Shown: positions 1 to 64,000 of the stretch, piece after piece
How the letters are laid out: every line of letters starts with the position of its first letter
Position numbering within the stretch: position 1 is the stretch's first letter
From: Hydra vulgaris
Taxonomy: Eukaryota > Cnidaria > Hydrozoa > Anthoathecata > Hydridae
Reading direction: 5' to 3'
DNA: 64,000 nt
Assembly: GCF_038396675.1 (NCBI RefSeq)
Contig: NC_088926.1
Location: 6,172,501-6,236,500, forward strand
Notes under the pieces: generated by a model
What the model was told of the DNA's origin: nothing
Databases searched by the model: none
Seen by the model: the letters and a program-made list of their open reading frames with translations, nothing else
Program-made: the position numbers and the translations under genes

Positions 1-412
1 AGAACATTTAAAACTTATTGACACTTCCCAATATGGTCTTATTGAGACTCTATTGAATTCAAATTTGAACTTACAGTTGCTGAACTAATATGACTAAACC
101 AGATAAAAAAATATTGTTCAGAACTTCATAGAAATCAACTCCTTAAAAACATTCAATCACAAAAGACAAATAGAACTCTATAATTCTCATGCAACAATTT
201 ATATCAAAATTTTAAAATATCTTTGATAAGTTTAGAAAAATATAGCAAATATTCAAGGGTTTTTAAACTATTTAATATATAATTAGATTTAAACTAATTA
301 AAACTCTAATGACTGTTATAGGAATTGCAATAAAAAAAGATTTAATTTTTAATTCTAAAGTATTTGTTACTACAATTATTCAATCTTAGTAACATTTTTT
401 TTTAAAACTTAC

Positions 413-3400
413 GTGCACATGTATTTCCATTCCCAGTAAAACCATTATTACAGACACATTGTTGAACACCATTAACAGTTAAACATTGAGCATTAGCGCT
501 ACATAAAGAACATGTTGAAGCTGAAAATAGTATAAACAAATTTCATAACAAAACAAAATAGAAATAAATTTTATTAAATAATTTCTGGAAAAATATTTAT
601 TTAACAAATGCAATACAATTGATTTTATGAAAAAATGTTAAATTTACATAATTTTACATTACAATATTAGACATAGACACATTGCAGAGAAATGTGAACA
701 CTTAAGCATTGATATTAGCAGTTATTACAAGGGTTAGGTGAAGCTTTAAAAATATATAAAACCTATTAGATATAATCTTTGAGTATTAGTAAACATATCT
801 ACTTATTGAAAACAAAGAAATACAGTTTTTTGTTTAAAATACTTACCACATTTAGATTGAGTTAAACATGGGTACCATGTATTAAAGTTTTTTTATATTT
901 TATAATTGAAAATATTAAATTCTTATATATTTTATAAATATATATTTACTAGATGTGCTAAATTTATTTTACAAATAAACTATGATAGAAATAAAAATAA
1001 GACTCCATGGAAACAAATTTTGTAAATTATATATAATGATGATGATGATAACTATGGAAATGGTAAAAATAAAAAATGATTATAAATGCAGACATTTAAA
1101 ATTTAACCTGGATTAGTATATTACTAAAAAACCTTTAGTAAAATTGTAAACAAAATTAATTAATCTTATATATTATTACTTAAAACAAAAGTAATGGCGA
1201 TAAATAGTTTCTTATCATATTTAATAAGAAAGTATAGGAAATTTATATAAATGTAATAACTATGTCATTTAAAATTATGCAAATATAAAAATTCCATTTT
1301 TATAGCGTTACATGCAAACATCTTTAGAATAATTTGAGTTTGTGGACAGTAAGTGAAAAAATTGTGAATAATATATGTATAAAATTTATTTTCAAAACGC
1401 GGTATTCGAGGTACATTATTTTGAGTTTATTAGGACCTAATAGATATTGTGTACAATTATATGCTAAGCGAAGTATAACCCTATATTTTTCTTATTTTAA
1501 AAAACATTTATTTTCAAAACACGGTATGGAAGTGCGGTATTTAATTGTGAAATTTTTTTAATGTCATTAATTTAATTGTCGGTTATTGAAGTGTTAAAAG
1601 AATAGAAAAGTTTTCCAGATTGGGTAGCAGATCTATGTTTTGACAGAACAAGTTCAAACACTGGTGTTAACACTGGCGCTATTACTATCATTCAGCAGAA
1701 ATATGACAAATCTTTACTGTTTTTAGCCTGCAGATGTCATGTTTTTAAATTATTTTGGCTGCTGGTTCCAAGAACATTTAAAACTTATTGACACTTCCCA
1801 ATATGGTCTTATTGAGACTCTATTGAATTCAAATTTGAACTTACAGTAGCTGAACTAATATGGCTAAACCAGATGAAAACAATATACTTCAGAACTTCAT
1901 AGAAATCAACTCCTTAAAAACATTCAATCACAAAAGACAAACAGAACTCTATAATTCTCATGCAACAATTTAAAACAAAGTTATAAAATACTTTTGAAAT
2001 GTTTAAAAAAATGTAGCAAATATTCAAGGGTTTTTGAACTATTTAATATATAATTCGATTTAAACTGATTAAAACTCTAATGACTGTTATAAGAATTGCA
2101 ATAAATAAAGATTTAATGTTTAATTCTAAAATATTTGTTACTACAATTATTCAATCTTAGTAACATTTTTTTTTTAAACTTACGTGTGCATGTAATTCCA
2201 TTCCCAGTAAAACCACTATTACAGACACATTGTTGAACACCATTAACAGTTAAACATTGAGCATTAGCGCTACATGAACTACAGGGATTTACTGAAACTA
2301 AAATAATATATAAAACCTTAAACCAAAACGTAAAAAAATATTTCACTAAATACTTTCTTAAAAAATATTTAACAAATTCAATATAAATGATTTTACATAA
2401 CAAAATAAGTTAAATTTACATAATTTAACATATATTTATAAAATTTATTTTCAAAACGCGGTATGCGCGGTACATTATTTTGAGTTTATAAGGACCTAAC
2501 AGATATTGTGTACAATTATATGTTAAGCAAAGTATAACGCTATATTTTTCTACTTTTAAAAAACGTTTATTTTCAAAACACGGTATGGAAGTGCGGTATT
2601 TAATTGTGACATTTTTTTAATGTCATTAATTTAATTGTTGGTTATTAAAGTGTTAAAAGAATGGAAAGGTTTTCCAGATTTGGTACCAGATCTATGTTTT
2701 GACAGAACAAGTTCAAACACTGGTGTTAACACTGGCGCTATTACTATCATTCAGCAGAAATATGACAAATCTTTACTGTTTTTAGCCTGCAGATGTCATG
2801 TTTTTAAATTATTTTGGCTGTTGGTTCCAAGAACATTTAAAACTTATTGACACTTCCCAATACGGTCTTATTGAGACTCCATTGAATTCAAATCTGAACT
2901 TACAGTAGCTGAACTAATATGGTTAAACCAGATGAAAACAATATTCTTCAGAACTTCATAGAAATCAACTCCTTAAAAACATTCAATCACAAAAGACAAA
3001 CAGAACTCTATAATTCTCATGCAACAATTTAAAACAAAGTTATAAAATACTTTTGAAAAGTTTAAAAAAATGTAGCAAATATTCAAGGGTTTTTGAACTA
3101 TTTAATATATAATTAGATTTAAACTGATTAAAACTCTAATGACTGTTATAAGAATTGCAATAAATAAAGATTTAATGTTTAATTCTAAAATATTTGTTAC
3201 TACAATTATTCAATCTTAGTAACATTTTTTTTTTAAACTTACGTGTGCATGTAATTCCATTCCCAGTAAAACCATTATTACAGACGCATTGTTGAACACC
3301 ATTAACAGTTAAACATTGAGCATTAGCGCTACATGAACTACATGGATTTGCTGAAACTAAAAATAATATATAAAACCTTAAACCAAAACATAAAAAAATT

Positions 3401-5459
3401 TTATTAAATATTTTCTTAAAAAATATTTAACAAATTCAATATAAATGATTTTATATAACAAAATTAGTTAAATTTACATAATTTTACATTACAATAAATT
3501 TATAATACTATTAATCCTAAAAAAAAGTGAAGTATAAGTGAACGAAAACAAAAAACTAAAAAAAATTCAAAAGTTAAGGGATTAAATAAATCATTAGTTA
3601 ATTAACTAATAAGTTATATTATTATTTTAAAAAAATGGAATTATTTTTAACATTTTTTACTGACAACTTATTTTTGACAACGGACAAATTATTTTTGAAA
3701 TAAAAAAAGATTTACAACAGAAAACTTTAAAACCTGCATAATGTCCAGCTTTTTAGGTTTTTTATTAACAGCTTGTTAATAAACATTTTTATTTCATAAC
3801 AGCCTTGTTGTGAGTAAATAACATGATAGAATTCTGAGTAAACTTGTATTTAACAAAAAAAATTCTAATTTAAAACTTACTACATGTATATCCATCCCCA
3901 GTAAAGCCAGATAAACAAACACATTGTTGAACATTATTAACAGTTACACATTGACCATTTGCACTACATGTACCACAACCAGTACCTTAAAAAGAAAAAG
4001 GCTTAAAATTAAAATATAAACAGAAATACAGTTGATATTAATAAAAAAAAAGAAAAAAGAAAAAGACCTGATGCATAAACACTCAAATCATCAATGGCTA
4101 CATTTGCTTGAAACATATATGGAGTACAACCAACAACAAATTGAATTGTCTAAACAAAAGATTTATATATATCAGGACTTGAAATAATGCAGAAAAAATC
4201 TAATCCTGAAAAAAAAAGTTGTTTTTTTATGCAATTAGATTTTTTTGCGTTAATTCTTAATTATGAAATATAATAATATTGTTTATAATTTACAATTTTA
4301 TATACAAATTATAAACAATATTATTATCTTTCATAATATATATTTCATATAAATTTATATAACTTATGCAGTTATAGTGTAATGAGCAATTAACGTATTT
4401 AATACTATTAAGATATTATTTTTAGTAGTTGTTTTTGCCTAACATGATACTAAAAAAAAGTATAAGTAAAAAACTAAGAGTAAAAACGCATATACTACAA
4501 TATTTTGAGCACTTTAATTATTTATTTTTAAAGAATATTTTATTGTTATTGTAAAAAACTATAAAGCAACAACAAAGCGAACTGCAAAGTTGTTTAACAA
4601 TATAAAGAGTTTGTATTAATGTAAAACAAAGTATAATTAAGTTGATTTCATTCAATTTTTTCGTTCAAATTGCTTTGCAATAAAAAGAAAAACAAAAAAA
4701 TTTAGTTTAACAAATCGAATTATATTTCCTTAAGTTGAAAAATATGCTTAAATTATATTTTCGAAATAATTTGCATAAATATTATATGGTTTCAATCAAT
4801 TTGGGGCCCCCAAAGTACTTTTTTTATTTTTTGGAAGGGGCCCCAAAATTTAGCCTAGGGTCCACAAAATTGTAAATCCAACAATGCACTATTCTTTAGT
4901 GTTGTTCTTGAAGGACAACCCTAAACATCTTTTGAGGATGACTTGAAATCACTAACAACCACTAACAATCATGTTTAGTGATTGTTAGTGATTGATCCTC
5001 AAAGGATGTTTATGTTGTCTTTAAAGGACAACAAGTTATGCATTGTAAACATAGTTGGACCCGTTTTATCTTCTAAGCTTAAGCCTCTTTCCCATCATAA
5101 AGTTACATCTCTTTCTCTTTTCTACAAATACTATCTTGGTTGCTGCTCAAAGAAATTATAATCTCTACTTTCATCAACTAAAACTCATGCTTGCTTGACT
5201 TGTTATTTGGCTAAGTCTCATTCATTTACTGTATCTGTCCTTGCATTCTCTAAAAACTTTTATTCATCTAGTTTCTTTCCCCGCATTTCAACCATTTGGA
5301 ACTCTCTCCCATCTTCATATTTTCCTGAATCATACAACCTACAACTCCTTAAGTCTTCTATCAACTGTTTTCTTGCTCTATTACTTTATTCTTTTTTTTC
5401 CTAGTAACTCCCAACTTAATATTGGTTGCTTGCAGCCTTGTTGGGAGTGAATCAGAATA

Positions 5460-5549
<90 letters not shown>

Positions 5550-8545
5550 GTATATATATATGAAATATTAAATGTAATTAAATATAACAATTGTTAATAA
5601 ACAATGCTTATTGCGTCAATATATAACACTAAAATCAATTAATATAAGATTGAGAAAGATAAAGTTATCTAAGAAATTTTTATAAAGCAGCAGTATTCTC
5701 ATCTCTCCGTTAAGCTTAACGGAGCTTTTGTCTGAAATTTCATTACAATATCTAAGTAAAGAAACGACGAAAATCTATATAAATTCGTTAAAATAAAACT
5801 TATACCAAAATAAAACATGTTTAAAAAATTATAATTTTAAATAAATTTTTTATTAATGTAATTCAAAAGAAATTTTTGAGTAACGCTCCGTTAAGCTTAA
5901 CGGAGAGATGAGAATACGGCTACAGGACTGCTCCAACCATGTTAAGCTTTAAGCATACCAAAATAAAAAAATTTTCAGTAAATTTCAGTATTAATTGTCC
6001 TATTTGAATCTGAAATAATAATAAAAAAGGACCTTTATGTATGCGCGCGTAGCTGTATATATATATAATTTAAATGTTAAAATAATTTCAATAAAAAAAT
6101 ACAACTTTATAATGGAACTTAAAGTTTCATGCCATTCGGCAATCATTAGCCATATTATTTGAATATAAAATAAAAACGAGTTTTATTTCACCAAAAAGTG
6201 AAAAATTGAATTTAAATCATTATGACAAATGAAATCAACATCTAGAATCTCTCAAAATCTCAACTTCATCACAAAAATAAAATAAAAAACTTATAACTAT
6301 TTCATTTGATCCTATTTTACTCTAAAACTGTTTAGTTTTATACAACTATTATAAAATAAAAGATTAAAAAGTTAAAGGCAAAAGATTAAAGTCAAAGACA
6401 AATCGTTTAACTTAAGATATGCTAATTATTTGACTTAAGTTTAAGCAAATCATTTGATTTAGGATAATATGAAACGTTTGATAACTTAATAATTTTATTT
6501 TTTAAATGATTATGCCATTATATTGATAAAATTATTATCATGGTACTATTAAACATATTTACAAAAGTAAAAAAATATTTTGTTTATGGAAAAAAAGACT
6601 ATAAATAAAAAAGCTTGATATAAAATAACATAAAATGAAAACAACATAAAAAACATTTTTTTTTTACCATTACTGTTGATGTGAATGTATAGGTTTTGTC
6701 AATGACTGTCCAAGGAGCATCTGAATTTGCTTGTAACTGACCAGTAAGTACTTGATCATCTCTCAAAAGCACCATATTACCATTATAAAAGCGAATATCT
6801 GTAAATGTATATATTTATAATGTTCACAACTTTTAAATAAATTATCTTATAATTTTGTTTATATATATATTTTTTAAACAAGCATAATTCCATAATAAAA
6901 TCAACTTACTAAAAGATTGAATTGCAGATCCATATGCATGAAGAGCAAATTTAAGGTGTAAGGATGTTGCACTCGAAGAAAGTGTAAGAGTTAAAGGTAA
7001 ATTTGAACTGTTAATGTTATTAGGTAAAGAGGATAAAAAGAAAAGAAAGTATGTCCCATCTAAAAAAATTCACTGTGATTATCATAATTGTAATAATTGT
7101 CATTTAAATTAAATAAGACAATACAAATAACAACAAAAACAGAACTAGGAAAAAAATAATAGTACCATAATATTATGCATTATAATGCAATAACAATAAA
7201 ATAATAATAAAATTAATAAATACAAATAAAATAGTAATTTTACTAGTAATACGAAGCCTAATTTATTACTATTAAAAAAAAAAAAACCTACTATAGGCAA
7301 CGGATGGTCCAGTATTTTGTGATGGTGTTTTCTTATTAGTTCTTTGCCAAGCATATGTATTAGTTAGGGGTTGGAGTGCTGTGTCCAAACCACAAGTATC
7401 AGTTTCAAACCCACAATAAAATACTAAACGCCCTTGGCCTAAAAACAATTTGAATTGAATTCGTTATATTTCATATACATATATTTTTTTCAATGTTAAT
7501 TCACGAATTGTAGCGAATCCTAATTGTGGTTACAACCTACTTTCAACTTGAAATGCAATCCTTGACGAACAAGGCTGTTGCGCGAAGAAACAAGAAAAGC
7601 GCAATTCTACCAGGACACTAGGCGTCGCTCTAATACAAATTGAGGAATTAAGCTTATGAATAAAGAAGCATTTAACATATTGAACTGATTTTTTTATAAA
7701 ACATCGAATTTTTGTTTATATTTCTATATTTAAAAGAAAAATATTCGGTTTTAATAAAAAACAGTTTATTGTATTTTTTCATGGTTCATCCGGACTAATT
7801 TCTGACTAATCCGAAAACTACATATGTCCTGATAATTTTATTCAAAAAACAGTAAGCACCGATATTTTATATTTTACCACGAATTCGATATAAAATATGA
7901 ATAAAATGTAGATTTCTCTGCGCATACGGCCAGCCGCAGGCGCAGTCTACGGCTGGCTTTGGTTAATCCAGTAATATCTACGAAACGTCAAAGCTGTCAA
8001 AAAAAATTGGTAAATATAATTTATAGGCGCTCCTCTATTTCAATTTAAGAAAGAATTAAAAAAGGCATTTTTGGATTACAATCTTAATATACCAACATAG
8101 CTAGCTATAGTAATAAAATAAAAAGAAATGAATGTTCTTTAATTACAAAAGTATTCATTTTTAAATTTTAAAAGTAACTATTTTCTTTAAAAGATTTTAT
8201 ATAATTTAAGCTATTTGGCAAATGCATATTTTTATGTCAGGTTTTATTATATTTCAATCACCAAATAAAATAATTAATTGAAAGATATAGTGCTAAATGT
8301 ACTTCTTTACTAAATTAAGTCTGCAAGTTGTAGAAGTTGAGAGGCGCAGCTGCACCTAATTTTCGAGATTTAGGTGCTGCGCGCAGCACCTAAATCTCGC
8401 ATGAATCCTAATATCTCACTTGCAAAAACTAGCGAATACGTTATATAAAAATAATTTAAATAAGATATTACAGCAAAAAAAGAATTAAAAATTTTATACC
8501 TGCTACAAGACTCAATAAGACAACAAATGTGGCTGCTGCTAACAT
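413..8545 (-). CDS. Secreted MAM-EGF protein gene (5' end complete, 3' end off the window)
   Basis: Nine exons can be joined on the minus strand with consensus splice sites and matching phases: 8500-8545 (start ATG, signal peptide MLAAATFVVLLSLVAG), 7292-7438, 6910-7059, 6668-6798, 4068-4149, 3881-3985, 3243-3350, 2184-2291 and 413-520. Exons 2-5 make one MAM domain of about 170 residues: it opens with the Cys-Gly-Phe-Glu...Cys-Gly pattern, has the central Trp-Gln-Arg, and ends with VAIDDLSVYA. Exons 6-9 each encode one six-cysteine EGF-like repeat and are phase 1-1, so each can be duplicated or skipped without a frameshift. The last exon seen still ends in a donor (411-412), so more exons lie left of the window. 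MAM domains are extracellular adhesion modules; the product is probably a secreted or surface protein. No transmembrane exon is visible. Confidence 0.85.
661..743 (-). pseudogene. Dead EGF-like exon
   Basis: Read on the minus strand from an AG acceptor at 744-745, this stretch follows the EGF exons next to it (Ser-Pro-Asn-Pro-Cys-x-x-Cys ... Gln-Cys ... Gln-Cys-Val) but has two in-frame stops and no matching GTAAGT donor. It lies between intact EGF exons 413-520 and 2184-2291. It is probably an older EGF exon copy that decayed. The low end is approximate. Confidence 0.55.
1583..1791 (+). pseudogene. Transposase-like coding scrap, copy 1
   Basis: The frame encodes a pattern with Asp-Arg-Thr-Ser-Ser-Asn-Thr-Gly followed by Leu-Phe-Leu-Ala-Cys-Arg-Cys-His. 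I associate this with uncharacterised DDE-type transposon proteins of cnidarians and insects (Thr-Ser-Ser-Asn-Thr-Gly, then Leu-Ala-Cys-Arg-His-His). An in-frame stop lies near its start. It runs opposite to the MAM-EGF gene and sits in one of its introns. A better copy is at 2635-2850, and the tail of a third starts the window. Confidence 0.45.
2635..2850 (+). pseudogene. Transposase-like coding scrap, copy 2
   Basis: This is the duplicated partner of the scrap at 1583-1791, nearly identical but without the early stop, giving 71 open codons. It has the same Asp-Arg-Thr-Ser-Ser-Asn-Thr-Gly and Leu-Ala-Cys-Arg-Cys-His signatures. It is far too short for a transposase and was carried along by the EGF-exon duplication. 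The family is not settled. Confidence 0.45.
4882..5045. mobile_element. Small palindromic MITE in a MAM-EGF intron
   Basis: The two halves are imperfect inverted repeats: CAATGCA...GTTGTTCTTGAAGGACAAC on the left, and AAAGGACAACAAG...TGCATTG on the right, with inner arms around ATCTTTTGAGGAT / ATCCTCAAAGGAT and TTAGTGATTGTTAGTGAT. No coding capacity. It has the shape of a non-autonomous DNA element. Confidence 0.6.
5046..5460 (+). pseudogene. LINE 3' end (reverse-transcriptase ORF C-terminus)
   Basis: The plus strand reads as the C-terminal tail of a non-LTR retrotransposon ORF, including Ser-Phe-Phe-Pro-Arg, Trp-Asn-Ser-Leu-Pro-Ser-Ser and Phe-Pro-Glu-Ser-Tyr-Asn-Leu-Gln, then a stop and a short 3' end running straight into a (CA)n tract. 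The same C-terminal signature appears, more decayed, near 55600-55790. The copy is 5'-truncated, as usual for LINE insertions. Upstream of about 5195 one frame contains a stop. Confidence 0.65.
5461..5543. repeat. (CA)n microsatellite at a LINE tail
   Basis: About 80 bases of uninterrupted CA repeats start directly after the LINE 3' end and are followed by a short (AT)n stretch. The frames open through it encode only Cys-Val or Thr-His repeats and are not genes. The position suggests the LINE tail seeded or landed on the microsatellite. Confidence 0.95.
5693..5917. mobile_element. MITE with self-palindromic termini
   Basis: The ends are inverted repeats of GTATTCTCATCTC followed by the perfect palindrome TCCGTTAAGCTTAACGGA; the right end is its mirror. 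The 225-bp body has no ORF. A diverged copy lies at about 44335-44560 and a further fragment at about 54500-54615, so this is a family. Confidence 0.75.
7500..7640 (-). repeat. Interspersed repeat, copy 1
   Basis: Read on the minus strand this matches about 47175-47300 on the plus strand: both have CGCG(C/A)A..GCCTTGTT, TCAAGG, a middle GTTG(A)..AG, and GGTTATAACCACAATTA or a close variant. It may be a SINE or another short retroelement. No A/B boxes were identified with confidence. Confidence 0.45.
8364..8399. repeat. Perfect 36-bp palindrome
   Basis: CGAGATTTAGGTGCTGCG is followed without a spacer by its exact reverse complement, and a partial third copy (GCAGCTGCACCTAA) precedes it. It lies just 3' of the signal-peptide exon of the MAM-EGF gene, in the first intron. 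No element boundaries or target duplication are visible. Confidence 0.9.
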
Positions 8546-10120
8546 TTTCTTTTTCAACACTAAAACATACAAACTTTTTTGAAATTTTTTTACTAACAGT
8601 TTGTGCAATAGAATGGAGACAGAGAGTGAAAAAAAATATACTTTTCATTAGTAATAGTAAAGTATTTAATAGTATTGACATATTGTTTTTGAAATTTCCT
8701 TTAAAAGCAAACTTTAAAAACAATATGTTAGTAATTTAAAAACAATATGTTAGTACTATTAAATACAAATCTTTGCAAAGCTAAAGCTTTTTCTTGAAAA
8801 TTTTTTTTCTTCTTTTATGGAAATTAGCCGTTTTTATTAGAGAAGGACAGTCCTCTTTATGATGAATCTTTTTATTTTAGACAGATTTATTAGAAACTAA
8901 TGAGTATTCTTCTAAATTTACATTTTCTTCTCTTGATGTTTGTATTTTTTTTGTGGAAATGTTTTCTTGACTTAATTTCAAACATATTGAAATTTTATTT
9001 GATCTTGTTTTTAGTCAAACGCAATATAAAAATATTGTTTCGCATATGTCTAACAAATCATTAAAAGATGATTAATGAGTTTAGTATTCATTCTATGGAG
9101 AAGCGCTCATCAAATATTATGAGAATAAGTACTAAAAGATTAACGGGAGCGAATAGATTTAGGGGGTAATGCAAAACATTGCAAAACTATCGCCGATTAT
9201 AGAAAAACACGTCTGAAAATCGAAGCAGTGGGTTGATCAAAAGATTTGAATTAATGTTTTATATGTAAAATAAAAGCCATTTCCATTTGTGCAATCGGAA
9301 ACACAATTGGTTCACTTAGGTGATTTTTAGCTGTTGTATGGTTTTCCTTGGTTTTCTATTGGTTCCCCCTTGCTCTATTCTCAATTCATACCGTCTGTTA
9401 AGTCTTTTTGTCAATAATAAAATAGTTTGCTCATTAAAAAAAATTATTTTATTTTTTATGTTAATAAAAACTTGTTCAAAATGTGTGTTACAAATTGGTT
9501 GCTTAAAAATTGGTTACATGTTTCACCAATTAAAAAAAAATCATTTTTTATCGTTTTTTTCATTCTCCATAATGTTTATGAAGAAACTGGTTACAGAAAT
9601 TATTTAATAACAATATAACAACTTATAGTTTTAACTTATAGTTTTAACTTTTTTAAATGCCACATGACCACACACTCTCACAAGTATACATTAATAATGC
9701 GTCTAATTTATTAAAATTACTGACCAATTGGATTACATTTAACAACTTTATTTCAACAGTAAAGATAAAAATCTTTTTTTAAATTGCCTTAATCTGTTCA
9801 AATATTTTAGTTCAATACAAAATTATAATCCATGTTCTTTATACCTGAAAAAAATTTCTATAACTCTCTTAAGTATTGTCTAAAAATATCTGTAAAGTTC
9901 AATACTAGATAAATAAAATGCCTGACGCCAAAATCAGTTATTTTTTAACGAGATACTAAATCACTCTAATTGTATAAAACTTTGAGAAAATGCAGTTAGA
10001 GTTTTTAACACAAATTTTATATTTTAATAACATTTTTTCAGATCAATTTTTTTTCTTGTTTACTTTAAATTTTCAAGAAAATATGAGTTTTATAAATAAT
10101 AGAAATACCAGGTAGAAATA
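8546..10120. other. Gene-poor stretch upstream of the MAM-EGF start
   Basis: No coding region is recognised. Pyrimidine-rich AG sites on the minus strand just above the ATG at 8545 (for example GTATGTTTTAG) could be the acceptor for an upstream 5'UTR exon. A possible donor on the minus strand follows at about 12772-12780 (AAG|GTAAGT), but the link is untested. Confidence 0.4.
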
Positions 10121-10317
10121 CCAGCGATTCAGTATTTCACAGGAAGACGTGCGATTGCACGCAACTATATGACCACGCAAAAAATACTTTGTTTTAACAA
10201 TTTGACCACGGCTTTGTACATATTTTCAAAATTTAAAAATGCGCTCCCAAAACTCACCTAAACTCATCTAAAAAACTTTAAAGAAAGGAAAAAAAATCTT
10301 AACGAAAGAGAAAATAA

Positions 10318-10339
10318 TATATATATATATATATATATA
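10318..10339. repeat. (AT)n microsatellite
   Basis: Short uninterrupted TA run inside the inverted-repeat element. Confidence 0.9.
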
Positions 10340-10461
10340 GAACCCTTAGATGTTGTCCGAAAGTTTTTTCGATATTTTGTTGACAAAAAGTAAAAATTAA
10401 AATGCAAGACCGGAATTTTTTTTTTTTAATAATGATAGACTGCCTGCCCCAACCAAACCCT

Positions 10462-10653
10462 CAGTCGATGTAGCAGCACTCCCTTGCGGGTCAGGCTATT
10501 TGTCAGTCGATGAAGCAGCACTCCCTTGCGAGTCAGGCTATTTGTCAGTCGATGTAGCAGCACTCCCTTGCGAGTCAGGCTATTTGTCAGTCGATGTAGC
10601 AGCACTCCCTTGCGAGTCAGGCTATAAGATAGTCGATGTAGCAACACTCCGCG
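10462..10653. repeat. 42-bp minisatellite, about 4.5 copies
   Basis: The unit starts CAGTCGATGTAGCAGCACTC and continues CCTTGCGAGTCAGGCTATTTGT. Units begin at 10462, 10504, 10546, 10588 and 10630 (last partial). Because 42 is a multiple of three, a 14-residue repeat stays open on the minus strand; I do not take that as a gene. Confidence 0.9.
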
Positions 10654-10998
10654 CATGATTTACAGTAAAAAAAATAAAAATAAAAACATTTTATTAAAAA
10701 AAATAAAAATAAAAACATTTTATTAAAAAAAATAAAAATAAAAACATTGTTTATATTGTTAAAAACATTCAAAATGTTATAAAAACATTCAGAATGTTTT
10801 TAAAAACATTCTGGTCAATTAAATTTGCGTTTTTGTGGTTTTTTTAAAAAACGATTAATTTGTAATTAAATTAATGGTTTTTACTTTCGTCCAACACGGA
10901 AATGTTGGACGAAAGTCAAAAGTAATTAAAAGTGACGTATGTGTTGGCGTAAGAATCACTTTTTTCCTTCCGCTCTTCCTAAAGCCAACAAACTATAG

Positions 10999-10999
<1 letters not shown>

Positions 11000-11051
<52 letters not shown>
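11000..11051. repeat. (AT)n microsatellite
   Basis: About 50 bases of TA repeat ending directly at the left terminus of the foldback MITE. Confidence 0.95.
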
Positions 11052-11053
<2 letters not shown>

Positions 11054-11673
11054 CGCGGTTTCAGCTTTTTTTAATGTTTGAGATAGCTAACTTCCTAAAA
11101 TGGAACAAACTCCAAAAATTTATATGTTTATACTTATATCAAATAAAGATTCATTACAAGAAATTGCAATGATTGTAGTCTGGGAACAAAATAGCCCTAA
11201 AATTTTGGCCACAACTGCCCCTGACAAGAGAGCAATAAGTTCGTAAAATATTTTTTGAACTATTCTTAAATAAATTTATCTTCATGAATAAATTCTAAAT
11301 TTCATACAATAATCTCCTATTGTTCTATAATTAAGGCTACACAAAGTTTGAACCCCCTCAATATGAAGGGGTTACAAGTTTTGTAAGGTTATAATTTTTG
11401 AACGTTAAGAGATTAGTGTATGAAATTTAGAATTTATCGATGAATATAAATCTATTTAAGAAAAGTACAAAAAATATTTTACGAACTTGTTGCTCTCTTG
11501 TTTGGGGCAGTTGTGGCCGAAATTTTAGGTCTTTTTCGTTCCCAGACTCCAATCATCGCAATTCTTTTCAAAGCTTTGTTATTTGACAAAAATATAAACA
11601 TATAAATTTTTGGAGTTTGTTCTATGTTAGGAAGTTAGCTATATTAAACATCAAAAAAAGCCGAATCCGCGCC
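11052..11673. mobile_element. Foldback MITE, 622 bp
   Basis: Almost the whole element is one inverted repeat: GGCGCGGTTTCAGCTTTTTT at the left is mirrored by AAAAAAAGCCGAATCCGCGCC at the right, and the inner arms (TAGCTAACTTCCTAA, GGAACAAACTCC, TTTGGGGCAGTTGTGGCC-like) pair throughout. No ORF. It lies within TA-rich flanks, consistent with a TA-type target. A fragment of the same family is at 24290-24386. Confidence 0.8.
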
Positions 11674-11987
11674 TGATATATAAATTTAAAAAATTATATA
11701 CAACTGTCAATTATACTTTTAAAAAAATCATTATCAGTAAATTGTTACTTTATTTAAAAGCGTTTCGCTAATATAAAAACGTTTGTTAAGAAGTTTTGAT
11801 GTAATTTATTTCACTTAAAATTCAGAATATTTTTTATTCAGCGCGTTTTTAAAATGCTTTATGAAATAGCCGCGGTCAAATTGTCAAAACAAAATGTAAT
11901 TTGCCTGGTCATATAATGACGTGCGATCGCACGTCTTTCTGTGAAAGACTGCAGTGGTCTTTAAATTGGCTCAACCAATTATATTTT

Positions 11988-12068
<81 letters not shown>
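11988..12068. repeat. (AT)n microsatellite
   Basis: About 80 bases of uninterrupted TA repeat just outside the right end of the inverted-repeat element. Tyr-Ile frames across it are artefacts. Confidence 0.95.
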
Positions 12069-12071
<3 letters not shown>

Positions 12072-12199
12072 TATTTTTTGTGACATTCCTATTGGTTGAG
12101 TTGATTTGTAGTATCACTGTTAATTATTTACATTTCAAACATATTAATTTATCTGCAACATAACAATCAAATACTTTAAAGTGGTTTTAAGAATCCTGT

Positions 12200-14340
12200 T
12201 TGAATCTGGTTTCACTCTGATTTTCAAACAGAATTTTTGAAGTTTTTTGTATAATTTCACACAACCTGCTGTTGAAAATAGGTGTCAATAAACCTAAACT
12301 AGTCGCACTTTGAAAACTACGCGATTAATAGTCTACTAGTTGTAAAGTCTGCTAATAAGAAAGTTTTCAAAGCTTAACTGTATTGTTTATGCAAAACAAC
12401 AACAACAACAAAAAGTTAGTTCAAAGTACGGTTTCATCTCTAAAGACTTAAAAAGAAACAAAATTTCATCAATCAATAGAGCTCGCATATAATGGCTTGT
12501 TACAATTATTATTAAACAGTTTTTTTCTATATATCATATTTTCTGATCTCTATATATCACATATTTTCTGATCTCTAATAGAGATCCGCAGCACACGTTC
12601 GCTAAACAGGCACTTCAGAAAGGAAAAGTGTTTCTTTTTTAAATAAGATAAAATTACTCTTTCATTTAAAAAGATTATCAATTAAAAACCACAATAAACT
12701 CAATAATAAAATAAATTTAAAGAAACCATTACACTAAATAAAACAATATAGACATACAATACAAAATGCTAAAACTTACCTTAAACTCTTTAATTATTTT
12801 TCGCTACACCACTCCTTTCGTATATGCGAAGCAGTTTAATGTCTTGTTGATGAAGATTTTATGTTTTAACTTGTATTACTCATCGATCTTCTTTTAAGCA
12901 ACGAAACTATACAAAATTAATTCTTCATTGTTAATTTATAAATAACAAGATTAAGAAGTTATCAATTTGTTTAAGGCATACAATGGTGCATTATTTGTTT
13001 TCCAAAGATACCTTTATGCATAAATTAGGATGCCATTATAATTATCATTCATTATATATAACCCTTGACCACCCGGTTTTCATTGATTATGTTTTATTAA
13101 TTATAACTTTTTTTTTTCTTTTGGCATTAAATAACAGTAACAGAAGAGTAATCATGAATAAAGCTAAAATAGTTTGAAAAAAAATAAATAAAAATCACTC
13201 TTAAGTCATTAAACCAAATAAAAATAGTTGTTTGTTTTTTTTTACTTAGTTTTTTAAAGGTGTGTGCGAAAGACATGTAGAAACCAGATAAATACCAATA
13301 CATAAAAAACCACGGAAACTATAAGTTTAAATAAAACACTTGTTATGATAAAAATTTGATATGGTTACCATAATTGTCATTTTATAGATAAAAGGTCGAC
13401 TGATGCGGAAAATCTTTAAGTAAATTGTTAAAACAAAAAAAAAGTTTTTTGTTTTAAACGATTTACTTTTTTTTTTTGTAAAGCAATTTTAAAAAATCAC
13501 ACAACTTTAATAACAAAAGGAGGTAACGATTAACTAATGATTAACAATGTCACCTGTAAAAGAATATTAACTTAAAGTTTAGTAGTGTGAAAATTAGTTT
13601 ATATGATACCCTCGTGACATAAACCTGTTTTTTAAATGTGTCCATTAAAACAGCCTTGAAAAGTTATTTATTTATACAACATTTTCCAGTCCGCTTAGAT
13701 GAAACTAAAATCGGCTTTGATGAATATAAGAAAATACAAAACTCCTAAAACCTATATTTACTTAAAATGTATTTTATTGACAGTATGAACAATAAAACCG
13801 AATCTCGCTCTACATTTTAACAAAAGCATAATGTCCTAGAATATGCAACCTTAACGCCACTGAGGCCTGGGACCAATTTATGCAATAAAGTTGCACTTTT
13901 TTTGTTGTTCAATTAATTTAAATACTAATAGCATTAAAAGCTTAATATAAAAGAACAGGAATAAAATTCAAGCATAAAATAAATTTTATAAAATAATTAA
14001 TAAAACTAAAAATCTTAACTTTTCTTTTTTTTTTTTTGAAATTTTAAATTTAAAAGAAAAAATTTTATAGCACAAGGGTAATTCATCGAAGAGTTATAAC
14101 TTTTAATTTAGCACGGTTTTTTAAGCAATCATTTAAAAAAAGATATAACTTGTGACTCAATTGGTAAGTGCTAGTCTTTACCGCATACAGCTTATTTGAA
14201 TACAATTTACATTTCTTTTAAGTTATGAAGCTATAATTCACTAAAGCATAATCCAGATTATTAACAATTTTTACAATTTTTTGAGCTGAGTACTGCATAG
14301 AATAAAAGAAATAATAAAGTTTCAAAAGCACTATTATATC
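12200..14340. other. No gene recognised
   Basis: AT-rich sequence with homopolymer runs. The only structure noted is a short duplication of ATCATATTTTCTGATCTCTA near 12530-12580 and a GTAAGT donor-like site on the minus strand near 12775. Confidence 0.5.
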
Positions 14341-14361
14341 TGTTTGATAATGTGGAAAATC

Positions 14362-14656
14362 TTATGCAACTATAAACAACAGTTGTTTATAGTTGCATAA
14401 AAAGTTGTTTATAGTTGCATAACATTTGTTTATAGTTGCATAACAGTTGTTTATAGTTGCATAAAAGTTGTTTATAGTTGCATAAAAAGTTGTTTATAGT
14501 TGCATAACATTTGTTTATAGTTGCATAACAGTTGTTTATAGTTGCATAAACAGTTGTTTATAGTTGCATAAAAAGTTGTTTATAGTTGCATAACAGTTCT
14601 TTATAGTTGCATAAACAGTTGTTTATAGTTGCATAACAGTTGTTTATAGTTGCACT
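14362..14656. repeat. ~21-bp tandem repeat, 13 copies, starting in a palindrome
   Basis: The unit GTTGTTTATAGTTGCATAA with a 1-3-base joiner (A, AA, CA, AACA) recurs 13 times. The first copy is preceded by its own reverse complement, so 14362-14400 is a 19+19 perfect palindrome with a single-base spacer. Spacing is 20-22 bp and there are no unique spacers, so it is not a CRISPR array. Confidence 0.9.
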
Positions 14657-14662
14657 AAAAAA

Positions 14663-14713
14663 AAGACAGTTACTGTCTTATTTTAAAAAAAGACAGTTAC
14701 TGTCTTTTTTTTA
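14663..14713. repeat. Short inverted/direct repeat AAAGACAGTTACTGTCTT
   Basis: The palindromic word AAAGACAGTTACTGTCTT occurs twice around a TTTTAAA spacer, directly after the 21-bp tandem array. Function unknown. Confidence 0.7.
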
Positions 14714-16257
14714 GTTTTTAGTTCTTTTTCAGCTTTTAAACTCTATCACTCCCTACTAGTGATAATACTTGCTTTTTTTTCTATAGAATAAAATGTTATA
14801 TGGCTTTATTTTATATAGTTAAACGTTTACTTTCTACATTTTCAGAGATTTTGAAAGTTATTCTCAAAACACACACACAAAAAAAAAAAGATCAACCAAT
14901 TTAAAGTTTTTTTTTAGCAATTTTTTTAACGTGATCAAACCGCGTATTTACATTATATTGATTGCGAGCTACAGCCGTAGATTATGCATTTACTTGTGTT
15001 TAATGCAACAGTATTTAAAAAGCAAGTGACAATATAAACTTGTTTTCTAAGTTACTGCACGTATGATACTACAATGGCATAAAAAAGCTCAAAACCTCTT
15101 TGATCGCAACTAAAAAAAAAATTTCCACGTTAAATCAGTAAAAAAAATCCAGGAGTCGTTAAAGAAATATTTTAAAATTTATAAACATAATGATAAAAGG
15201 TTTAAAAAAGTATTACGGGCGCAAATTAAAAATAATTGCAGCCATAAACCCTTAAAGGAGCAACTAAATTAGTAAATTTGATGTAGTAAGTTCCAAAAAA
15301 AAACATAATAGAGTTTGATTTGGAAAGTTAAACAAAAAAACTTATAATAGAGTACTTGTGTATTTTTGTATTTTTTTATATTGTTGTTATCGCAACCTTA
15401 ACCTTAATTGTTGCAATTTTAACCCTCAAGCTGCTGTTTTTAAATGATTAGTTTAAATTGCCAAAATGAAGTAATTTTTATTCGATTTTTGGTTGATATC
15501 ACAGTATTTTTTAAAGAGAATTGATACTTGCCAATACACTAATTAATCGGTGTATTAAAACCTATTGTTTTTAAAAAAAGAATAAAGTAACTAATAAATG
15601 TTATATTCCATGATTTATAGTAAATATGATTTTCAGGAAATCTATTGTGAATATTATTAGTAAATATCAATCGTGATTAGGCGAATTTGAATTACGTCAT
15701 GGTAAGAAGTCTGAACTCTAACAGTAAAAGTAGAAAGATATTTCCGTGAATAATTTCTTCAGTTCTACAATTTTAGCTTATGACATTGAAGCATCTAACG
15801 GTAACTGTTAAAACAATTATTTACAATAAAATGGTGGGACGTGTGTTTTCTTCAACAGAAACAATGTTCCTCCTATAAAAAAAACTGTAGAAACTAAAGC
15901 AGATTTAAAAGAGAATATTATTTGAAATTAGACGATATGCAGATGTTTGATCAAATTAAACTTCTTCATGGCTGAATGCACGATTGATGAAAGTTATGCA
16001 TTCTGGTTGATGTTGTAATATCCATATATATTTAACTGTTTTAAAGTATATACTTACATTTTTTATCTTATTTATATATATTATCTATATGTATTTTTAT
16101 CTTATATTTAACTCATCAGAGCTTGTAAGTAAAAACTTGAGGGGTCATAAAAACTTAAAAGCGTACAGCTGCTATTAATTCGTCTGGCTTCAGCCGCTTA
16201 AGTATCATAATTTTACAGGTAGTGTTATTGTATTTATAGAATCAGAATGTCGGAGAT

Positions 16258-16294
16258 CACAGTCTATCAATTATAATTCTTTTGATAGACTGTG
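16258..16294. repeat. Hairpin, 13-bp arms
   Basis: CACAGTCTATCAA and TTGATAGACTGTG flank an 11-base spacer, with a further ACTGTGAT copy downstream. Confidence 0.7.
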
Positions 16295-16361
16295 CATCAT
16301 AAACTGTGATTGGTATTAGAAAAAATTGCTAAAATAATAGTCTGTTTTTGTACACAGATGG

Positions 16362-16430
16362 ATGAAATAGGTCAAACTCACAATCATGTCGCTGCAACAA
16401 CCTATAGAGTAAAAGCTGCTGTAAAATGAG
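16362..16430 (+). pseudogene. Possible SWIM/YqaJ-type coding relic
   Basis: The frame reads Met-Asp-Glu-Ile-Gly-Gln-Thr-His-Asn-His-Val-Ala-Ala ... Lys-Ala-Ala-Val-Lys-stop. This resembles the Cys-x-His-Val-Ala-Ala-Leu-Phe-x-x-Glu-Ala-Ala-Val segment of SWIM zinc-finger/YqaJ proteins common in cnidarian transposons, with the first cysteine replaced. Only about 22 codons remain, so the match is weak. Confidence 0.25.
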
Positions 16431-17012
16431 AAAATTGTTTTTCCGTACATTTACTAGCAAGTGAAAATTATACAAAATAGACACAGCGTATAATACAGAG
16501 AATGGCATTTTAAAACTTTATCTAATTTTACAAAAAAAGACATCAACAACATACTCACTTAGATAAGTGATATTAGATTTTATCTTTTTAATTAACTGAT
16601 ACGATTCATGTTTAAATGTTATAAAATCATTGTTAAAGGATGCACGCGTTTAAGTCACGTATGAAAAGACAAGATTTGCAACTTTAAAAATATTTTTAAA
16701 AGGACTTGGTGTTTGAGAAAACAATTGGTTGAAAGCGAGGTAAAAATTTTAAATATTTTTATCAAATCGGATATTAGATTATTTATAAGCATTTATTTTA
16801 ACGTTTGTTAAGAAGTAATGACTAATATTAGTTACCACTCTCAAATGAAGTTTTTTTTTAATTGATAATAAAACTTTATCAATTGCAGTTGCTTAGTTAC
16901 CTTTTTTATAACTTAGCTTGGCCGTGCAGTGGTATGAAGCTATGGAGAAATTTGTTTTACTGATAAGTGTAGTGTAATAAGAATTTCACAAAAAACAATT
17001 CATGCAATTTTC

Positions 17013-17118
17013 CCAGTGGGCACAGTACGTTTTTAAAACGTTCTTTGGACGTTATTATTAGGTTTAAACCTTATAAAAACGTCTAAAAAACGTTTTAAAA
17101 ACGTACCGTGCCCACTGG
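17013..17118. mobile_element. 106-bp palindromic mini-element ending CCAGTGGGCAC
   Basis: CCAGTGGGCACAGTACGTTTTT at the left is mirrored by AAAAACGTACCGTGCCCACTGG at the right. Internal ACGTT/AACGT words recur in both orientations. A GC-rich relative with similar ends is at 50191-50292. It is too short to code. Confidence 0.7.
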
Positions 17119-17805
17119 CTTATAAATTATAGTTTTAATGATATAAGCTGATCTTATAGGCGTTGATCTGAGCGTGGTGTTTGCAAAATATATTTTAAAG
17201 GAAAAGGGCATCCTCAAAGTACGAACGTTTAGGATCCTTCTCTTCTCATGTACGCACCTGCATGCTTTCAATAATTTCCTCCCCTCACTGCTTACGTACG
17301 CATTATTTAATACAAAAGCAATCCCTTACCCTTAAAAATTACTTCCTACTTTACGAAGCCATAATCTTTTTAAAACTTTAAAAAAAAAAACTTTTAGTTA
17401 GTTCTACATTGATTTTGCTACATAATATAATATTGATTCTTTAAACTCAAAAAGTTCAATGATTTTATTAAAAACAAAACAAAAATCAAGTTTTAGAAGA
17501 GATAAAGAATGTCAAATTCAATCAAGTCAAACCGCATACTTACTCGCTGTCTTTAACATAACTTGAAATTTATTTAACTTTTGAACATTTTTTTTTTTTT
17601 GAAAAATCTGGAAAAAAACAAAACACAAGAAAGTGAAAAAAAGAAAAATTAATATATGAAGCACGCAAACTCTATATTGTCATTTATTCAACAATCGTAT
17701 GCATCAAATTGAAACCTAACTATTTGTCATATTGAAAATCTTCACATAAAAAAATTTGCTACAATCAGAGTTCAGCAACAGCATAGACAATTTTAACTGA
17801 ATTAA

Positions 17806-18445
17806 GAGTCATTTTTTGTAAGAATCAGGCAGTCAATGGAAGTGACCTCCTCCAAATTGCTTGAATTTTTTATATATTGATCAGAATATAGAAAAAACCT
17901 GTTGGGGAAAAAAAAAATTTTCAAAAATGTTTCGTTCACTCGGAATCTGGGCTTAAATTTTTGAGATTTTTTTAAAAATTTTTAGAAATTTAGTTTTTGC
18001 CACCTTTGAACCCATTTTTTTGGCAAGGCAAAAAGTTGCACATAGCTTTTGTAGTTAATATCAGACGTAACCCAAAAGCTCTCTCCAAAAAATATAAAAA
18101 AGTTGCGTGACACTGTGCGGTTGGCTAATTATCATAGTTCAAAAGTACAAAATCAATCAGTTTTGTCAACTTTTAATCGGAGTTAATTCTAGCGGCGAAG
18201 TGTTGCACACAATTTTTCTTTTAGGATTTGAAATTATCAAAGGTACTGAGTCTAAAAATGCAAAGAAAGTTATGTGATACCTAAGGCCTATTAATATATT
18301 AAGGCTTGAAATTGGAAAAAAATGTTTTAGTATACTTACAAAATGAACCATTACGGCAGAGGCGCTTAGTTTTGTAAAAATGTAAACATATCCAACTGTC
18401 AATACAAAAAGGTCCTAACATAATAATAAAAAAAATTCGTGTGAT
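17806..18445. repeat. Left terminal inverted repeat, copy A
   Basis: About 640 bp, pairing with 23219-23867 and ending inward at ATTCGTGTGAT. A 78-codon open frame inside it occurs in all four repeat arms of both elements in mirrored orientation, with two substitutions between left and right arms, so it is probably not a gene. Confidence 0.85.
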
Positions 18446-18924
18446 CTTTAGATATTAAGTTAAAAATAAAGGTACAAATTGTTAAAAATGATTAAGTACG
18501 AAGAGATATTTTTTCGGACACACAGATGAGGTTTTCGCTCACAATAAAATTTCTATCATCCAAAATTAGCATTTAGCATTACACGAAAACATTGCACGTA
18601 ATGTTAAGAAAAAATTTAAGCGTTTCTGACTATGATATAGAAATCATAACAATTGAAATAATTAATAATAAAAAACAATACATGATCAGAAGTGAATTAT
18701 TTAAATTTACGTCATAACCAAATAACTTGTGGTGATCGAATGGAAGAAGAATCGCTGATATCACGATTGTGGAGAAACAAGTTAGTGGGCGGTTGTTTAC
18801 TTTACCATAAAAATGTCTTAACTTTATTTTAACGATCTTTAAAATTTGCATAAATAGAGTAGATATTTTATCATTGCTATTGAGAAATAGGTACTGCATA
18901 AATAGAACTTGTTTTTAGTTGAGT

Positions 18925-21900
18925 ATGAAACAAAACAAATATTTTTATGAAAACTGTTGTTGCTTTTCAAAAGGAAATTGTGGATCATTCAAAAAACATA
19001 AAATTATAAACAAAATGTTCTACATTCATCAGCTGGGAGATGTTGATGTTAAGAAACACCTCATCAACTTAAAGGTAATTATGTATTTTAAATTTACGCA
19101 GACTGTAATATAATTTTTATAATTACATACTTTATAACTTCTCTGCGATAAGATTTTGAGACAAAGTTCTTTAAACAAAAAAAAATAGCTCTTTTAATTA
19201 ATTCCTCACTCTTTTAATAAATAATCACTAAATTAATCACACTCTTGCAATATTGTATTTTAATAATAACAACAATGTATTTCAAACTTGCAAACATTTT
19301 TCGTGAAGAGTCAGATTATAAACAATGCTTTAAATGACACACTTAATAATTGTTTAAAAAATTGTTTTTAGGTCATGCGATTAAACGATAATAATATTTG
19401 GGAAGAAAATGGACTTATTGCAAATAGACTTAAAAGAAATCTTGAAAAGGATGAACAAATATGTGCTTTTCACCGGTACACGTTTGGTATTGCATGGAGT
19501 CCTCCAAAAACATGCTTTCATCCTCACCTTCTAAATATAAAAGGAAAAAAATCTCCCGCTTTAAGGGCGTCACCAATACATGTCGTCATATCAATGTCAA
19601 AGCGATACAATGAAGTATTTTCAGTTGGTGCAATGCTGTGTTTTACCCATTTAAAGCAAGAAACTGCTTTATCTAGAGTCAACGAAAACACCAATTTATG
19701 TACAGAAACACAAACACAACAAGAACAAACATATATGACACCTGCTACTCCAGATGAAGAATTTGATCCCGGTGAAATTAATGTTTCACAGGAGATTTTG
19801 GACGAATCTCTAAGAAGCCGTGAGAGTGTAACTGAGGTTCTTAATGCAAGTCCAATAAAATTTAGATTAAAAAGGAAGTTCGAATATCTGGAAGATACTA
19901 CTAAAGATAAGTTAAAGCGCAAGTATGTTCGCCTAGAAAACTTATTAAAGAAAAAATTTGCGGAAGCTGTTGCTCCTGGACATGAGGAAATACTTATAGA
20001 TTTTCTTAACAGTAAAAATGTTGATGAAATAAATAGCCCTCTCCCTATTGAAATTATTCGTGCTCAGAAAGTATATAAGCAAAGTGATTCCATGGGAAAG
20101 TTAGTTATCCTCTCATTATTAGACCATACCAAGTATACCAAAAAGTTTATAATGAACACATTTGAGTGTACCAAACATCGTATAGAAACAGCAAGAAAAT
20201 GGCATGCATCTCATAAAGGGTTGGCATTTCCAGAGAAGAAAGTATTCGTCCGATCTAGTCTTGATCAAACAAAGTGTGAACATTTCTTAGACTTTATATT
20301 TACAAGCGGTATTTTGCATGATGTTGCTTATGGAATAACCAAATTAAAATACGACAGCGGTGAAGAACAAAAGATAGTGCATGCAATACTGACGACAAAA
20401 TATAGCCACGCTATCATGTTCTATCGAAAAAGTTGTAGTGAAAACAATTATATACCATTATCTGATTCAAGTTTGTGGAAAGTATTGCATGCAATAAAAC
20501 CTTCAAGTCGAAAAAGCTTTGCTGGATTAGATGATGTTACTGCTTCAGGCATGAATGGTTTTCAAACATTACAAAAATTGGCACAAAGATTTAGTTCTAA
20601 ATCTCTCGAAGCTGCCCTTGAAAAAGGAAAAAGGTATTTGAAAACAAGTTATCAAACCAATTGTAGTGTCAATGACTCAAACATTTCTTCTCATAGCTCA
20701 AAACATGCCTTATCAGATCCATCTGAAAAAAATCTTCAATCCAACACAGAGATATCAGAAGTGGTATGTGCCGATTGCTATGATTTGTGCAAAGCTATCG
20801 AGATGATCAAAGAACTAACAATTCAAAATTCTGACGATGCTGATTCTATTTATGATTTGGAAATTGCTGTAAAGGATGTATTCAACTACATAAAACACCT
20901 GATGAGAGATTCTCAACAGAAAAAGGCAAAAATCGAAGCTTTTAAGCAATTAAACGATGAAACTGCTTTCTGGCTTAAAGATTTTTGTCAAAAAATTCTT
21001 CCGGTTCGATACAGAGAGGGCCAAAGAGAGTATTTTGGCAAGAAAGGAATGAGTTTACATGTGGATATATTCTTCATAAAAATAGCAGGAAAGTTATTCA
21101 AACGTGTTTACTTTACTTAACGTGTTTACTTCAATGTATAGGTGTGATCAGGGAATAGGTGATGTTGTTTCGTTAGCCACTGCAGTTTTAGACCAATTCA
21201 GAATTGATCAACCGCATATCAAGAAAATGTTTACCAAATCTGATAATGCCGGCTGCTATCAGGGAAATCTTTCAGCTGAAGCAATCTACAATGTATGCAA
21301 AGAGAGAGATATAAAGTTGCTGAGATATGATTATAATGAACCCTGTTGTGGAAAAGATCAATGTGACAGGGAGAGTGCAGTTGTAAAGACAATTTTAAGG
21401 AGTTACGTTGACTCTGGTAATAATCTTTTGACTGCTGAAGATATACACAAGGCTATGCATTATAGTTTTGGCGCTAAAGATGCAAAAGTAGCAGTTGCTC
21501 AAATTAGCAATGATAAAACTGTAGTTACTGGACCAAAGATTAAGAACATTAGCAACTATCACTCATTTGAGTTTGGTGAGAAAAGTATGAAGATGTGGCG
21601 TTATTTCAATATCGGTGAGGGAATTGAACAAGAGTATGGAAATCTTAAAATTCAACCCTCGATTAAGTTGTTGTTGCCATATAGCAAAACAGATAATTCA
21701 ATTAAGCGTAACAAGTCACTTAAGGAAAAACAGAAAAGAAGTGACAGGCAATTATATTCATTAAGATTTTGCACTGAAATGAATTGTACTTTATCATTTG
21801 AAAGCGATGCTGAGTTAGAAGAACACATGCTATCCGGTCTTCATACAGTTCCGAAATCATTAACATCATTGGAACAAGTTCGCAACTCGTTTGTTCATAA

Positions 21901-23036
21901 GATGAAAATTACTTCACAACTAAATATGCCAATTTCTTCATCCTCTAACAGTGCTTCCGTAAAAGACAAACCACATTGCATGAACATTTTTCTATTGCAA
22001 GGTTGGGCATTACCAGTTCGAAGTTCTTTTAGATTTTCAAATCAGCAGAAAGAACTGTTGTATAAATACTTTATTCGTGGAGAAGAATCAGGTAATAAAA
22101 TGAGCCCTGAGCAGGTTCACATGCAGCTGAGGAGAGAACTTCCGCCTGATCAATATGTAACTAGCCAACAGATAAGATCTTTATTTTCAAGGTAGGCATT
22201 GTTGCTATCAAAACTTTTGCAAATTAGATTATGTTTCTGACTGTTAAATAGTTCTTTTACAAATATGAAATTAAAATTTAGGTGAAAGTTATAATTTTGT
22301 GTGTTTGTTTACATATGTTTAAAAATATGTACAATTGATATTGTTATAGATTTAGTAACCTGAAAAGAAAAGGTAAGCTGGTAGAACCGACAACAGAAAA
22401 TAATGAAAATAGTCAGGTTAACGATAACAAAGAAGTTTATGGCGAAAATGATGACTTTAATCTGGCAGGAGACAATGAAGATGATAATAAATATGAGGAA
22501 GACATCGCCAATCTTGCAAAAGAAATTTGTCTTGTATGGAAAGTGAATGATTGGGTTGCTGTTGCATATGAAAAACAATGGAATATTGGATATATTGTGG
22601 AGGTAATATTATTCAAAGTATATATTAGTTTCAAGTTTTTATTTTGTTTTACAAAACAGTGCTCTAAAATAAAAGGAATATAAATAAAATGTAAAAATAA
22701 TTTCAGAATGACATTATATAAGACTTTACAAGTTTTATTGAATGTAAGCAAAATTAAACAAATCATAAACTCTTTATTATATTATTTTAAATGTTGCGCT
22801 AATACTTTTAGGTATCTATAACTGGGATCAGAGTTAATTGTATGATTAACGGGCAAGAGAAGAATACTTTTCGCTGGCCAGTTACTACCGAGGAGATAAA
22901 TAACCAAACTGATAAAATTATCTGTTTAGTAAATGCTCCTTTTCTAATCAGTGGTTGTGGCGATTATTCATTATCCGAAGAAGACTATAATACAGTCATA
23001 TCATTATTCTTAGAGAAACTTACTGCAGCAGAGTAG
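18925..23036 (+). CDS. Transposase of TTAA-target element, copy A (five exons, ~1132 aa)
   Basis: Exons 18925-19074, 19372-21092, 21142-22191, 22350-22602 and 22812-23036 join in frame (3399 bases). Exon 1 holds a Cys-rich start (Cys-Cys-Cys-Phe...Gly-Asn-Cys). Catalytic candidates are Asp in Ser-Leu-His-Val-Asp-Ile (about residue 615) and Asp in KSDNAGCY (about 658), followed by Cys-Cys-Gly-Lys-Asp-Gln-Cys-Asp-Arg. A C2H2-like finger (C-x4-C-x12-H-x5-H) lies near 834-859. The C-terminal ~90 residues form a small domain with repeated Trp (Trp-Lys-Val-Asn-Asp-Trp) of unknown role. The exon 2/3 junction is doubtful: the proposed intron is only 49 bp and holds a repeated ACGTGTTTACTT, so a frame-breaking duplication is the alternative. 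Both copies share it. Confidence 0.75.
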
Positions 23037-23218
23037 AAATTATGTGTGATGTGGTGGATAATGTGTGTAAATGACTCTATTAATAAATGAAAAACTAATT
23101 TTTAAATGGAAAAACATTTAAATGTTTGATTTATGTTTTATTTAATTAGCAATATAGTTATCTTGATGTTAGATTTTTGTTCAGTTTTTAACTCATGTTA
23201 TATCATGCGTGTGACAAA

Positions 23219-23867
23219 ATCACACGAATTTTTTTTATTATTATGTTAGGACCTTTTTGTATTGACAGTTGGATATGTTTACATTTTTACAAAACTAAGC
23301 GCCTCTGCCGTAATGTTTCATTTTGTAAGTATACTAAAACATTTTTTTCCAATTTCAAGCCTTAATATATTAATAGGCCTTAGGTATCACATAACTTTCT
23401 TTGCATTTTTAGACTCAGTACCTTCGATAATTTCAAATCCTAAAAGAAAAATTGTGTGCAACACTTCGCCGCTAGAATTAACTCCGATTAAAAGTTGACA
23501 AAACTGATTGATTTTGTACTTTTGAACTATGATAATTAGCCAACCGCACAGTGTCACGCAACTTTTTTATATTTTTTGGAGAGAGCTTTTGGGTTACGTC
23601 TGATATTAACTACAAAAGCTATGTGCAACTTTTTGCCTTGCCAAAAAAATGGGTTCAAAGGTGGCAAAAACTAAATTTCTAAAAATTTTTAAAAAAATCT
23701 CAAAAATTTAAGCCCAGATTCCGAGTGAACGAAACATTTTTGAAAATTTTTTTTTTCCCCAACAGGTTTTCTCTATATTCTGATCAATATATAAAAAATT
23801 CAAGCAATTTGGAGGAGGTCACTTCCACAGTTTCAGGAATTTGCCTGATTCTTAGAAAAAACGGCTC
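23219..23867. repeat. Right terminal inverted repeat, copy A
   Basis: Pairs with 17806-18445. Differences between arms include the Val/Phe and Leu/Ser codons of the spurious 78-codon frame and about 12 bases of extra sequence near the outer end. Confidence 0.85.
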
Positions 23868-23910
23868 TTAAGCAATAGATTTTCATAATTTCGAATTTTG
23901 TTGCATTTGC

Positions 23911-24280
23911 GTGTTTTACTTTAGCTTGGCAAAATCAGTGAAGGAGAAATTCTGCTTTATTCATTGCTACATTACTTATGCAAAAATTACGCAAGTTGTC
24001 AACCAACAAAACTTGAAAAAATTCTTTGCATACAAAAATATCCTAATAAACAATGAACAACATCAACTCTTCTTGAAAATATCATTGAGTATATCATCTC
24101 TAATTCGACAGCTGACTTCACTCGAAAGACCGCATAGAAAATGTAACCGCGCATAAAAAAATCTAGAAATTACCTAAAAACTAAGAAATTGTGTATTTTA
24201 CAGAATACAGAACCGTCATTAACGACACGAACATTAGGCGTAAATATGCCCACCATTCATTAGCGTATTAATATTTAGAT
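23911..24280. other. No gene recognised next to copy A
   Basis: An 81-codon frame at 23911-24156 starts 40 bp outside the transposon and has no recognisable domain. I do not call it a gene. Confidence 0.4.
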
Positions 24281-24289
24281 AAATTAATT

Positions 24290-24386
24290 TAAGAATAGTT
24301 CAAAAAATATTTTACGAACTTGTAGCTCTCTTGTTTGGGGCAGTTGTGGCAATCTCAAACATCAAAAAAAGCTAGATCCGCTTTTT
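24290..24386. mobile_element. Fragment of the 622-bp foldback MITE family
   Basis: Matches the right part of the element at 11052-11673 (AAATATTTTACGAACTTGT, TCTCTTGTTTGGGGCAGTTGTGGC and ACATCAAAAAAAGC), with an internal deletion between the GTGGC and the terminal part. Confidence 0.65.
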
Positions 24387-25956
24387 TTTTTTTGAATTAA
24401 ATTTAGAATAATAAAAACTTGAAGTCTGTTGTAATAAATTTTAATTGTAATAAGAGTCTTTTAGATTCTATTTTAAATTCCTCCAAGGAGTGAGCTCTTT
24501 ATGATTATTAAAATACTAATATTATGTTTATATTACCTTTATTTTAAATCAGTAGAAATATACTATAGTTTCACGTTCTTTTAAAGACATTTATTAGCAT
24601 TTTGCAAAGTTTATATGTATTTTAAAACGGATTATCTATATATTTGCTTCTAAATAAACACAGACAATATGGGGATTTTATATAAACACAGACAACGGGG
24701 CTCGGTGGTAAGACAGTTTATGTCTTCTTCTTACTCCGGCCTATATTAACATAAGTAGTATGTATTTATTGTAAATTTATTAAACGGCAATCTTTCAAAC
24801 AGGCAAATTATCAAACGGCAAAAAAAAAGGACGGTTATTTGCATAATTTTAAACAAAAAATTTAGACAAAATAAAAGTTTTTTTTTCTGAAAGATTTTTT
24901 GTAAGGTTTTTAGAATTTTATAACATGAAATGAAATTAAAATTTAGATTAAGTCAAATGAAAATTTCACAATTTCTTCTTTTTTCTGCGTGGACTGCAAT
25001 GGCTCCAATTTAAAAACACTTATCCGAACAAAAGGCTAGTTTTAAAATAATATCAATGTTATGCTACATAAATCAGTTAAGTTACTCTCATTCCAGACAC
25101 TTTTCAACACACTTTCCAAACACTTTTCAAATATTCCACACACTTTTTAAATATTCATTCACAATACATTTATTCCAAATAATTTAATATTGTGAAATTG
25201 TATTTAATTCTTTTTCTCTTTAATTCCTTTGAGAATTAAATTTTATATAAAAAATTCTTTTCGATTTCGAAACAAATCAAAAACTTTTATTTTATTTAAA
25301 GCAACACCCATCTTAGACCAAAAATGTCATGCCCAATTTTCGAAAGCATGATTCAGATCCCAAGGCAGAAAAAAAGCTGTAGAGAAAGTTGTAAAAGAAT
25401 AAAAGAACAAACGTACACTGGAAGAGTGTGGCTGTAATAAAGTTAAAAAAAAAAGCCAACCAAGTAGTCAAGTTATATGTTAACAGCTCTATTTTTTTAT
25501 TCACAATCTTATTTTATGAAAAACTTGCAGATATTAAAAGCATATCATTTAATATCTGCAGATATTAAAAACATATCACGATTCTCGAATGCTTTTTTTA
25601 ATTTAGGGTCAAGAGGCGATTTAACTGGGCGATTGAGCAGTTAGAAACAACCCCGCATTGTGGAAGAGGGTTTTATCCAAATTCAAATGCAATTAGTCAT
25701 ACTAAATGATGTTTTGCTCGCCGTTTAAAGATGGCGATCGTAATTTAGTAAAAAAATATAAACCAATGTAAATCTTGTGTTATTGTATCAAGAAAAAAGA
25801 GCACAAGAAAACAGAGCATGGCGATGGCAGCAGTAAAAGATTCGACTGAAAAAGTAAAGATTCTAGAAAATAAGCTGGATGAAAAAGATATATTATAGTA
25901 TCAGAGGTTACAAAATAGCGTTAAAAAAATTAAAACGTACACAAAATTAGCAATCA

Positions 25957-26805
25957 ATGAGTTTAAATATTAGTTCATTCAAACCAATTTTGTCTAATAA
26001 TAAATTCAATAAAAAAAACATTGCAACTAACACATTGACTAAATATGTTAAAAAATCTCAGACTCGTGATGTAATTAATTCCGAAAAACTTAGTATAGAT
26101 ATAAATAAAAATTGTCTAAGTTGTAGATACACAAATGCTACATCATTAAACATAAAATTTGACTTGTTTCTATTAGATATTGCATCCTTTAAACCTGATA
26201 TCTATATGATCACAGAAACTTGGTTTAATGAAAACTCAGTTACACATGTAAATGGTTATCAAATAATCCATAATAATAGATCAAATAGTCGTTCAATTAA
26301 AACACATGGAGGTGGTGTTGCTATTTATGTAAAAGAAAGTTTTTTAGTTTACTCACCCAATGATAGTTTCACTAAAAACAACGACATTGAACATACTTGG
26401 TGTATTTTAAGTATAGAAGATGAACAAATTTTACTTGGTTGTATTTATCAGCAACCTGATGCATCTAAAGAAATAAATAACTGTATCTGTAAAATAATAG
26501 AAGCAGCTAAGAATAAAATTGATCATATTAGGTACTCTGGTTTACTTATTTCAGGAGATTTTAATTATCCAAATATAATATCGAAAAAAAACAGTGTTTA
26601 AAACATGAAAAAATATGATAAATACTCCACCAAATTTGTTGAATATATAAATGACAACTACTTAAATCAAGCAGTTATATCACCTACATATAATGCAGAT
26701 TTAATTAATGGTAATATCTTAGATTTAATTTTAACAGAAACACCTGAACGTATAAATAAAATCCATCATAACCCAACTTTAGGCAACACTAGAAATGGAC
26801 ACTAA
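25957..26805 (+). pseudogene. LINE endonuclease domain
   Basis: The frame carries the endonuclease landmarks Asn-Ala-Thr-Ser-Leu, Ile-Tyr-Met-Ile-Thr-Glu-Thr-Trp-Phe (catalytic Glu), Gly-Gly-Gly-Val-Ala-Ile-Tyr and Leu-Ile-Ser-Gly-Asp-Phe-Asn-Tyr (Gly-Asp-Phe-Asn). A stop at 26599-26601 splits it; it resumes at 26605 with a typical Ile-Leu-Asp-Leu-Ile-Leu-Thr segment. The final Ser-Asp-His motif is not intact (Asn-Gly-His before a stop). Confidence 0.8.
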
Positions 26806-26850
26806 AAACTTAGCTGGAAATATTTTGTAAAAAACACTACAAAAAAAGAA

Positions 26851-28643
26851 ATGTCAAATTTTGGGAACTCTGGATTTAACTATAAACTTGGTAATTACAC
26901 AGTCATAAATAAAGCTATTAATGAAAATGATTGGGAAAGTCTTTTTGGAAAAAATAGTATTAATGAGTGCTATGAAATATTCCTAAATATCTATAATGAA
27001 TTATGCAACAAATACATTCCTAAAATAAATATATACTTCAATAACAAGTTACAGACCAAACCATGGATTGATAGAGAAGCAAAAAAAGCAATAAGAAACA
27101 AAGCAAGTTTATGGCACAAACTATTATCTAATGGTTTTTAATGTGACAAGCTAAAAGTCCAATATTTTTTAATCAACAAAACAACAAAGAATCTAGTTAA
27201 ATCAAAAAGAATAAATTATGAAAAAAAAATAGCTGAGTCATCAAAAGAAAATCCAAAACTATTTTATGCATATGTTAATTCAAACAAAAAAATAAAATTA
27301 GGTATTGATATAATAACAGATAAAAATGGTTCTTTACAAACAAATCGTGATAATATTGCTAATATCCTCAATGAAAACTTTCATTCAGTATTTGTTGTAG
27401 AAGATCCAACAAATTTTCCTAACATTACAGTAAAAACAAGCAAGGCTTTAGAATTAGATATAGACTCAGTAATAACTGAAGACACCGTTAGAATTAAACT
27501 AAGTGAACTAAATGTCAATAAAGCATTAGGTGGTGTAAGCAGATGGTGTAAGTTCATATGTGTTAAAAAAATGTCAAAGTAGTTTTTGCAAACCTCTAGA
27601 GTTACTATTCAAAAGATCCTTAAAAGAAGAACAAATTCCACTCATATGGAAAATGGCAAATATAACACCACTATATAAGAATGGAGCTAAAAATGATCCT
27701 GCAAACTATAGACCAATTTCATTAACGTCAATACCATGCAAAATTCTTGAATCAATCTTAGGTGACAAAATAATGGATTACATGTTAACAAACAATTTAT
27801 TAAATAGTAACCAACATGGTTTTCGAAAGAACAAAAGATGTACTACTAATCTACTAGAAACACAAGATATTTTATTCGATGTTATTGAGAATGGCTGGTG
27901 TGTTGATATGTTGTATACAGATTTCTCAAATGCTTTTGATAAAGCACCTCATATGCGATTGATGTTAAAGTTAAAATCATATGGCATTTATGGAGTAATT
28001 CTAAGTTGGATAGAAGCCTATTTACATAATAGAAAGCAACGAATAATTTTAGTGAATTGTGTATCAAAATGGCTAACAGTCGGGAGTGGAGTTTCACAAA
28101 GTTCTGTCCTTGGGCCACTTCTATTTCTTACTTCTAAAAGATCTGCCAAACACATTAAAAAATAATATTAAATTATATGCAGATGATAGCAAAATTATAA
28201 ATATTTTTAAATCAGATGAAGATATTCGCATAAACAAATTACAACTAGATATTGATAATATTATGAAGTGGTCGTCATTATGGTTAATGAAATTTAACTA
28301 TGAAAAGTGTAAAATTATGCACATTGGCTTTAAAAATCCATGTATAACTTATTCAATGTTCGACGCTGAAACTCAACAGAGTAATATCTTAGCAATATCA
28401 AAATTAGAACGAGATTTAGGAGTAATGATGCAATCTAATTTAAAATGGACCAGTCATACTGTTTAAGCTGTTGGAAAATCAAATCAAATGCTTGCTCTTA
28501 TTAAACGAACTTTTAAATATTTTGACTCGAATATGGCAAAAAAATTATATACGACTTTTGTAAGACCCCATCTTGAGTTTGCAATCCAAGTATGGTGTCC
28601 TTATCTGAAGCAAGACATTTTAAAGTTAGAAAAAGGGCAACAA
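26851..28643 (+). pseudogene. LINE reverse transcriptase, broken
   Basis: The connector (26851-27550) and RT fingers/palm can be followed across stops and frame changes: Tyr-Arg-Pro-Ile-Ser-Leu-Thr-Ser, His-Gly-Phe-Arg-Lys, Thr-Asp-Phe-Ser-Asn-Ala-Phe-Asp (first catalytic Asp), Gly-Val-Ser-Gln-Ser-Ser-Val-Leu-Gly-Pro-Leu-Leu-Phe, and Leu-Tyr-Ala-Asp-Asp-Ser (catalytic YADD box). A thumb region follows (Val-Arg-Pro-His-Leu-Glu-Phe-Ala). Breaks occur near 27141, 27555, 28130 and 28466. Not functional as it stands. Confidence 0.85.
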
Positions 28644-29529
28644 AAGTGCAGGGCAACATTTTCGAGAAAAATCCTCATACTTTGTTCATGCCCTGTAGTG
28701 CACATAGTCTCAATCTAACTGGCGTTTATTCTGTAGAATCCTATACTGTAGTCAAGAACTATTTTGGCAACATCCAATCGTTGAATAACCTTTTTAGTAG
28801 TATGCGTAGTGCCCCATGCGCTGCAAAATTTTGACCTAGGCAACTGGGCAGATCTTTTACCAAACGTCCCAAACAAGATTCAGTGCGCGCATAGAGGCTG
28901 TCCGGCCATTGTCAAAACAATCAAAAGAAATACTGAAGTCATTGAAACTTTTTGCAAAACTTGATTTAGAAGATCATCAACTGACTTTAGTTAAGGCATT
29001 CAAAAAATGGGTTTAATAATTCAAATTCACTGACTTGACTTTTTTCAGGTTCAAGACTCTCCTTTTTGTCAACGATGTCTCCTGATGTCTGCCTCCTTCA
29101 ATCAGAAAGCATTTCTTTGGATGACAAGACAAAGTTTTAAAGACTCTAATCAGTTATCTTGACCGACTACGTTCTTCTTGGCCCCAAATCCTCCAAGGAG
29201 CGAAACTGGTTGTATCTGGGTTAGTTTGGTTTGGGTTTCAAAATAATTTTGTTAAAAAGAGGATAAAGAAAAAAAAAACTCTTCACGGCTAGTCAATGAA
29301 CACAGCCCACTTCCACGAAAACGAATCAAAGGGTTTTGCGGTAAACGTATTTAATGTTGCTCTTGAAACGCTGCTCCAGCAGATAAGATACAGAATGGAT
29401 ACAGCTCAAAAAATGACGGATATGTTTTCGTTCATATGGTGTTCTCAATCTCCTTCTAGTGATAAAGAAAAACTTAGTCAGAAAAATCTCTACGTAAATG
29501 ATGTAAAAGAAGTCTCTGTGCGGGCTTGA
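28644..29529 (+). pseudogene. hAT-like (ZMYM1-type) transposase relic
   Basis: Read across stops and frames: Cys-Ser-Ala-His-Ser-Leu-Asn-Leu-Thr-Gly-Val, Leu-Phe-Ser-Ser, Thr-Arg-Phe-Ser-Ala-Arg-Ile-Glu-Ala-Val, then at 29296-29529 Phe-Ala-Val-Asn-Val-Phe...Leu-Glu-Thr-Leu-Leu-Gln-Gln-Ile...Phe-Ser-Phe-Ile-Trp. These follow the order of the hAT-like transposase/ZMYM1 family. It starts directly at the end of the LINE sequence, pointing to a rearrangement or LINE truncation into the hAT copy. Confidence 0.6.
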
Positions 29530-30699
29530 ATATGATATATATTTAATTGGAAATTTGTATTTAAATATCTTCTTATATGACTTTTTTTGACTATTAGTAT
29601 TTATCAATATTATATCTTCATTTTAACTATTTGTATCAATATTTCTTTTTTCTGACAAGATTTTATTTTTGAATATTCTTTTTTTAACTATTTGCGACAG
29701 TTTATATTTTTAATACTATATATTCTTTATTCACTATATGTATTTTTAAATATTATATCTTCTTTTGTGACTAATTGAGTACTTTTAATTGATCTTCTTT
29801 TTCTCTATTTACATATTTAAATATTATATCTTCGTTTTTATTTTTTATTTTTTTGCTAAATTTACTACTTGATTTATTGGCCATATTTTACTATTATTGT
29901 TATGATCTGTAGGGACTCTATGAAAAGATTAGGTTGGTATAACATATAATAAAAGTTATGTTTTCAAATTCAATAATTGCATATAAATTTTCGGTAGCAC
30001 GAACCATAACTGCTTCCTTAATTAAATCAGTTATTGTTCCGCATTCTCTTCAAAACATTAAAACATTTGTTGAAAAAAATGCTTTTCATGGAACCGCAAC
30101 AGATGCTATTAATCACGGTTCAACAAAAGTTTTTCCTTTTTGCATTTGATATTTCGATATGTGTAAAAAAACACAACTTAAGTTGTTAAAAGTTTCTGCT
30201 CTTCCAAATGAAATAGCCGCAGCAATCACTAACTTTTGTATTCAAACTTTAAAAGAATTTACAGGGTTATTCACTTTTATATGCGCGCCTATTCATTTTT
30301 ATATGCATTTTATATTCATTGTTGTATCCACATTTATTCATTCTTATATGCGTGTTTATTCATTTTTATATGCGTGTTTATTCATTCTTATATGCGCGAT
30401 TATTGGCGAGTCAATCACCCATAAAATCTCTAATATAGTTTTATATAAACTATTATATAAGCTTTTATGTTTTTAATAATATATAATAATTTTATATAAT
30501 ATATAATAATTTATATAAATTTTATATAAGCTTTTATATTTTTATATAGATTTATTTAAAATATAATTTAGGTTGTTGCCACTGCAATTTATTTAAAAAT
30601 GAATGGCGCTGGATTTATGTAACTACGCATATGGTTGTAAAATAGAATTAAGTTAAACTCTATAGTACCCATATTATTTTTAAGTTTCTTGATTACCCC

Positions 30700-31025
30700 A
30701 TCCGTATTTCGAGGCCTTTCTCCCTGTTTGGTGAACATGCTTTAAAGAAGAAGAAAAAATTCTTCTGTTGGATTAAGCTGTGGCTTGTATGCTGGCAAAT
30801 ACTTAATTGCTATGCCATGAGAGGCTAGTGTTTGTCTAACAGAAAGACTCCAGTGGAATTTACAGTTGTCCATAATAAACATAAAGCTTCCACATCTGCA
30901 TTCCTAATCGCTGGTGCCAACAGTGTAGTAATGAAAGTACAAAATGAATCTGCATTCCAGTTTTTATTTCATAAGACAGCACTCCCATTGTTGAAACAGC
31001 ACAAATCAAGCTAACATTCTTGTCA
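30700..31025 (-). pseudogene. IS630/Tc1-type transposase C-terminus in the left arm
   Basis: The minus strand reads Trp-Asn-Ala-Asp-Ser-Phe-Cys-Thr-Phe-Ile, a tract corresponding to the Asp-Asn-Cys-x-x-His box (second catalytic Asp, reached with a frame change), Ile-Lys-Tyr-Leu-Pro-Ala-Tyr, and Pro-Gln-Leu-Asn-Pro-Thr-Glu-Glu-Phe-Phe (third acidic residue). These are IS630/Tc1 landmarks. It is an inverted partner of the plus-strand copy near 31650-31900. Confidence 0.7.
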
Positions 31026-31260
31026 CGATTACAGTTTTTTCAAACAAATTTTTCTTGCTTCCTGGTAAACGAGGTTAAAAATACTTAAGACGTAATCTTT
31101 TTACATTTAATGATGGCTAATTTAATTTAGTATTAGATCTTTGTTTAATTTTATTATTATATTTATTGATTGATTAAGTTATTATTTATCTAAATATTCA
31201 TTTATCTAGATTTAAATTTAATTATTTATAGTTGTCATTATTACTCAAATATTTACCCTA

Positions 31261-31900
31261 TGGATAGTAGAGAAAATAGCTGTGCAAATCATAAAACAAG
31301 GAAAAATGTTAGAAAATAGCACATTGAAATGCTTAAGCATTTAGTTGAAAGAAATGAATCTACAACAAGCATTTCCATTTCTCTTAATTTATTTATGCAC
31401 ACAGTTCAAAATCTTGTTGTCAAGTTTAACAATGGAGAATTCAACGACATGACTGCATTTAAGTCCATTCCTGTTAACGGAATTTCAAATCAAAAACATT
31501 TATTTGGATGAAACTGGATTTAATTTGCACACTAACAGCACATATGGTTATTCGCTAAGAGGTGTGCTAGCAATTTTACAGTCGTCTGCAAATTGTGACA
31601 AGAGTGTTAGTTTGAAATAAAATAAAATGAAATAAAAACTGGAGACTGGAATGCAGATTCATTTTGTACTTTCATTACTACAATGAAAGTACAAAATGAA
31701 TCTGCATTCATTTTGTACTTTCGTCGTAGTTATGAAAGAGGTGTTTGCTTAGGCAAATAACCGCCTCTCAAAGCATAGCTATTAAGTATATGCCAGCATA
31801 CAGGTCACAGCTTAATTCAACAGAAGAATTTTTCTTCTTCTTTAAAGCATACTTACAAACAGGGAGAAAGGCCTCGAAATACGGTTGGGGTAATAAGGAA
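31261..31900 (+). pseudogene. IS630/Tc1-type transposase, N-terminal and middle part
   Basis: A helix-turn-helix-like start (31261-31500) is followed in another frame by Ile-Tyr-Leu-Asp-Glu-Thr-Gly-Phe-Asn-Leu-His (first catalytic Asp), Tyr-Gly-Tyr-Ser, then after a 27-bp perfect palindrome at 31650-31708 by Ile-Lys-Tyr-Met-Pro-Ala-Tyr and Asn-Ser-Thr-Glu-Glu-Phe-Phe. The second catalytic box is missing from this strand. Stops and frameshifts throughout. Confidence 0.7.
31650..31708. repeat. 27+27 perfect palindrome, 5-base spacer
   Basis: AATGCAGATTCATTTTGTAC plus TTTCATT is followed after ACTAC by its exact reverse complement. It falls exactly where the plus-strand transposase loses its second catalytic segment. 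Confidence 0.9.
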
Positions 31901-33182
31901 ACTTAAAAAGATTATGGATACTACAGAATTTAATTTAATTTCATTTTACAATCATATGTGTAGTTAGCTAGCTGGCCAGCGCTGGCTCGGCAACCATTTT
32001 TTAAATAAATAGCACTGGCAACAATCTAATTTATGTTTTGAATAAGTCTATATAAACACATAAAAGCCTATTTATTGTCTATATAAAGTTATATTAGAGA
32101 TTTTATAGATGGTTGACTTGCCTAAAAACGCGCATGTAAGAATGAATAAACACGCATATAAAAATAAATAAACACCCATATAAGAATGAATAAATGCGCA
32201 TATAAGAATGAATAAATGCGCATTTAAGAATGAATAAACGCGCATATAAGAATGAATAAACACATATATAAAAATGAAGTGACGCGCATATAAAAGTGAA
32301 TAACCCTGTAATCTAGATTTAAATAATTGTGTAGCTTTCTGCTCTGATAATACAAATACGAACTGCGGTGTTATTCGAAGAAACGGTAAATGTAATGTTT
32401 ACTATAATTTAAAAGAATCAAACAAAAATATGCTAGGTATGGGTTGCCCGGCGCATACCATGCAAGACACAATACAACTGCATTAGATATACTATTTTAG
32501 AATAAGCTATAGTTTTATAAATGTTTACATATTTTTTAATTTATACTGTCAGAACTGAAAACCTTAAAGAAATTTGCAATTTTGTGGGAGTACAATATCA
32601 AAATATTTAGTGACATTCAAGTACACGTTGGCATTCATTGCAACCTGCAGTAAAACGAATACTTAAAATTTTATAGGGTTAAAATTATTTTTTCTTTCAG
32701 AGAAAAAAGCTCAAAAACCATTTTAACTTTTTTGAAAAATGGGTTGAAATTTACAAATTTGTGAAAACATTGAAGATTATTCTGAGACTTTAAAAATATG
32801 TCAGTTTATGATTTCTTTTCCGCCTCATAATGGCAACGTAGAACGCATTTGTTGTTCTTCGGAAAAAATCATCACTTTAATACGGATGCAAAATTTTTGA
32901 ATATATTATTTAAGCTTATTTTTAAAGCATTTTAGGGCTCCTTAAAGTCGGTGTTTTAGAGATCACCGACTAAGTAATTTAGATTTTTTACCGTATTTTT
33001 TTAAACAAATGGCGCACCCATTTAACAACTACCAAATAAAATATTTACAAAAAGTTAACCAAAAAAAGAAATACTTTTGACCGATACTAATAAAACAAGA
33101 TTTTAATTTTAGTTTACATTACTTTTTATAAAGAAACATTGATCAAACATGTCTGTTTGCTCTTTGTTTCTTTACAAAAAGG

Positions 33183-33325
33183 CACACTTCCGAACGTAAT
33201 TCAGACGTCTTCTGAACGTTTCACGCTGACCAAAAAAAGTATTTTGTTTCCAAAAGGTCTAGGACGTTCAGAACGTAAACTGAACGTACATTGTACGTTT
33301 TTTGTAAGTCCAGTGTTTGCTGGGT
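33183..33325. mobile_element. ACGT-rich mini-element (incomplete palindrome)
   Basis: Repeated GAACGT/ACGTTC words in both orientations and a right end CCAGTGTTTGCTGGG. Similar in style to the elements at 17013-17118 and 50191-50292, but the left end does not mirror the right end well. Confidence 0.4.
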
Positions 33326-33498
33326 CTATTTCTTACTTGTAAAGAGCAAAGATAAAAGGGCATCGATGATAGGTAAAAAAAACATAAAACGAAACTTATC
33401 TCAAGAGGGAAAATGACGTAAGATTGCGTCCCCATCATTTAGCTGTTGTTTTCTAATATAAACTCGTTTCGATTCGCAGTGATATACTGCATATAAAC

Positions 33499-33715
<217 letters not shown>

Positions 33716-34362
33716 AAATACATACGTCCTAAAATTTCAACAACGTGAACGAACTCGTCCCCAAAATTATGAAGTACCTTATCGCAAAAATATCAACAAC
33801 AACAAAAAATTGAGTTCTTGCATTTTCTGGTTGTTATAAGGGCTATAACAGCGACATTTAAATCATGTAATGATACTGGTAAAGGTTACACCTAAGCCAA
33901 TGGTAGTGTTATAGTTTTAAGCAGGTAATTATGTGTGGCAGTTATTGGGAGAATGATACAATAATTTGCGATCTTTTAGGTTCCGTGATAAATGTGTCCA
34001 ATCAGAACAACCATTACTAGCCTAGTAAAGCAAAATCCTAAAATTGATAATAAATTAACTAGAGTTGCGCTACATAATTTAACAATTTGTCAATTATATG
34101 CGGAAGGTTAAAGTTATATAACTTTGTTGTTTACCGTAAATTCAAAATTGCTTTCTTACACATAATCTTTTTTTACTAAAATTTGTCTCAAGTTGCCACG
34201 TGACGTTCTTCTATTCAGAAGAATTTGCTAACACTACATACACTGAGTCTTCCTTATCTTCTGTTAATCATAACTTATCAAATTCTGATATAACGTTATC
34301 TTGACTTCTCTCTAAGTTTAACGTTGACACTTCGGAATATTCGTCACGTTTTGATGCTTTAA

Positions 34363-35011
34363 GAGCCGTTTTTTCTAAGAATCAGGCAAATTCCTGAAAC
34401 TGTGGAAGTGACCTCCTCCAAATTGCTTGAATTTTTTATATATTGATCAGAATATAGAAAAAACCTGTTGGGGAAAAAAAAAATTTTCAAAAATGTTTCG
34501 TTCACTCGGAATCTGGGCTTAAATTTTTGAGATTTTTTTAAAAATTTTTAGAAATTTAGTTTTTGCCACCTTTGAACCCATTTTTTTGGCAAGGCAAAAA
34601 GTTGCACATAGCTTTTGTAGTTAATATCAGACGTAACCCAAAAGCTCTCTCCAAAAAATATAAAAAAGTTGCGTGACACTGTGCGGTTGGCTAATTATCA
34701 TAGTTCAAAAGTACAAAATCAATCAGTTTTGTCAACTTTTAATCGGAGTTAATTCTAGCGGCGAAGTGTTGCACACAATTTTTCTTTTAGGATTTGAAAT
34801 TATCGAAGGTACTGAGTCTAAAAATGCAAAGAAAGTTATGTGATACCTAAGGCCTATTAATATATTAAGGCTTGAAATTGGAAAAAAATGTTTTAGTATA
34901 CTTACAAAATGAAACATTACGGCAGAGGCGCTTAGTTTTGTAAAAATGTAAACATATCCAACTGTCAATACAAAAAGGTCCTAACATAATAATAAAAAAA
35001 ATTCGTGTGAT
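34363..35011. repeat. Left terminal inverted repeat, copy B
   Basis: Equivalent to 23219-23867 of copy A; pairs with 39785-40424. Confidence 0.85.
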
Positions 35012-35193
35012 TTTGTCACACGCATGATATAACATGAGTTAAAAACTGAACAAAAATCTAACATCAAGATAACTATATTGCTAATTAAATAAAACATAAA
35101 TCAAACATTTAAATGTTTTTCCATTTAAAAATTAGTTTTTCATTTATTAATAGAGTCATTTACACACATTATCCACCACATCACACATAATTT

Positions 35194-38100
35194 CTACTCT
35201 GCTGCAGTAAGTTTCTCTAAGAATAATGATATGACTGTATTATAGTCTTCTTCGGATAATGAATAATCGCCACAACCACTGATTAGAAAAGGAGCATTTA
35301 CTAAACAGATAATTTTATCAGTTTGGTTATTTATCTCCTCGGTAGTAACTGGCCAGCGAAAAGTATTCTTCTCTTGCCCGTTAATCATACAATTAACTCT
35401 GATCCCAGTTATAGATACCTAAAAGTATTAGCGCAACATTTAAAATAATATAATAAAGAGTTTATGATTTGTTTAATTTTGCTTACATTCAATAAAACTT
35501 GTAAAGTCTTATATAATGTCATTCTGAAATTATTTTTACATTTTATTTATATTCCTTTTATTTTAGAGCACTGTTTTGTAAAACAAAATAAAAACTTGAA
35601 ACTAATATATACTTTGAATAATATTACCTCCACAATATATCCAATATTCCATTGTTTTTCATATGCAACAGCAACCCAATCATTCACTTTCCATACAAGA
35701 CAAATTTCTTTTGCAAGATTGGCGATGTCTTCCTCATATTTATTATCATCTTCATTGTCTCCTGCCAGATTAAAGTCATCATTTTCGCCATAAACTTCTT
35801 TGTTATCGTTAACCTGACTATTTTCATTATTTTCTGTTGTCGGTTCTACCAGCTTACCTTTTCTTTTCAGGTTACTAAATCTATAACAATATCAATTGTA
35901 CATATTTTTAAACATATGTAAACAAACACACAAAATTATAACTTTCACCTAAATTTTAATTTCATATTTGTAAAAGAACTATTTAACAGTCAGAAACATA
36001 ATCTAATTTGCAAAAGTTTTGATAGCAACAATGCCTACCTTGAAAATAAAGATCTTATCTGTTGGCTAGTTACATATTGATCAGGCGGAAGTTCTCTCCT
36101 CAGCTGCATGTGAACCTGCTCAGGGCTCATTTTATTACCTGATTCTTCTCCACGAATAAAGTATTTATACAACAGTTCTTTCTGCTGATTTGAAAATCTA
36201 AAAGAACTTCGAACTGGTAATGCCCAACCTTGCAATAGAAAAATGTTCATGCAATGTGGTTTGTCTTTTACGGAAGCACTGTTAGAGGATGAAGAAATTG
36301 GCATATTTAGTTGTGAAGTAATTTTCATCTTATGAACAAACGAGTTGCGAACTTGTTCCAATGATGTTAATGATTTCGGAACTGTATGAAGACCGGATAG
36401 CATGTGTTCTTCTAACTCAGCATCGCTTTCAAATGATAAAGTACAATTCATTTCAGTGCAAAATCTTAATGAATATAATTGCCTGTCACTTCTTTTCTGT
36501 TTTTCCTTAAGTGACTTGTTACGCTTAATTGAATTATCTGTTTTGCTATATGGCAACAACAACTTAATCGAGGGTTGAATTTTAAGATTTCCATACTCTT
36601 GTTCAATTCCCTCACCGATATTGAAATAACGCCACATCTTCATACTTTTCTCACCAAACTCAAATGAGTGATAGTTGCTAATGTTCTTAATCTTTGGTCC
36701 AGTAACTACAGTTTTATCATTGCTAATTTGAGCAACTGCTACTTTTGCATCTTTAGCGCCAAAACTATAATGCATAGCCTTGTGTATATCTTCAGCAGTC
36801 AAAAGATTATTACCAGAGTCAACGTAACTCCTTAAAATTGTCTTTACAACTGCACTCTCCCTGTCACATTGATCTTTTCCACAACAGGGTTCATTATAAT
36901 CATATCTCAGCAACTTTATATCTCTCTCTTTGCATACATTGTAGATTGCTTCAGCTGAAAGATTTCCCTGATAGCAGCCGGCATTATCAGATTTGGTAAA
37001 CATTTTCTTGATATGCGGTTGATCAATTCTGAATTGGTCTAAAACTGCAGTGGCTAACGAAACAACATCACCTATTCCCTGATCACACCTATACATTGAA
37101 GTAAACACGTTAAGTAAAGTAAACACGTTTGAATAACTTTCCTGCTATTTTTATGAAGAATATATCCACATGTAAACTCATTCCTTTCTTGCCAAAATAC
37201 TCTCTTTGGCCCTCTCTGTATCGAACCGGAAGAATTTTTTGACAAAAATCTTTAAGCCAGAAAGCAGTTTCATCGTTTAATTGCTTAAAAGCTTCGATTT
37301 TTGCCTTTTTCTGTTGAGAATCTCTCATCAGGTGTTTTATGTAGTTGAATACATCCTTTACAGCAATTTCCAAATCATAAATAGAATCAGCATCGTCAGA
37401 ATTTTGAATTGTTAGTTCTTTGATCATCTCGATAGCTTTGCACAAATCATAGCAATCGGCACATACCACTTCTGATATCTCTGTGTTGGATTGAAGATTT
37501 TTTTCAGATGGATCTGATAAGGCATGTTTTGAGCTATGAGAAGAAATGTTTGAGTCATTGACACTACAATTGGTTTGATAACTTGTTTTCAAATACCTTT
37601 TTCCTTTTTCAAGGGCAGCTTCGAGAGATTTAGAACTAAATCTTTGTGCCAATTTTTGTAATGTTTGAAAACCATTCATGCCTGAAGCAGTAACATCATC
37701 TAATCCAGCAAAGCTTTTTCGACTTGAAGGTTTTATTGCATGCAATACTTTCCACAAACTTGAATCAGATAATGGTATATAATTGTTTTCACTACAACTT
37801 TTTCGATAGAACATGATAGCGTGGCTATATTTTGTCGTCAGTATTGCATGCACTATCTTTTGTTCTTCACCGCTGTCGTATTTTAATTTGGTTATTCCAT
37901 AAGCAACATCATGCAAAATACCGCTTGTAAATATAAAGTCTAAGAAATGTTCACACTTTGTTTGATCAAGACTAGATCGGACGAATACTTTCTTCTCTGG
38001 AAATGCCAACCCTTTATGAGATGCATGCCATTTTCTTGCTGTTTCTATACGATGTTTGGTACACTCAAATGTGTTCATTATAAACTTTTTGGTATACTTG

Positions 38101-39305
38101 GTATGGTCTAATAATGAGAGGATAACTAACTTTCCCATGGAATCACTTTGCTTATATACTTTCTGAGCACGAATAATTTCAATAGGGAGAGGGCTATTTA
38201 TTTCATCAACATTTTTACTGTTAAGAAAATCTATAAGTATTTCCTCATGTCCAGGAGCAACAGCTTCCGCAAATTTTTTCTTTAATAAGTTTTCTAGGCG
38301 AACATACTTGCGCTTTAACTTATCTTTAGTAGTATCTTCCAGATATTCGAACTTCCTTTTTAATCTAAATTTTATTGGACTTGCATTAAGAACCTCAGTT
38401 ACACTCTCACGGCTTCTTAGAGATTCGTCCAAAATCTCCTGTGAAACATTAATTTCACCGGGATCAAATTCCTCATCTGGAGTAGCAGGTGTCATATATG
38501 TTTGTTCTTGTTGTGTTTGTGTTTCTGTACATAAATTGGTGTTTTCGTTGACTCTAGATAAAGCAGTTTCTTGCTTTAAATGGGTAAAACACAGCATTGC
38601 ACCAACTGAAAATACTTCATTGTATCGCTTTGACATTGATATGACGACATGTATTGGTGACGCCCTTAAAGCGGGAGATTTTTTTCCTTTTATATTTAGA
38701 AGGTGAGGATGAAAGCATGTTTTTGGAGGACTCCATGCAATACCAAACGTGTACCGGTGAAAAGCACATATTTGTTCATCCTTTTCAAGATTTCTTTTAA
38801 GTCTATTTGCAATAAGTCCATTTTCTTCCCAAATATTATTATCGTTTAATCGCATGACCTAAAAACAATTTTTTAAACAATTATTAAGTGTGTCATTTAA
38901 AGCATTGTTTATAATCTGACTCTTCACGAAAAATGTTTGCAAGTTTGAAATACATTGTTGTTATTATTAAAATACAATATTGCAAGAGTGTGATTAATTT
39001 AGTGATTATTTATTAAAAGAGTGAGGAATTAATTAAAAGAGCTATTTTTTTTTGTTTAAAGAACTTTGTCTCAAAATCTTATCGCAGAGAAGTTATAAAG
39101 TATGTAATTATAAAAATTATATTACAGTCTGCGTAAATTTAAAATACATAATTACCTTTAAGTTGATGAGGTGTTTCTTAACATCAACATCTCCCAGCTG
39201 ATGAATGTAGAACATTTTGTTTATAATTTTATGTTTTTTGAATGATCCACAATTTCCTTTTGAAAAGCAACAACAGTTTTCATAAAAATATTTGTTTTGT
39301 TTCAT
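35194..39305 (-). CDS. Transposase of TTAA-target element, copy B (five exons, ~1132 aa)
   Basis: Exons 39156-39305, 37138-38858, 36039-37088, 35628-35880 and 35194-35418, on the minus strand. All visible reading frames translate identically to copy A, including the doubtful 49-bp intron or duplication between exons 2 and 3. That the same break is kept in a copy that moved recently suggests either that it is spliced out or that another copy supplied the enzyme. Confidence 0.75.
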
Positions 39306-39784
39306 ACTCAACTAAAAACAAGTTCTATTTATGCAGTACCTATTTCTCAATAGCAATGATAAAATATCTACTCTATTTATGCAAATTTTAAAGATCGTTA
39401 AAATAAAGTTAAGACATTTTTATGGTAAAGTAAACAACCGCCCACTAACTTGTTTCTCCACAATCGTGATATCAGCGATTCTTCTTCCATTCGATCACCA
39501 CAAGTTATTTGGTTATGACGTAAATTTAAATAATTCACTTCTGATCATGTATTGTTTTTTATTATTAATTATTTCAATTGTTATGATTTCTATATCATAG
39601 TCAGAAACGCTTAAATTTTTTCTTAACATTACGTGCAATGTTTTCGTGTAATGCTAAATGCTAATTTTGGATGATAGAAATTTTATTGTGAGCGAAAACC
39701 TCATCTGTGTGTCCGAAAAAATATCTCTTCGTACTTAATCATTTTTAACAATTTGTACCTTTATTTTTAACTTAATATCTAAAG

Positions 39785-40424
39785 ATCACACGAATTTTTT
39801 TTATTATTATGTTAGGACCTTTTTGTATTGACAGTTGGATATGTTTACATTTTTACAAAACTAAGCGCCTCTGCCGTAATGGTTCATTTTGTAAGTATAC
39901 TAAAACATTTTTTTCCAATTTCAAGCCTTAATATATTAATAGGCCTTAGGTATCACATAACTTTCTTTGCATTTTTAGACTCAGTACCTTTGATAATTTC
40001 AAATCCTAAAAGAAAAATTGTGTGCAACACTTCGCCGCTAGAATTAACTCCGATTAAAAGTTGACAAAACTGATTGATTTTGTACTTTTGAACTATGATA
40101 ATTAGCCAACCGCACAGTGTCACGCAACTTTTTTATATTTTTTGGAGAGAGCTTTTGGGTTACGTCTGATATTAACTACAAAAGCTATGTGCAACTTTTT
40201 GCCTTGCCAAAAAAATGGGTTCAAAGGTGGCAAAAACTAAATTTCTAAAAATTTTTAAAAAAATCTCAAAAATTTAAGCCCAGATTCCGAGTGAACGAAA
40301 CATTTTTGAAAATTTTTTTTTTCCCCAACAGGTTTTTTCTATATTCTGATCAATATATAAAAAATTCAAGCAATTTGGAGGAGGTCACTTCCATTGACTG
40401 CCTGATTCTTACAAAAAATGACTC
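39785..40424. repeat. Right terminal inverted repeat, copy B
   Basis: Equivalent to 17806-18445 of copy A; its outer end is TGACTC followed by ATAA. Confidence 0.85.
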
Positions 40425-40680
40425 ATAAGAACTGTTTTGCTTGTTGCAGTGCGAAAGAGTTTCGTTTCGAAAGAAATTTGGTTTTTTATCATTTTTTTAA
40501 AAAATATAATCTTAAAATGTTCATATGTTGCAATACTGAAAATAAAATTTTATTATAAACATTTTGGTATATAAAAATTTTATTTTTTACAATTATATCC
40601 GTTTGACCAACAAAGTTATTTTATAGACTTCGAAACTTCGTTTAGCGAAAGAGCTCATTTCGCAAGTGCGACTTCTATAA

Positions 40681-40759
40681 GCACTACTTCCGTATGCACT
40701 ACTTCCGTAAGCACTACTTCCGTAAGCACTACTTCCGTAAGCACTACTTCCGTAAGCAC
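40681..40759. repeat. 15-bp minisatellite, about five copies
   Basis: Unit GCACTACTTCCGTAA, flanked by degenerate half units. Being a multiple of three it opens a Ser-Ser-Ala-Tyr-Gly frame on the minus strand, which I do not take as a gene. Confidence 0.9.
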
Positions 40760-40859
40760 AACTTTCACAAGCGAAAAATACACATCTTTTAGTCAAACTT
40801 TTATAGTCAATTTAACCGTGTAATTTTTTAAACAATACAAAAAATTATATACTTTTTAG

Positions 40860-42590
40860 ATGAATAAGTTTTATTGTGTATTTTTTTTTGTTTAGTGATT
40901 TAAAGAACTAAAGATTTTTTATGTGTAAAAATTTGCATGCAAAGACGATTTTAGGGGTACGGTGTGGGGGAAGGGGGTGTTCTACCCCCACAAAAAAGGT
41001 GGTTTCAAGTTATAGAAGGTTTTTTATGAACTTGGTTGGCTAATTGGATATTTGACACAATAAAGATGGAAGAATTTTATTTTTTTTATTTTTATTATAA
41101 CAAAACCAGTCGGTACTTTTTACGGATTCACCCCCCCCCCCCCCCCTAGCAAGGTTGTGGTGAGTGAAACTCAAGTCTTAAAAGCACTTATTTAAACATA
41201 GCGTTAGTTCTTTGTTTTTATTGCTATATATATTTTTCAATAGTTTAAAAAAAGCAAAAAAAATTTTCTTTACTTTTTGCTTTTCAATTGCGTTTTTAAA
41301 TCAAGAAAAAAAATGTAAAATACTGTAATTATTTAATCAAATCTTTTTATATATAATTTTACAGTTTTCAGTAACATGTAGGCCAATTTAATCGATATTA
41401 AAAAATGCCCCATCCCTTTTCGAGATGGAGGTCCACATTATTTTAAGCCTTAAACAGAACTTGCTACGGCAATGAACTGAGCAAATATCAGCATAAAACA
41501 GTTTTTGAAATTTTTAAAACAAAATATCAGTTGCTACTTAAAGTTATAATAAAACTCAAAAAAATACCAAAAAAAAGTGTTTTTCAAAGAGGGTTTTCTA
41601 AAAATTTAAAAATCTACTTCACAATATTTTACCGCAAAATTTTCTATAACAACTGCTAAATTAGAACATAAAATTTTACCTGTTAATTATAAAATAACTT
41701 ATCTTTTTTTGAAAAACACCAAAATTTTCGGAAATTTTCCCAAGTTGAAAATTTCCGAAAAATTTTTAACCCTACCAAATACGCAAGCGCCTAGATTTGA
41801 TTTGATGTTTCCTAATCTCAAGTTACTATGCAAAGATATTGCTCCGAGGAAAGTCTGGTTATGAGCATGAAAATAGCATACCTGGAATTTAAAATAACTG
41901 GAATTTAAAAACTATTGAACATTTTTTGAACAACATTTTTTGAATATTTACAAAAAAAATACTTATTAATTTGTATTTTGATACTTCAGTTTATTTGAGT
42001 AAAGAAAAAAAATTTAATTTTTTTTTTTACAATCATTAACATATTTCAAAAACAAATAATATTTACATGTCTCCAGTTTATATAAATGTCCACCACAAAT
42101 ATTTACAATATCTAAAGAGCGTTAACAATGCTGTTTTACGCATGCGCGTTTGACATTTTAACTCATGCAAGTTAAAATAATAACTTAAAAATTCGTGGTT
42201 TATAATATAAAGTGCTGGCTATTAACTCATGCATTTAAAAAATATACGCAAGTCCGTCGCACCACAGGACTACTAGGGACTTGCTTGTCGTTGTCGTTGA
42301 AAATATATGTTATTTGTTGAAAATATATATTAACATATATTAGTAGTACTATGTAGTTGTAAGGAAACTCGCAGAAGACTAAGAAAAGTCTTTTCATCGA
42401 GAACCTTTAAAATAAAAAATAAACTAAAAACTTAAAGAGTAAAGACATACATTAATTTTTTGAGGTCTACTGTTCAGTAATATTTTACTATGTATAGTTG
42501 CTAACAATTTTTATTTTTTTTTAGTTTATGTTTTTAATTATTTTTATATCTTAAATTGTTCTTTTTACATTTTATTATATTAAATGTTCT
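40860..42590. other. No gene recognised; 16-base C run at 41131-41146
   Basis: AT-rich DNA with a G-rich patch near 40960-40990 (GGTGTGGGGGAAGGGGGTG) and a poly-C run of 16 at 41131-41146. No coding or repeat family was recognised. Confidence 0.5.
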
Positions 42591-42597
42591 TTTATAT

Positions 42598-43880
42598 TTA
42601 ATACATATCGATAAAATTGGTTTTGTTAATTATGAGATCTTTTAGTTTTTTCTTCAGGGCAATAAGATTATCCAATTTAGTAAGTTCTATATTTTGAGGT
42701 ATTATTTTGTTGTATAAATAATAGGGGCCACGGTATACAATTGAAAATCTCGAAAATTTTGTTTTTTTTATGGGCAATGTAAAGTTTCCGGTTCCTCGTG
42801 TGATATATCTGTTGGCGTTGGTTTGAAAAAAGTTATTAGTAAAATGAGTTGGGACAAGTCCGAGCTTATATTTGAGCATAAATAAAACATTTTGGTAGAT
42901 GTTAATTTGATATATTTAAAGCATTCAAGTTTTTATGTAAAGGATCGGCATGAGTGAATTTATTTTTATTATAAATCAATCTTGATGCGTGTTTTTGGTG
43001 TGTATATAGAGAACTTAATTTAGATTTATTTGTACTTCCCCAGGCAATATTAGCATATGTTAGATAACTTTGTATATAAGAAAAGTAGAGAATTTCCAGA
43101 TTCTCCTGGGAAAGTATAGTTTTGACTTTGTAAAGTATGCCGATACTTTTTAATATTTTTGTATTTAATGTTTTTATATGGGCTTTCCAAGAAATCGTTT
43201 CGTCAATAATTATCCCAAGAAATTTAATAGTTTCAGTTCTTTCGATGTTTATGTTATCAATTTTTAGTAATGGTAGCATGATTGGTATTTTGTTTTTTTC
43301 CTGGTTGGAATGAAACAAGATGTATTTTGTTTTTTTCTTGATTTAAAGATAATTTATTTATTTTAAACCAAATGTTTAGACTCTCAAGGTCATCATTTTT
43401 AGATTCAAAGAGATTTTCAATTGATGCTGATGAATAAAATAAATTTGTGTCATCAGCAAACATTATTGCATCAAGTTTTTTTAGTGATTGTGGAAGATCG
43501 TTAATATAAATTAAAAATAAAAGAGGACCAAGAATGGAACCTTGGGGAACTCCGCATTTTATTTTTAGTAAATTAGAATATTTATTATCGTTCGAAATAA
43601 CACATTGTTGTCTGTTGCACAGATAACTTTTAAACCAATCTCTAGGGTAGTATTTTTTATTCCGTAATTTTCCATTTTTTTAGTAAGATATCATGATTAA
43701 TTGTGTCAAATGCTTTGGATAGGTCTATAAAAGTTCCTAATACAAATTGCTTTTTATTAAAAGAATCACTTATGCTATTAACTAAATCTAAAATTGCATG
43801 TTCTGTTGAGTGCTGTGCTTGAAAGGCGAATTGTTTTTATTTAAGAATCTTTTTATACAGATGAAGATCATTAACAAGAA
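42598..43880 (-). pseudogene. LINE reverse transcriptase, 3' half, minus strand
   Basis: From about 43860 down: Phe-Gln-Ala-Gln-His-Ser-Thr-Glu-His-Ala, Phe-Ile-Asp-Leu-Ser-Lys-Ala-Phe-Asp-Thr-Ile-Asn (first catalytic Asp), Gly-Val-Pro-Gln-Gly-Ser-Ile-Leu-Gly-Pro-Leu-Leu-Phe, Met-Phe-Ala-Asp-Asp-Thr (FADD box), then a thumb region (Phe-Leu-Gly-Ile-Ile-Ile-Asp) and a C-terminal tail ending at 42598. Frameshifts occur near 43680, 43290 and 42900. It is a different lineage from the LINE at 25740 (FADD rather than YADD, other C-terminus). Confidence 0.8.
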
Positions 43881-44334
43881 TATAAATATTTTTTCTGCTA
43901 TTTTCATGCTCCTAGCTAGTCCGTAAATTATGGAATATGACATACTTTCATGTTTCTAGCTAGTACGTAAATTGTGGAATATGATATATTTTTATACTCA
44001 CTGCTAGTACATACATTATGGAGTATAATATATTTAAAAAACTCCAACCTAAGATTAAATGATGAAGCATGGAAAGTAATTGAGGAATACACAAATATAT
44101 TTGAAGCAGTTTTGTACGCAATAAAGGATTTTTATTAATTAGACTATACCGTGCTGGACTTTTTTTTACGATGAAAGATAATGGTAATAAATTTAAAAAA
44201 GATTCCTTATCGACTAAAACATATCAATTAGTTTTAAAAACTTTAGATTTACGTTTGCAAAAAAATTTGTAATGCAGTGCATTTATTGCTGCACTCCATT
44301 TATATCTTCGTTTTGCATGGAAGAGTGCTGCAGC

Positions 44335-44560
44335 CGAATTCACATCTTTCCGTTAAGCTTAAGGTTTTGTCTGAAATTTCATTACAATATTTCTAAGTAA
44401 AGAAATGGCAAAAACTTTATTTGAATTTGTTTAAATAAGAGCAATAATAAAAGTAAATCATTTGAGTTTAGAAAAAAAAAAATTTTTAAAGTTTTTTTAT
44501 TAATGTATTTAAATATATACTTTTGATTTACGATCCGTTAAGCTTAACGTAGATACGGTA
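44335..44560. mobile_element. Diverged copy of the 225-bp MITE
   Basis: TTTCCGTTAAGCTTAAGG at the left, GATCCGTTAAGCTTAACG at the right and the internal GTTTTGTCTGAAATTTCATTACAATATTTCTAAGTAAAGAAA segment (partly) match the element at 5693-5917. Confidence 0.65.
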
Positions 44561-44599
44561 AGGCCCCTGGTCATGTTTTCAACAATTTATTGAGAAGTA

Positions 44600-46740
44600 G
44601 TAAAATAAATTACCTGTTTAAAATTTATTATCAAAAAAAATCATAAACACAATTTGCTAAAATCGCTCAACAACCTGAAAATGTACATGTTGAAGACAAT
44701 GACTCGTGTCTTTGTCTTCACCATGTAATTATTGAATAACATTAAAATCTCTACATGAAGAGACGATTAGATATTTTAATATTATTAAATAATTAGTTCT
44801 TAACCAAGATTTGATACCAAATGGTTTATAAAATAAATTTTGCTTAATTGACATTCGAAATTTTAATTGACATTCGAAATTTTAATTGAGAATCACTAAA
44901 AGCTCGAAATTACTAACTAGTTAAATATTAATAATTATAATATTATAAATATTAATAATTTTCATCTTTAGATAAAAATTATCAAAATAAATTTATAGAG
45001 ACATATTCATCTATTTTTCTAAAAACAAACTAAAAGAAAACAATTAGGACAACTATACAGGTTTCGAAGTGTCCCCAGTGGCATTAAATCAACTTGCTTG
45101 CTAAAAAACCTCAAAATGTACAAGATAAAGACTCAACTGTCGGAATTTTAAATTTATATTTTGTGTTAAGCCACGTATTGAATGAAAAATTTAATATTCT
45201 TGATTTTCGGCATGTTAAAAGTGATGTTTTTAATCTGAAGGAACTTCACAATATTTCTCAAGATGTTTTCTCGTCAAACTCGAACAAGAGTTTAGTCGTT
45301 TTGCAATGGTCTACATCCATATGAAAACCCGACCTTTGAATGAAACATTAAACACACTATTAGTCGTTACATAAAAGTTGTCTTAGTTTAACATACTCTT
45401 TTAATCAAATAAAAAAAAACGACTCTTCTTACGGCTATTTTAAAACGAATATAAAACAAACTTTTAATCTTTGTTTAAAACACAAAAGTGAAATTCACTT
45501 TTATTATGACGATTAAATCAATTTTTAATCCTGACTCGTTGTAACAACTCTTTGTAAAGTAAAATGAAGAGGATTACCAGTGATAATTCCTAAAAATTTT
45601 CTAGATTTTAATTCCAACTGTACCAAAATGTACCAACTGTACCAAAATAAATTATCGAATATAGAACATTCTTTGCTTTTTGTGTAAATCGTAATTTTTT
45701 TAAATAGAAAAAGGTTGGCAGTTAATCGTATAAAACTTTGGATGAAAACTATGGAACTTTGATGTTCGACTTTTGTTAGTCATTTAAATGCGAACTGCAA
45801 ACCGGTAAATAAAGACAGAAGTAAAGTGCAATTTTTTCAAAAAAATGAATATAGCATATTCCCTAAACATTATAAGCCAAATATCATAACTATTTCAAAT
45901 AATAATGTAATTTAGTTCAAAATAAAATTACAAAAAAATACCATATAATACCAAACTAACTAAAAAATATTTAATATTTATTAATTTTTCTACCAGACAT
46001 TATTTGGTAGTAAAAAACAAGTTAACAATAAAAAAAAACCAAATTACAATCCTCTAAACTATTTCTACTATCATTATTTATCCGATATGCAAGTAATCAC
46101 TAAAAACGTGATTTGAACTAAATTTAGAATTTTTCAGCTAAAAACTCGATAATTGTGGTTGGTATTTAGTCGAGTATTTTTGAGAAAAAGTTTATGCAAA
46201 ATTAACAGAAAATAGATGTTATTAATACATAAATATTAGTATTTAAAAGAAATCAAGTTTTCATAAACTTGAACATTTATGTATTTCATTACAAAAGAAG
46301 TATTTTCCAATATATTTAACTAATTAGTTTCAGTTTCATTGGCTTTTGTTTTGACAAATTTAACGGAAGTGACTGTTTTATTTAGAGATTAAAGTTTTTT
46401 CACAATTCAAAGAAAATCTTTTTGCTTTAAACCAAATCTTAAAAGCATTAAGTTTTAACCAATCAGATTCGAACTATTGAATTTTGCATTATGATATATT
46501 TATTGTATTGTGTATTCGTATTGTATTATAAATACCTATTGGTATTTATAACCTATGGTTAGGTTGTCGAAGTTTGTGAAAATGCCTGCCCAGGTACTCG
46601 TTTAAGGAACGGACGGATGTCTGGTACCTGTTAAAAAATTTCATATATAAAAGCTGTAATTATAAAAAATCAATAAAAATTATTTTTTACTTATATCTAA
46701 ATTTTATATATATATGAATCCATAGACTAAGTTTAAATCC
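44600..46740. other. No gene recognised
   Basis: A 76-codon frame at 45094-45324 has no ATG at its start and no known domain; I leave it uncalled. Otherwise AT-rich sequence. Confidence 0.4.
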
Positions 46741-47174
46741 ACAGACTTTTATGTGCTTTCGTTTAGCACCATTTCAATCTATCACCTTCCTCTTATTTCT
46801 ATGTCGCTCTCCTTTATCTCAAGGCTGCTTTTCAATTCTATTTTTGAACAAATCGACCAAAACTTTTCTTTTTATACTTCAGCCAATATTGTTGTTTTTG
46901 GTGACTTAAATGCTCATCACACTAAATGGCTTGGCTCAATTCTCAGTAACTTTGCAGGCGTCAAGGCCCACAACTTTTACTCTTATCAATCTCTAATACA
47001 AAAAACCAACTTTCTAACTCGCTTTCCAAACAATCCGAATCATTTACCTTCTCTACACAACTTATGTCTTGTTTTCGATCCTAGTCAGTGCTCAGTTTCT
47101 CCACATTCACCCTTAGGTACTTCTGATCGCTATTTGATCTCTCTATTATAAGAATCCCCATACCATTAAACCTC

Positions 47175-47300
47175 TTACAACTTGTTTCTCCGCGCAGCGG
47201 CCTTGTTTTTCAAGGTTCGTGTTTCGGAGTTATACAGTTGAGAGAGGGTTATAACCACAATTAAGTCGCCTCCTCGTCTGTAGCGGTCTTCTTGGTCTTG
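47175..47300 (+). repeat. Interspersed repeat, copy 2, inside the LINE
   Basis: Matches the minus strand of 7500-7640 (GCAGCGGCCTTGTTTTTCAAGG, GTTATACAGTTGAGAGAGGG, TTATAACCACAATTAAG). It sits between endonuclease and RT pieces of the LINE, so it either inserted there or belongs to the LINE family. Confidence 0.45.
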
Positions 47301-47377
47301 GGGAGGTGAATTAAAATTTAAAAAAATCACCTTAAAGCTGACTGGGACCCTTTTCGTAATTTTCTTTGTGATGACTC

Positions 47378-47415
47378 TTCTTCAGCAGGAAGTCTTTCGT
47401 CTTCCTGCTGAAGAA
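47378..47415. repeat. Perfect 15-bp-arm hairpin
   Basis: TTCTTCAGCAGGAAG and CTTCCTGCTGAAGAA around an 8-base spacer, inside LINE sequence. Confidence 0.85.
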
Positions 47416-47859
47416 TGTTTTTTTTATGTAACTTCTTGGATTCAGGCTGGCACAGAGTTTTTATTCCCTCTGCATGGTTTAGACTTTTTTATCTCCCCTA
47501 AAGACAAAGCTAAATTATTTGCTGAGAACTTTTCATCAATCTCTTTTATTGATTTCACTAATCACATTCAACCTAATATAGCCAACAAACAGGTCGATCA
47601 ATTTCTTGACATTCGCATCACTCCAGCTTCTGAATCTAAAGTAAATTCCTGCGTAGACTCTTCTACAGCTTGTGGCCCAGACAACATATCAGTTATAGTC
47701 TTGCAGAAGCGTTCTCCGGAGTTGTCGAATATACTTTTAAAACTATTTAACAAGTGCTTATCAGAGTCTTGTATTCCAGTCTGTTGGAAAGCGGCATCTG
47801 TTATCTCTATTTTCAAAAGTTTTGAAAAGCAATCTGACTCGTCTAACTTCCGTCTCTTT

Positions 47860-47899
47860 TTTGCTTATGATAGGAAGTCTTCTTCCTATCATAAGCAAA
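47860..47899. repeat. Perfect 18-bp-arm hairpin
   Basis: TTTGCTTATGATAGGAAG and its exact complement around a 4-base spacer; RT coding stops here. Confidence 0.85.
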
Positions 47900-48800
47900 T
47901 ATTTTTGAGTCTTTCATTAACAAACTCTTAATCTTTCATCTTGAAACTAATAACTTTCTTTTTGATCATCACTATGGATTATGATTTTCTTGTTCTAGCT
48001 CTCTTTTTACGGTGTATCAGGCAACATCTTTAAGAATATTGAATCTTTCTTTACCAATTGTAGAATAAAAGTTGTCGATGGACAGCACTTTTCTTCATTT
48101 CCTGTAACTTTAGTAGTTCCTCAATGTTCTATCCTTGGTCCTATACTTTTTTATTAAACTATTAAACGAGTTCGAGGAGTTCAGAAACTTAAAAAACTTT
48201 CCAAACATTGTGTTTTACATTTTCAGATATTCTAATGGTGATCTTGTTGTAAAAAATTTTAATCGTAACTATTGAAATTTTTAACAACAAGAACTTCATG
48301 ATTTTTTTTGGAAATTTGTATTTACACCAAATTGATATTGTTAAACTATTATATTTTGAATAATAATTTTGAATATAAAATATAAACTAAACGATAAAAC
48401 ATATGACAAAAAGAACCACACATTGGTTTTTTTAATAGATTTAGTACTTATAAACACTTTTATAATGAGTGTGATCGAGACAAATCCTGATTAATCAAAA
48501 GTTTCATATAGACACACCAGCCGGATGGTTAAACTATTTTGAGGATCCAAGAAAAATTCCTTCCCTTTTTCATATTATTTTAGTTGGTAATACCATGCTG
48601 CTAAATATAGAAAACCACTTTAAAAACTGTATTTGTTACCTCATGTCAAAATCAAATTTTACATTGAGAAATTGTAATTCCAAAAACCGAAGTGGAATAA
48701 TTTCTTAAAAGTTTACTATATAGGTTTTTAACAATTATTCGATCAATTAAGAAGTTAATTACAACAAAAATCACGAGAAAAGTGAAGTAATTGTTTCTTG

Positions 48801-49167
48801 CACACCTCAATTATAGTTATAAATATCAAAGTTTTAGATCTTTACTAACTGTTTAAAGCTTTTTTTTTGTTGCCTGTTCAGCTTTAGGTTTGTTACATTC
48901 TTTTAGAAAGTTCATTCGGCTAGGCGCTTTTTAAATCCCTCCAGACTTTTATTTTGCGTCGGAGTATTTTTATATATTTATAACTATAATTGAGCACACC
49001 TCAATTATAGTTATAAATATCAAAGTTTTAGTTCTTTACTAACTGTTTAAACCTTTTTTTTTGTTGCCTGTTCAGCTTTAGGTTTGTTACATTCTTTTAG
49101 AAAGTTCATTCGGCTAGGCACTTTTTAAATCCCTCCAGACTTTTATTTTGCGTCGGAGTATTTTTGC
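48801..49167. repeat. 194-bp tandem duplication
   Basis: CACACCTCAATTATAGTTAT starts at 48801 and again at 48995. The two copies differ at only a few bases (for example TAGATC/TAGTTC, TAGGCG/TAGGCA). Recent duplication of non-coding DNA. Confidence 0.85.
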
Positions 49168-49811
49168 TGGATTTAAAAACTGCTATGTTCTAAATATATA
49201 GATATAAAATACGTTTTTGTAAATCCGGCAAAAATACTACCAATTCTTATCTAGACATTTATTAATTCAATTCTAATCTAGAAATTTATTATTAGTCGTT
49301 CAAAAGCACAACATAAAAAAATAGCAATAATCTAACTCTAAATATTGTTACGAACTTTTTAAACTTCCATTTTTTATTTGCAATGCTTTAATTATTTATG
49401 ACGTTTTGAAACAATATCATTGGATAATTTTTTAAAAGTGGAATGTTGTTTGGTTAACTTTAAATTATGATAATTACGCGGTGTTTAATAGAAAATTATG
49501 TTACAACTAAGACTATTTTTTGAGAAATGACTTATTTTAACTTCGTTCTCCCTCCAGCTATTACATCTCTTTGGTAAAACTTATTAAAGATTTTTATGGT
49601 TTGATCACTGCAAAGAAAGAGCAATTTTTGCTACGCTGTGTGCAAGAGCATAGAAATTTGCATCTAGACTGTAAAAAAGAGACTCTTAACAAAAAGTGTC
49701 CTGAGTAATCTGTAATTTTAAATTCTCTTAATAAATATTTTATAAAATATAAGTGTTACAATTGATTTAGCTACATATCGGGAATGGTTAAAAACAGAAA
49801 TACTCAAAATC

Positions 49812-50192
49812 TTCAGAGTTCTGTCGGAATACGTTAATTTTGTCGTAGGAAGATAAAAAATTTTATTTAAAAAGGTCTATAATATTGGTTACTTTAAATT
49901 TTTTTTTTTTTTAAAAACTTATCAAGAAAAAAAAAATTATTATCAAAGTTACGTCTCAATTGGGTTTTTTTTAAATCTATAAAAGTGCAACTTTTAAAAA
50001 GTTTAAACTGAAGTGTAACGTAGCGTTAAAAAAATCTATATTTGAGACACATTTTTAATTGCTTCTTATATCTAGATTTAGTTACATTATTTATATACAG
50101 TCATTAGAAGAAAATATCCAACTTTATCTGTAATTCTGAGTTCTGTCGGCATGCGTTAATGTTGTCGTACGAAGATAAAATTTTGTATTTAA
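49812..50192. repeat. Direct ~60-bp repeat pair
   Basis: AGAGTTCTGTCGGAATACGTTAAT (49817) recurs as GAGTTCTGTCGGCATGCGTTAAT (50139); both continue into a TGTCGTA.GAAGATAAA stretch. The second copy ends exactly at the GC-rich palindrome. Confidence 0.65.
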
Positions 50193-50292
50193 GTGGGCAT
50201 GCGTCGTCCGGGAGACGACCGTCGGACGTCTTACGAACGTCTGGGCGTCCACGAGACGTCCAGCGGACGTCCTCCGGACGACGCGTGCCCAG
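50191..50292. mobile_element. GC-rich palindromic mini-element full of GGACGTC words
   Basis: The ends AGTGGGCATGCGTCGTCCGG and CCGGACGACGCGTGCCCAGT mirror each other. Inside are several GGACGTC, GACGTC and ACGTCTGG words in both orientations. It is strikingly GC-rich in this AT-rich region. Ends resemble those of 17013-17118. Confidence 0.7.
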
Positions 50293-50549
50293 TGGGTACA
50301 AACTTAGATTAAAAAAATATATTTGCTATATACAGACCACCAAGTAGCAATGTAAAATCTTTGGGAAAGCATTTTCAAACCGTTTTAGTGATCAATTTCA
50401 AACCTAGTTTCAAACAAATTTAGTGATCACTTCAAACCTAGTTTCAAACAAATTTAGTGATCATTTTCAAATCGTTTTTTTTTTTTTACACAACCATATA
50501 CGGATAATTATTTTTTTATCGCCGCATTTTTTTTTCTTTATTTATTGCT

Positions 50550-51890
50550 CATATATGAGCAATAAAAAAAATTTAAAAAAATAATAAAAATATTATGACA
50601 AAAGATAAATGGAGAAAATATAAAAAAATTTCGGAGATACTTATTAAAGAAAAACTGGAATTAAATTGGTAATTGCAAAAACGCAAAAAATACCTAACGA
50701 CACACATTTAAAGTCTAATAAGAAAAAGCGTTTCCAAAGCTTAAAAGGAAAATTAAACTCAAAAATTTATAAAGTTCTTGGATGACAAACGGGTTTATCA
50801 AATATTATAAAAAGAAAACTTTTTAAAAGATTTTTGAAAAGAAGGACTTGTAAAAATGAAAAAATATATTAACATTAAAGAAGCACGTTAAAAAAATTAA
50901 AAAAGCAGTAAAAAAAAACTATCATTGCAATTTATTTAAAAATTACACCAGCAACGCAACAAAAAAAAAAACACATCAGACATAATAAAAGAGGTAACAT
51001 GAAATAAAAAAGACACTTATAAAATATTCCTAACATACTTAAAAACAGGTAAAAGTGATAAAGAAGCCACCAAAGCAATAGGTATTGTCAAAAAAATTTA
51101 ACATTTTTTTAATGTGAATTAGAACAAGTTTAGCTGATCGAGTAACTGCAAAAACGAGTTTTAAATCATATTTAGAAAAAAAGAATTTCGTCATGGACAG
51201 CTTAAAATAGCTCCTGATGAGCTTCAAAACGCCTTTAAAACGATTAAAAAAACAAAAGTACTTGATGACATTAGTGCGAATGTTGCAGCGTAAAAACAAT
51301 TGAACATCCTCTTCTGCATATTTACCATCTGTCTCTTAAACACGGGGTATTTCCTAATCAGCTAAAGTTAGCAAAAGTTTTTCAATATTTAAAATTTTGT
51401 TACAGTTGAACACGAATTCTTCTTCATAAACTGGATGCTTATGGAATAAGAAACAAAAACATAAAATGGTTCCACTGCTTGCTAATAATCGGAAACAAGC
51501 ATCAAAAATGAAACAAACACTATCCGATACCAATACTGTTGCACGACTACGAAGTATTGCTTGCGGAGTTCAACAAGGATCAATTCTTCATTACTTTCAT
51601 TACTTTCATTACTTTCATACGACATTACTTTTTTTTGTTTATATTAACTATATCTACTCATCCTCCAATAAACTCAACTTTTTTATTTTTGTTGATGATA
51701 GACAAGCATTATTTTGTCACACAAAAATTAACCTATTGTTTGATATGGTTAATCAAGAGCTTGCAAATCTGAATAAATGGTTTAAATCCAACAAAATTTT
51801 GCTATATGTATAAAAAAGCAAATACACTCTTATGATAACACAACCAAAATCAGGCATCACCATTCCTGATCTAATTATTAATCAATTTTA
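50550..51890 (+). pseudogene. Decayed LINE, RT region
   Basis: Readable pieces: Ala-Pro-Asp-Glu-Leu-Gln-Asn-Ala-Phe-Lys-Thr near 51210, Leu-Asp-Ala-Tyr-Gly-Ile-Arg near 51428, Cys-Gly-Val-Gln-Gln-Gly-Ser-Ile-Leu at 51559-51585, Phe-Val-Asp-Asp (FADD box mutated to FVDD) near 51690, and Leu-Asn-Lys-Trp-Phe-Lys-Ser-Asn-Lys near 51770. A TTCATTACTT unit is expanded at 51590-51620 where Gly-Pro-Leu should be. Many stops. Confidence 0.7.
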
Positions 51891-52110
51891 AAATTACATA
51901 TAAATATTTAAAAAAATATTTATACGTTATTTTATTAACAGCTGCATCAGTTATTGTAGCATAATCTGGGCAAGTACTTATCTATCAAGCTTTATTGCAA
52001 TTTAAAGAAAGCAAGTAGATCTATAATTTAAAACACAAGCAGCTGCACTAGTGACATATCTCGAATATAGAAATTGGAGTGCTATGATGTCGATTTTCTT
52101 CCTGGATTTA

Positions 52111-52170
52111 ATCATAGTACGTACCATTATTATAAGGATTTTCATCCTTATAATGATGGTACATACTATG
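52111..52170. repeat. Imperfect hairpin, ~28-bp arms
   Basis: ATCATAGTACGTACCATTAT and ATAATGATGGTACATACTAT halves pair with about three mismatches. Confidence 0.75.
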
Positions 52171-52179
52171 CATTGTGGG

Positions 52180-53510
52180 AAATTTAAAGGTTTGCAGTTT
52201 TTAGTTCAGCAGAGACAGTAAGTCTACAGTTAAGTTTATTATTTGCCTGGTAGCTAGGTCACTTGAGACCTAGTTAATAAAAACCGCATTTAACAAGAGA
52301 GTAACTTGCGTAGTTCATTCGTTCATTTAATAAAAACAGTCAGTAAAAGTCATTCATTTAAATTCAGAAAAATTTCATTGAAATTTGTATTGAATTTTTT
52401 CAATACAAAAAATTAATAGTTGGAAATTTATTGGTCGCTTTTTGAAAAAATAATGTAACTAATGTAACGTTTAAAAAATACAGTAATTAAGGAATTAATT
52501 ATAATTTCTAGCTTCCAATAATAAGTTTTTCTTATAACTTAAAATTTTCTATGGGTCTGCAATCAACAATTATCTTTATTGGTTTTTTGATCCTAAAGAT
52601 GCTGACCTAAAGGGAACAAATTGTATAGGTTCCTTTTGGTGTCTCCTTGAAGTTGAAAATGCAAACAAGCAAGCAATCTGGACTAATTCAATCCCTAATT
52701 CCATTTTTTTTTCCAAACCCTATTGAAAGCAAACATGTCACCCTAGTGAAAGCAAAGGAAATCCCTAAGGAAATCAAAAACAGCGTAAAAAAGTATTTAA
52801 AACCAACTCTGAGTCTACTGGTTAAAACTGGAACTCAATCTTTTAGAAAATGCTCTACAAACATTTGTAAAATATTTATTTTACAGATATTTGTATTTGA
52901 TTCTGGACCTTTTTTCCACTACGGCGACAGTTGTTCCAGAAGCAATGCCAATAACGTAAAATAAAAATGCATGAAAAGCAGGAACATTGCCATGAGCCTA
53001 CAGCTGAATCAGATGTAGAATGTTTTTTTATCAAAATAAAAAAGTTGATCCTGATAAAATTAAAGAAATTGGTTATGGACTAATGACGTTCTATAAAAAG
53101 ACGAACTATTGATACGATGTAAAATCCCAATCAAGCATTAAATTCAATTATATGGTCTCGCGTTTTAAAGCACGCATTTGCAATTGCATATATACAATTT
53201 TGTAAAATGCTCAGAGGCGCTATATTATAATGATGGTGCAAACAATGCCTTAGAACTTTTTTACACTATCTTAAATGGAACTGTTACATTAGCTACAACA
53301 AGCAAAATTGTAAAACCAATCGGCATATGATGTCGACAATCGGCATATGATGTCGACAAAGTGAATACTCTTTACTTTCTACTTTTTAACTTTAAGTTAA
53401 AAAACGCTATGCTTAAAAACATTTTCCATAACCGATTTATTTTTACAAAGTACAAATACCAAACTAAGAACTCAATTAATAAATTTGTTATACCAAAAAA
53501 TTTATCAAAG
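52180..53510. other. No gene recognised; 20-bp direct duplication at 53319-53358
   Basis: AATCGGCATATGATGTCGAC is present twice in a row at 53319-53358. A 105-codon frame at 52647-52964 lacks an ATG at its start and shows no known domain; I do not call it. Confidence 0.45.
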
Positions 53511-53516
53511 TATGCT

Positions 53517-53576
53517 GAATTTTTAATAACTTGTTGAGAGCCACAATCGTGGCTCTCAACAAGTTATTAAAAATTC
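53517..53576. repeat. Perfect 28+28 palindrome, 4-base spacer
   Basis: GAATTTTTAATAACTTGTTG plus AGAGCCAC, then AATC, then the exact reverse complement. No target duplication or coding. Confidence 0.9.
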
Positions 53577-54499
53577 AAGTAACATAAAAACTATAACTTC
53601 AAATCAACATTTTAAACGTACAATAAAGCAACACTTATTTGAACTTGATACCAAACAATTACCATCTCACTTTTAAATACTCTATTTAATCTTATTGTTT
53701 ACGTATTATATAATGACACGATACTTTTTCTGTTTGTTTGTTTTTTACGACTATTTTTCTGTCTGTTGATGACTCAGCGTCAAACTAGCCGATAGAACGA
53801 ATATTTTGAAAGGAGACAATTAGACGCAAAGTTTAAAAGTTTTCAACAAAAGCGGCTACACCAATTAAGTTAAATATAATTGTTGTCCAGGGGTCGATGT
53901 TAAAAAACTTTTTACCAGAGTAAATTGTCAATGTTATAAAATATTTTCAAAAATACCGGCAAAAGTAAAAATAAAACCAATAAAAGTATAATTAAAAAAT
54001 AAATAAGTAAAACAATAATAAAAGTAAAAAAAAGCCAATAAAACTTTCTCTTAACGTTTACACTCGAAAATTTTTCCGGAGGTTGGACTTACGAAAATTT
54101 TTGTTGAAAATCCATAGATATGAATATTTAGTTGTAGAAACCTGTAGTTCAGAATGTTTTTTAATTTTTAACTCAAAATTTTTTTGTTTTTGGCAACCTT
54201 TTATCAACCTTTTGTATCCGGATAATAGATTTCTTAATATAAATTCACGGCATAGATATCTACAAAATTTAACGCGGAAAAGTTTTATAATATTGGATTA
54301 AAAAACATTTTACAACTCTAAAGTTACGGTTGTAAAAATTCCCAGAGTAAAATTTCCGTCAGTAGCATTTTATAATACACCGGTAAAAAGTTACCTATTA
54401 CCAATACTCTGGTAAAAAGGTTTATACCATCGACCATTTTCTTTTTAACTACATTAGCACAATAATTCTTTAAAAAGATATTTTTTTAAACATAAATGT

Positions 54500-54615
54500 T
54501 TTATTTTAGAATTAGTTTTATTTAAACAAATTTAAATAAAGGTTTCGTCATTTCTTTACTTAGGAATATTGTAATGAAATTTTTGACAAAAGCTACGTAA
54601 AGCTTAGCTGAGTGA
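54500..54615. mobile_element. Fragment of the 225-bp MITE family
   Basis: On the minus strand it carries AGCTTTTGTCAAAAATTTCATTACAATATTCCTAAGTAAAGAAATGACGAAA-like sequence (read in short blocks) matching 5693-5917, with a degraded GTAAAGCTTAGCTGAG end. Confidence 0.55.
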
Positions 54616-54651
54616 AGTGAATATGATCTGATCGTGAATAGCTGCTGATTA

Positions 54652-55862
54652 TGAATTTGCGCATTTCACAAAATGTGCAATTTTTTGCTCATTTCGTGAA
54701 CAGGATAGCGCTATTGCACAGATTGCGAAATGTTGAACTTTTACTGTTTTTTTAAATAGTTATATATTATATATTTATTATATATAGTATATTTTCAAAA
54801 TTGATTTAAATTGGGAATTGGGCAGTGGAGATTGTTTATTACACTGAATATATATTTGATCTTCTCCATAAGCTTTCTTCTTACTGTGTATCAGGTAACC
54901 GCTTTAGGATTATTGAATCCGTCTTTACCAATTGTAGAATAAAATTTATCCTCAATAAACAGCACTCTTTGTTATTTACAGTAATTTCAGTTTTCCTCAA
55001 GATTCTATCCTTAACCCTAAACTTTTTTTAATTTACATTAACGATCTCCTAGAAACTCTCACATCTAAGAACGCATTGTTCGCCGATGATACTACCATTT
55101 ATTCTTATCTTGATAAGAAGCCAACGCTCTCTGATTAAAAAGGATCTCACTTCTGCTACAGCATGGGGCTCTCAGTGGCTGGTGAACTTTTACTCAAATA
55201 AAACTCAATTTTTGTCAGCTAATTGTTATCGCAACAGTCTAGATCTTCTTATATTTATAAACTGTAATGTACTCAATAGTTCATCTGCCCTTCGTCTTCT
55301 AGGGTTAACTCTTACTTCCGATCTTTGTTGGAAACCATATATTAAATCCATTGCAAAATTAACCTAAGCTAAAGTTGCATCTCTTTATTGTGCTTGCCTC
55401 TTTCTTACTCCGTATTTTATTCATTATCTCTATAAATCTCAAATCCGTTCTTGCATGGAATACTGTTGTCATATCTGGAGCGGATCTTCTAATGATAATT
55501 TTTTTTTTTTAGACAAGGTGAAATTGTAAACATGTTAGACCTGGTCTTCCTGCTAACTTTCAACCATTGTCACATCATCATAATGCTGTTTCTCTTTTTT
55601 ATAAATATTATTATGGGGCTTCTCATTCTCGTGTTACTTGTCATTCAATTATGTCTCATTATTCTACTGTAACTGTTCCTAAATGCTCCAAAAATTCCTT
55701 TCCGTCTAGTTTTCTCTCCTTGAACATCATTTCTTTGGAATCCTCTCCATTCATCTTGTTTTCCTGATTCATATAATTTGCAATCTTTTAAGTTATCTAT
55801 TCAGTTAACAAAATGAGCCAAAAATCGCAAATTTCGTGAAATGCGCAATTTCACGAAAAATT
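54652..55862. mobile_element. Inverted-repeat element interrupted by a LINE
   Basis: TTGCGCATTTCACAAAATGTG...GCTCATTTCGTG at 54652-54705 is mirrored by GAGCCAAAAATCGCAAATTTCGTGAAATGCGC at 55813-55862. The DNA between is almost all LINE sequence (54825-55800), so the LINE probably landed inside a short MITE. Confidence 0.55.
54825..55800 (+). pseudogene. Decayed LINE: RT C-terminal part and 3' end
   Basis: Readable pieces: [24 protein letters not shown] (FADD box, about 55077-55103), Leu-Arg-Leu-Leu-Gly-Leu-Thr-Leu, Met-Glu-Tyr-Cys-Cys-His-Ile-Trp-Ser-Gly, and a C-terminus like that at 5046-5460. Several frame breaks. Same family as 46744-48240 and 5046-5460. Confidence 0.75.
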
Positions 55863-55901
55863 AAACAAACAAACAAAAAAAATTTAAAAAAAGTAGTTAA
55901 A

Positions 55902-56167
55902 ATATCGTCAGCCAAGAACCAAAAGGCTGTATGTCCACATTTTATTTTTTTTCTGTTTATTATCAATAAATGTTCAACAACCAATCGAGTATGTGTCCAG
56001 TAAAACTATTCTCAAGAAGGATACAACTTTTAAAAATACTTAAAAAACTAGTCGGACATTCTGGTAGTATTTTTTTGCAAATTAAATTTTAAAACTTGAT
56101 TTTCTCGGAAACGCAAAAAATAGACATACGGCTCTCGGCTGGCCTCTTAGTTCTCGGCTGACGATAT
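55902..56167. mobile_element. 266-bp MITE with ATATCGTCAGCC ends
   Basis: ATATCGTCAGCCAAGAACCAAAAGGC at the left is mirrored by GGCCTCTTAGTTCTCGGCTGACGATAT at the right; a second inner pair (GTATGTCCAC / ATAGACATAC) continues the pairing. No ORF. Confidence 0.7.
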
Positions 56168-56169
56168 GT

Positions 56170-57280
56170 AAGTGTAAGTGTGTATTTTTTTCAGGATTTA
56201 GCAACGTGTTATATCAACATTTAAATCATGTAGGGTGGGTGATAAGACCTTGACCGCTGGCAGAACAGCTCCGATCAAAGTTTTTATCTTTTATTTTTTT
56301 ATGTTGTAATGCTTAATTTAAATGACAAAATAAATAAAATATCAAGTGAAACTCTTTTAACAAGCTTTTTACAAAGTTTGCAAAGCAAAATTTATAAATG
56401 ATTCAATTACAAAAAAAGTCACAACATATTCAAGAGAAACACTTAAATATACAAAAGTTTTAATAATACAATAGAATATTTATATTACTAAAATTTAATA
56501 AATGTTGTTTTACTGTTTAAAACGATTTAATTACGATTTTGTTTTTTTATATTTTTATTTAAGATCAGGTTCTGCGAATATGGTCTTCGACATGTAATCG
56601 AGTTGACTAATTTCTTAATTAATGTTGTAAGGGTATAAAAACTGCCAATAAATTGTCTTCTTATGTATTTGTGATCATTAAAGGAGGAATATGACAGAAA
56701 ATATGTCATTAGCATGTTGTTATAAAGTTTAAACATAAATTGATAACTTTTAATACTCATAATGAACTAATTATAAACGTTTAAAGCAAAAAAACTTCAA
56801 TAAGTAAAAGTAACCTAGTCGTTTGCTTTTGTTTGCAAAAATTTTTTATTTAATGAAGATTACTTGCTCTTGTATTTCGTTTGCAATTACTTTATGTTAA
56901 AAAAATAGAAGATTTTTTTAATATCAAAATTTAGCTAAAAACCTAAACTTACGTCATAAAATGACAAAATCATCTAAAAAACTAGCAACGCATTTTTTTA
57001 AAAAATGAAGACTTTTTTATAAAATCATTAGAACCAATAAAGCAATTGATCCCGACGAACTTTTTGAGAAAGTAATATTTCTAGATTAGTTTGAGGGAAA
57101 TAAACTTCATTTAAACGACTCTTAATATTAATAAAACAAAATGGACTTTTTTCTGGCCTCATTACAAAAAACCTTTTTTTGCCATTTTCTGATGCAATTT
57201 TTACCATTTATGCTGCAATTTTTAAGAACCAATTTACTCATTCACTTGATGATATACTATGTTACAATTCTTGTTATACC
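56170..57280. other. No gene recognised
   Basis: AT-rich. A 77-codon frame on the minus strand at 56527-56760 opens with Met-Ser-Ile-Lys but shows no known domain and no neighbour support. Confidence 0.4.
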
Positions 57281-57289
57281 TAAGAGACC

Positions 57290-57640
57290 GCCCGTCCGAC
57301 TAGAAAAAAAGCTCAAATAAAAAGGAAGAACCGGTGATAAGCAATGCACCGATAAAGCGAACGATTAAACCGATGAAACGAAAGGTTAAAAAAAAAAGTT
57401 CCCGGGTTCAAAAAAGAACGACGTCACGCGCATGCGCATGCGCATGCGCGCAGAAATAAAGGATCAGGTGAAATAAAAACGATGAACCGACGATAAGCAA
57501 GGGTCCGAGGAAGTAGAGTATTGAACCGAGCGATTAAAGTGATGAACGGATTAAAAAAAAAGTTTCCCGGTTTCAAAAAAAAAGAATGACGCGCATGCGC
57601 ATGCGCATGCGCGCAGAAATAAAAGATCAGGTGACAAAAA
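57290..57640. repeat. 163-bp tandem repeat with a GCGCATGCGC core
   Basis: Two units, offset 163 bp, each with a (A/G)ACCG(G/A)...GATAAGCAA(T/G) part, a run of A, CCCGG(G/T)TTCAAAAAA, and the self-complementary GCGCATGCGCATGCGCATGC followed by GCGCAGAAATAAA and GATCAGGTGA. It lies just left of the small-gene cassette. Confidence 0.8.
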
Positions 57641-57699
57641 ATTTTATAGAAAAAAAAGGTTACAAATGAAATGGATTCTGTTCCCTAAAAATAGGGTAG

Positions 57700-57770
57700 T
57701 GTTCTTTCGTCCAATTTTCAAACGTTATGTTTGGGTAACGTTTTTTTCCGTACGTGACGAAAGAATGATA
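57700..57770. repeat. Short inverted repeat TTCTTTCGTC...GACGAAAGAA
   Basis: GTTCTTTCGTCCAATTTTC at the left and TACGTGACGAAAGAATG at the right, with AACGTTATG/GTAACGTTTT inside. A similar TTTCGTCCAACA/TGTTGGACGAAA palindrome is at 10881-10918. Confidence 0.6.
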
Positions 57771-57890
57771 TAGTTGGCAAAATAATAATTTTTATGACAT
57801 CATTTGAATTTCCAGACATTGTATTAGTTAGCTAAAAAAAAAAATTTATTTATAAAAATATATTTACATAAAAGATTACAATAAAAAAGA

Positions 57891-58103
57891 TTATAATTTA
57901 CGTATAGAAAAATTTATTTTTATATATTCATTTATAGATATATTTTTTTTTTTATTGTTTATATTGTTCAATTCGTCTTTTAGACATTTTTCAAAGTCAA
58001 GGCCGCGTAGTGGTCTTTTTAATTTCAAATTTGGCGGTTGAAATTCGTACGCTGGAGCATCAAGTTCGTCTTCCCAGTTTTCAACATCATTTTTATTATT
58101 CAT
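57891..58103 (-). CDS. Small acidic-then-basic protein, cassette gene 1
   Basis: 70 codons with ATG at 58103. A pyrimidine-rich TTTTTTAG acceptor ends 13 bases before the ATG (AG at 58117-58118). The N-terminal third is acidic (Glu-Asn-Trp-Glu-Asp-Glu-Leu-Asp) and runs into Ala-Pro-Ala-Tyr-Glu-Phe-Gln-Pro-Pro, then a basic patch (Lys-Leu-Lys-Arg-Pro-Leu-Arg). No domain is recognised. It is the last gene of the minus-strand series, 134 bp after gene 2. The Asn/Lys-rich C-terminus may be partly read-through of AT-rich DNA. Confidence 0.5.
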   Translation of the reverse strand: MNNKNDVENWEDELDAPAYEFQPPNLKLKRPLRGLDFEKCLKDELNNINNKKKNISINEYIKINFSIRKL

Positions 58104-58237
58104 TTTTTATTTATAACTAAAAAAAAAGAATGTTAGTATAAAGTGGTATAAAAAAAAAAAGAAAAAAATAAGGAATAAAAAAATCACAAAAAATGGGATA
58201 AAATATATATATTTCTAAATAAAAAAAAATACAAAAG

Positions 58238-58499
58238 TTATTTTTTTTGAAGATGACAACTTTGGCATACGCCACATTTTTTTATGCAAAAGTAGCGTTG
58301 GTTTACGGAATTTGAATGTACCAAAGAATGGTTTTGTAATGTAAAATAGTAGAAGTACATGGCTGTAAAAAAAAAAAATAAGATTAATAAATAAATAATT
58401 TAATGATAAAAAAAAGAAAAAAACAGAAAAAAATATACCTTTCATTTGTTTTCTTATTTTTTTATTAGGTTTTCTGCTGCTGTATCCATAGGTTTTCAT
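58238..58499 (-). CDS. Small Cys-rich protein, two exons, cassette gene 2
   Basis: Exon 1 is 58439-58499 (starts Met-Lys-Thr-Tyr-Gly-Tyr, strongly basic), intron 58363-58438 (76 bp, GTATAT...TTTACAG), exon 2 is 58238-58362. The join gives 61 residues ending in Cys-Ile-Lys-Lys-Cys-Gly-Val-Cys-Gln-Ser-Cys-His, a C-x3-C-x2-C-x2-C-H cluster that could bind zinc. The unspliced frame instead gives a hydrophobic stretch that is intron, not a membrane segment. A TTATAG|ACAAACTAATAAA leader precedes the ATG (AG at 58513-58514). Function unknown. Confidence 0.6.
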
Positions 58500-58671
58500 T
58501 TTATTAGTTTGTCTATAAATATAAAATGTTATTTTTATAATGTATAAAATTATTTTCGTGAATATAATAATATTGATCTATTATAATGATATAATTATAG
58601 ATAATTATATTAGATAATTATAATAGATAATTATAATAATTATAATAGATAATTATCATAGATAATTATAA

Positions 58672-59124
58672 TTATAATAGATAATTATCTATATATAATA
58701 ATATTGATGCTTCAGCTGGTTCTGGTACAGGATTATAAAAATAGAATAGTTCTTCTTGTTTAGCTTCTATGACCGCACTTGGATATACTGCGTTCGGTGG
58801 TGAATACACAGGTGGTAAATTTTTAACAACGCTTTCTTCATAGGTAGGTAGTCGAGGAATTTTGTTTTTATATTTAGTGACAATATCATTACGATGAATT
58901 GCTTTGCATAATACAAGTAAATATTCTAACTTGCTTTCTACTGTTTCGTAAATATGACCGTGTTCGCTTTGTATAGTGTTATCTTTAAAGTATGCTATAA
59001 TGTCCAAACCATTTTTTAAAGTTTCTTTGATTCCAAAAGGTATTTTAAGCATAAATTTAATCGATTTCACGTTGGCAATGGTTAGTTCCAGACTGATTTC
59101 TCTGAATATTTCAATTGTGTTCAT
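58672..59124 (-). CDS. DED-like protein with PY motifs, cassette gene 3
   Basis: 150 residues. Residues about 1-90 follow the death-effector-domain pattern by eye: Phe-Arg-Glu-Ile-Ser-Leu-Glu-Leu, Val-Lys-Ser-Ile-Lys-Phe-Met-Leu, Leu-Asp-Ile-Ile-Ala-Tyr-Phe, then Leu-Glu-Tyr-Leu-Leu-Val-Leu-Cys-Lys-Ala-Ile-His-Arg-Asn-Asp-Ile. DEDs dock caspases and FADD-type adaptors. The tail (about 92-125) has Leu-Pro-Thr-Tyr-Glu-Glu and Leu-Pro-Pro-Val-Tyr-Ser, that is LPxY and PPxY motifs that bind WW domains of NEDD4-type ubiquitin ligases. The leader after TTTTTTTAG (59141-59142) is ATTAACTAATAAAAAA. The stop lies in an AT-rich repeat. The DED call rests on pattern only. Confidence 0.6.
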   Translation of the reverse strand: MNTIEIFREISLELTIANVKSIKFMLKIPFGIKETLKNGLDIIAYFKDNTIQSEHGHIYETVESKLEYLLVLCKAIHRNDIVTKYKNKIPRLPTYEESVVKNLPPVYSPPNAVYPSAVIEAKQEELFYFYNPVPEPAEASILLYIDNYLL

Positions 59125-59244
59125 TTTTTTATTAGTTAATCTAAAAAAATAATGGTTAATAATGTTAGATAAAGTTCATAAAAATATATAAAAAATAACA
59201 ATGATAGAACAAAAGTACAAATACATTTTTTTACATAAAGTATA

Positions 59245-60324
59245 TTATTGAATAGTAATCGTGATAAATAAATTATTGTTAATAATAAATTGTTTTAGTT
59301 CTTCGTGTGAAATAAAATTTTTATAACCAACTGCTACATTATATTCAGTGGTAGGTTTATCAAAAGAACTATCGTCTAAAAGTTGAAGATAATTATTGTT
59401 GGTAGTAGTACGAGTAAAAAATCGATCTTTATCTCTCAAGGTTATATTGACATTTTTGGTAAAAGGCCATTTTAAAGCATCGTCCAGGTCACCTCGTAAT
59501 AATTGAAAGTAAATGGCTAGTTTGTTTATGTCGGTACTTCGAGTATAAACTTTTATACGATAACGGTAACCTTCTGATGTGTAAACTGGTTCTGTATAAA
59601 ATGGTTCATCTGATAATAGCCTGAGATTCATTTGATTAAGTTTGATGATTTGCGTGTCGTTAAAGATGTGTTGTATTACCTTTACTTCTTTAGGTTGTTG
59701 AATGGATTTTTTTAAAGCTAAGAATTCTGTGCTATTTTCTTCTAGGATTTGATAAAGTTTTGTTATTTCTTGTTTGAGTTGTTCTGTATCTTTTTGATTT
59801 GCTAAAACCAACATGTTGTCATAAAAGAGACTTTTTAATTCTGCCATTTCTTTGTTTATTTCTGCTAGGGTTTGATGAAGTTTGTCATTTTCTTCTTTTA
59901 GATTTTTAATTTCTTGGTCTTTTTCTTTAGAGTCAACTATTTGTTTAGTTGAAATTTCTTGAAGACTCTTCATTCTATTCATGATTTGATTAATAGAAAG
60001 ATTCAAATAATTTAAATTTTTCTTTTCTTCTTGAATGATTTGGTTCAAATTACGATTTTGTTGTTCTTTATAATATCGAAAGCAGATGACAGAGTGTTCA
60101 TAATAATCTTGATCATCGACTTTGATATTACAAAAAAAACATATTTTTTGTATATCTAGAAATTCATAATCACATTCATGGTTTAACAAATCTTGTACCT
60201 TTTTCTTACATGTAAAACATTCGTGGGAGTATTGTTCTGTAGAACAATCTGTTTGATGATTTAAAAGTTCTTCTGCACTAAATTCTTTGTCACAAAAACA
60301 GCAAAGATATATGTTGTCTGCCAT
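59245..60324 (-). CDS. TRAF-like protein (zinc fingers, coiled coil, MATH/TRAF-C), cassette gene 4
   Basis: 359 residues. Residues 1-85 hold Cys/His fingers (Cys-Cys-Phe-Cys...His-x4-Cys, Cys-x2-Cys...His-x-Cys, Cys-x2-Cys...His-x4-Cys) like TRAF-type zinc fingers. Residues about 85-215 are a heptad-rich coiled coil. Residues about 215-359 are a MATH/TRAF-C domain: Ser-Asp-Glu-Pro-Phe-Tyr-Thr, Gly-Tyr-Arg-Tyr-Arg-Ile-Lys-Val-Tyr, Leu-Lys-Trp-Pro-Phe, Gly-Tyr-Lys-Asn-Phe-Ile-Ser. TRAFs trimerise by coil plus TRAF-C and bind TNF-receptor-type tails. There is no RING at the N-terminus, so it would lack ligase activity and could act as a decoy or adaptor (inference). The leader after TTTTTCAG (60340-60341) is CAACTAATAAAAAAA. 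Confidence 0.85.
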   Translation of the reverse strand: MADNIYLCCFCDKEFSAEELLNHQTDCSTEQYSHECFTCKKKVQDLLNHECDYEFLDIQKICFFCNIKVDDQDYYEHSVICFRYYKEQQNRNLNQIIQEEKKNLNYLNLSINQIMNRMKSLQEISTKQIVDSKEKDQEIKNLKEENDKLHQTLAEINKEMAELKSLFYDNMLVLANQKDTEQLKQEITKLYQILEENSTEFLALKKSIQQPKEVKVIQHIFNDTQIIKLNQMNLRLLSDEPFYTEPVYTSEGYRYRIKVYTRSTDINKLAIYFQLLRGDLDDALKWPFTKNVNITLRDKDRFFTRTTTNNNYLQLLDDSSFDKPTTEYNVAVGYKNFISHEELKQFIINNNLFITITIQ

Positions 60325-60397
60325 TTTTTTTATTAGTTGCTGAAAAAAAAAACATTTATTTATATAAAAAGCTATAAAAAAATATACATGTCTTTTT

Positions 60398-60601
60398 TTA
60401 CCATAAAATAATTAATAAATATATAAAATCACTCAATAAAACATATAAAAGAATTAAAATATAAATAATGTTTGTTTCAATAACTTCTTGTTCTTGTTTT
60501 TGTTTGAATATATCGTTAAAAGTTATGTTTTCAACCTCTTCAAATACGTCTCCAAAACCAGGAAACATGTCTTCATAATTTTCATTATTATTAGTTGTCA
60601 T
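60398..60601 (-). CDS. Small tail-anchored protein, cassette gene 5
   Basis: 67 residues. The first ~43 are polar and acidic (Met-Thr-Thr-Asn-Asn-Asn-Glu-Asn-Tyr-Glu-Asp, Phe-Pro-Gly-Phe-Gly-Asp-Val-Phe-Glu-Glu), the last ~23 are hydrophobic (Ile-Ile-Tyr-Ile-Leu-Ile-Leu-Leu-Tyr-Val...), ending at the C-terminus: a tail-anchor layout for ER, mitochondrial or Golgi membranes. No consensus donor was found that would make the hydrophobic part an intron. TTTTTTAG (60613-60614) precedes the leader CAAACATAATA. Homology unknown. Confidence 0.5.
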   Translation of the reverse strand: MTTNNNENYEDMFPGFGDVFEEVENITFNDIFKQKQEQEVIETNIIYILILLYVLLSDFIYLLIILW

Positions 60602-60650
60602 TATTATGTTTGCTAAAAAAGGAAAAAAGATATATTTACAAATTAAAAAA

Positions 60651-61080
60651 CTACAAATAAAGTTCGGGTAAATTGTCCATTTTATTAATAACGTCTAAAA
60701 TATATTGTTCCCAATCCATTTCATTGAAGATCTCATGAATTTCTTTTTCTATTTCTTCCACTTCTTTTTCCACTTCTTCTTCTAACATTTGTGATTTTAG
60801 TTCTTCAATATAATCTGATTCTTCTTCTTCCATTTCTTGAACTAATTGTTCTAAATATTTTTCATAATCTTCCTCTGTTAACTCTTCCATTTCCATAAGT
60901 TCTTCCAAATCTTGTTCTTCTTCTTTTGTTAATAACAACTCGTGGTAGCATATAGTGTCTTCATTAATATTTTCTCCATAACTAATAGAAAAAAAATGTA
61001 TAAAAAATGTATAAAAAATAAAAAAATATAAAAAAAGTAAAATAGGCTTACCATCCACATTTTTTGATATATTGTTTCAT
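60651..61080 (-). CDS. Acidic coiled-coil protein, two exons, cassette gene 6
   Basis: Exon 1 is 61052-61080 (Met-Lys-Gln-Tyr-Ile-Lys-Lys-Cys-Gly-), the intron is 60982-61051 (70 bp, GTAAGC...TTCTATTAG), exon 2 is 60651-60981; total 119 residues. Most of exon 2 is Glu-rich heptads (Leu-Glu-Glu-Leu-Met-Glu-Met-Glu-Glu-Leu, Val-Glu-Lys-Glu-Val-Glu-Glu-Ile-Glu-Lys). The hydrophobic sequence seen without splicing is intron. TTTTTTAG (61101-61102) precedes CAAACTAATATATTAAAAAA. No known family; the Glu-rich coil may be a scaffold. Confidence 0.65.
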
Positions 61081-61129
61081 TTTTTTAATATATTAGTTTG
61101 CTAAAAAAATAAAAAAAGTTACAAAAAAA

Positions 61130-61444
61130 TTATTGCAATATAAAATGTGTAATTATTTCCATAGTTATATCTATATTTTTTTCAAGTTCTAATTTACTTT
61201 CTTTTGTTGAAATGTCAAGAGACCACATCCATAAAGCATCATATAAAGCACGAGCTGCTTCGACTTCGGTTCCTTTTTTTTGATATATTAAGTTTAAAAG
61301 TCTCATCATTCTTTCGTTGATATTATGGTAATCACATTGTATACATTCGATTTCACGTTTTTTGTAGTCAAGATATTCTGCCAAAGTTTGCCATTGTGTT
61401 TGCAAATGTGCTGCTATTTTTAGTTTTAATTGCATAAAATTCAT
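61130..61444 (-). CDS. Death-domain-like protein, cassette gene 7
   Basis: 104 residues, nearly all one domain. The pattern fits a Death domain: Leu-Lys-Leu-Lys-Ile-Ala, Trp-Gln-Thr-Leu-Ala-Glu-Tyr-Leu (the Trp-x2-Leu-Ala core), Ile-Glu-Cys-Ile, Met-Met-Arg-Leu-Leu-Asn-Leu-Ile-Tyr-Gln-Lys-Lys-Gly, Ala-Ala-Arg-Ala-Leu-Tyr-Asp-Ala-Leu-Trp. Death domains form oligomeric platforms with receptors, FADD, MyD88 and similar. Here there is no other domain, so it could plug into or block host assemblies (inference). It ends 49 bp above gene 6. TTTTTTAG (61455-61456) precedes the leader CAAAAAAATA. Confidence 0.65.
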   Translation of the reverse strand: MNFMQLKLKIAAHLQTQWQTLAEYLDYKKREIECIQCDYHNINERMMRLLNLIYQKKGTEVEAARALYDALWMWSLDISTKESKLELEKNIDITMEIITHFILQ

Positions 61445-61471
61445 TATTTTTTTGCTAAAAAATATAAAAAT

Positions 61472-61756
61472 TTAATATAAATAATTTAATATAAATAATT
61501 TACATTGTTGTATATTATATAAAAGTTTTTCATCTTCCCATAATGATAATACAAAATACAAATGTTTGATTGCCAACTTTTTGTTTGGTTGTGTTAATAT
61601 ATATAGGGTTAAAACATTTTTTATTTTATCAAATGTTTTTATGTAATTTTTATTGATTTTTTTTATTTCACTTCTTCTAAACTTTAATAAAAACGCCAAA
61701 TGTTTCCATTCGTGATGGAGTTGTTTTGAAGTGTAATTTATTATTTCTTTAATCAT
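61472..61756 (-). CDS. Death-domain-like protein, cassette gene 8
   Basis: 94 residues if translation starts at the ATG at 61756, which I prefer because an AG (TATACTAG, 61767-61768) lies 10 bases before it; an ATG at 61798 would add 14 residues. The pattern again fits a Death domain: His-Glu-Trp-Lys-His-Leu-Ala-Phe-Leu-Leu, Glu-Ile-Lys-Lys-Ile, Val-Leu-Thr-Leu-Tyr, Leu-Ala-Ile-Lys-His-Leu-Tyr-Phe-Val-Leu. It is diverged from gene 7 but in the same fold class, and the two are adjacent (27 bp apart), suggesting an old duplication. Confidence 0.55.
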   Translation of the reverse strand: MIKEIINYTSKQLHHEWKHLAFLLKFRRSEIKKINKNYIKTFDKIKNVLTLYILTQPNKKLAIKHLYFVLSLWEDEKLLYNIQQCKLFILNYLY

Positions 61757-61894
61757 TTTTTTTATTCTAGTATATATAAAATAGTAATGTAATTGCATAT
61801 AAAAATATTAATGTATATAAAAAAAATATAAAAAAAACAACTATAAAATTTTTATATTCTAAAAAAATATTTACAAAATTAAAAAAAACATAAA

Positions 61895-62341
61895 CTATAA
61901 ATTTTCTGGATCTGGACTCTCTAAAAAAAAAGACACAGAGAATATTAAAAAAATATACTTTTTTTTATAAAATAAAAAAGGATCAAGTTTAACTTACGAG
62001 GAGAGTAGTCCCAGTGCGAGGGACCCACCTCTCTATTTGGAGGTGGATATGGACTTTCTAAAAAAAAGGGAAATATTAAAAAAAATGAATTTTTTTATTA
62101 ATAAAAAAAACTAGTAAAGTTAAACTTACGACGAGTGCGGGAAGGTGTATCGTTCATGACATTTCTTAACACTTTGCGAATATTACTAAGTGTTAGTAAC
62201 TCTTGATCTATAAGAAAAAATAGTATTATAAAAAAATAATATTTTTTTATTATAGATGTAAACCATAAAACAATTACCTCTTTTTGCATTGTACGCAAAC
62301 AGTTGACAAATAGGGCGTTTTTTTTCCATTTTGGATAACAT
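61895..62341 (-). CDS. Four-exon proline-tailed protein, cassette gene 9
   Basis: Exons 62278-62341, 62130-62207, 61998-62057 and 61895-61920, all with good GTAAGT/GTAATT donors and TTTTTAG-type acceptors, give 75 residues in frame. The middle has a short helical, basic segment (Asn-Ile-Arg-Lys-Val-Leu-Arg-Asn-Val). The end is Ser-Pro-Tyr-Pro-Pro-Pro-Asn-Arg and Ser-Pro-Asp-Pro-Glu-Asn-Leu. Exons 3 and 4 both start with an (A)AGTCCA.ATCCA phrase and may be micro-exon duplicates. Introns are 70, 72 and 77 bp. The start is uncertain: an out-of-frame ATG lies upstream at 62408 behind a strong TTTTTTAG. No family recognised. Confidence 0.5.
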
Positions 62342-62511
62342 AAGACTGGTCTATAGTGCTATCATTAAATACTTCGTATTTTACTTTATTTATTGAAATA
62401 TAATTCATTTTAACTAAAAAAGAGGTTTATTTAGAAACAAATACCATATTATTTTTTTTTTGTAATAAATAAAAAATAGTTATAAATAAAAAAATATCAT
62501 TTTTTATAAAA

Positions 62512-62757
62512 ATGCCTAAAATAAGGTATACTCCTAGATCATTAAACACTGTCAATATGGCGCGTACAAAAACAACAGTTCCTAGAACAAAAAAAGCAGT
62601 TCAAACACAAACAAGTACAAAACAAAGTTCAACAAATCGTAAACTTGGAAGAGTTGGTAAAAGAATAAAACGCTGGGTTCATACTGCCGAATCCTATGTC
62701 GATATTAAACATCAATTAAAAGAAGCAAACATAAGACGAAAAAATAGACAAAAATAA
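62512..62757 (+). CDS. Very basic small protein with internal H3-like start, cassette gene 10
   Basis: 81 residues, rich in Lys and Arg and nearly free of hydrophobics, the only plus-strand gene of the cassette and convergent with gene 11 (26 bp between stops). Likely nucleic-acid binding. A second ATG at 62557 has a better context (A at -3, G at +4); starting there gives Met-Ala-Arg-Thr-Lys-Thr, which resembles histone H3 (Ala-Arg-Thr-Lys). After that come Pro-Arg-Thr-Lys-Lys-Ala, Lys-Leu-Gly-Arg-Val-Gly-Lys-Arg-Ile-Lys-Arg-Trp and a basic tail. It could be a DNA-condensing or chromatin-mimic protein; this is inference. Confidence 0.6.
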   Translation: MPKIRYTPRSLNTVNMARTKTTVPRTKKAVQTQTSTKQSSTNRKLGRVGKRIKRWVHTAESYVDIKHQLKEANIRRKNRQK

Positions 62758-62783
62758 TAATGTATTTTATATATAAAAAAAAT

Positions 62784-63340
62784 TTATAAATTTAAATAAA
62801 AAAGTCTATTTATATTATATTTTAATTTTCGAAGTTGTTTTCTTCTTATTTTGTATTCGTTTTTTTTTTTCTAAAATAAAAAATAAAATTCTTAAAAAAA
62901 TGTAATTTTTTATTTATAAATAATAATTTAAAAAAATAACTTACTTTTTTTTTCAAAATATTGTTTTCTTGGGGTTGAGTTGGTGTTGGGTTGTTGGTTG
63001 AGTTGAGTTGAGTGGGTTGGTTGAGTTGAGGTAGTATATCTTCTGAAAATTCTAACTCTGGTTCGTTTGACTCGTTTTCGTTTGGCTCGTTTTCTGTGTT
63101 TGTTTCTTTTATAATATTACTTTTAATCACAAAATCAATCCCATCTTCATTAAAAATACTTAAATCAGGAAAATCCAATACAGGATCATCTTCAATCACT
63201 ATTACTTCTGGATCATGATCATCGTCACTACTTATTTCCACCTCGTTTTCTTTAAAATCGATCTCTTTGCCTACAACTTCGTTGTCCATATAATATTGTG
63301 TTTTTTTTACAGAGCGCTTGGTAAAGCGTGTTTTTGTCAT
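62784..63340 (-). CDS. Acidic protein with SUMO-interaction motif and basic ends, cassette gene 11
   Basis: Exon 1 is 62945-63340 (ATG at 63340), the intron 62871-62944 (74 bp, GTAAGT...TTATTTTAG), exon 2 is 62784-62870; 160 residues. The N-terminus is basic (Met-Thr-Lys-Thr-Arg-Phe-Thr-Lys-Arg-Ser-Val-Lys-Lys), the middle acidic with Pro-Glu-Val-Ile-Val-Ile-Glu-Asp-Asp, a textbook SIM (hydrophobic core flanked by acids), then an Asn/Glu/Pro/Gln-rich linker, and exon 2 adds a Lys/Arg tail. Probably nuclear. First gene of the minus-strand series. No family recognised. Confidence 0.6.
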
Positions 63341-63414
63341 TTTTGATTTTGTTAACAAAAAACACGCTTTTTATGTATAAAATGTAATCTCTACAGATTA
63401 ATGTGAAATAATAG

Positions 63415-63646
63415 CTAAAGTGATGCAACTTTATGTAGTGAAAAGAAAATGCTGTGTCATGTTGGTTAAATTTAGAAACTTTTAATACCGCTTTTATGAA
63501 AAAGATTAAAGAGAATAAAATACTAAATAACTAAAGTGATGCAACTTTATGTAATGAAAAGAAAATGCTGTGTCAAGTTGGTTAAATTTAGAAACTTTTA
63601 ATATCGCTTTTATGAACAAGATTAAAGAGATTAAAATACGGAGTAA
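63415..63646. repeat. 116-bp tandem repeat, two copies
   Basis: CTAAAGTGATGCAACTTTAT starts at 63415 and 63531; the copies differ at few positions (GTAGTG/GTAATG, CATGTT/CAAGTT). It lies directly upstream of cassette gene 11. Confidence 0.85.
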
Positions 63647-63732
63647 ACAACTTTTTAAAAACACTGCAAAGAAAAAACTCTGCGTAAAGTGTTAAAATAA
63701 CATTTTAAATGAATTCAAAACTCCATGAACCA

Positions 63733-63826
63733 TCACGTCGACGTAGCATAGTGCATTCGCTCTCCGCACTATGTTTCAATCGCCATGTCATTAGACCGTT
63801 GTGGGTTCGACTCTAGGTGAAGGTTG
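63733..63826 (+). repeat. tRNA-like SINE head
   Basis: GACGTAGCATAGTGC resembles a Pol III A box, and GGGTTCGACTCT at 63803-63814 resembles a B box, about 60 bp apart as in tRNA. The segment between (CGCCATGTCATTAGACCGTTG) is like that of cnidarian tRNA-derived SINEs. No clover-leaf acceptor stem was found, so I do not call a tRNA gene. Confidence 0.5.
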
Positions 63827-64000
63827 TAGAAAGTTTAGAAAGTTTAGAAAGTTTAGAAAGTTATATGTTAAAGCGTTGGGTAGAAATACCTGCTGAGTGA
63901 TGTCTAGGAAGTTATATGTTAAAGCGTTGGGTAGAAATACCTGATGAGTGATGTCTAGAAAGTTATATGTTAAAGCGTTGGGTAGAAATACCTGATGAGT
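63827..64000. repeat. Minisatellite tail, 51-bp units (runs off the window)
   Basis: A short GTTTAGAAA repeat (about three copies) passes into 51-bp units starting GTTATATGTTAAAGCGTTGG at 63860, 63911 and 63962. It follows the SINE head and may be its tail. Confidence 0.85.

Follow-up and report, generated by a model that had tools for sequence, protein, structure and literature searches.

A compact cassette of TRAF-like, Death-domain and DED-like genes in Hydra vulgaris, a possible accessory region of a dispersed virus-like element

The window analyzed here is a 64-kb stretch of Hydra vulgaris DNA. It contains a cassette of 11-12 compact small genes at 57,891-63,340, all except one encoded on the minus strand. 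A preliminary description had reported eleven genes lying 26-172 bp apart, and this packing was reproduced from the minus-strand stop-to-ATG spacings (27, 49, 49, 73, 116, 120, 134, 138 and 172 nt) and from the 26 nt between the end of the basic plus-strand gene and the end of g10. The sole long gap (375 nt, g10 to g9) contains the lone plus-strand gene. The genes were assigned to those eleven by our own matching, and two frames were added to the list, g9b (three exons) and g0 (33 aa, left of the 57,891 boundary). From right to left the features were:

63341..64000, no strand assigned: region upstream of g10; tandem repeats of 116 bp (two copies) and 51 bp (about three copies); cut by the window end
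62784..63340, minus: g10, 160 aa, two predicted exons (63340-62945, 62870-62784); leads the leftward unit
62512..62757, plus: basic protein gene, 81 aa, net charge +20; sole gene on the plus strand
57831..62415, minus: T-rich/AG acceptors before the ATGs of g9, g8, g7, g6, g5, g4, g3, g2, g1 and g0
62274..62408, minus: g9, 44-aa frame with CVQC; acceptor 5 nt before the ATG; predicted from frame and splice site only
61895..62157, minus: g9b, three-exon frame, 37 aa, proline-rich (PYPPPNR); could stand beside g9 or replace it
61472..61756, minus: g8, 94 aa, stand-alone Death-domain-like protein; acceptor 10 nt before the ATG
61130..61444, minus: g7, 104 aa, stand-alone Death-domain protein
60651..61080, minus: g6, 119-aa acidic coil, net charge -33; two predicted exons, 70-nt intron 61051-60982
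60398..60601, minus: g5, 67 aa, acidic N-terminus, MFPGFGD motif
59245..60324, minus: g4, 359-aa TRAF-like protein; three C2HC zinc-finger-like units, coil-like region, MATH, no RING
58672..59124, minus: g3, 150 aa; DED-like domain (7-87) with RNDIV; LPTY/PPVY tail at the C-terminus
58238..58499, minus: g2, 61 aa, basic, two predicted exons, 76-nt intron 58438-58363; CIKKCGVCQSCH; predicted from frame and splice site only
57891..58103, minus: g1, 70-aa frame; acceptor 13 nt before the ATG
57718..57819, minus: g0, 33-aa frame, 71 nt after g1; acceptor 12 nt before the ATG (12/15 pyrimidines)
57315..57641, no strand assigned: downstream flank; diverged direct repeat of about 160 bp with CGCGCATGCGCATGCGCATGCGCG

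The small introns mentioned in the preliminary description are predicted introns of 70-77 nt with GT/AG ends, found in g2, g6, g9b and g10. On the cassette minus strand GTAAG[T/C] donors occurred at predicted introns in four cases out of four, and none was present on the plus strand, about two per strand being expected. Both putative g9b introns, 62129-62058 (72 nt) and 61997-61921 (77 nt), had GTAAGT donors. The codon-position GC pattern of the other genes was missing in g2 (0.27/0.31/0.32) and g9 (0.29/0.27/0.29), which are therefore the weakest gene predictions. The g0, g1, g2, g9, g9b and basic genes are predicted frames without homologue or domain support, and Pfam profile searches gave no family match for g1 or the basic 81-aa protein. 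An internal Met of the latter starts MARTKT, which resembles the histone H3 N-terminus. The further features named in the preliminary description (PY motifs, a SUMO-interaction-like motif, an acidic coil, a hydrophobic C-terminus and a basic protein) were all present, as sequence features only. The g10 protein displayed a SIM-like VIVIEDD and a basic C-terminus, the VIVIEDD being kept in one relative (P0028, Hydra LOC136075259; 67% identity across the matched part), and the C-terminus of g5 is a hydrophobic, tail-anchor-like stretch (KD 2.79).

Four genes had been likened to parts of TNF-receptor/death signalling, and the profile searches agreed. The MATH domain of g4 (Pfam E 2.6e-19, 70.2 bits against a curated cut-off of 27.4) and the Death domain of g7 (PF00531, E 2.2e-8, 34.5 bits, cut-off 22.6) were above the cut-offs, while Death in g8 (PF00531, E 1.6e-4, 22.2 bits, just under 22.6) and DED in g3 (PF01335, E 5e-6, 27.1 bits, cut-off 35.9) were below them and significant by E-value. 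The g7 protein weakly matched the THOC1 domain 1wxp by sequence (E 6.5e-4), g3 had no PDB sequence match to E 5, and g7 and g8 showed no mutual resemblance by BLASTP (E 0.69). Single-sequence structure models were poor (mean pLDDT 64.7 for g8 and 33.3 for g3) and speak neither for nor against these folds.

The TRAF-like assignment of g4 was further indicated by a match of residues 116-357 to TRAF3 (8zuk, E 8.9e-12, phmmer), and TRAF1, 2, 3, 4, 5 and 6 chains all matched g4 by sequence. Residues 83-215 contain one Pro and no Gly, with a best a/d hydrophobic fraction of 0.44-0.80 in five stretches, a coil-like composition obtained with no dedicated coil predictor. At the N-terminus three CxxC...H..C units were recognized by pattern, and no Pfam zinc-finger match exceeded its cut-off. 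The 14 Cys/His residues of this region had a mean conservation of 0.93 compared with 0.77 for the other residues there (P 0.004, eight relatives, all annotated models and so biased towards intact copies). No RING was found among the nine Pfam families listed to E 10, in agreement with the original view of a TRAF-like protein without RING.

A pyrimidine-tract/AG acceptor was located 5-20 nt before the ATG at 9 of the 10 minus-strand gene starts tested, the corresponding figures being 103 of 2,140 for control ATGs and 3 of 97 for the remaining minus-strand ATGs within the cassette. The one start among these ten without an acceptor was that of g10, the first gene; the ATG of the added frame g9b also had no tract acceptor before it. 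An AACTAAT leader motif was common to g6, g4, g3, g2 and g0, and it was this motif that pointed to the further gene start g0 (57,819), beyond the left boundary set earlier. The g0 leader is CTAACTAATACA, and AATAAA precedes its acceptor. The g0 frame is the left end of the cassette and may be truncated.

The distance from stop to acceptor was 17-159 nt, and 370 nt once. An AATAAA or ATTAAA was present ahead of the acceptor in 3 of the 10 acceptor-bearing gaps, a low share that speaks against a classic trans-spliced operon, in which each cistron is polyadenylated separately. Spliced-leader trans-splicing of an operon has been shown in Hydra, where a T-rich intergenic acceptor was sufficient (PMC3273482). 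The acceptor array fits, and supports, one common transcript that would be resolved by alternative splicing or by spliced-leader trans-splicing. In this respect the earlier suggestion of a host polycistronic locus gained support for the common transcript, while its host-locus part is kept as an alternative below. Strong acceptors as such were equally common on both cassette strands (14 and 14), which counts against our preferred explanation.

As a correction to the preliminary description, the block is one of many copies. A total of 27 annotated relatives of g4 were detected, all 27 from Hydra vulgaris, on at least 10 different contigs and with 58-100% identity. Dispersal was read from these relatives and their neighbours g6, g5 and g3. 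Most of them were named TRAF-like by NCBI, and one NCBI protein includes g4 at 100% identity across its whole length. Of the 25 relatives that were read, 11 have an NCBI model in which g5 is joined to the front of g4, therefore indicating that the cassette is a dispersed unit. A g6-like protein precedes g5 in two of these joins (P0020 and P0027), and P0026 joins a TRAF-like gene to a DED-like end, a 48-residue relative of g3 with 42% identity. The order g6-g5-g4-g3 thus recurs in the relatives. Nine joined models read in frame through the leader that precedes the g4 Met (QLIKKM, LLIKKM, TNKKM or similar), and the other two (P0006 and P0008) enter further inside g4. The joins themselves may be artefacts of gene prediction. 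Two distant near-full-length copies, with 131 and 136 differences, have retained open frames, about 10 nonsense changes being expected in each without selection, a comparison again made on annotated models that favour intact copies. A search of IMG/VR, in which the window's own genome may be left out, gave no relative of g4, g7 or g3.

Outside the cassette 29 stop-to-stop ORFs of at least 100 aa were present, of which 24 were scanned against Pfam and the other five were identical in translation to scanned ones. The matches were to reverse transcriptase (3) and endonuclease (2) only. Together with two copies of a 6.07-kb DNA transposon, these ORFs confirmed the transposon-rich setting. Capsid, polymerase and integrase matches were absent from the window ORFs of 100 aa and longer, the right edge of the cassette (g10) lying 660 bp from the window end. 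No transposase or terminal inverted repeat was seen accompanying the cassette in the window, which cuts the block on its right side, and 55.5-64.0 kb, short of the right end of the block, held no long inverted repeat pair. The earlier interpretation was partly supported, through domain content, compactness and multi-copy dispersal; a viral or Polinton-like capture is at this stage a hypothesis.

Dispersal in many copies points to a selfish or viral element rather than to a single ordinary host locus. We consider, with a probability of roughly 0.55, that the block serves a dispersed virus-like Hydra mobile element as its accessory region for host manipulation, probably blocking TNF-receptor/death signalling. 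Transcription would probably start just right of 63,340 and run leftward across the 11-12 genes, and an acceptor before nearly every ATG after the first gene would make each reachable from the nuclear primary transcript. This may occur through alternative cis-splicing that starts from a single 5' leader, the route used for adenovirus late genes, or through the spliced-leader trans-splicing of Hydra. The products would be detached adaptor domains: a RING-less TRAF, two Death-only proteins and a DED-like protein bearing WW-ligand (PPxY) motifs. Their likeliest action is dominant-negative, with host TRAF, Death and DED sockets occupied and the signal not passed on, and the PPxY tail may recruit a Nedd4-type ligase to DED partners. 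Infected or element-bearing cells would thereby be kept alive. A more specific version, an animal virus-like element carrying these four proteins as a portable interference kit within an approximately 11-gene unit dependent on host spliced-leader trans-splicing, is put forward tentatively.

A conceivable though less probable form of a mobile origin is specifically a Hydra Polinton or adintovirus, the cassette being one arm and the polymerase, integrase, ATPase, protease and capsid genes lying outside the window or lost here. Hydra polintons exist (P1-HM, PMC11071308; HM, PMC4642659). However, none of the window ORFs of at least 100 aa encodes a core gene, and polinton-type terminal repeats were not found in 55.5-64.0 kb.

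Somewhat less probable is that the copies are dead relics of a once-mobile block, untranscribed and with acceptors as remnants. No mobility gene is visible in this copy, the g0 end on its left may be incomplete, and some g4 relatives are truncated or internally deleted in alignment. However, the main frames of this copy are open and its splice sites intact, and an NCBI protein identical to g4 over its whole length exists.

It is unlikely that the cassette represents a host immune gene family, an operon-like TRAF/Death/DED adaptor cluster spread by segmental duplication with a normal signalling role. The Hydra-only, mostly TRAF-like-named relatives, the preserved frames and the existence of operons in Hydra (PMC3273482) would agree with such a family. 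However, about a dozen unrelated tiny genes mostly 27-172 nt apart amid transposons, g4 relatives on at least 10 contigs, a very basic protein and an acidic SIM protein, and a TRAF without RING argue against it.

To our knowledge, the only tested viral TRAF, ORF111L of ISKNV, promotes apoptosis, which counts against a blocking role. It is improbable that the cassette proteins instead promote cell death for virus release or cell killing. Viral stand-alone death folds are more often inhibitors. The ORF111L of this fish iridovirus (a megalocytivirus), which binds TRADD and induces caspase-8 apoptosis, would favour that role, but it carries a RING and g4 does not (PMC3352826).

Viruses and transposons are known to carry individual genes for apoptosis or immunity. 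Our literature search found no early-branching animal with a whole TNF-receptor-level adaptor set gathered in a compact, dispersed block. If our preferred explanation is true, Hydra and its genome parasites were already in conflict over death-receptor signalling, and a mobile element is able to place about a dozen genes downstream of splice acceptors, perhaps by making use of host trans-splicing. Published Hydra transgenesis and operon vectors (PMC3273482) make both ideas testable.

Hydra Polinton 1 and the adintoviruses are also integrating virus-like elements, and apoptosis-related cargo has been reported for adintoviruses; in contrast to the cassette, they have core genes and ends of which none was seen in the window. 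The layout of TRAF1 is zinc finger, coil and MATH with no RING, and RING-less animal TRAFs of this type resemble the predicted layout of g4, but g4 is multicopy, lies within a compact gene block and has relatives found only in Hydra. The vFLIPs of herpesviruses and poxviruses are, like the DED-like g3, small DED proteins without a catalytic domain; they have tandem DEDs, whereas g3 combines a single DED-like domain with a PPxY tail. The Hydra RFC140-flp operon shares with the cassette a short intergenic region and a T-rich acceptor before the downstream ATG, and yields one transcript (PMC3273482). It comprises two genes at one locus with 417 nt from stop to acceptor and a putative poly(A) signal, while the cassette has about ten acceptors, at 17-159 nt from the stop and once at 370 nt, mostly no canonical poly(A) signal in between, and is a dispersed block. 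ISKNV ORF111L is a virus-encoded coiled coil plus MATH (PMC3352826), comparable to the coil-like region and MATH of g4, but it is pro-apoptotic and has a RING, whereas g4 has zinc-finger-like units and lies beside Death and DED genes. The Burro giant Gypsy retroelements of planarians carry MATH_TRAF_C, BIR and BCL2-like apoptosis domains on a mobile element (PMC6431247). In Burro the domains are part of a giant polyprotein or an accessory ORF, while those of Hydra are encoded by separate small spliced genes in a block without a reverse transcriptase. ORF111L and Burro provide precedents for viral and mobile carriers of such domains.

The cassette, a compact block in the 5.4-kb stretch at 57,891-63,340, contains a row of small minus-strand genes plus a single gene on the plus strand, and the packed run of small genes in the preliminary description was reproduced. 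Stop-to-ATG gaps on the minus strand were 27-172 nt, with the sole exception of 375 nt between g10 and g9, where the plus-strand basic gene is located.

Genes of the cassette; minus-strand sizes and order assume the predicted introns
g10: minus strand, first from right, 160 aa
Basic gene: plus strand, between g10 and g9, 81 aa
g9: minus strand, second from right, 44 aa
g9b: minus strand, third from right, 37 aa
g8: minus strand, fourth from right, 94 aa
g7: minus strand, fifth from right, 104 aa
g6: minus strand, sixth from right, 119 aa
g5: minus strand, seventh from right, 67 aa
g4: minus strand, eighth from right, 359 aa
g3: minus strand, ninth from right, 150 aa
g2: minus strand, tenth from right, 61 aa
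g1: minus strand, eleventh from right, 70 aa

GC content by codon position in the pooled minus-strand frames was 0.40/0.22/0.23 versus 0.16 in the gaps, a pattern expected of coding DNA that g2 and g9 did not display singly. The second Met of the basic protein (62557-62754, plus strand) opens MARTKTTVPRTKK, which resembles the histone H3 N-terminus; this is possibly a histone mimic, or a chance likeness in a K/R/T-rich protein.

Nine of ten minus-strand ATGs (g9b left out) had their nearest AG 5-20 nt upstream, preceded by at least 10 pyrimidines in 15, compared with 103/2,140 other window ATGs and 3/97 other minus-strand ATGs within the cassette. The resulting P of ~1e-11 is only approximate because the criterion had been relaxed from a stricter version that initially yielded 5/10 versus 55/2,117. 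The exception was g10, which would carry the promoter-proximal 5' end; the g9b ATG also had no pyrimidine-tract acceptor. Strong acceptors were equally frequent on both cassette strands (14 each), so their placement at ATGs is informative and their number is not. All four minus-strand GTAAG[T/C] donors were located at predicted introns (~2 expected).

The leaders between AG and ATG were A-rich, and those of g6, g4, g3 and g2 contained AACTAAT after the AG. The same signal, an acceptor (12/15 pyrimidines) with AACTAAT in the leader, was found 71 nt past g1, ahead of g0, a 33-aa frame from an ATG at 57,819, left of the limit first described. On the minus strand of the window, only these five AACTAAT signals were closely followed by an ATG; six plus-strand matches fell in a tandem repeat at 1-2,950. 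The unit therefore extends beyond 57,891 to the left, where, at the g0 end, the present copy may be cut. By eye, a small inverted repeat lies there, near 57704-57766; at 57315-57641 there is a diverged ~160-bp direct repeat, with the palindrome CGCGCATGCGCATGCGCATGCGCG present twice. At the left end of the window (1-3503), ~1.06-kb tandem units of 89-96% identity each carry, by eye, a short EGF-like cysteine-rich stretch on the minus strand.

AATAAA or ATTAAA preceded the acceptor in only 3/10 gaps (g10-g9, g5-g4 and g1-g0), a scarcity that fits putative alternative splicing towards one shared end better than a trans-spliced operon of the classic type. The latter is a possible alternative. Published work describes spliced leaders on at least a third of Hydra genes (PMC7986045), and in Hydra an intergenic sequence that has a T-rich acceptor is described as sufficient for an operon (PMC3273482).

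Pfam searches assigned g4 to MATH (E 2.6e-19), and the absence of a RING agreed with the TRAF-like protein proposed earlier. By sequence, g4 also matched solved TRAF chains: its PDB hits to E 0.1 comprised 33 distinct sequences, of which 28 were TRAFs, four meprin beta and one a zinc-finger protein. Its N-terminus displayed three C2HC zinc-finger-like units. Of the two suggested Death-domain proteins, g7 was recovered by Pfam Death (E 2.2e-8); the Death match of g8 fell just under the curated cut-off (E 1.6e-4 when started at the second Met, 2.3e-4 with the longer frame). The PY motifs of the suggested DED-like protein, g3, are present in its C-terminal tail (LPTY and PPVY), but its DED match (E 5e-6) was under the curated cut-off. 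Structure prediction for g8 and g3 was uninformative. The g5 protein ends in a hydrophobic stretch, and g10 contains VIVIEDD, a SUMO-interaction-like motif that its single relative, P0028, retains.

Searched against 5.8 billion proteins, g4 gave 27 relatives among 2,613 candidates, all from Hydra vulgaris and 58-100% identical to it; their contigs fall into 10 distinct lengths (44.7 to 87.0 Mb), each presumably one chromosome. Among the 25 NCBI-predicted models with sequence examined, 11 had a g5-like protein joined to the start of g4, two of them with g6 ahead of g5, and in the relative P0026 g4 continued into a DED-like end with 42% identity to g3; therefore, the order g6-g5-g4-g3 recurs elsewhere. 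In 9/11 joined models the leader was in frame (QLIKK and similar) ahead of the g4 Met, as would be expected from a used acceptor or leader read-through; in P0006 and P0008 the join fell deeper within g4. Eight near-full-length relatives differed from g4 at 8-136 positions, and the two most distant would each be expected to carry ~10 nonsense changes without constraint, although annotation itself selects for models with open frames. Conservation of the 14 N-terminal Cys/His exceeded that of their neighbours (0.93 versus 0.77, P 0.004).

Because small, mutually unrelated genes packed in one block recur in open frames at many genomic sites, at least for g4 and its neighbours, a mobile or viral carrier appears more likely than a host locus. 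For the viral or Polinton-like block first proposed, Pfam revealed no hallmark gene in the stop-to-stop ORFs of 100 aa or longer that lie outside the cassette (29 in all: 24 scanned, five with translations identical to these), a scan that shorter or spliced genes may escape. Matches there were reverse transcriptase (three ORFs) and endonuclease (two). A 6.07-kb DNA transposon with terminal inverted repeats of ~655 bp (97%) is present in opposite orientations at 17802-23874 and 34355-40428; its copies are 99.93% identical, and Pfam to E 0.01 matched neither its 582-aa nor its 369-aa frame, so it is a recently active element of unassigned family. To the right of the cassette, the flank (63,341-64,000) contains tandem repeats and is cut by the window end, and the left flank has a different repeat. 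Upstream of g10 are a 116-bp repeat (63410-63641, two copies) and a 51-bp repeat (63851-64000, ~3 copies, running into the window end), possibly the element's terminus or its promoter region.

With its detached signalling adaptors, its very basic protein and its protein with a SUMO-interaction-like motif, the cassette would suit a host-manipulation region. Lacking a RING, a TRAF cannot ubiquitinate, and Death-only or DED-only proteins can cap caspase-activating assemblies, so dominant-negative adaptor capture would be the most economical reading; g5 could supply a membrane platform through its hydrophobic tail. The combination of TRAF, two Death and DED proteins in one predicted spliced unit had no counterpart in the literature searched, and we know of none. 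Possibly the proteins act oppositely and promote death, for which there is a precedent in the fish iridovirus TRAF, described in one report as driving caspase-8 death (PMC3352826).
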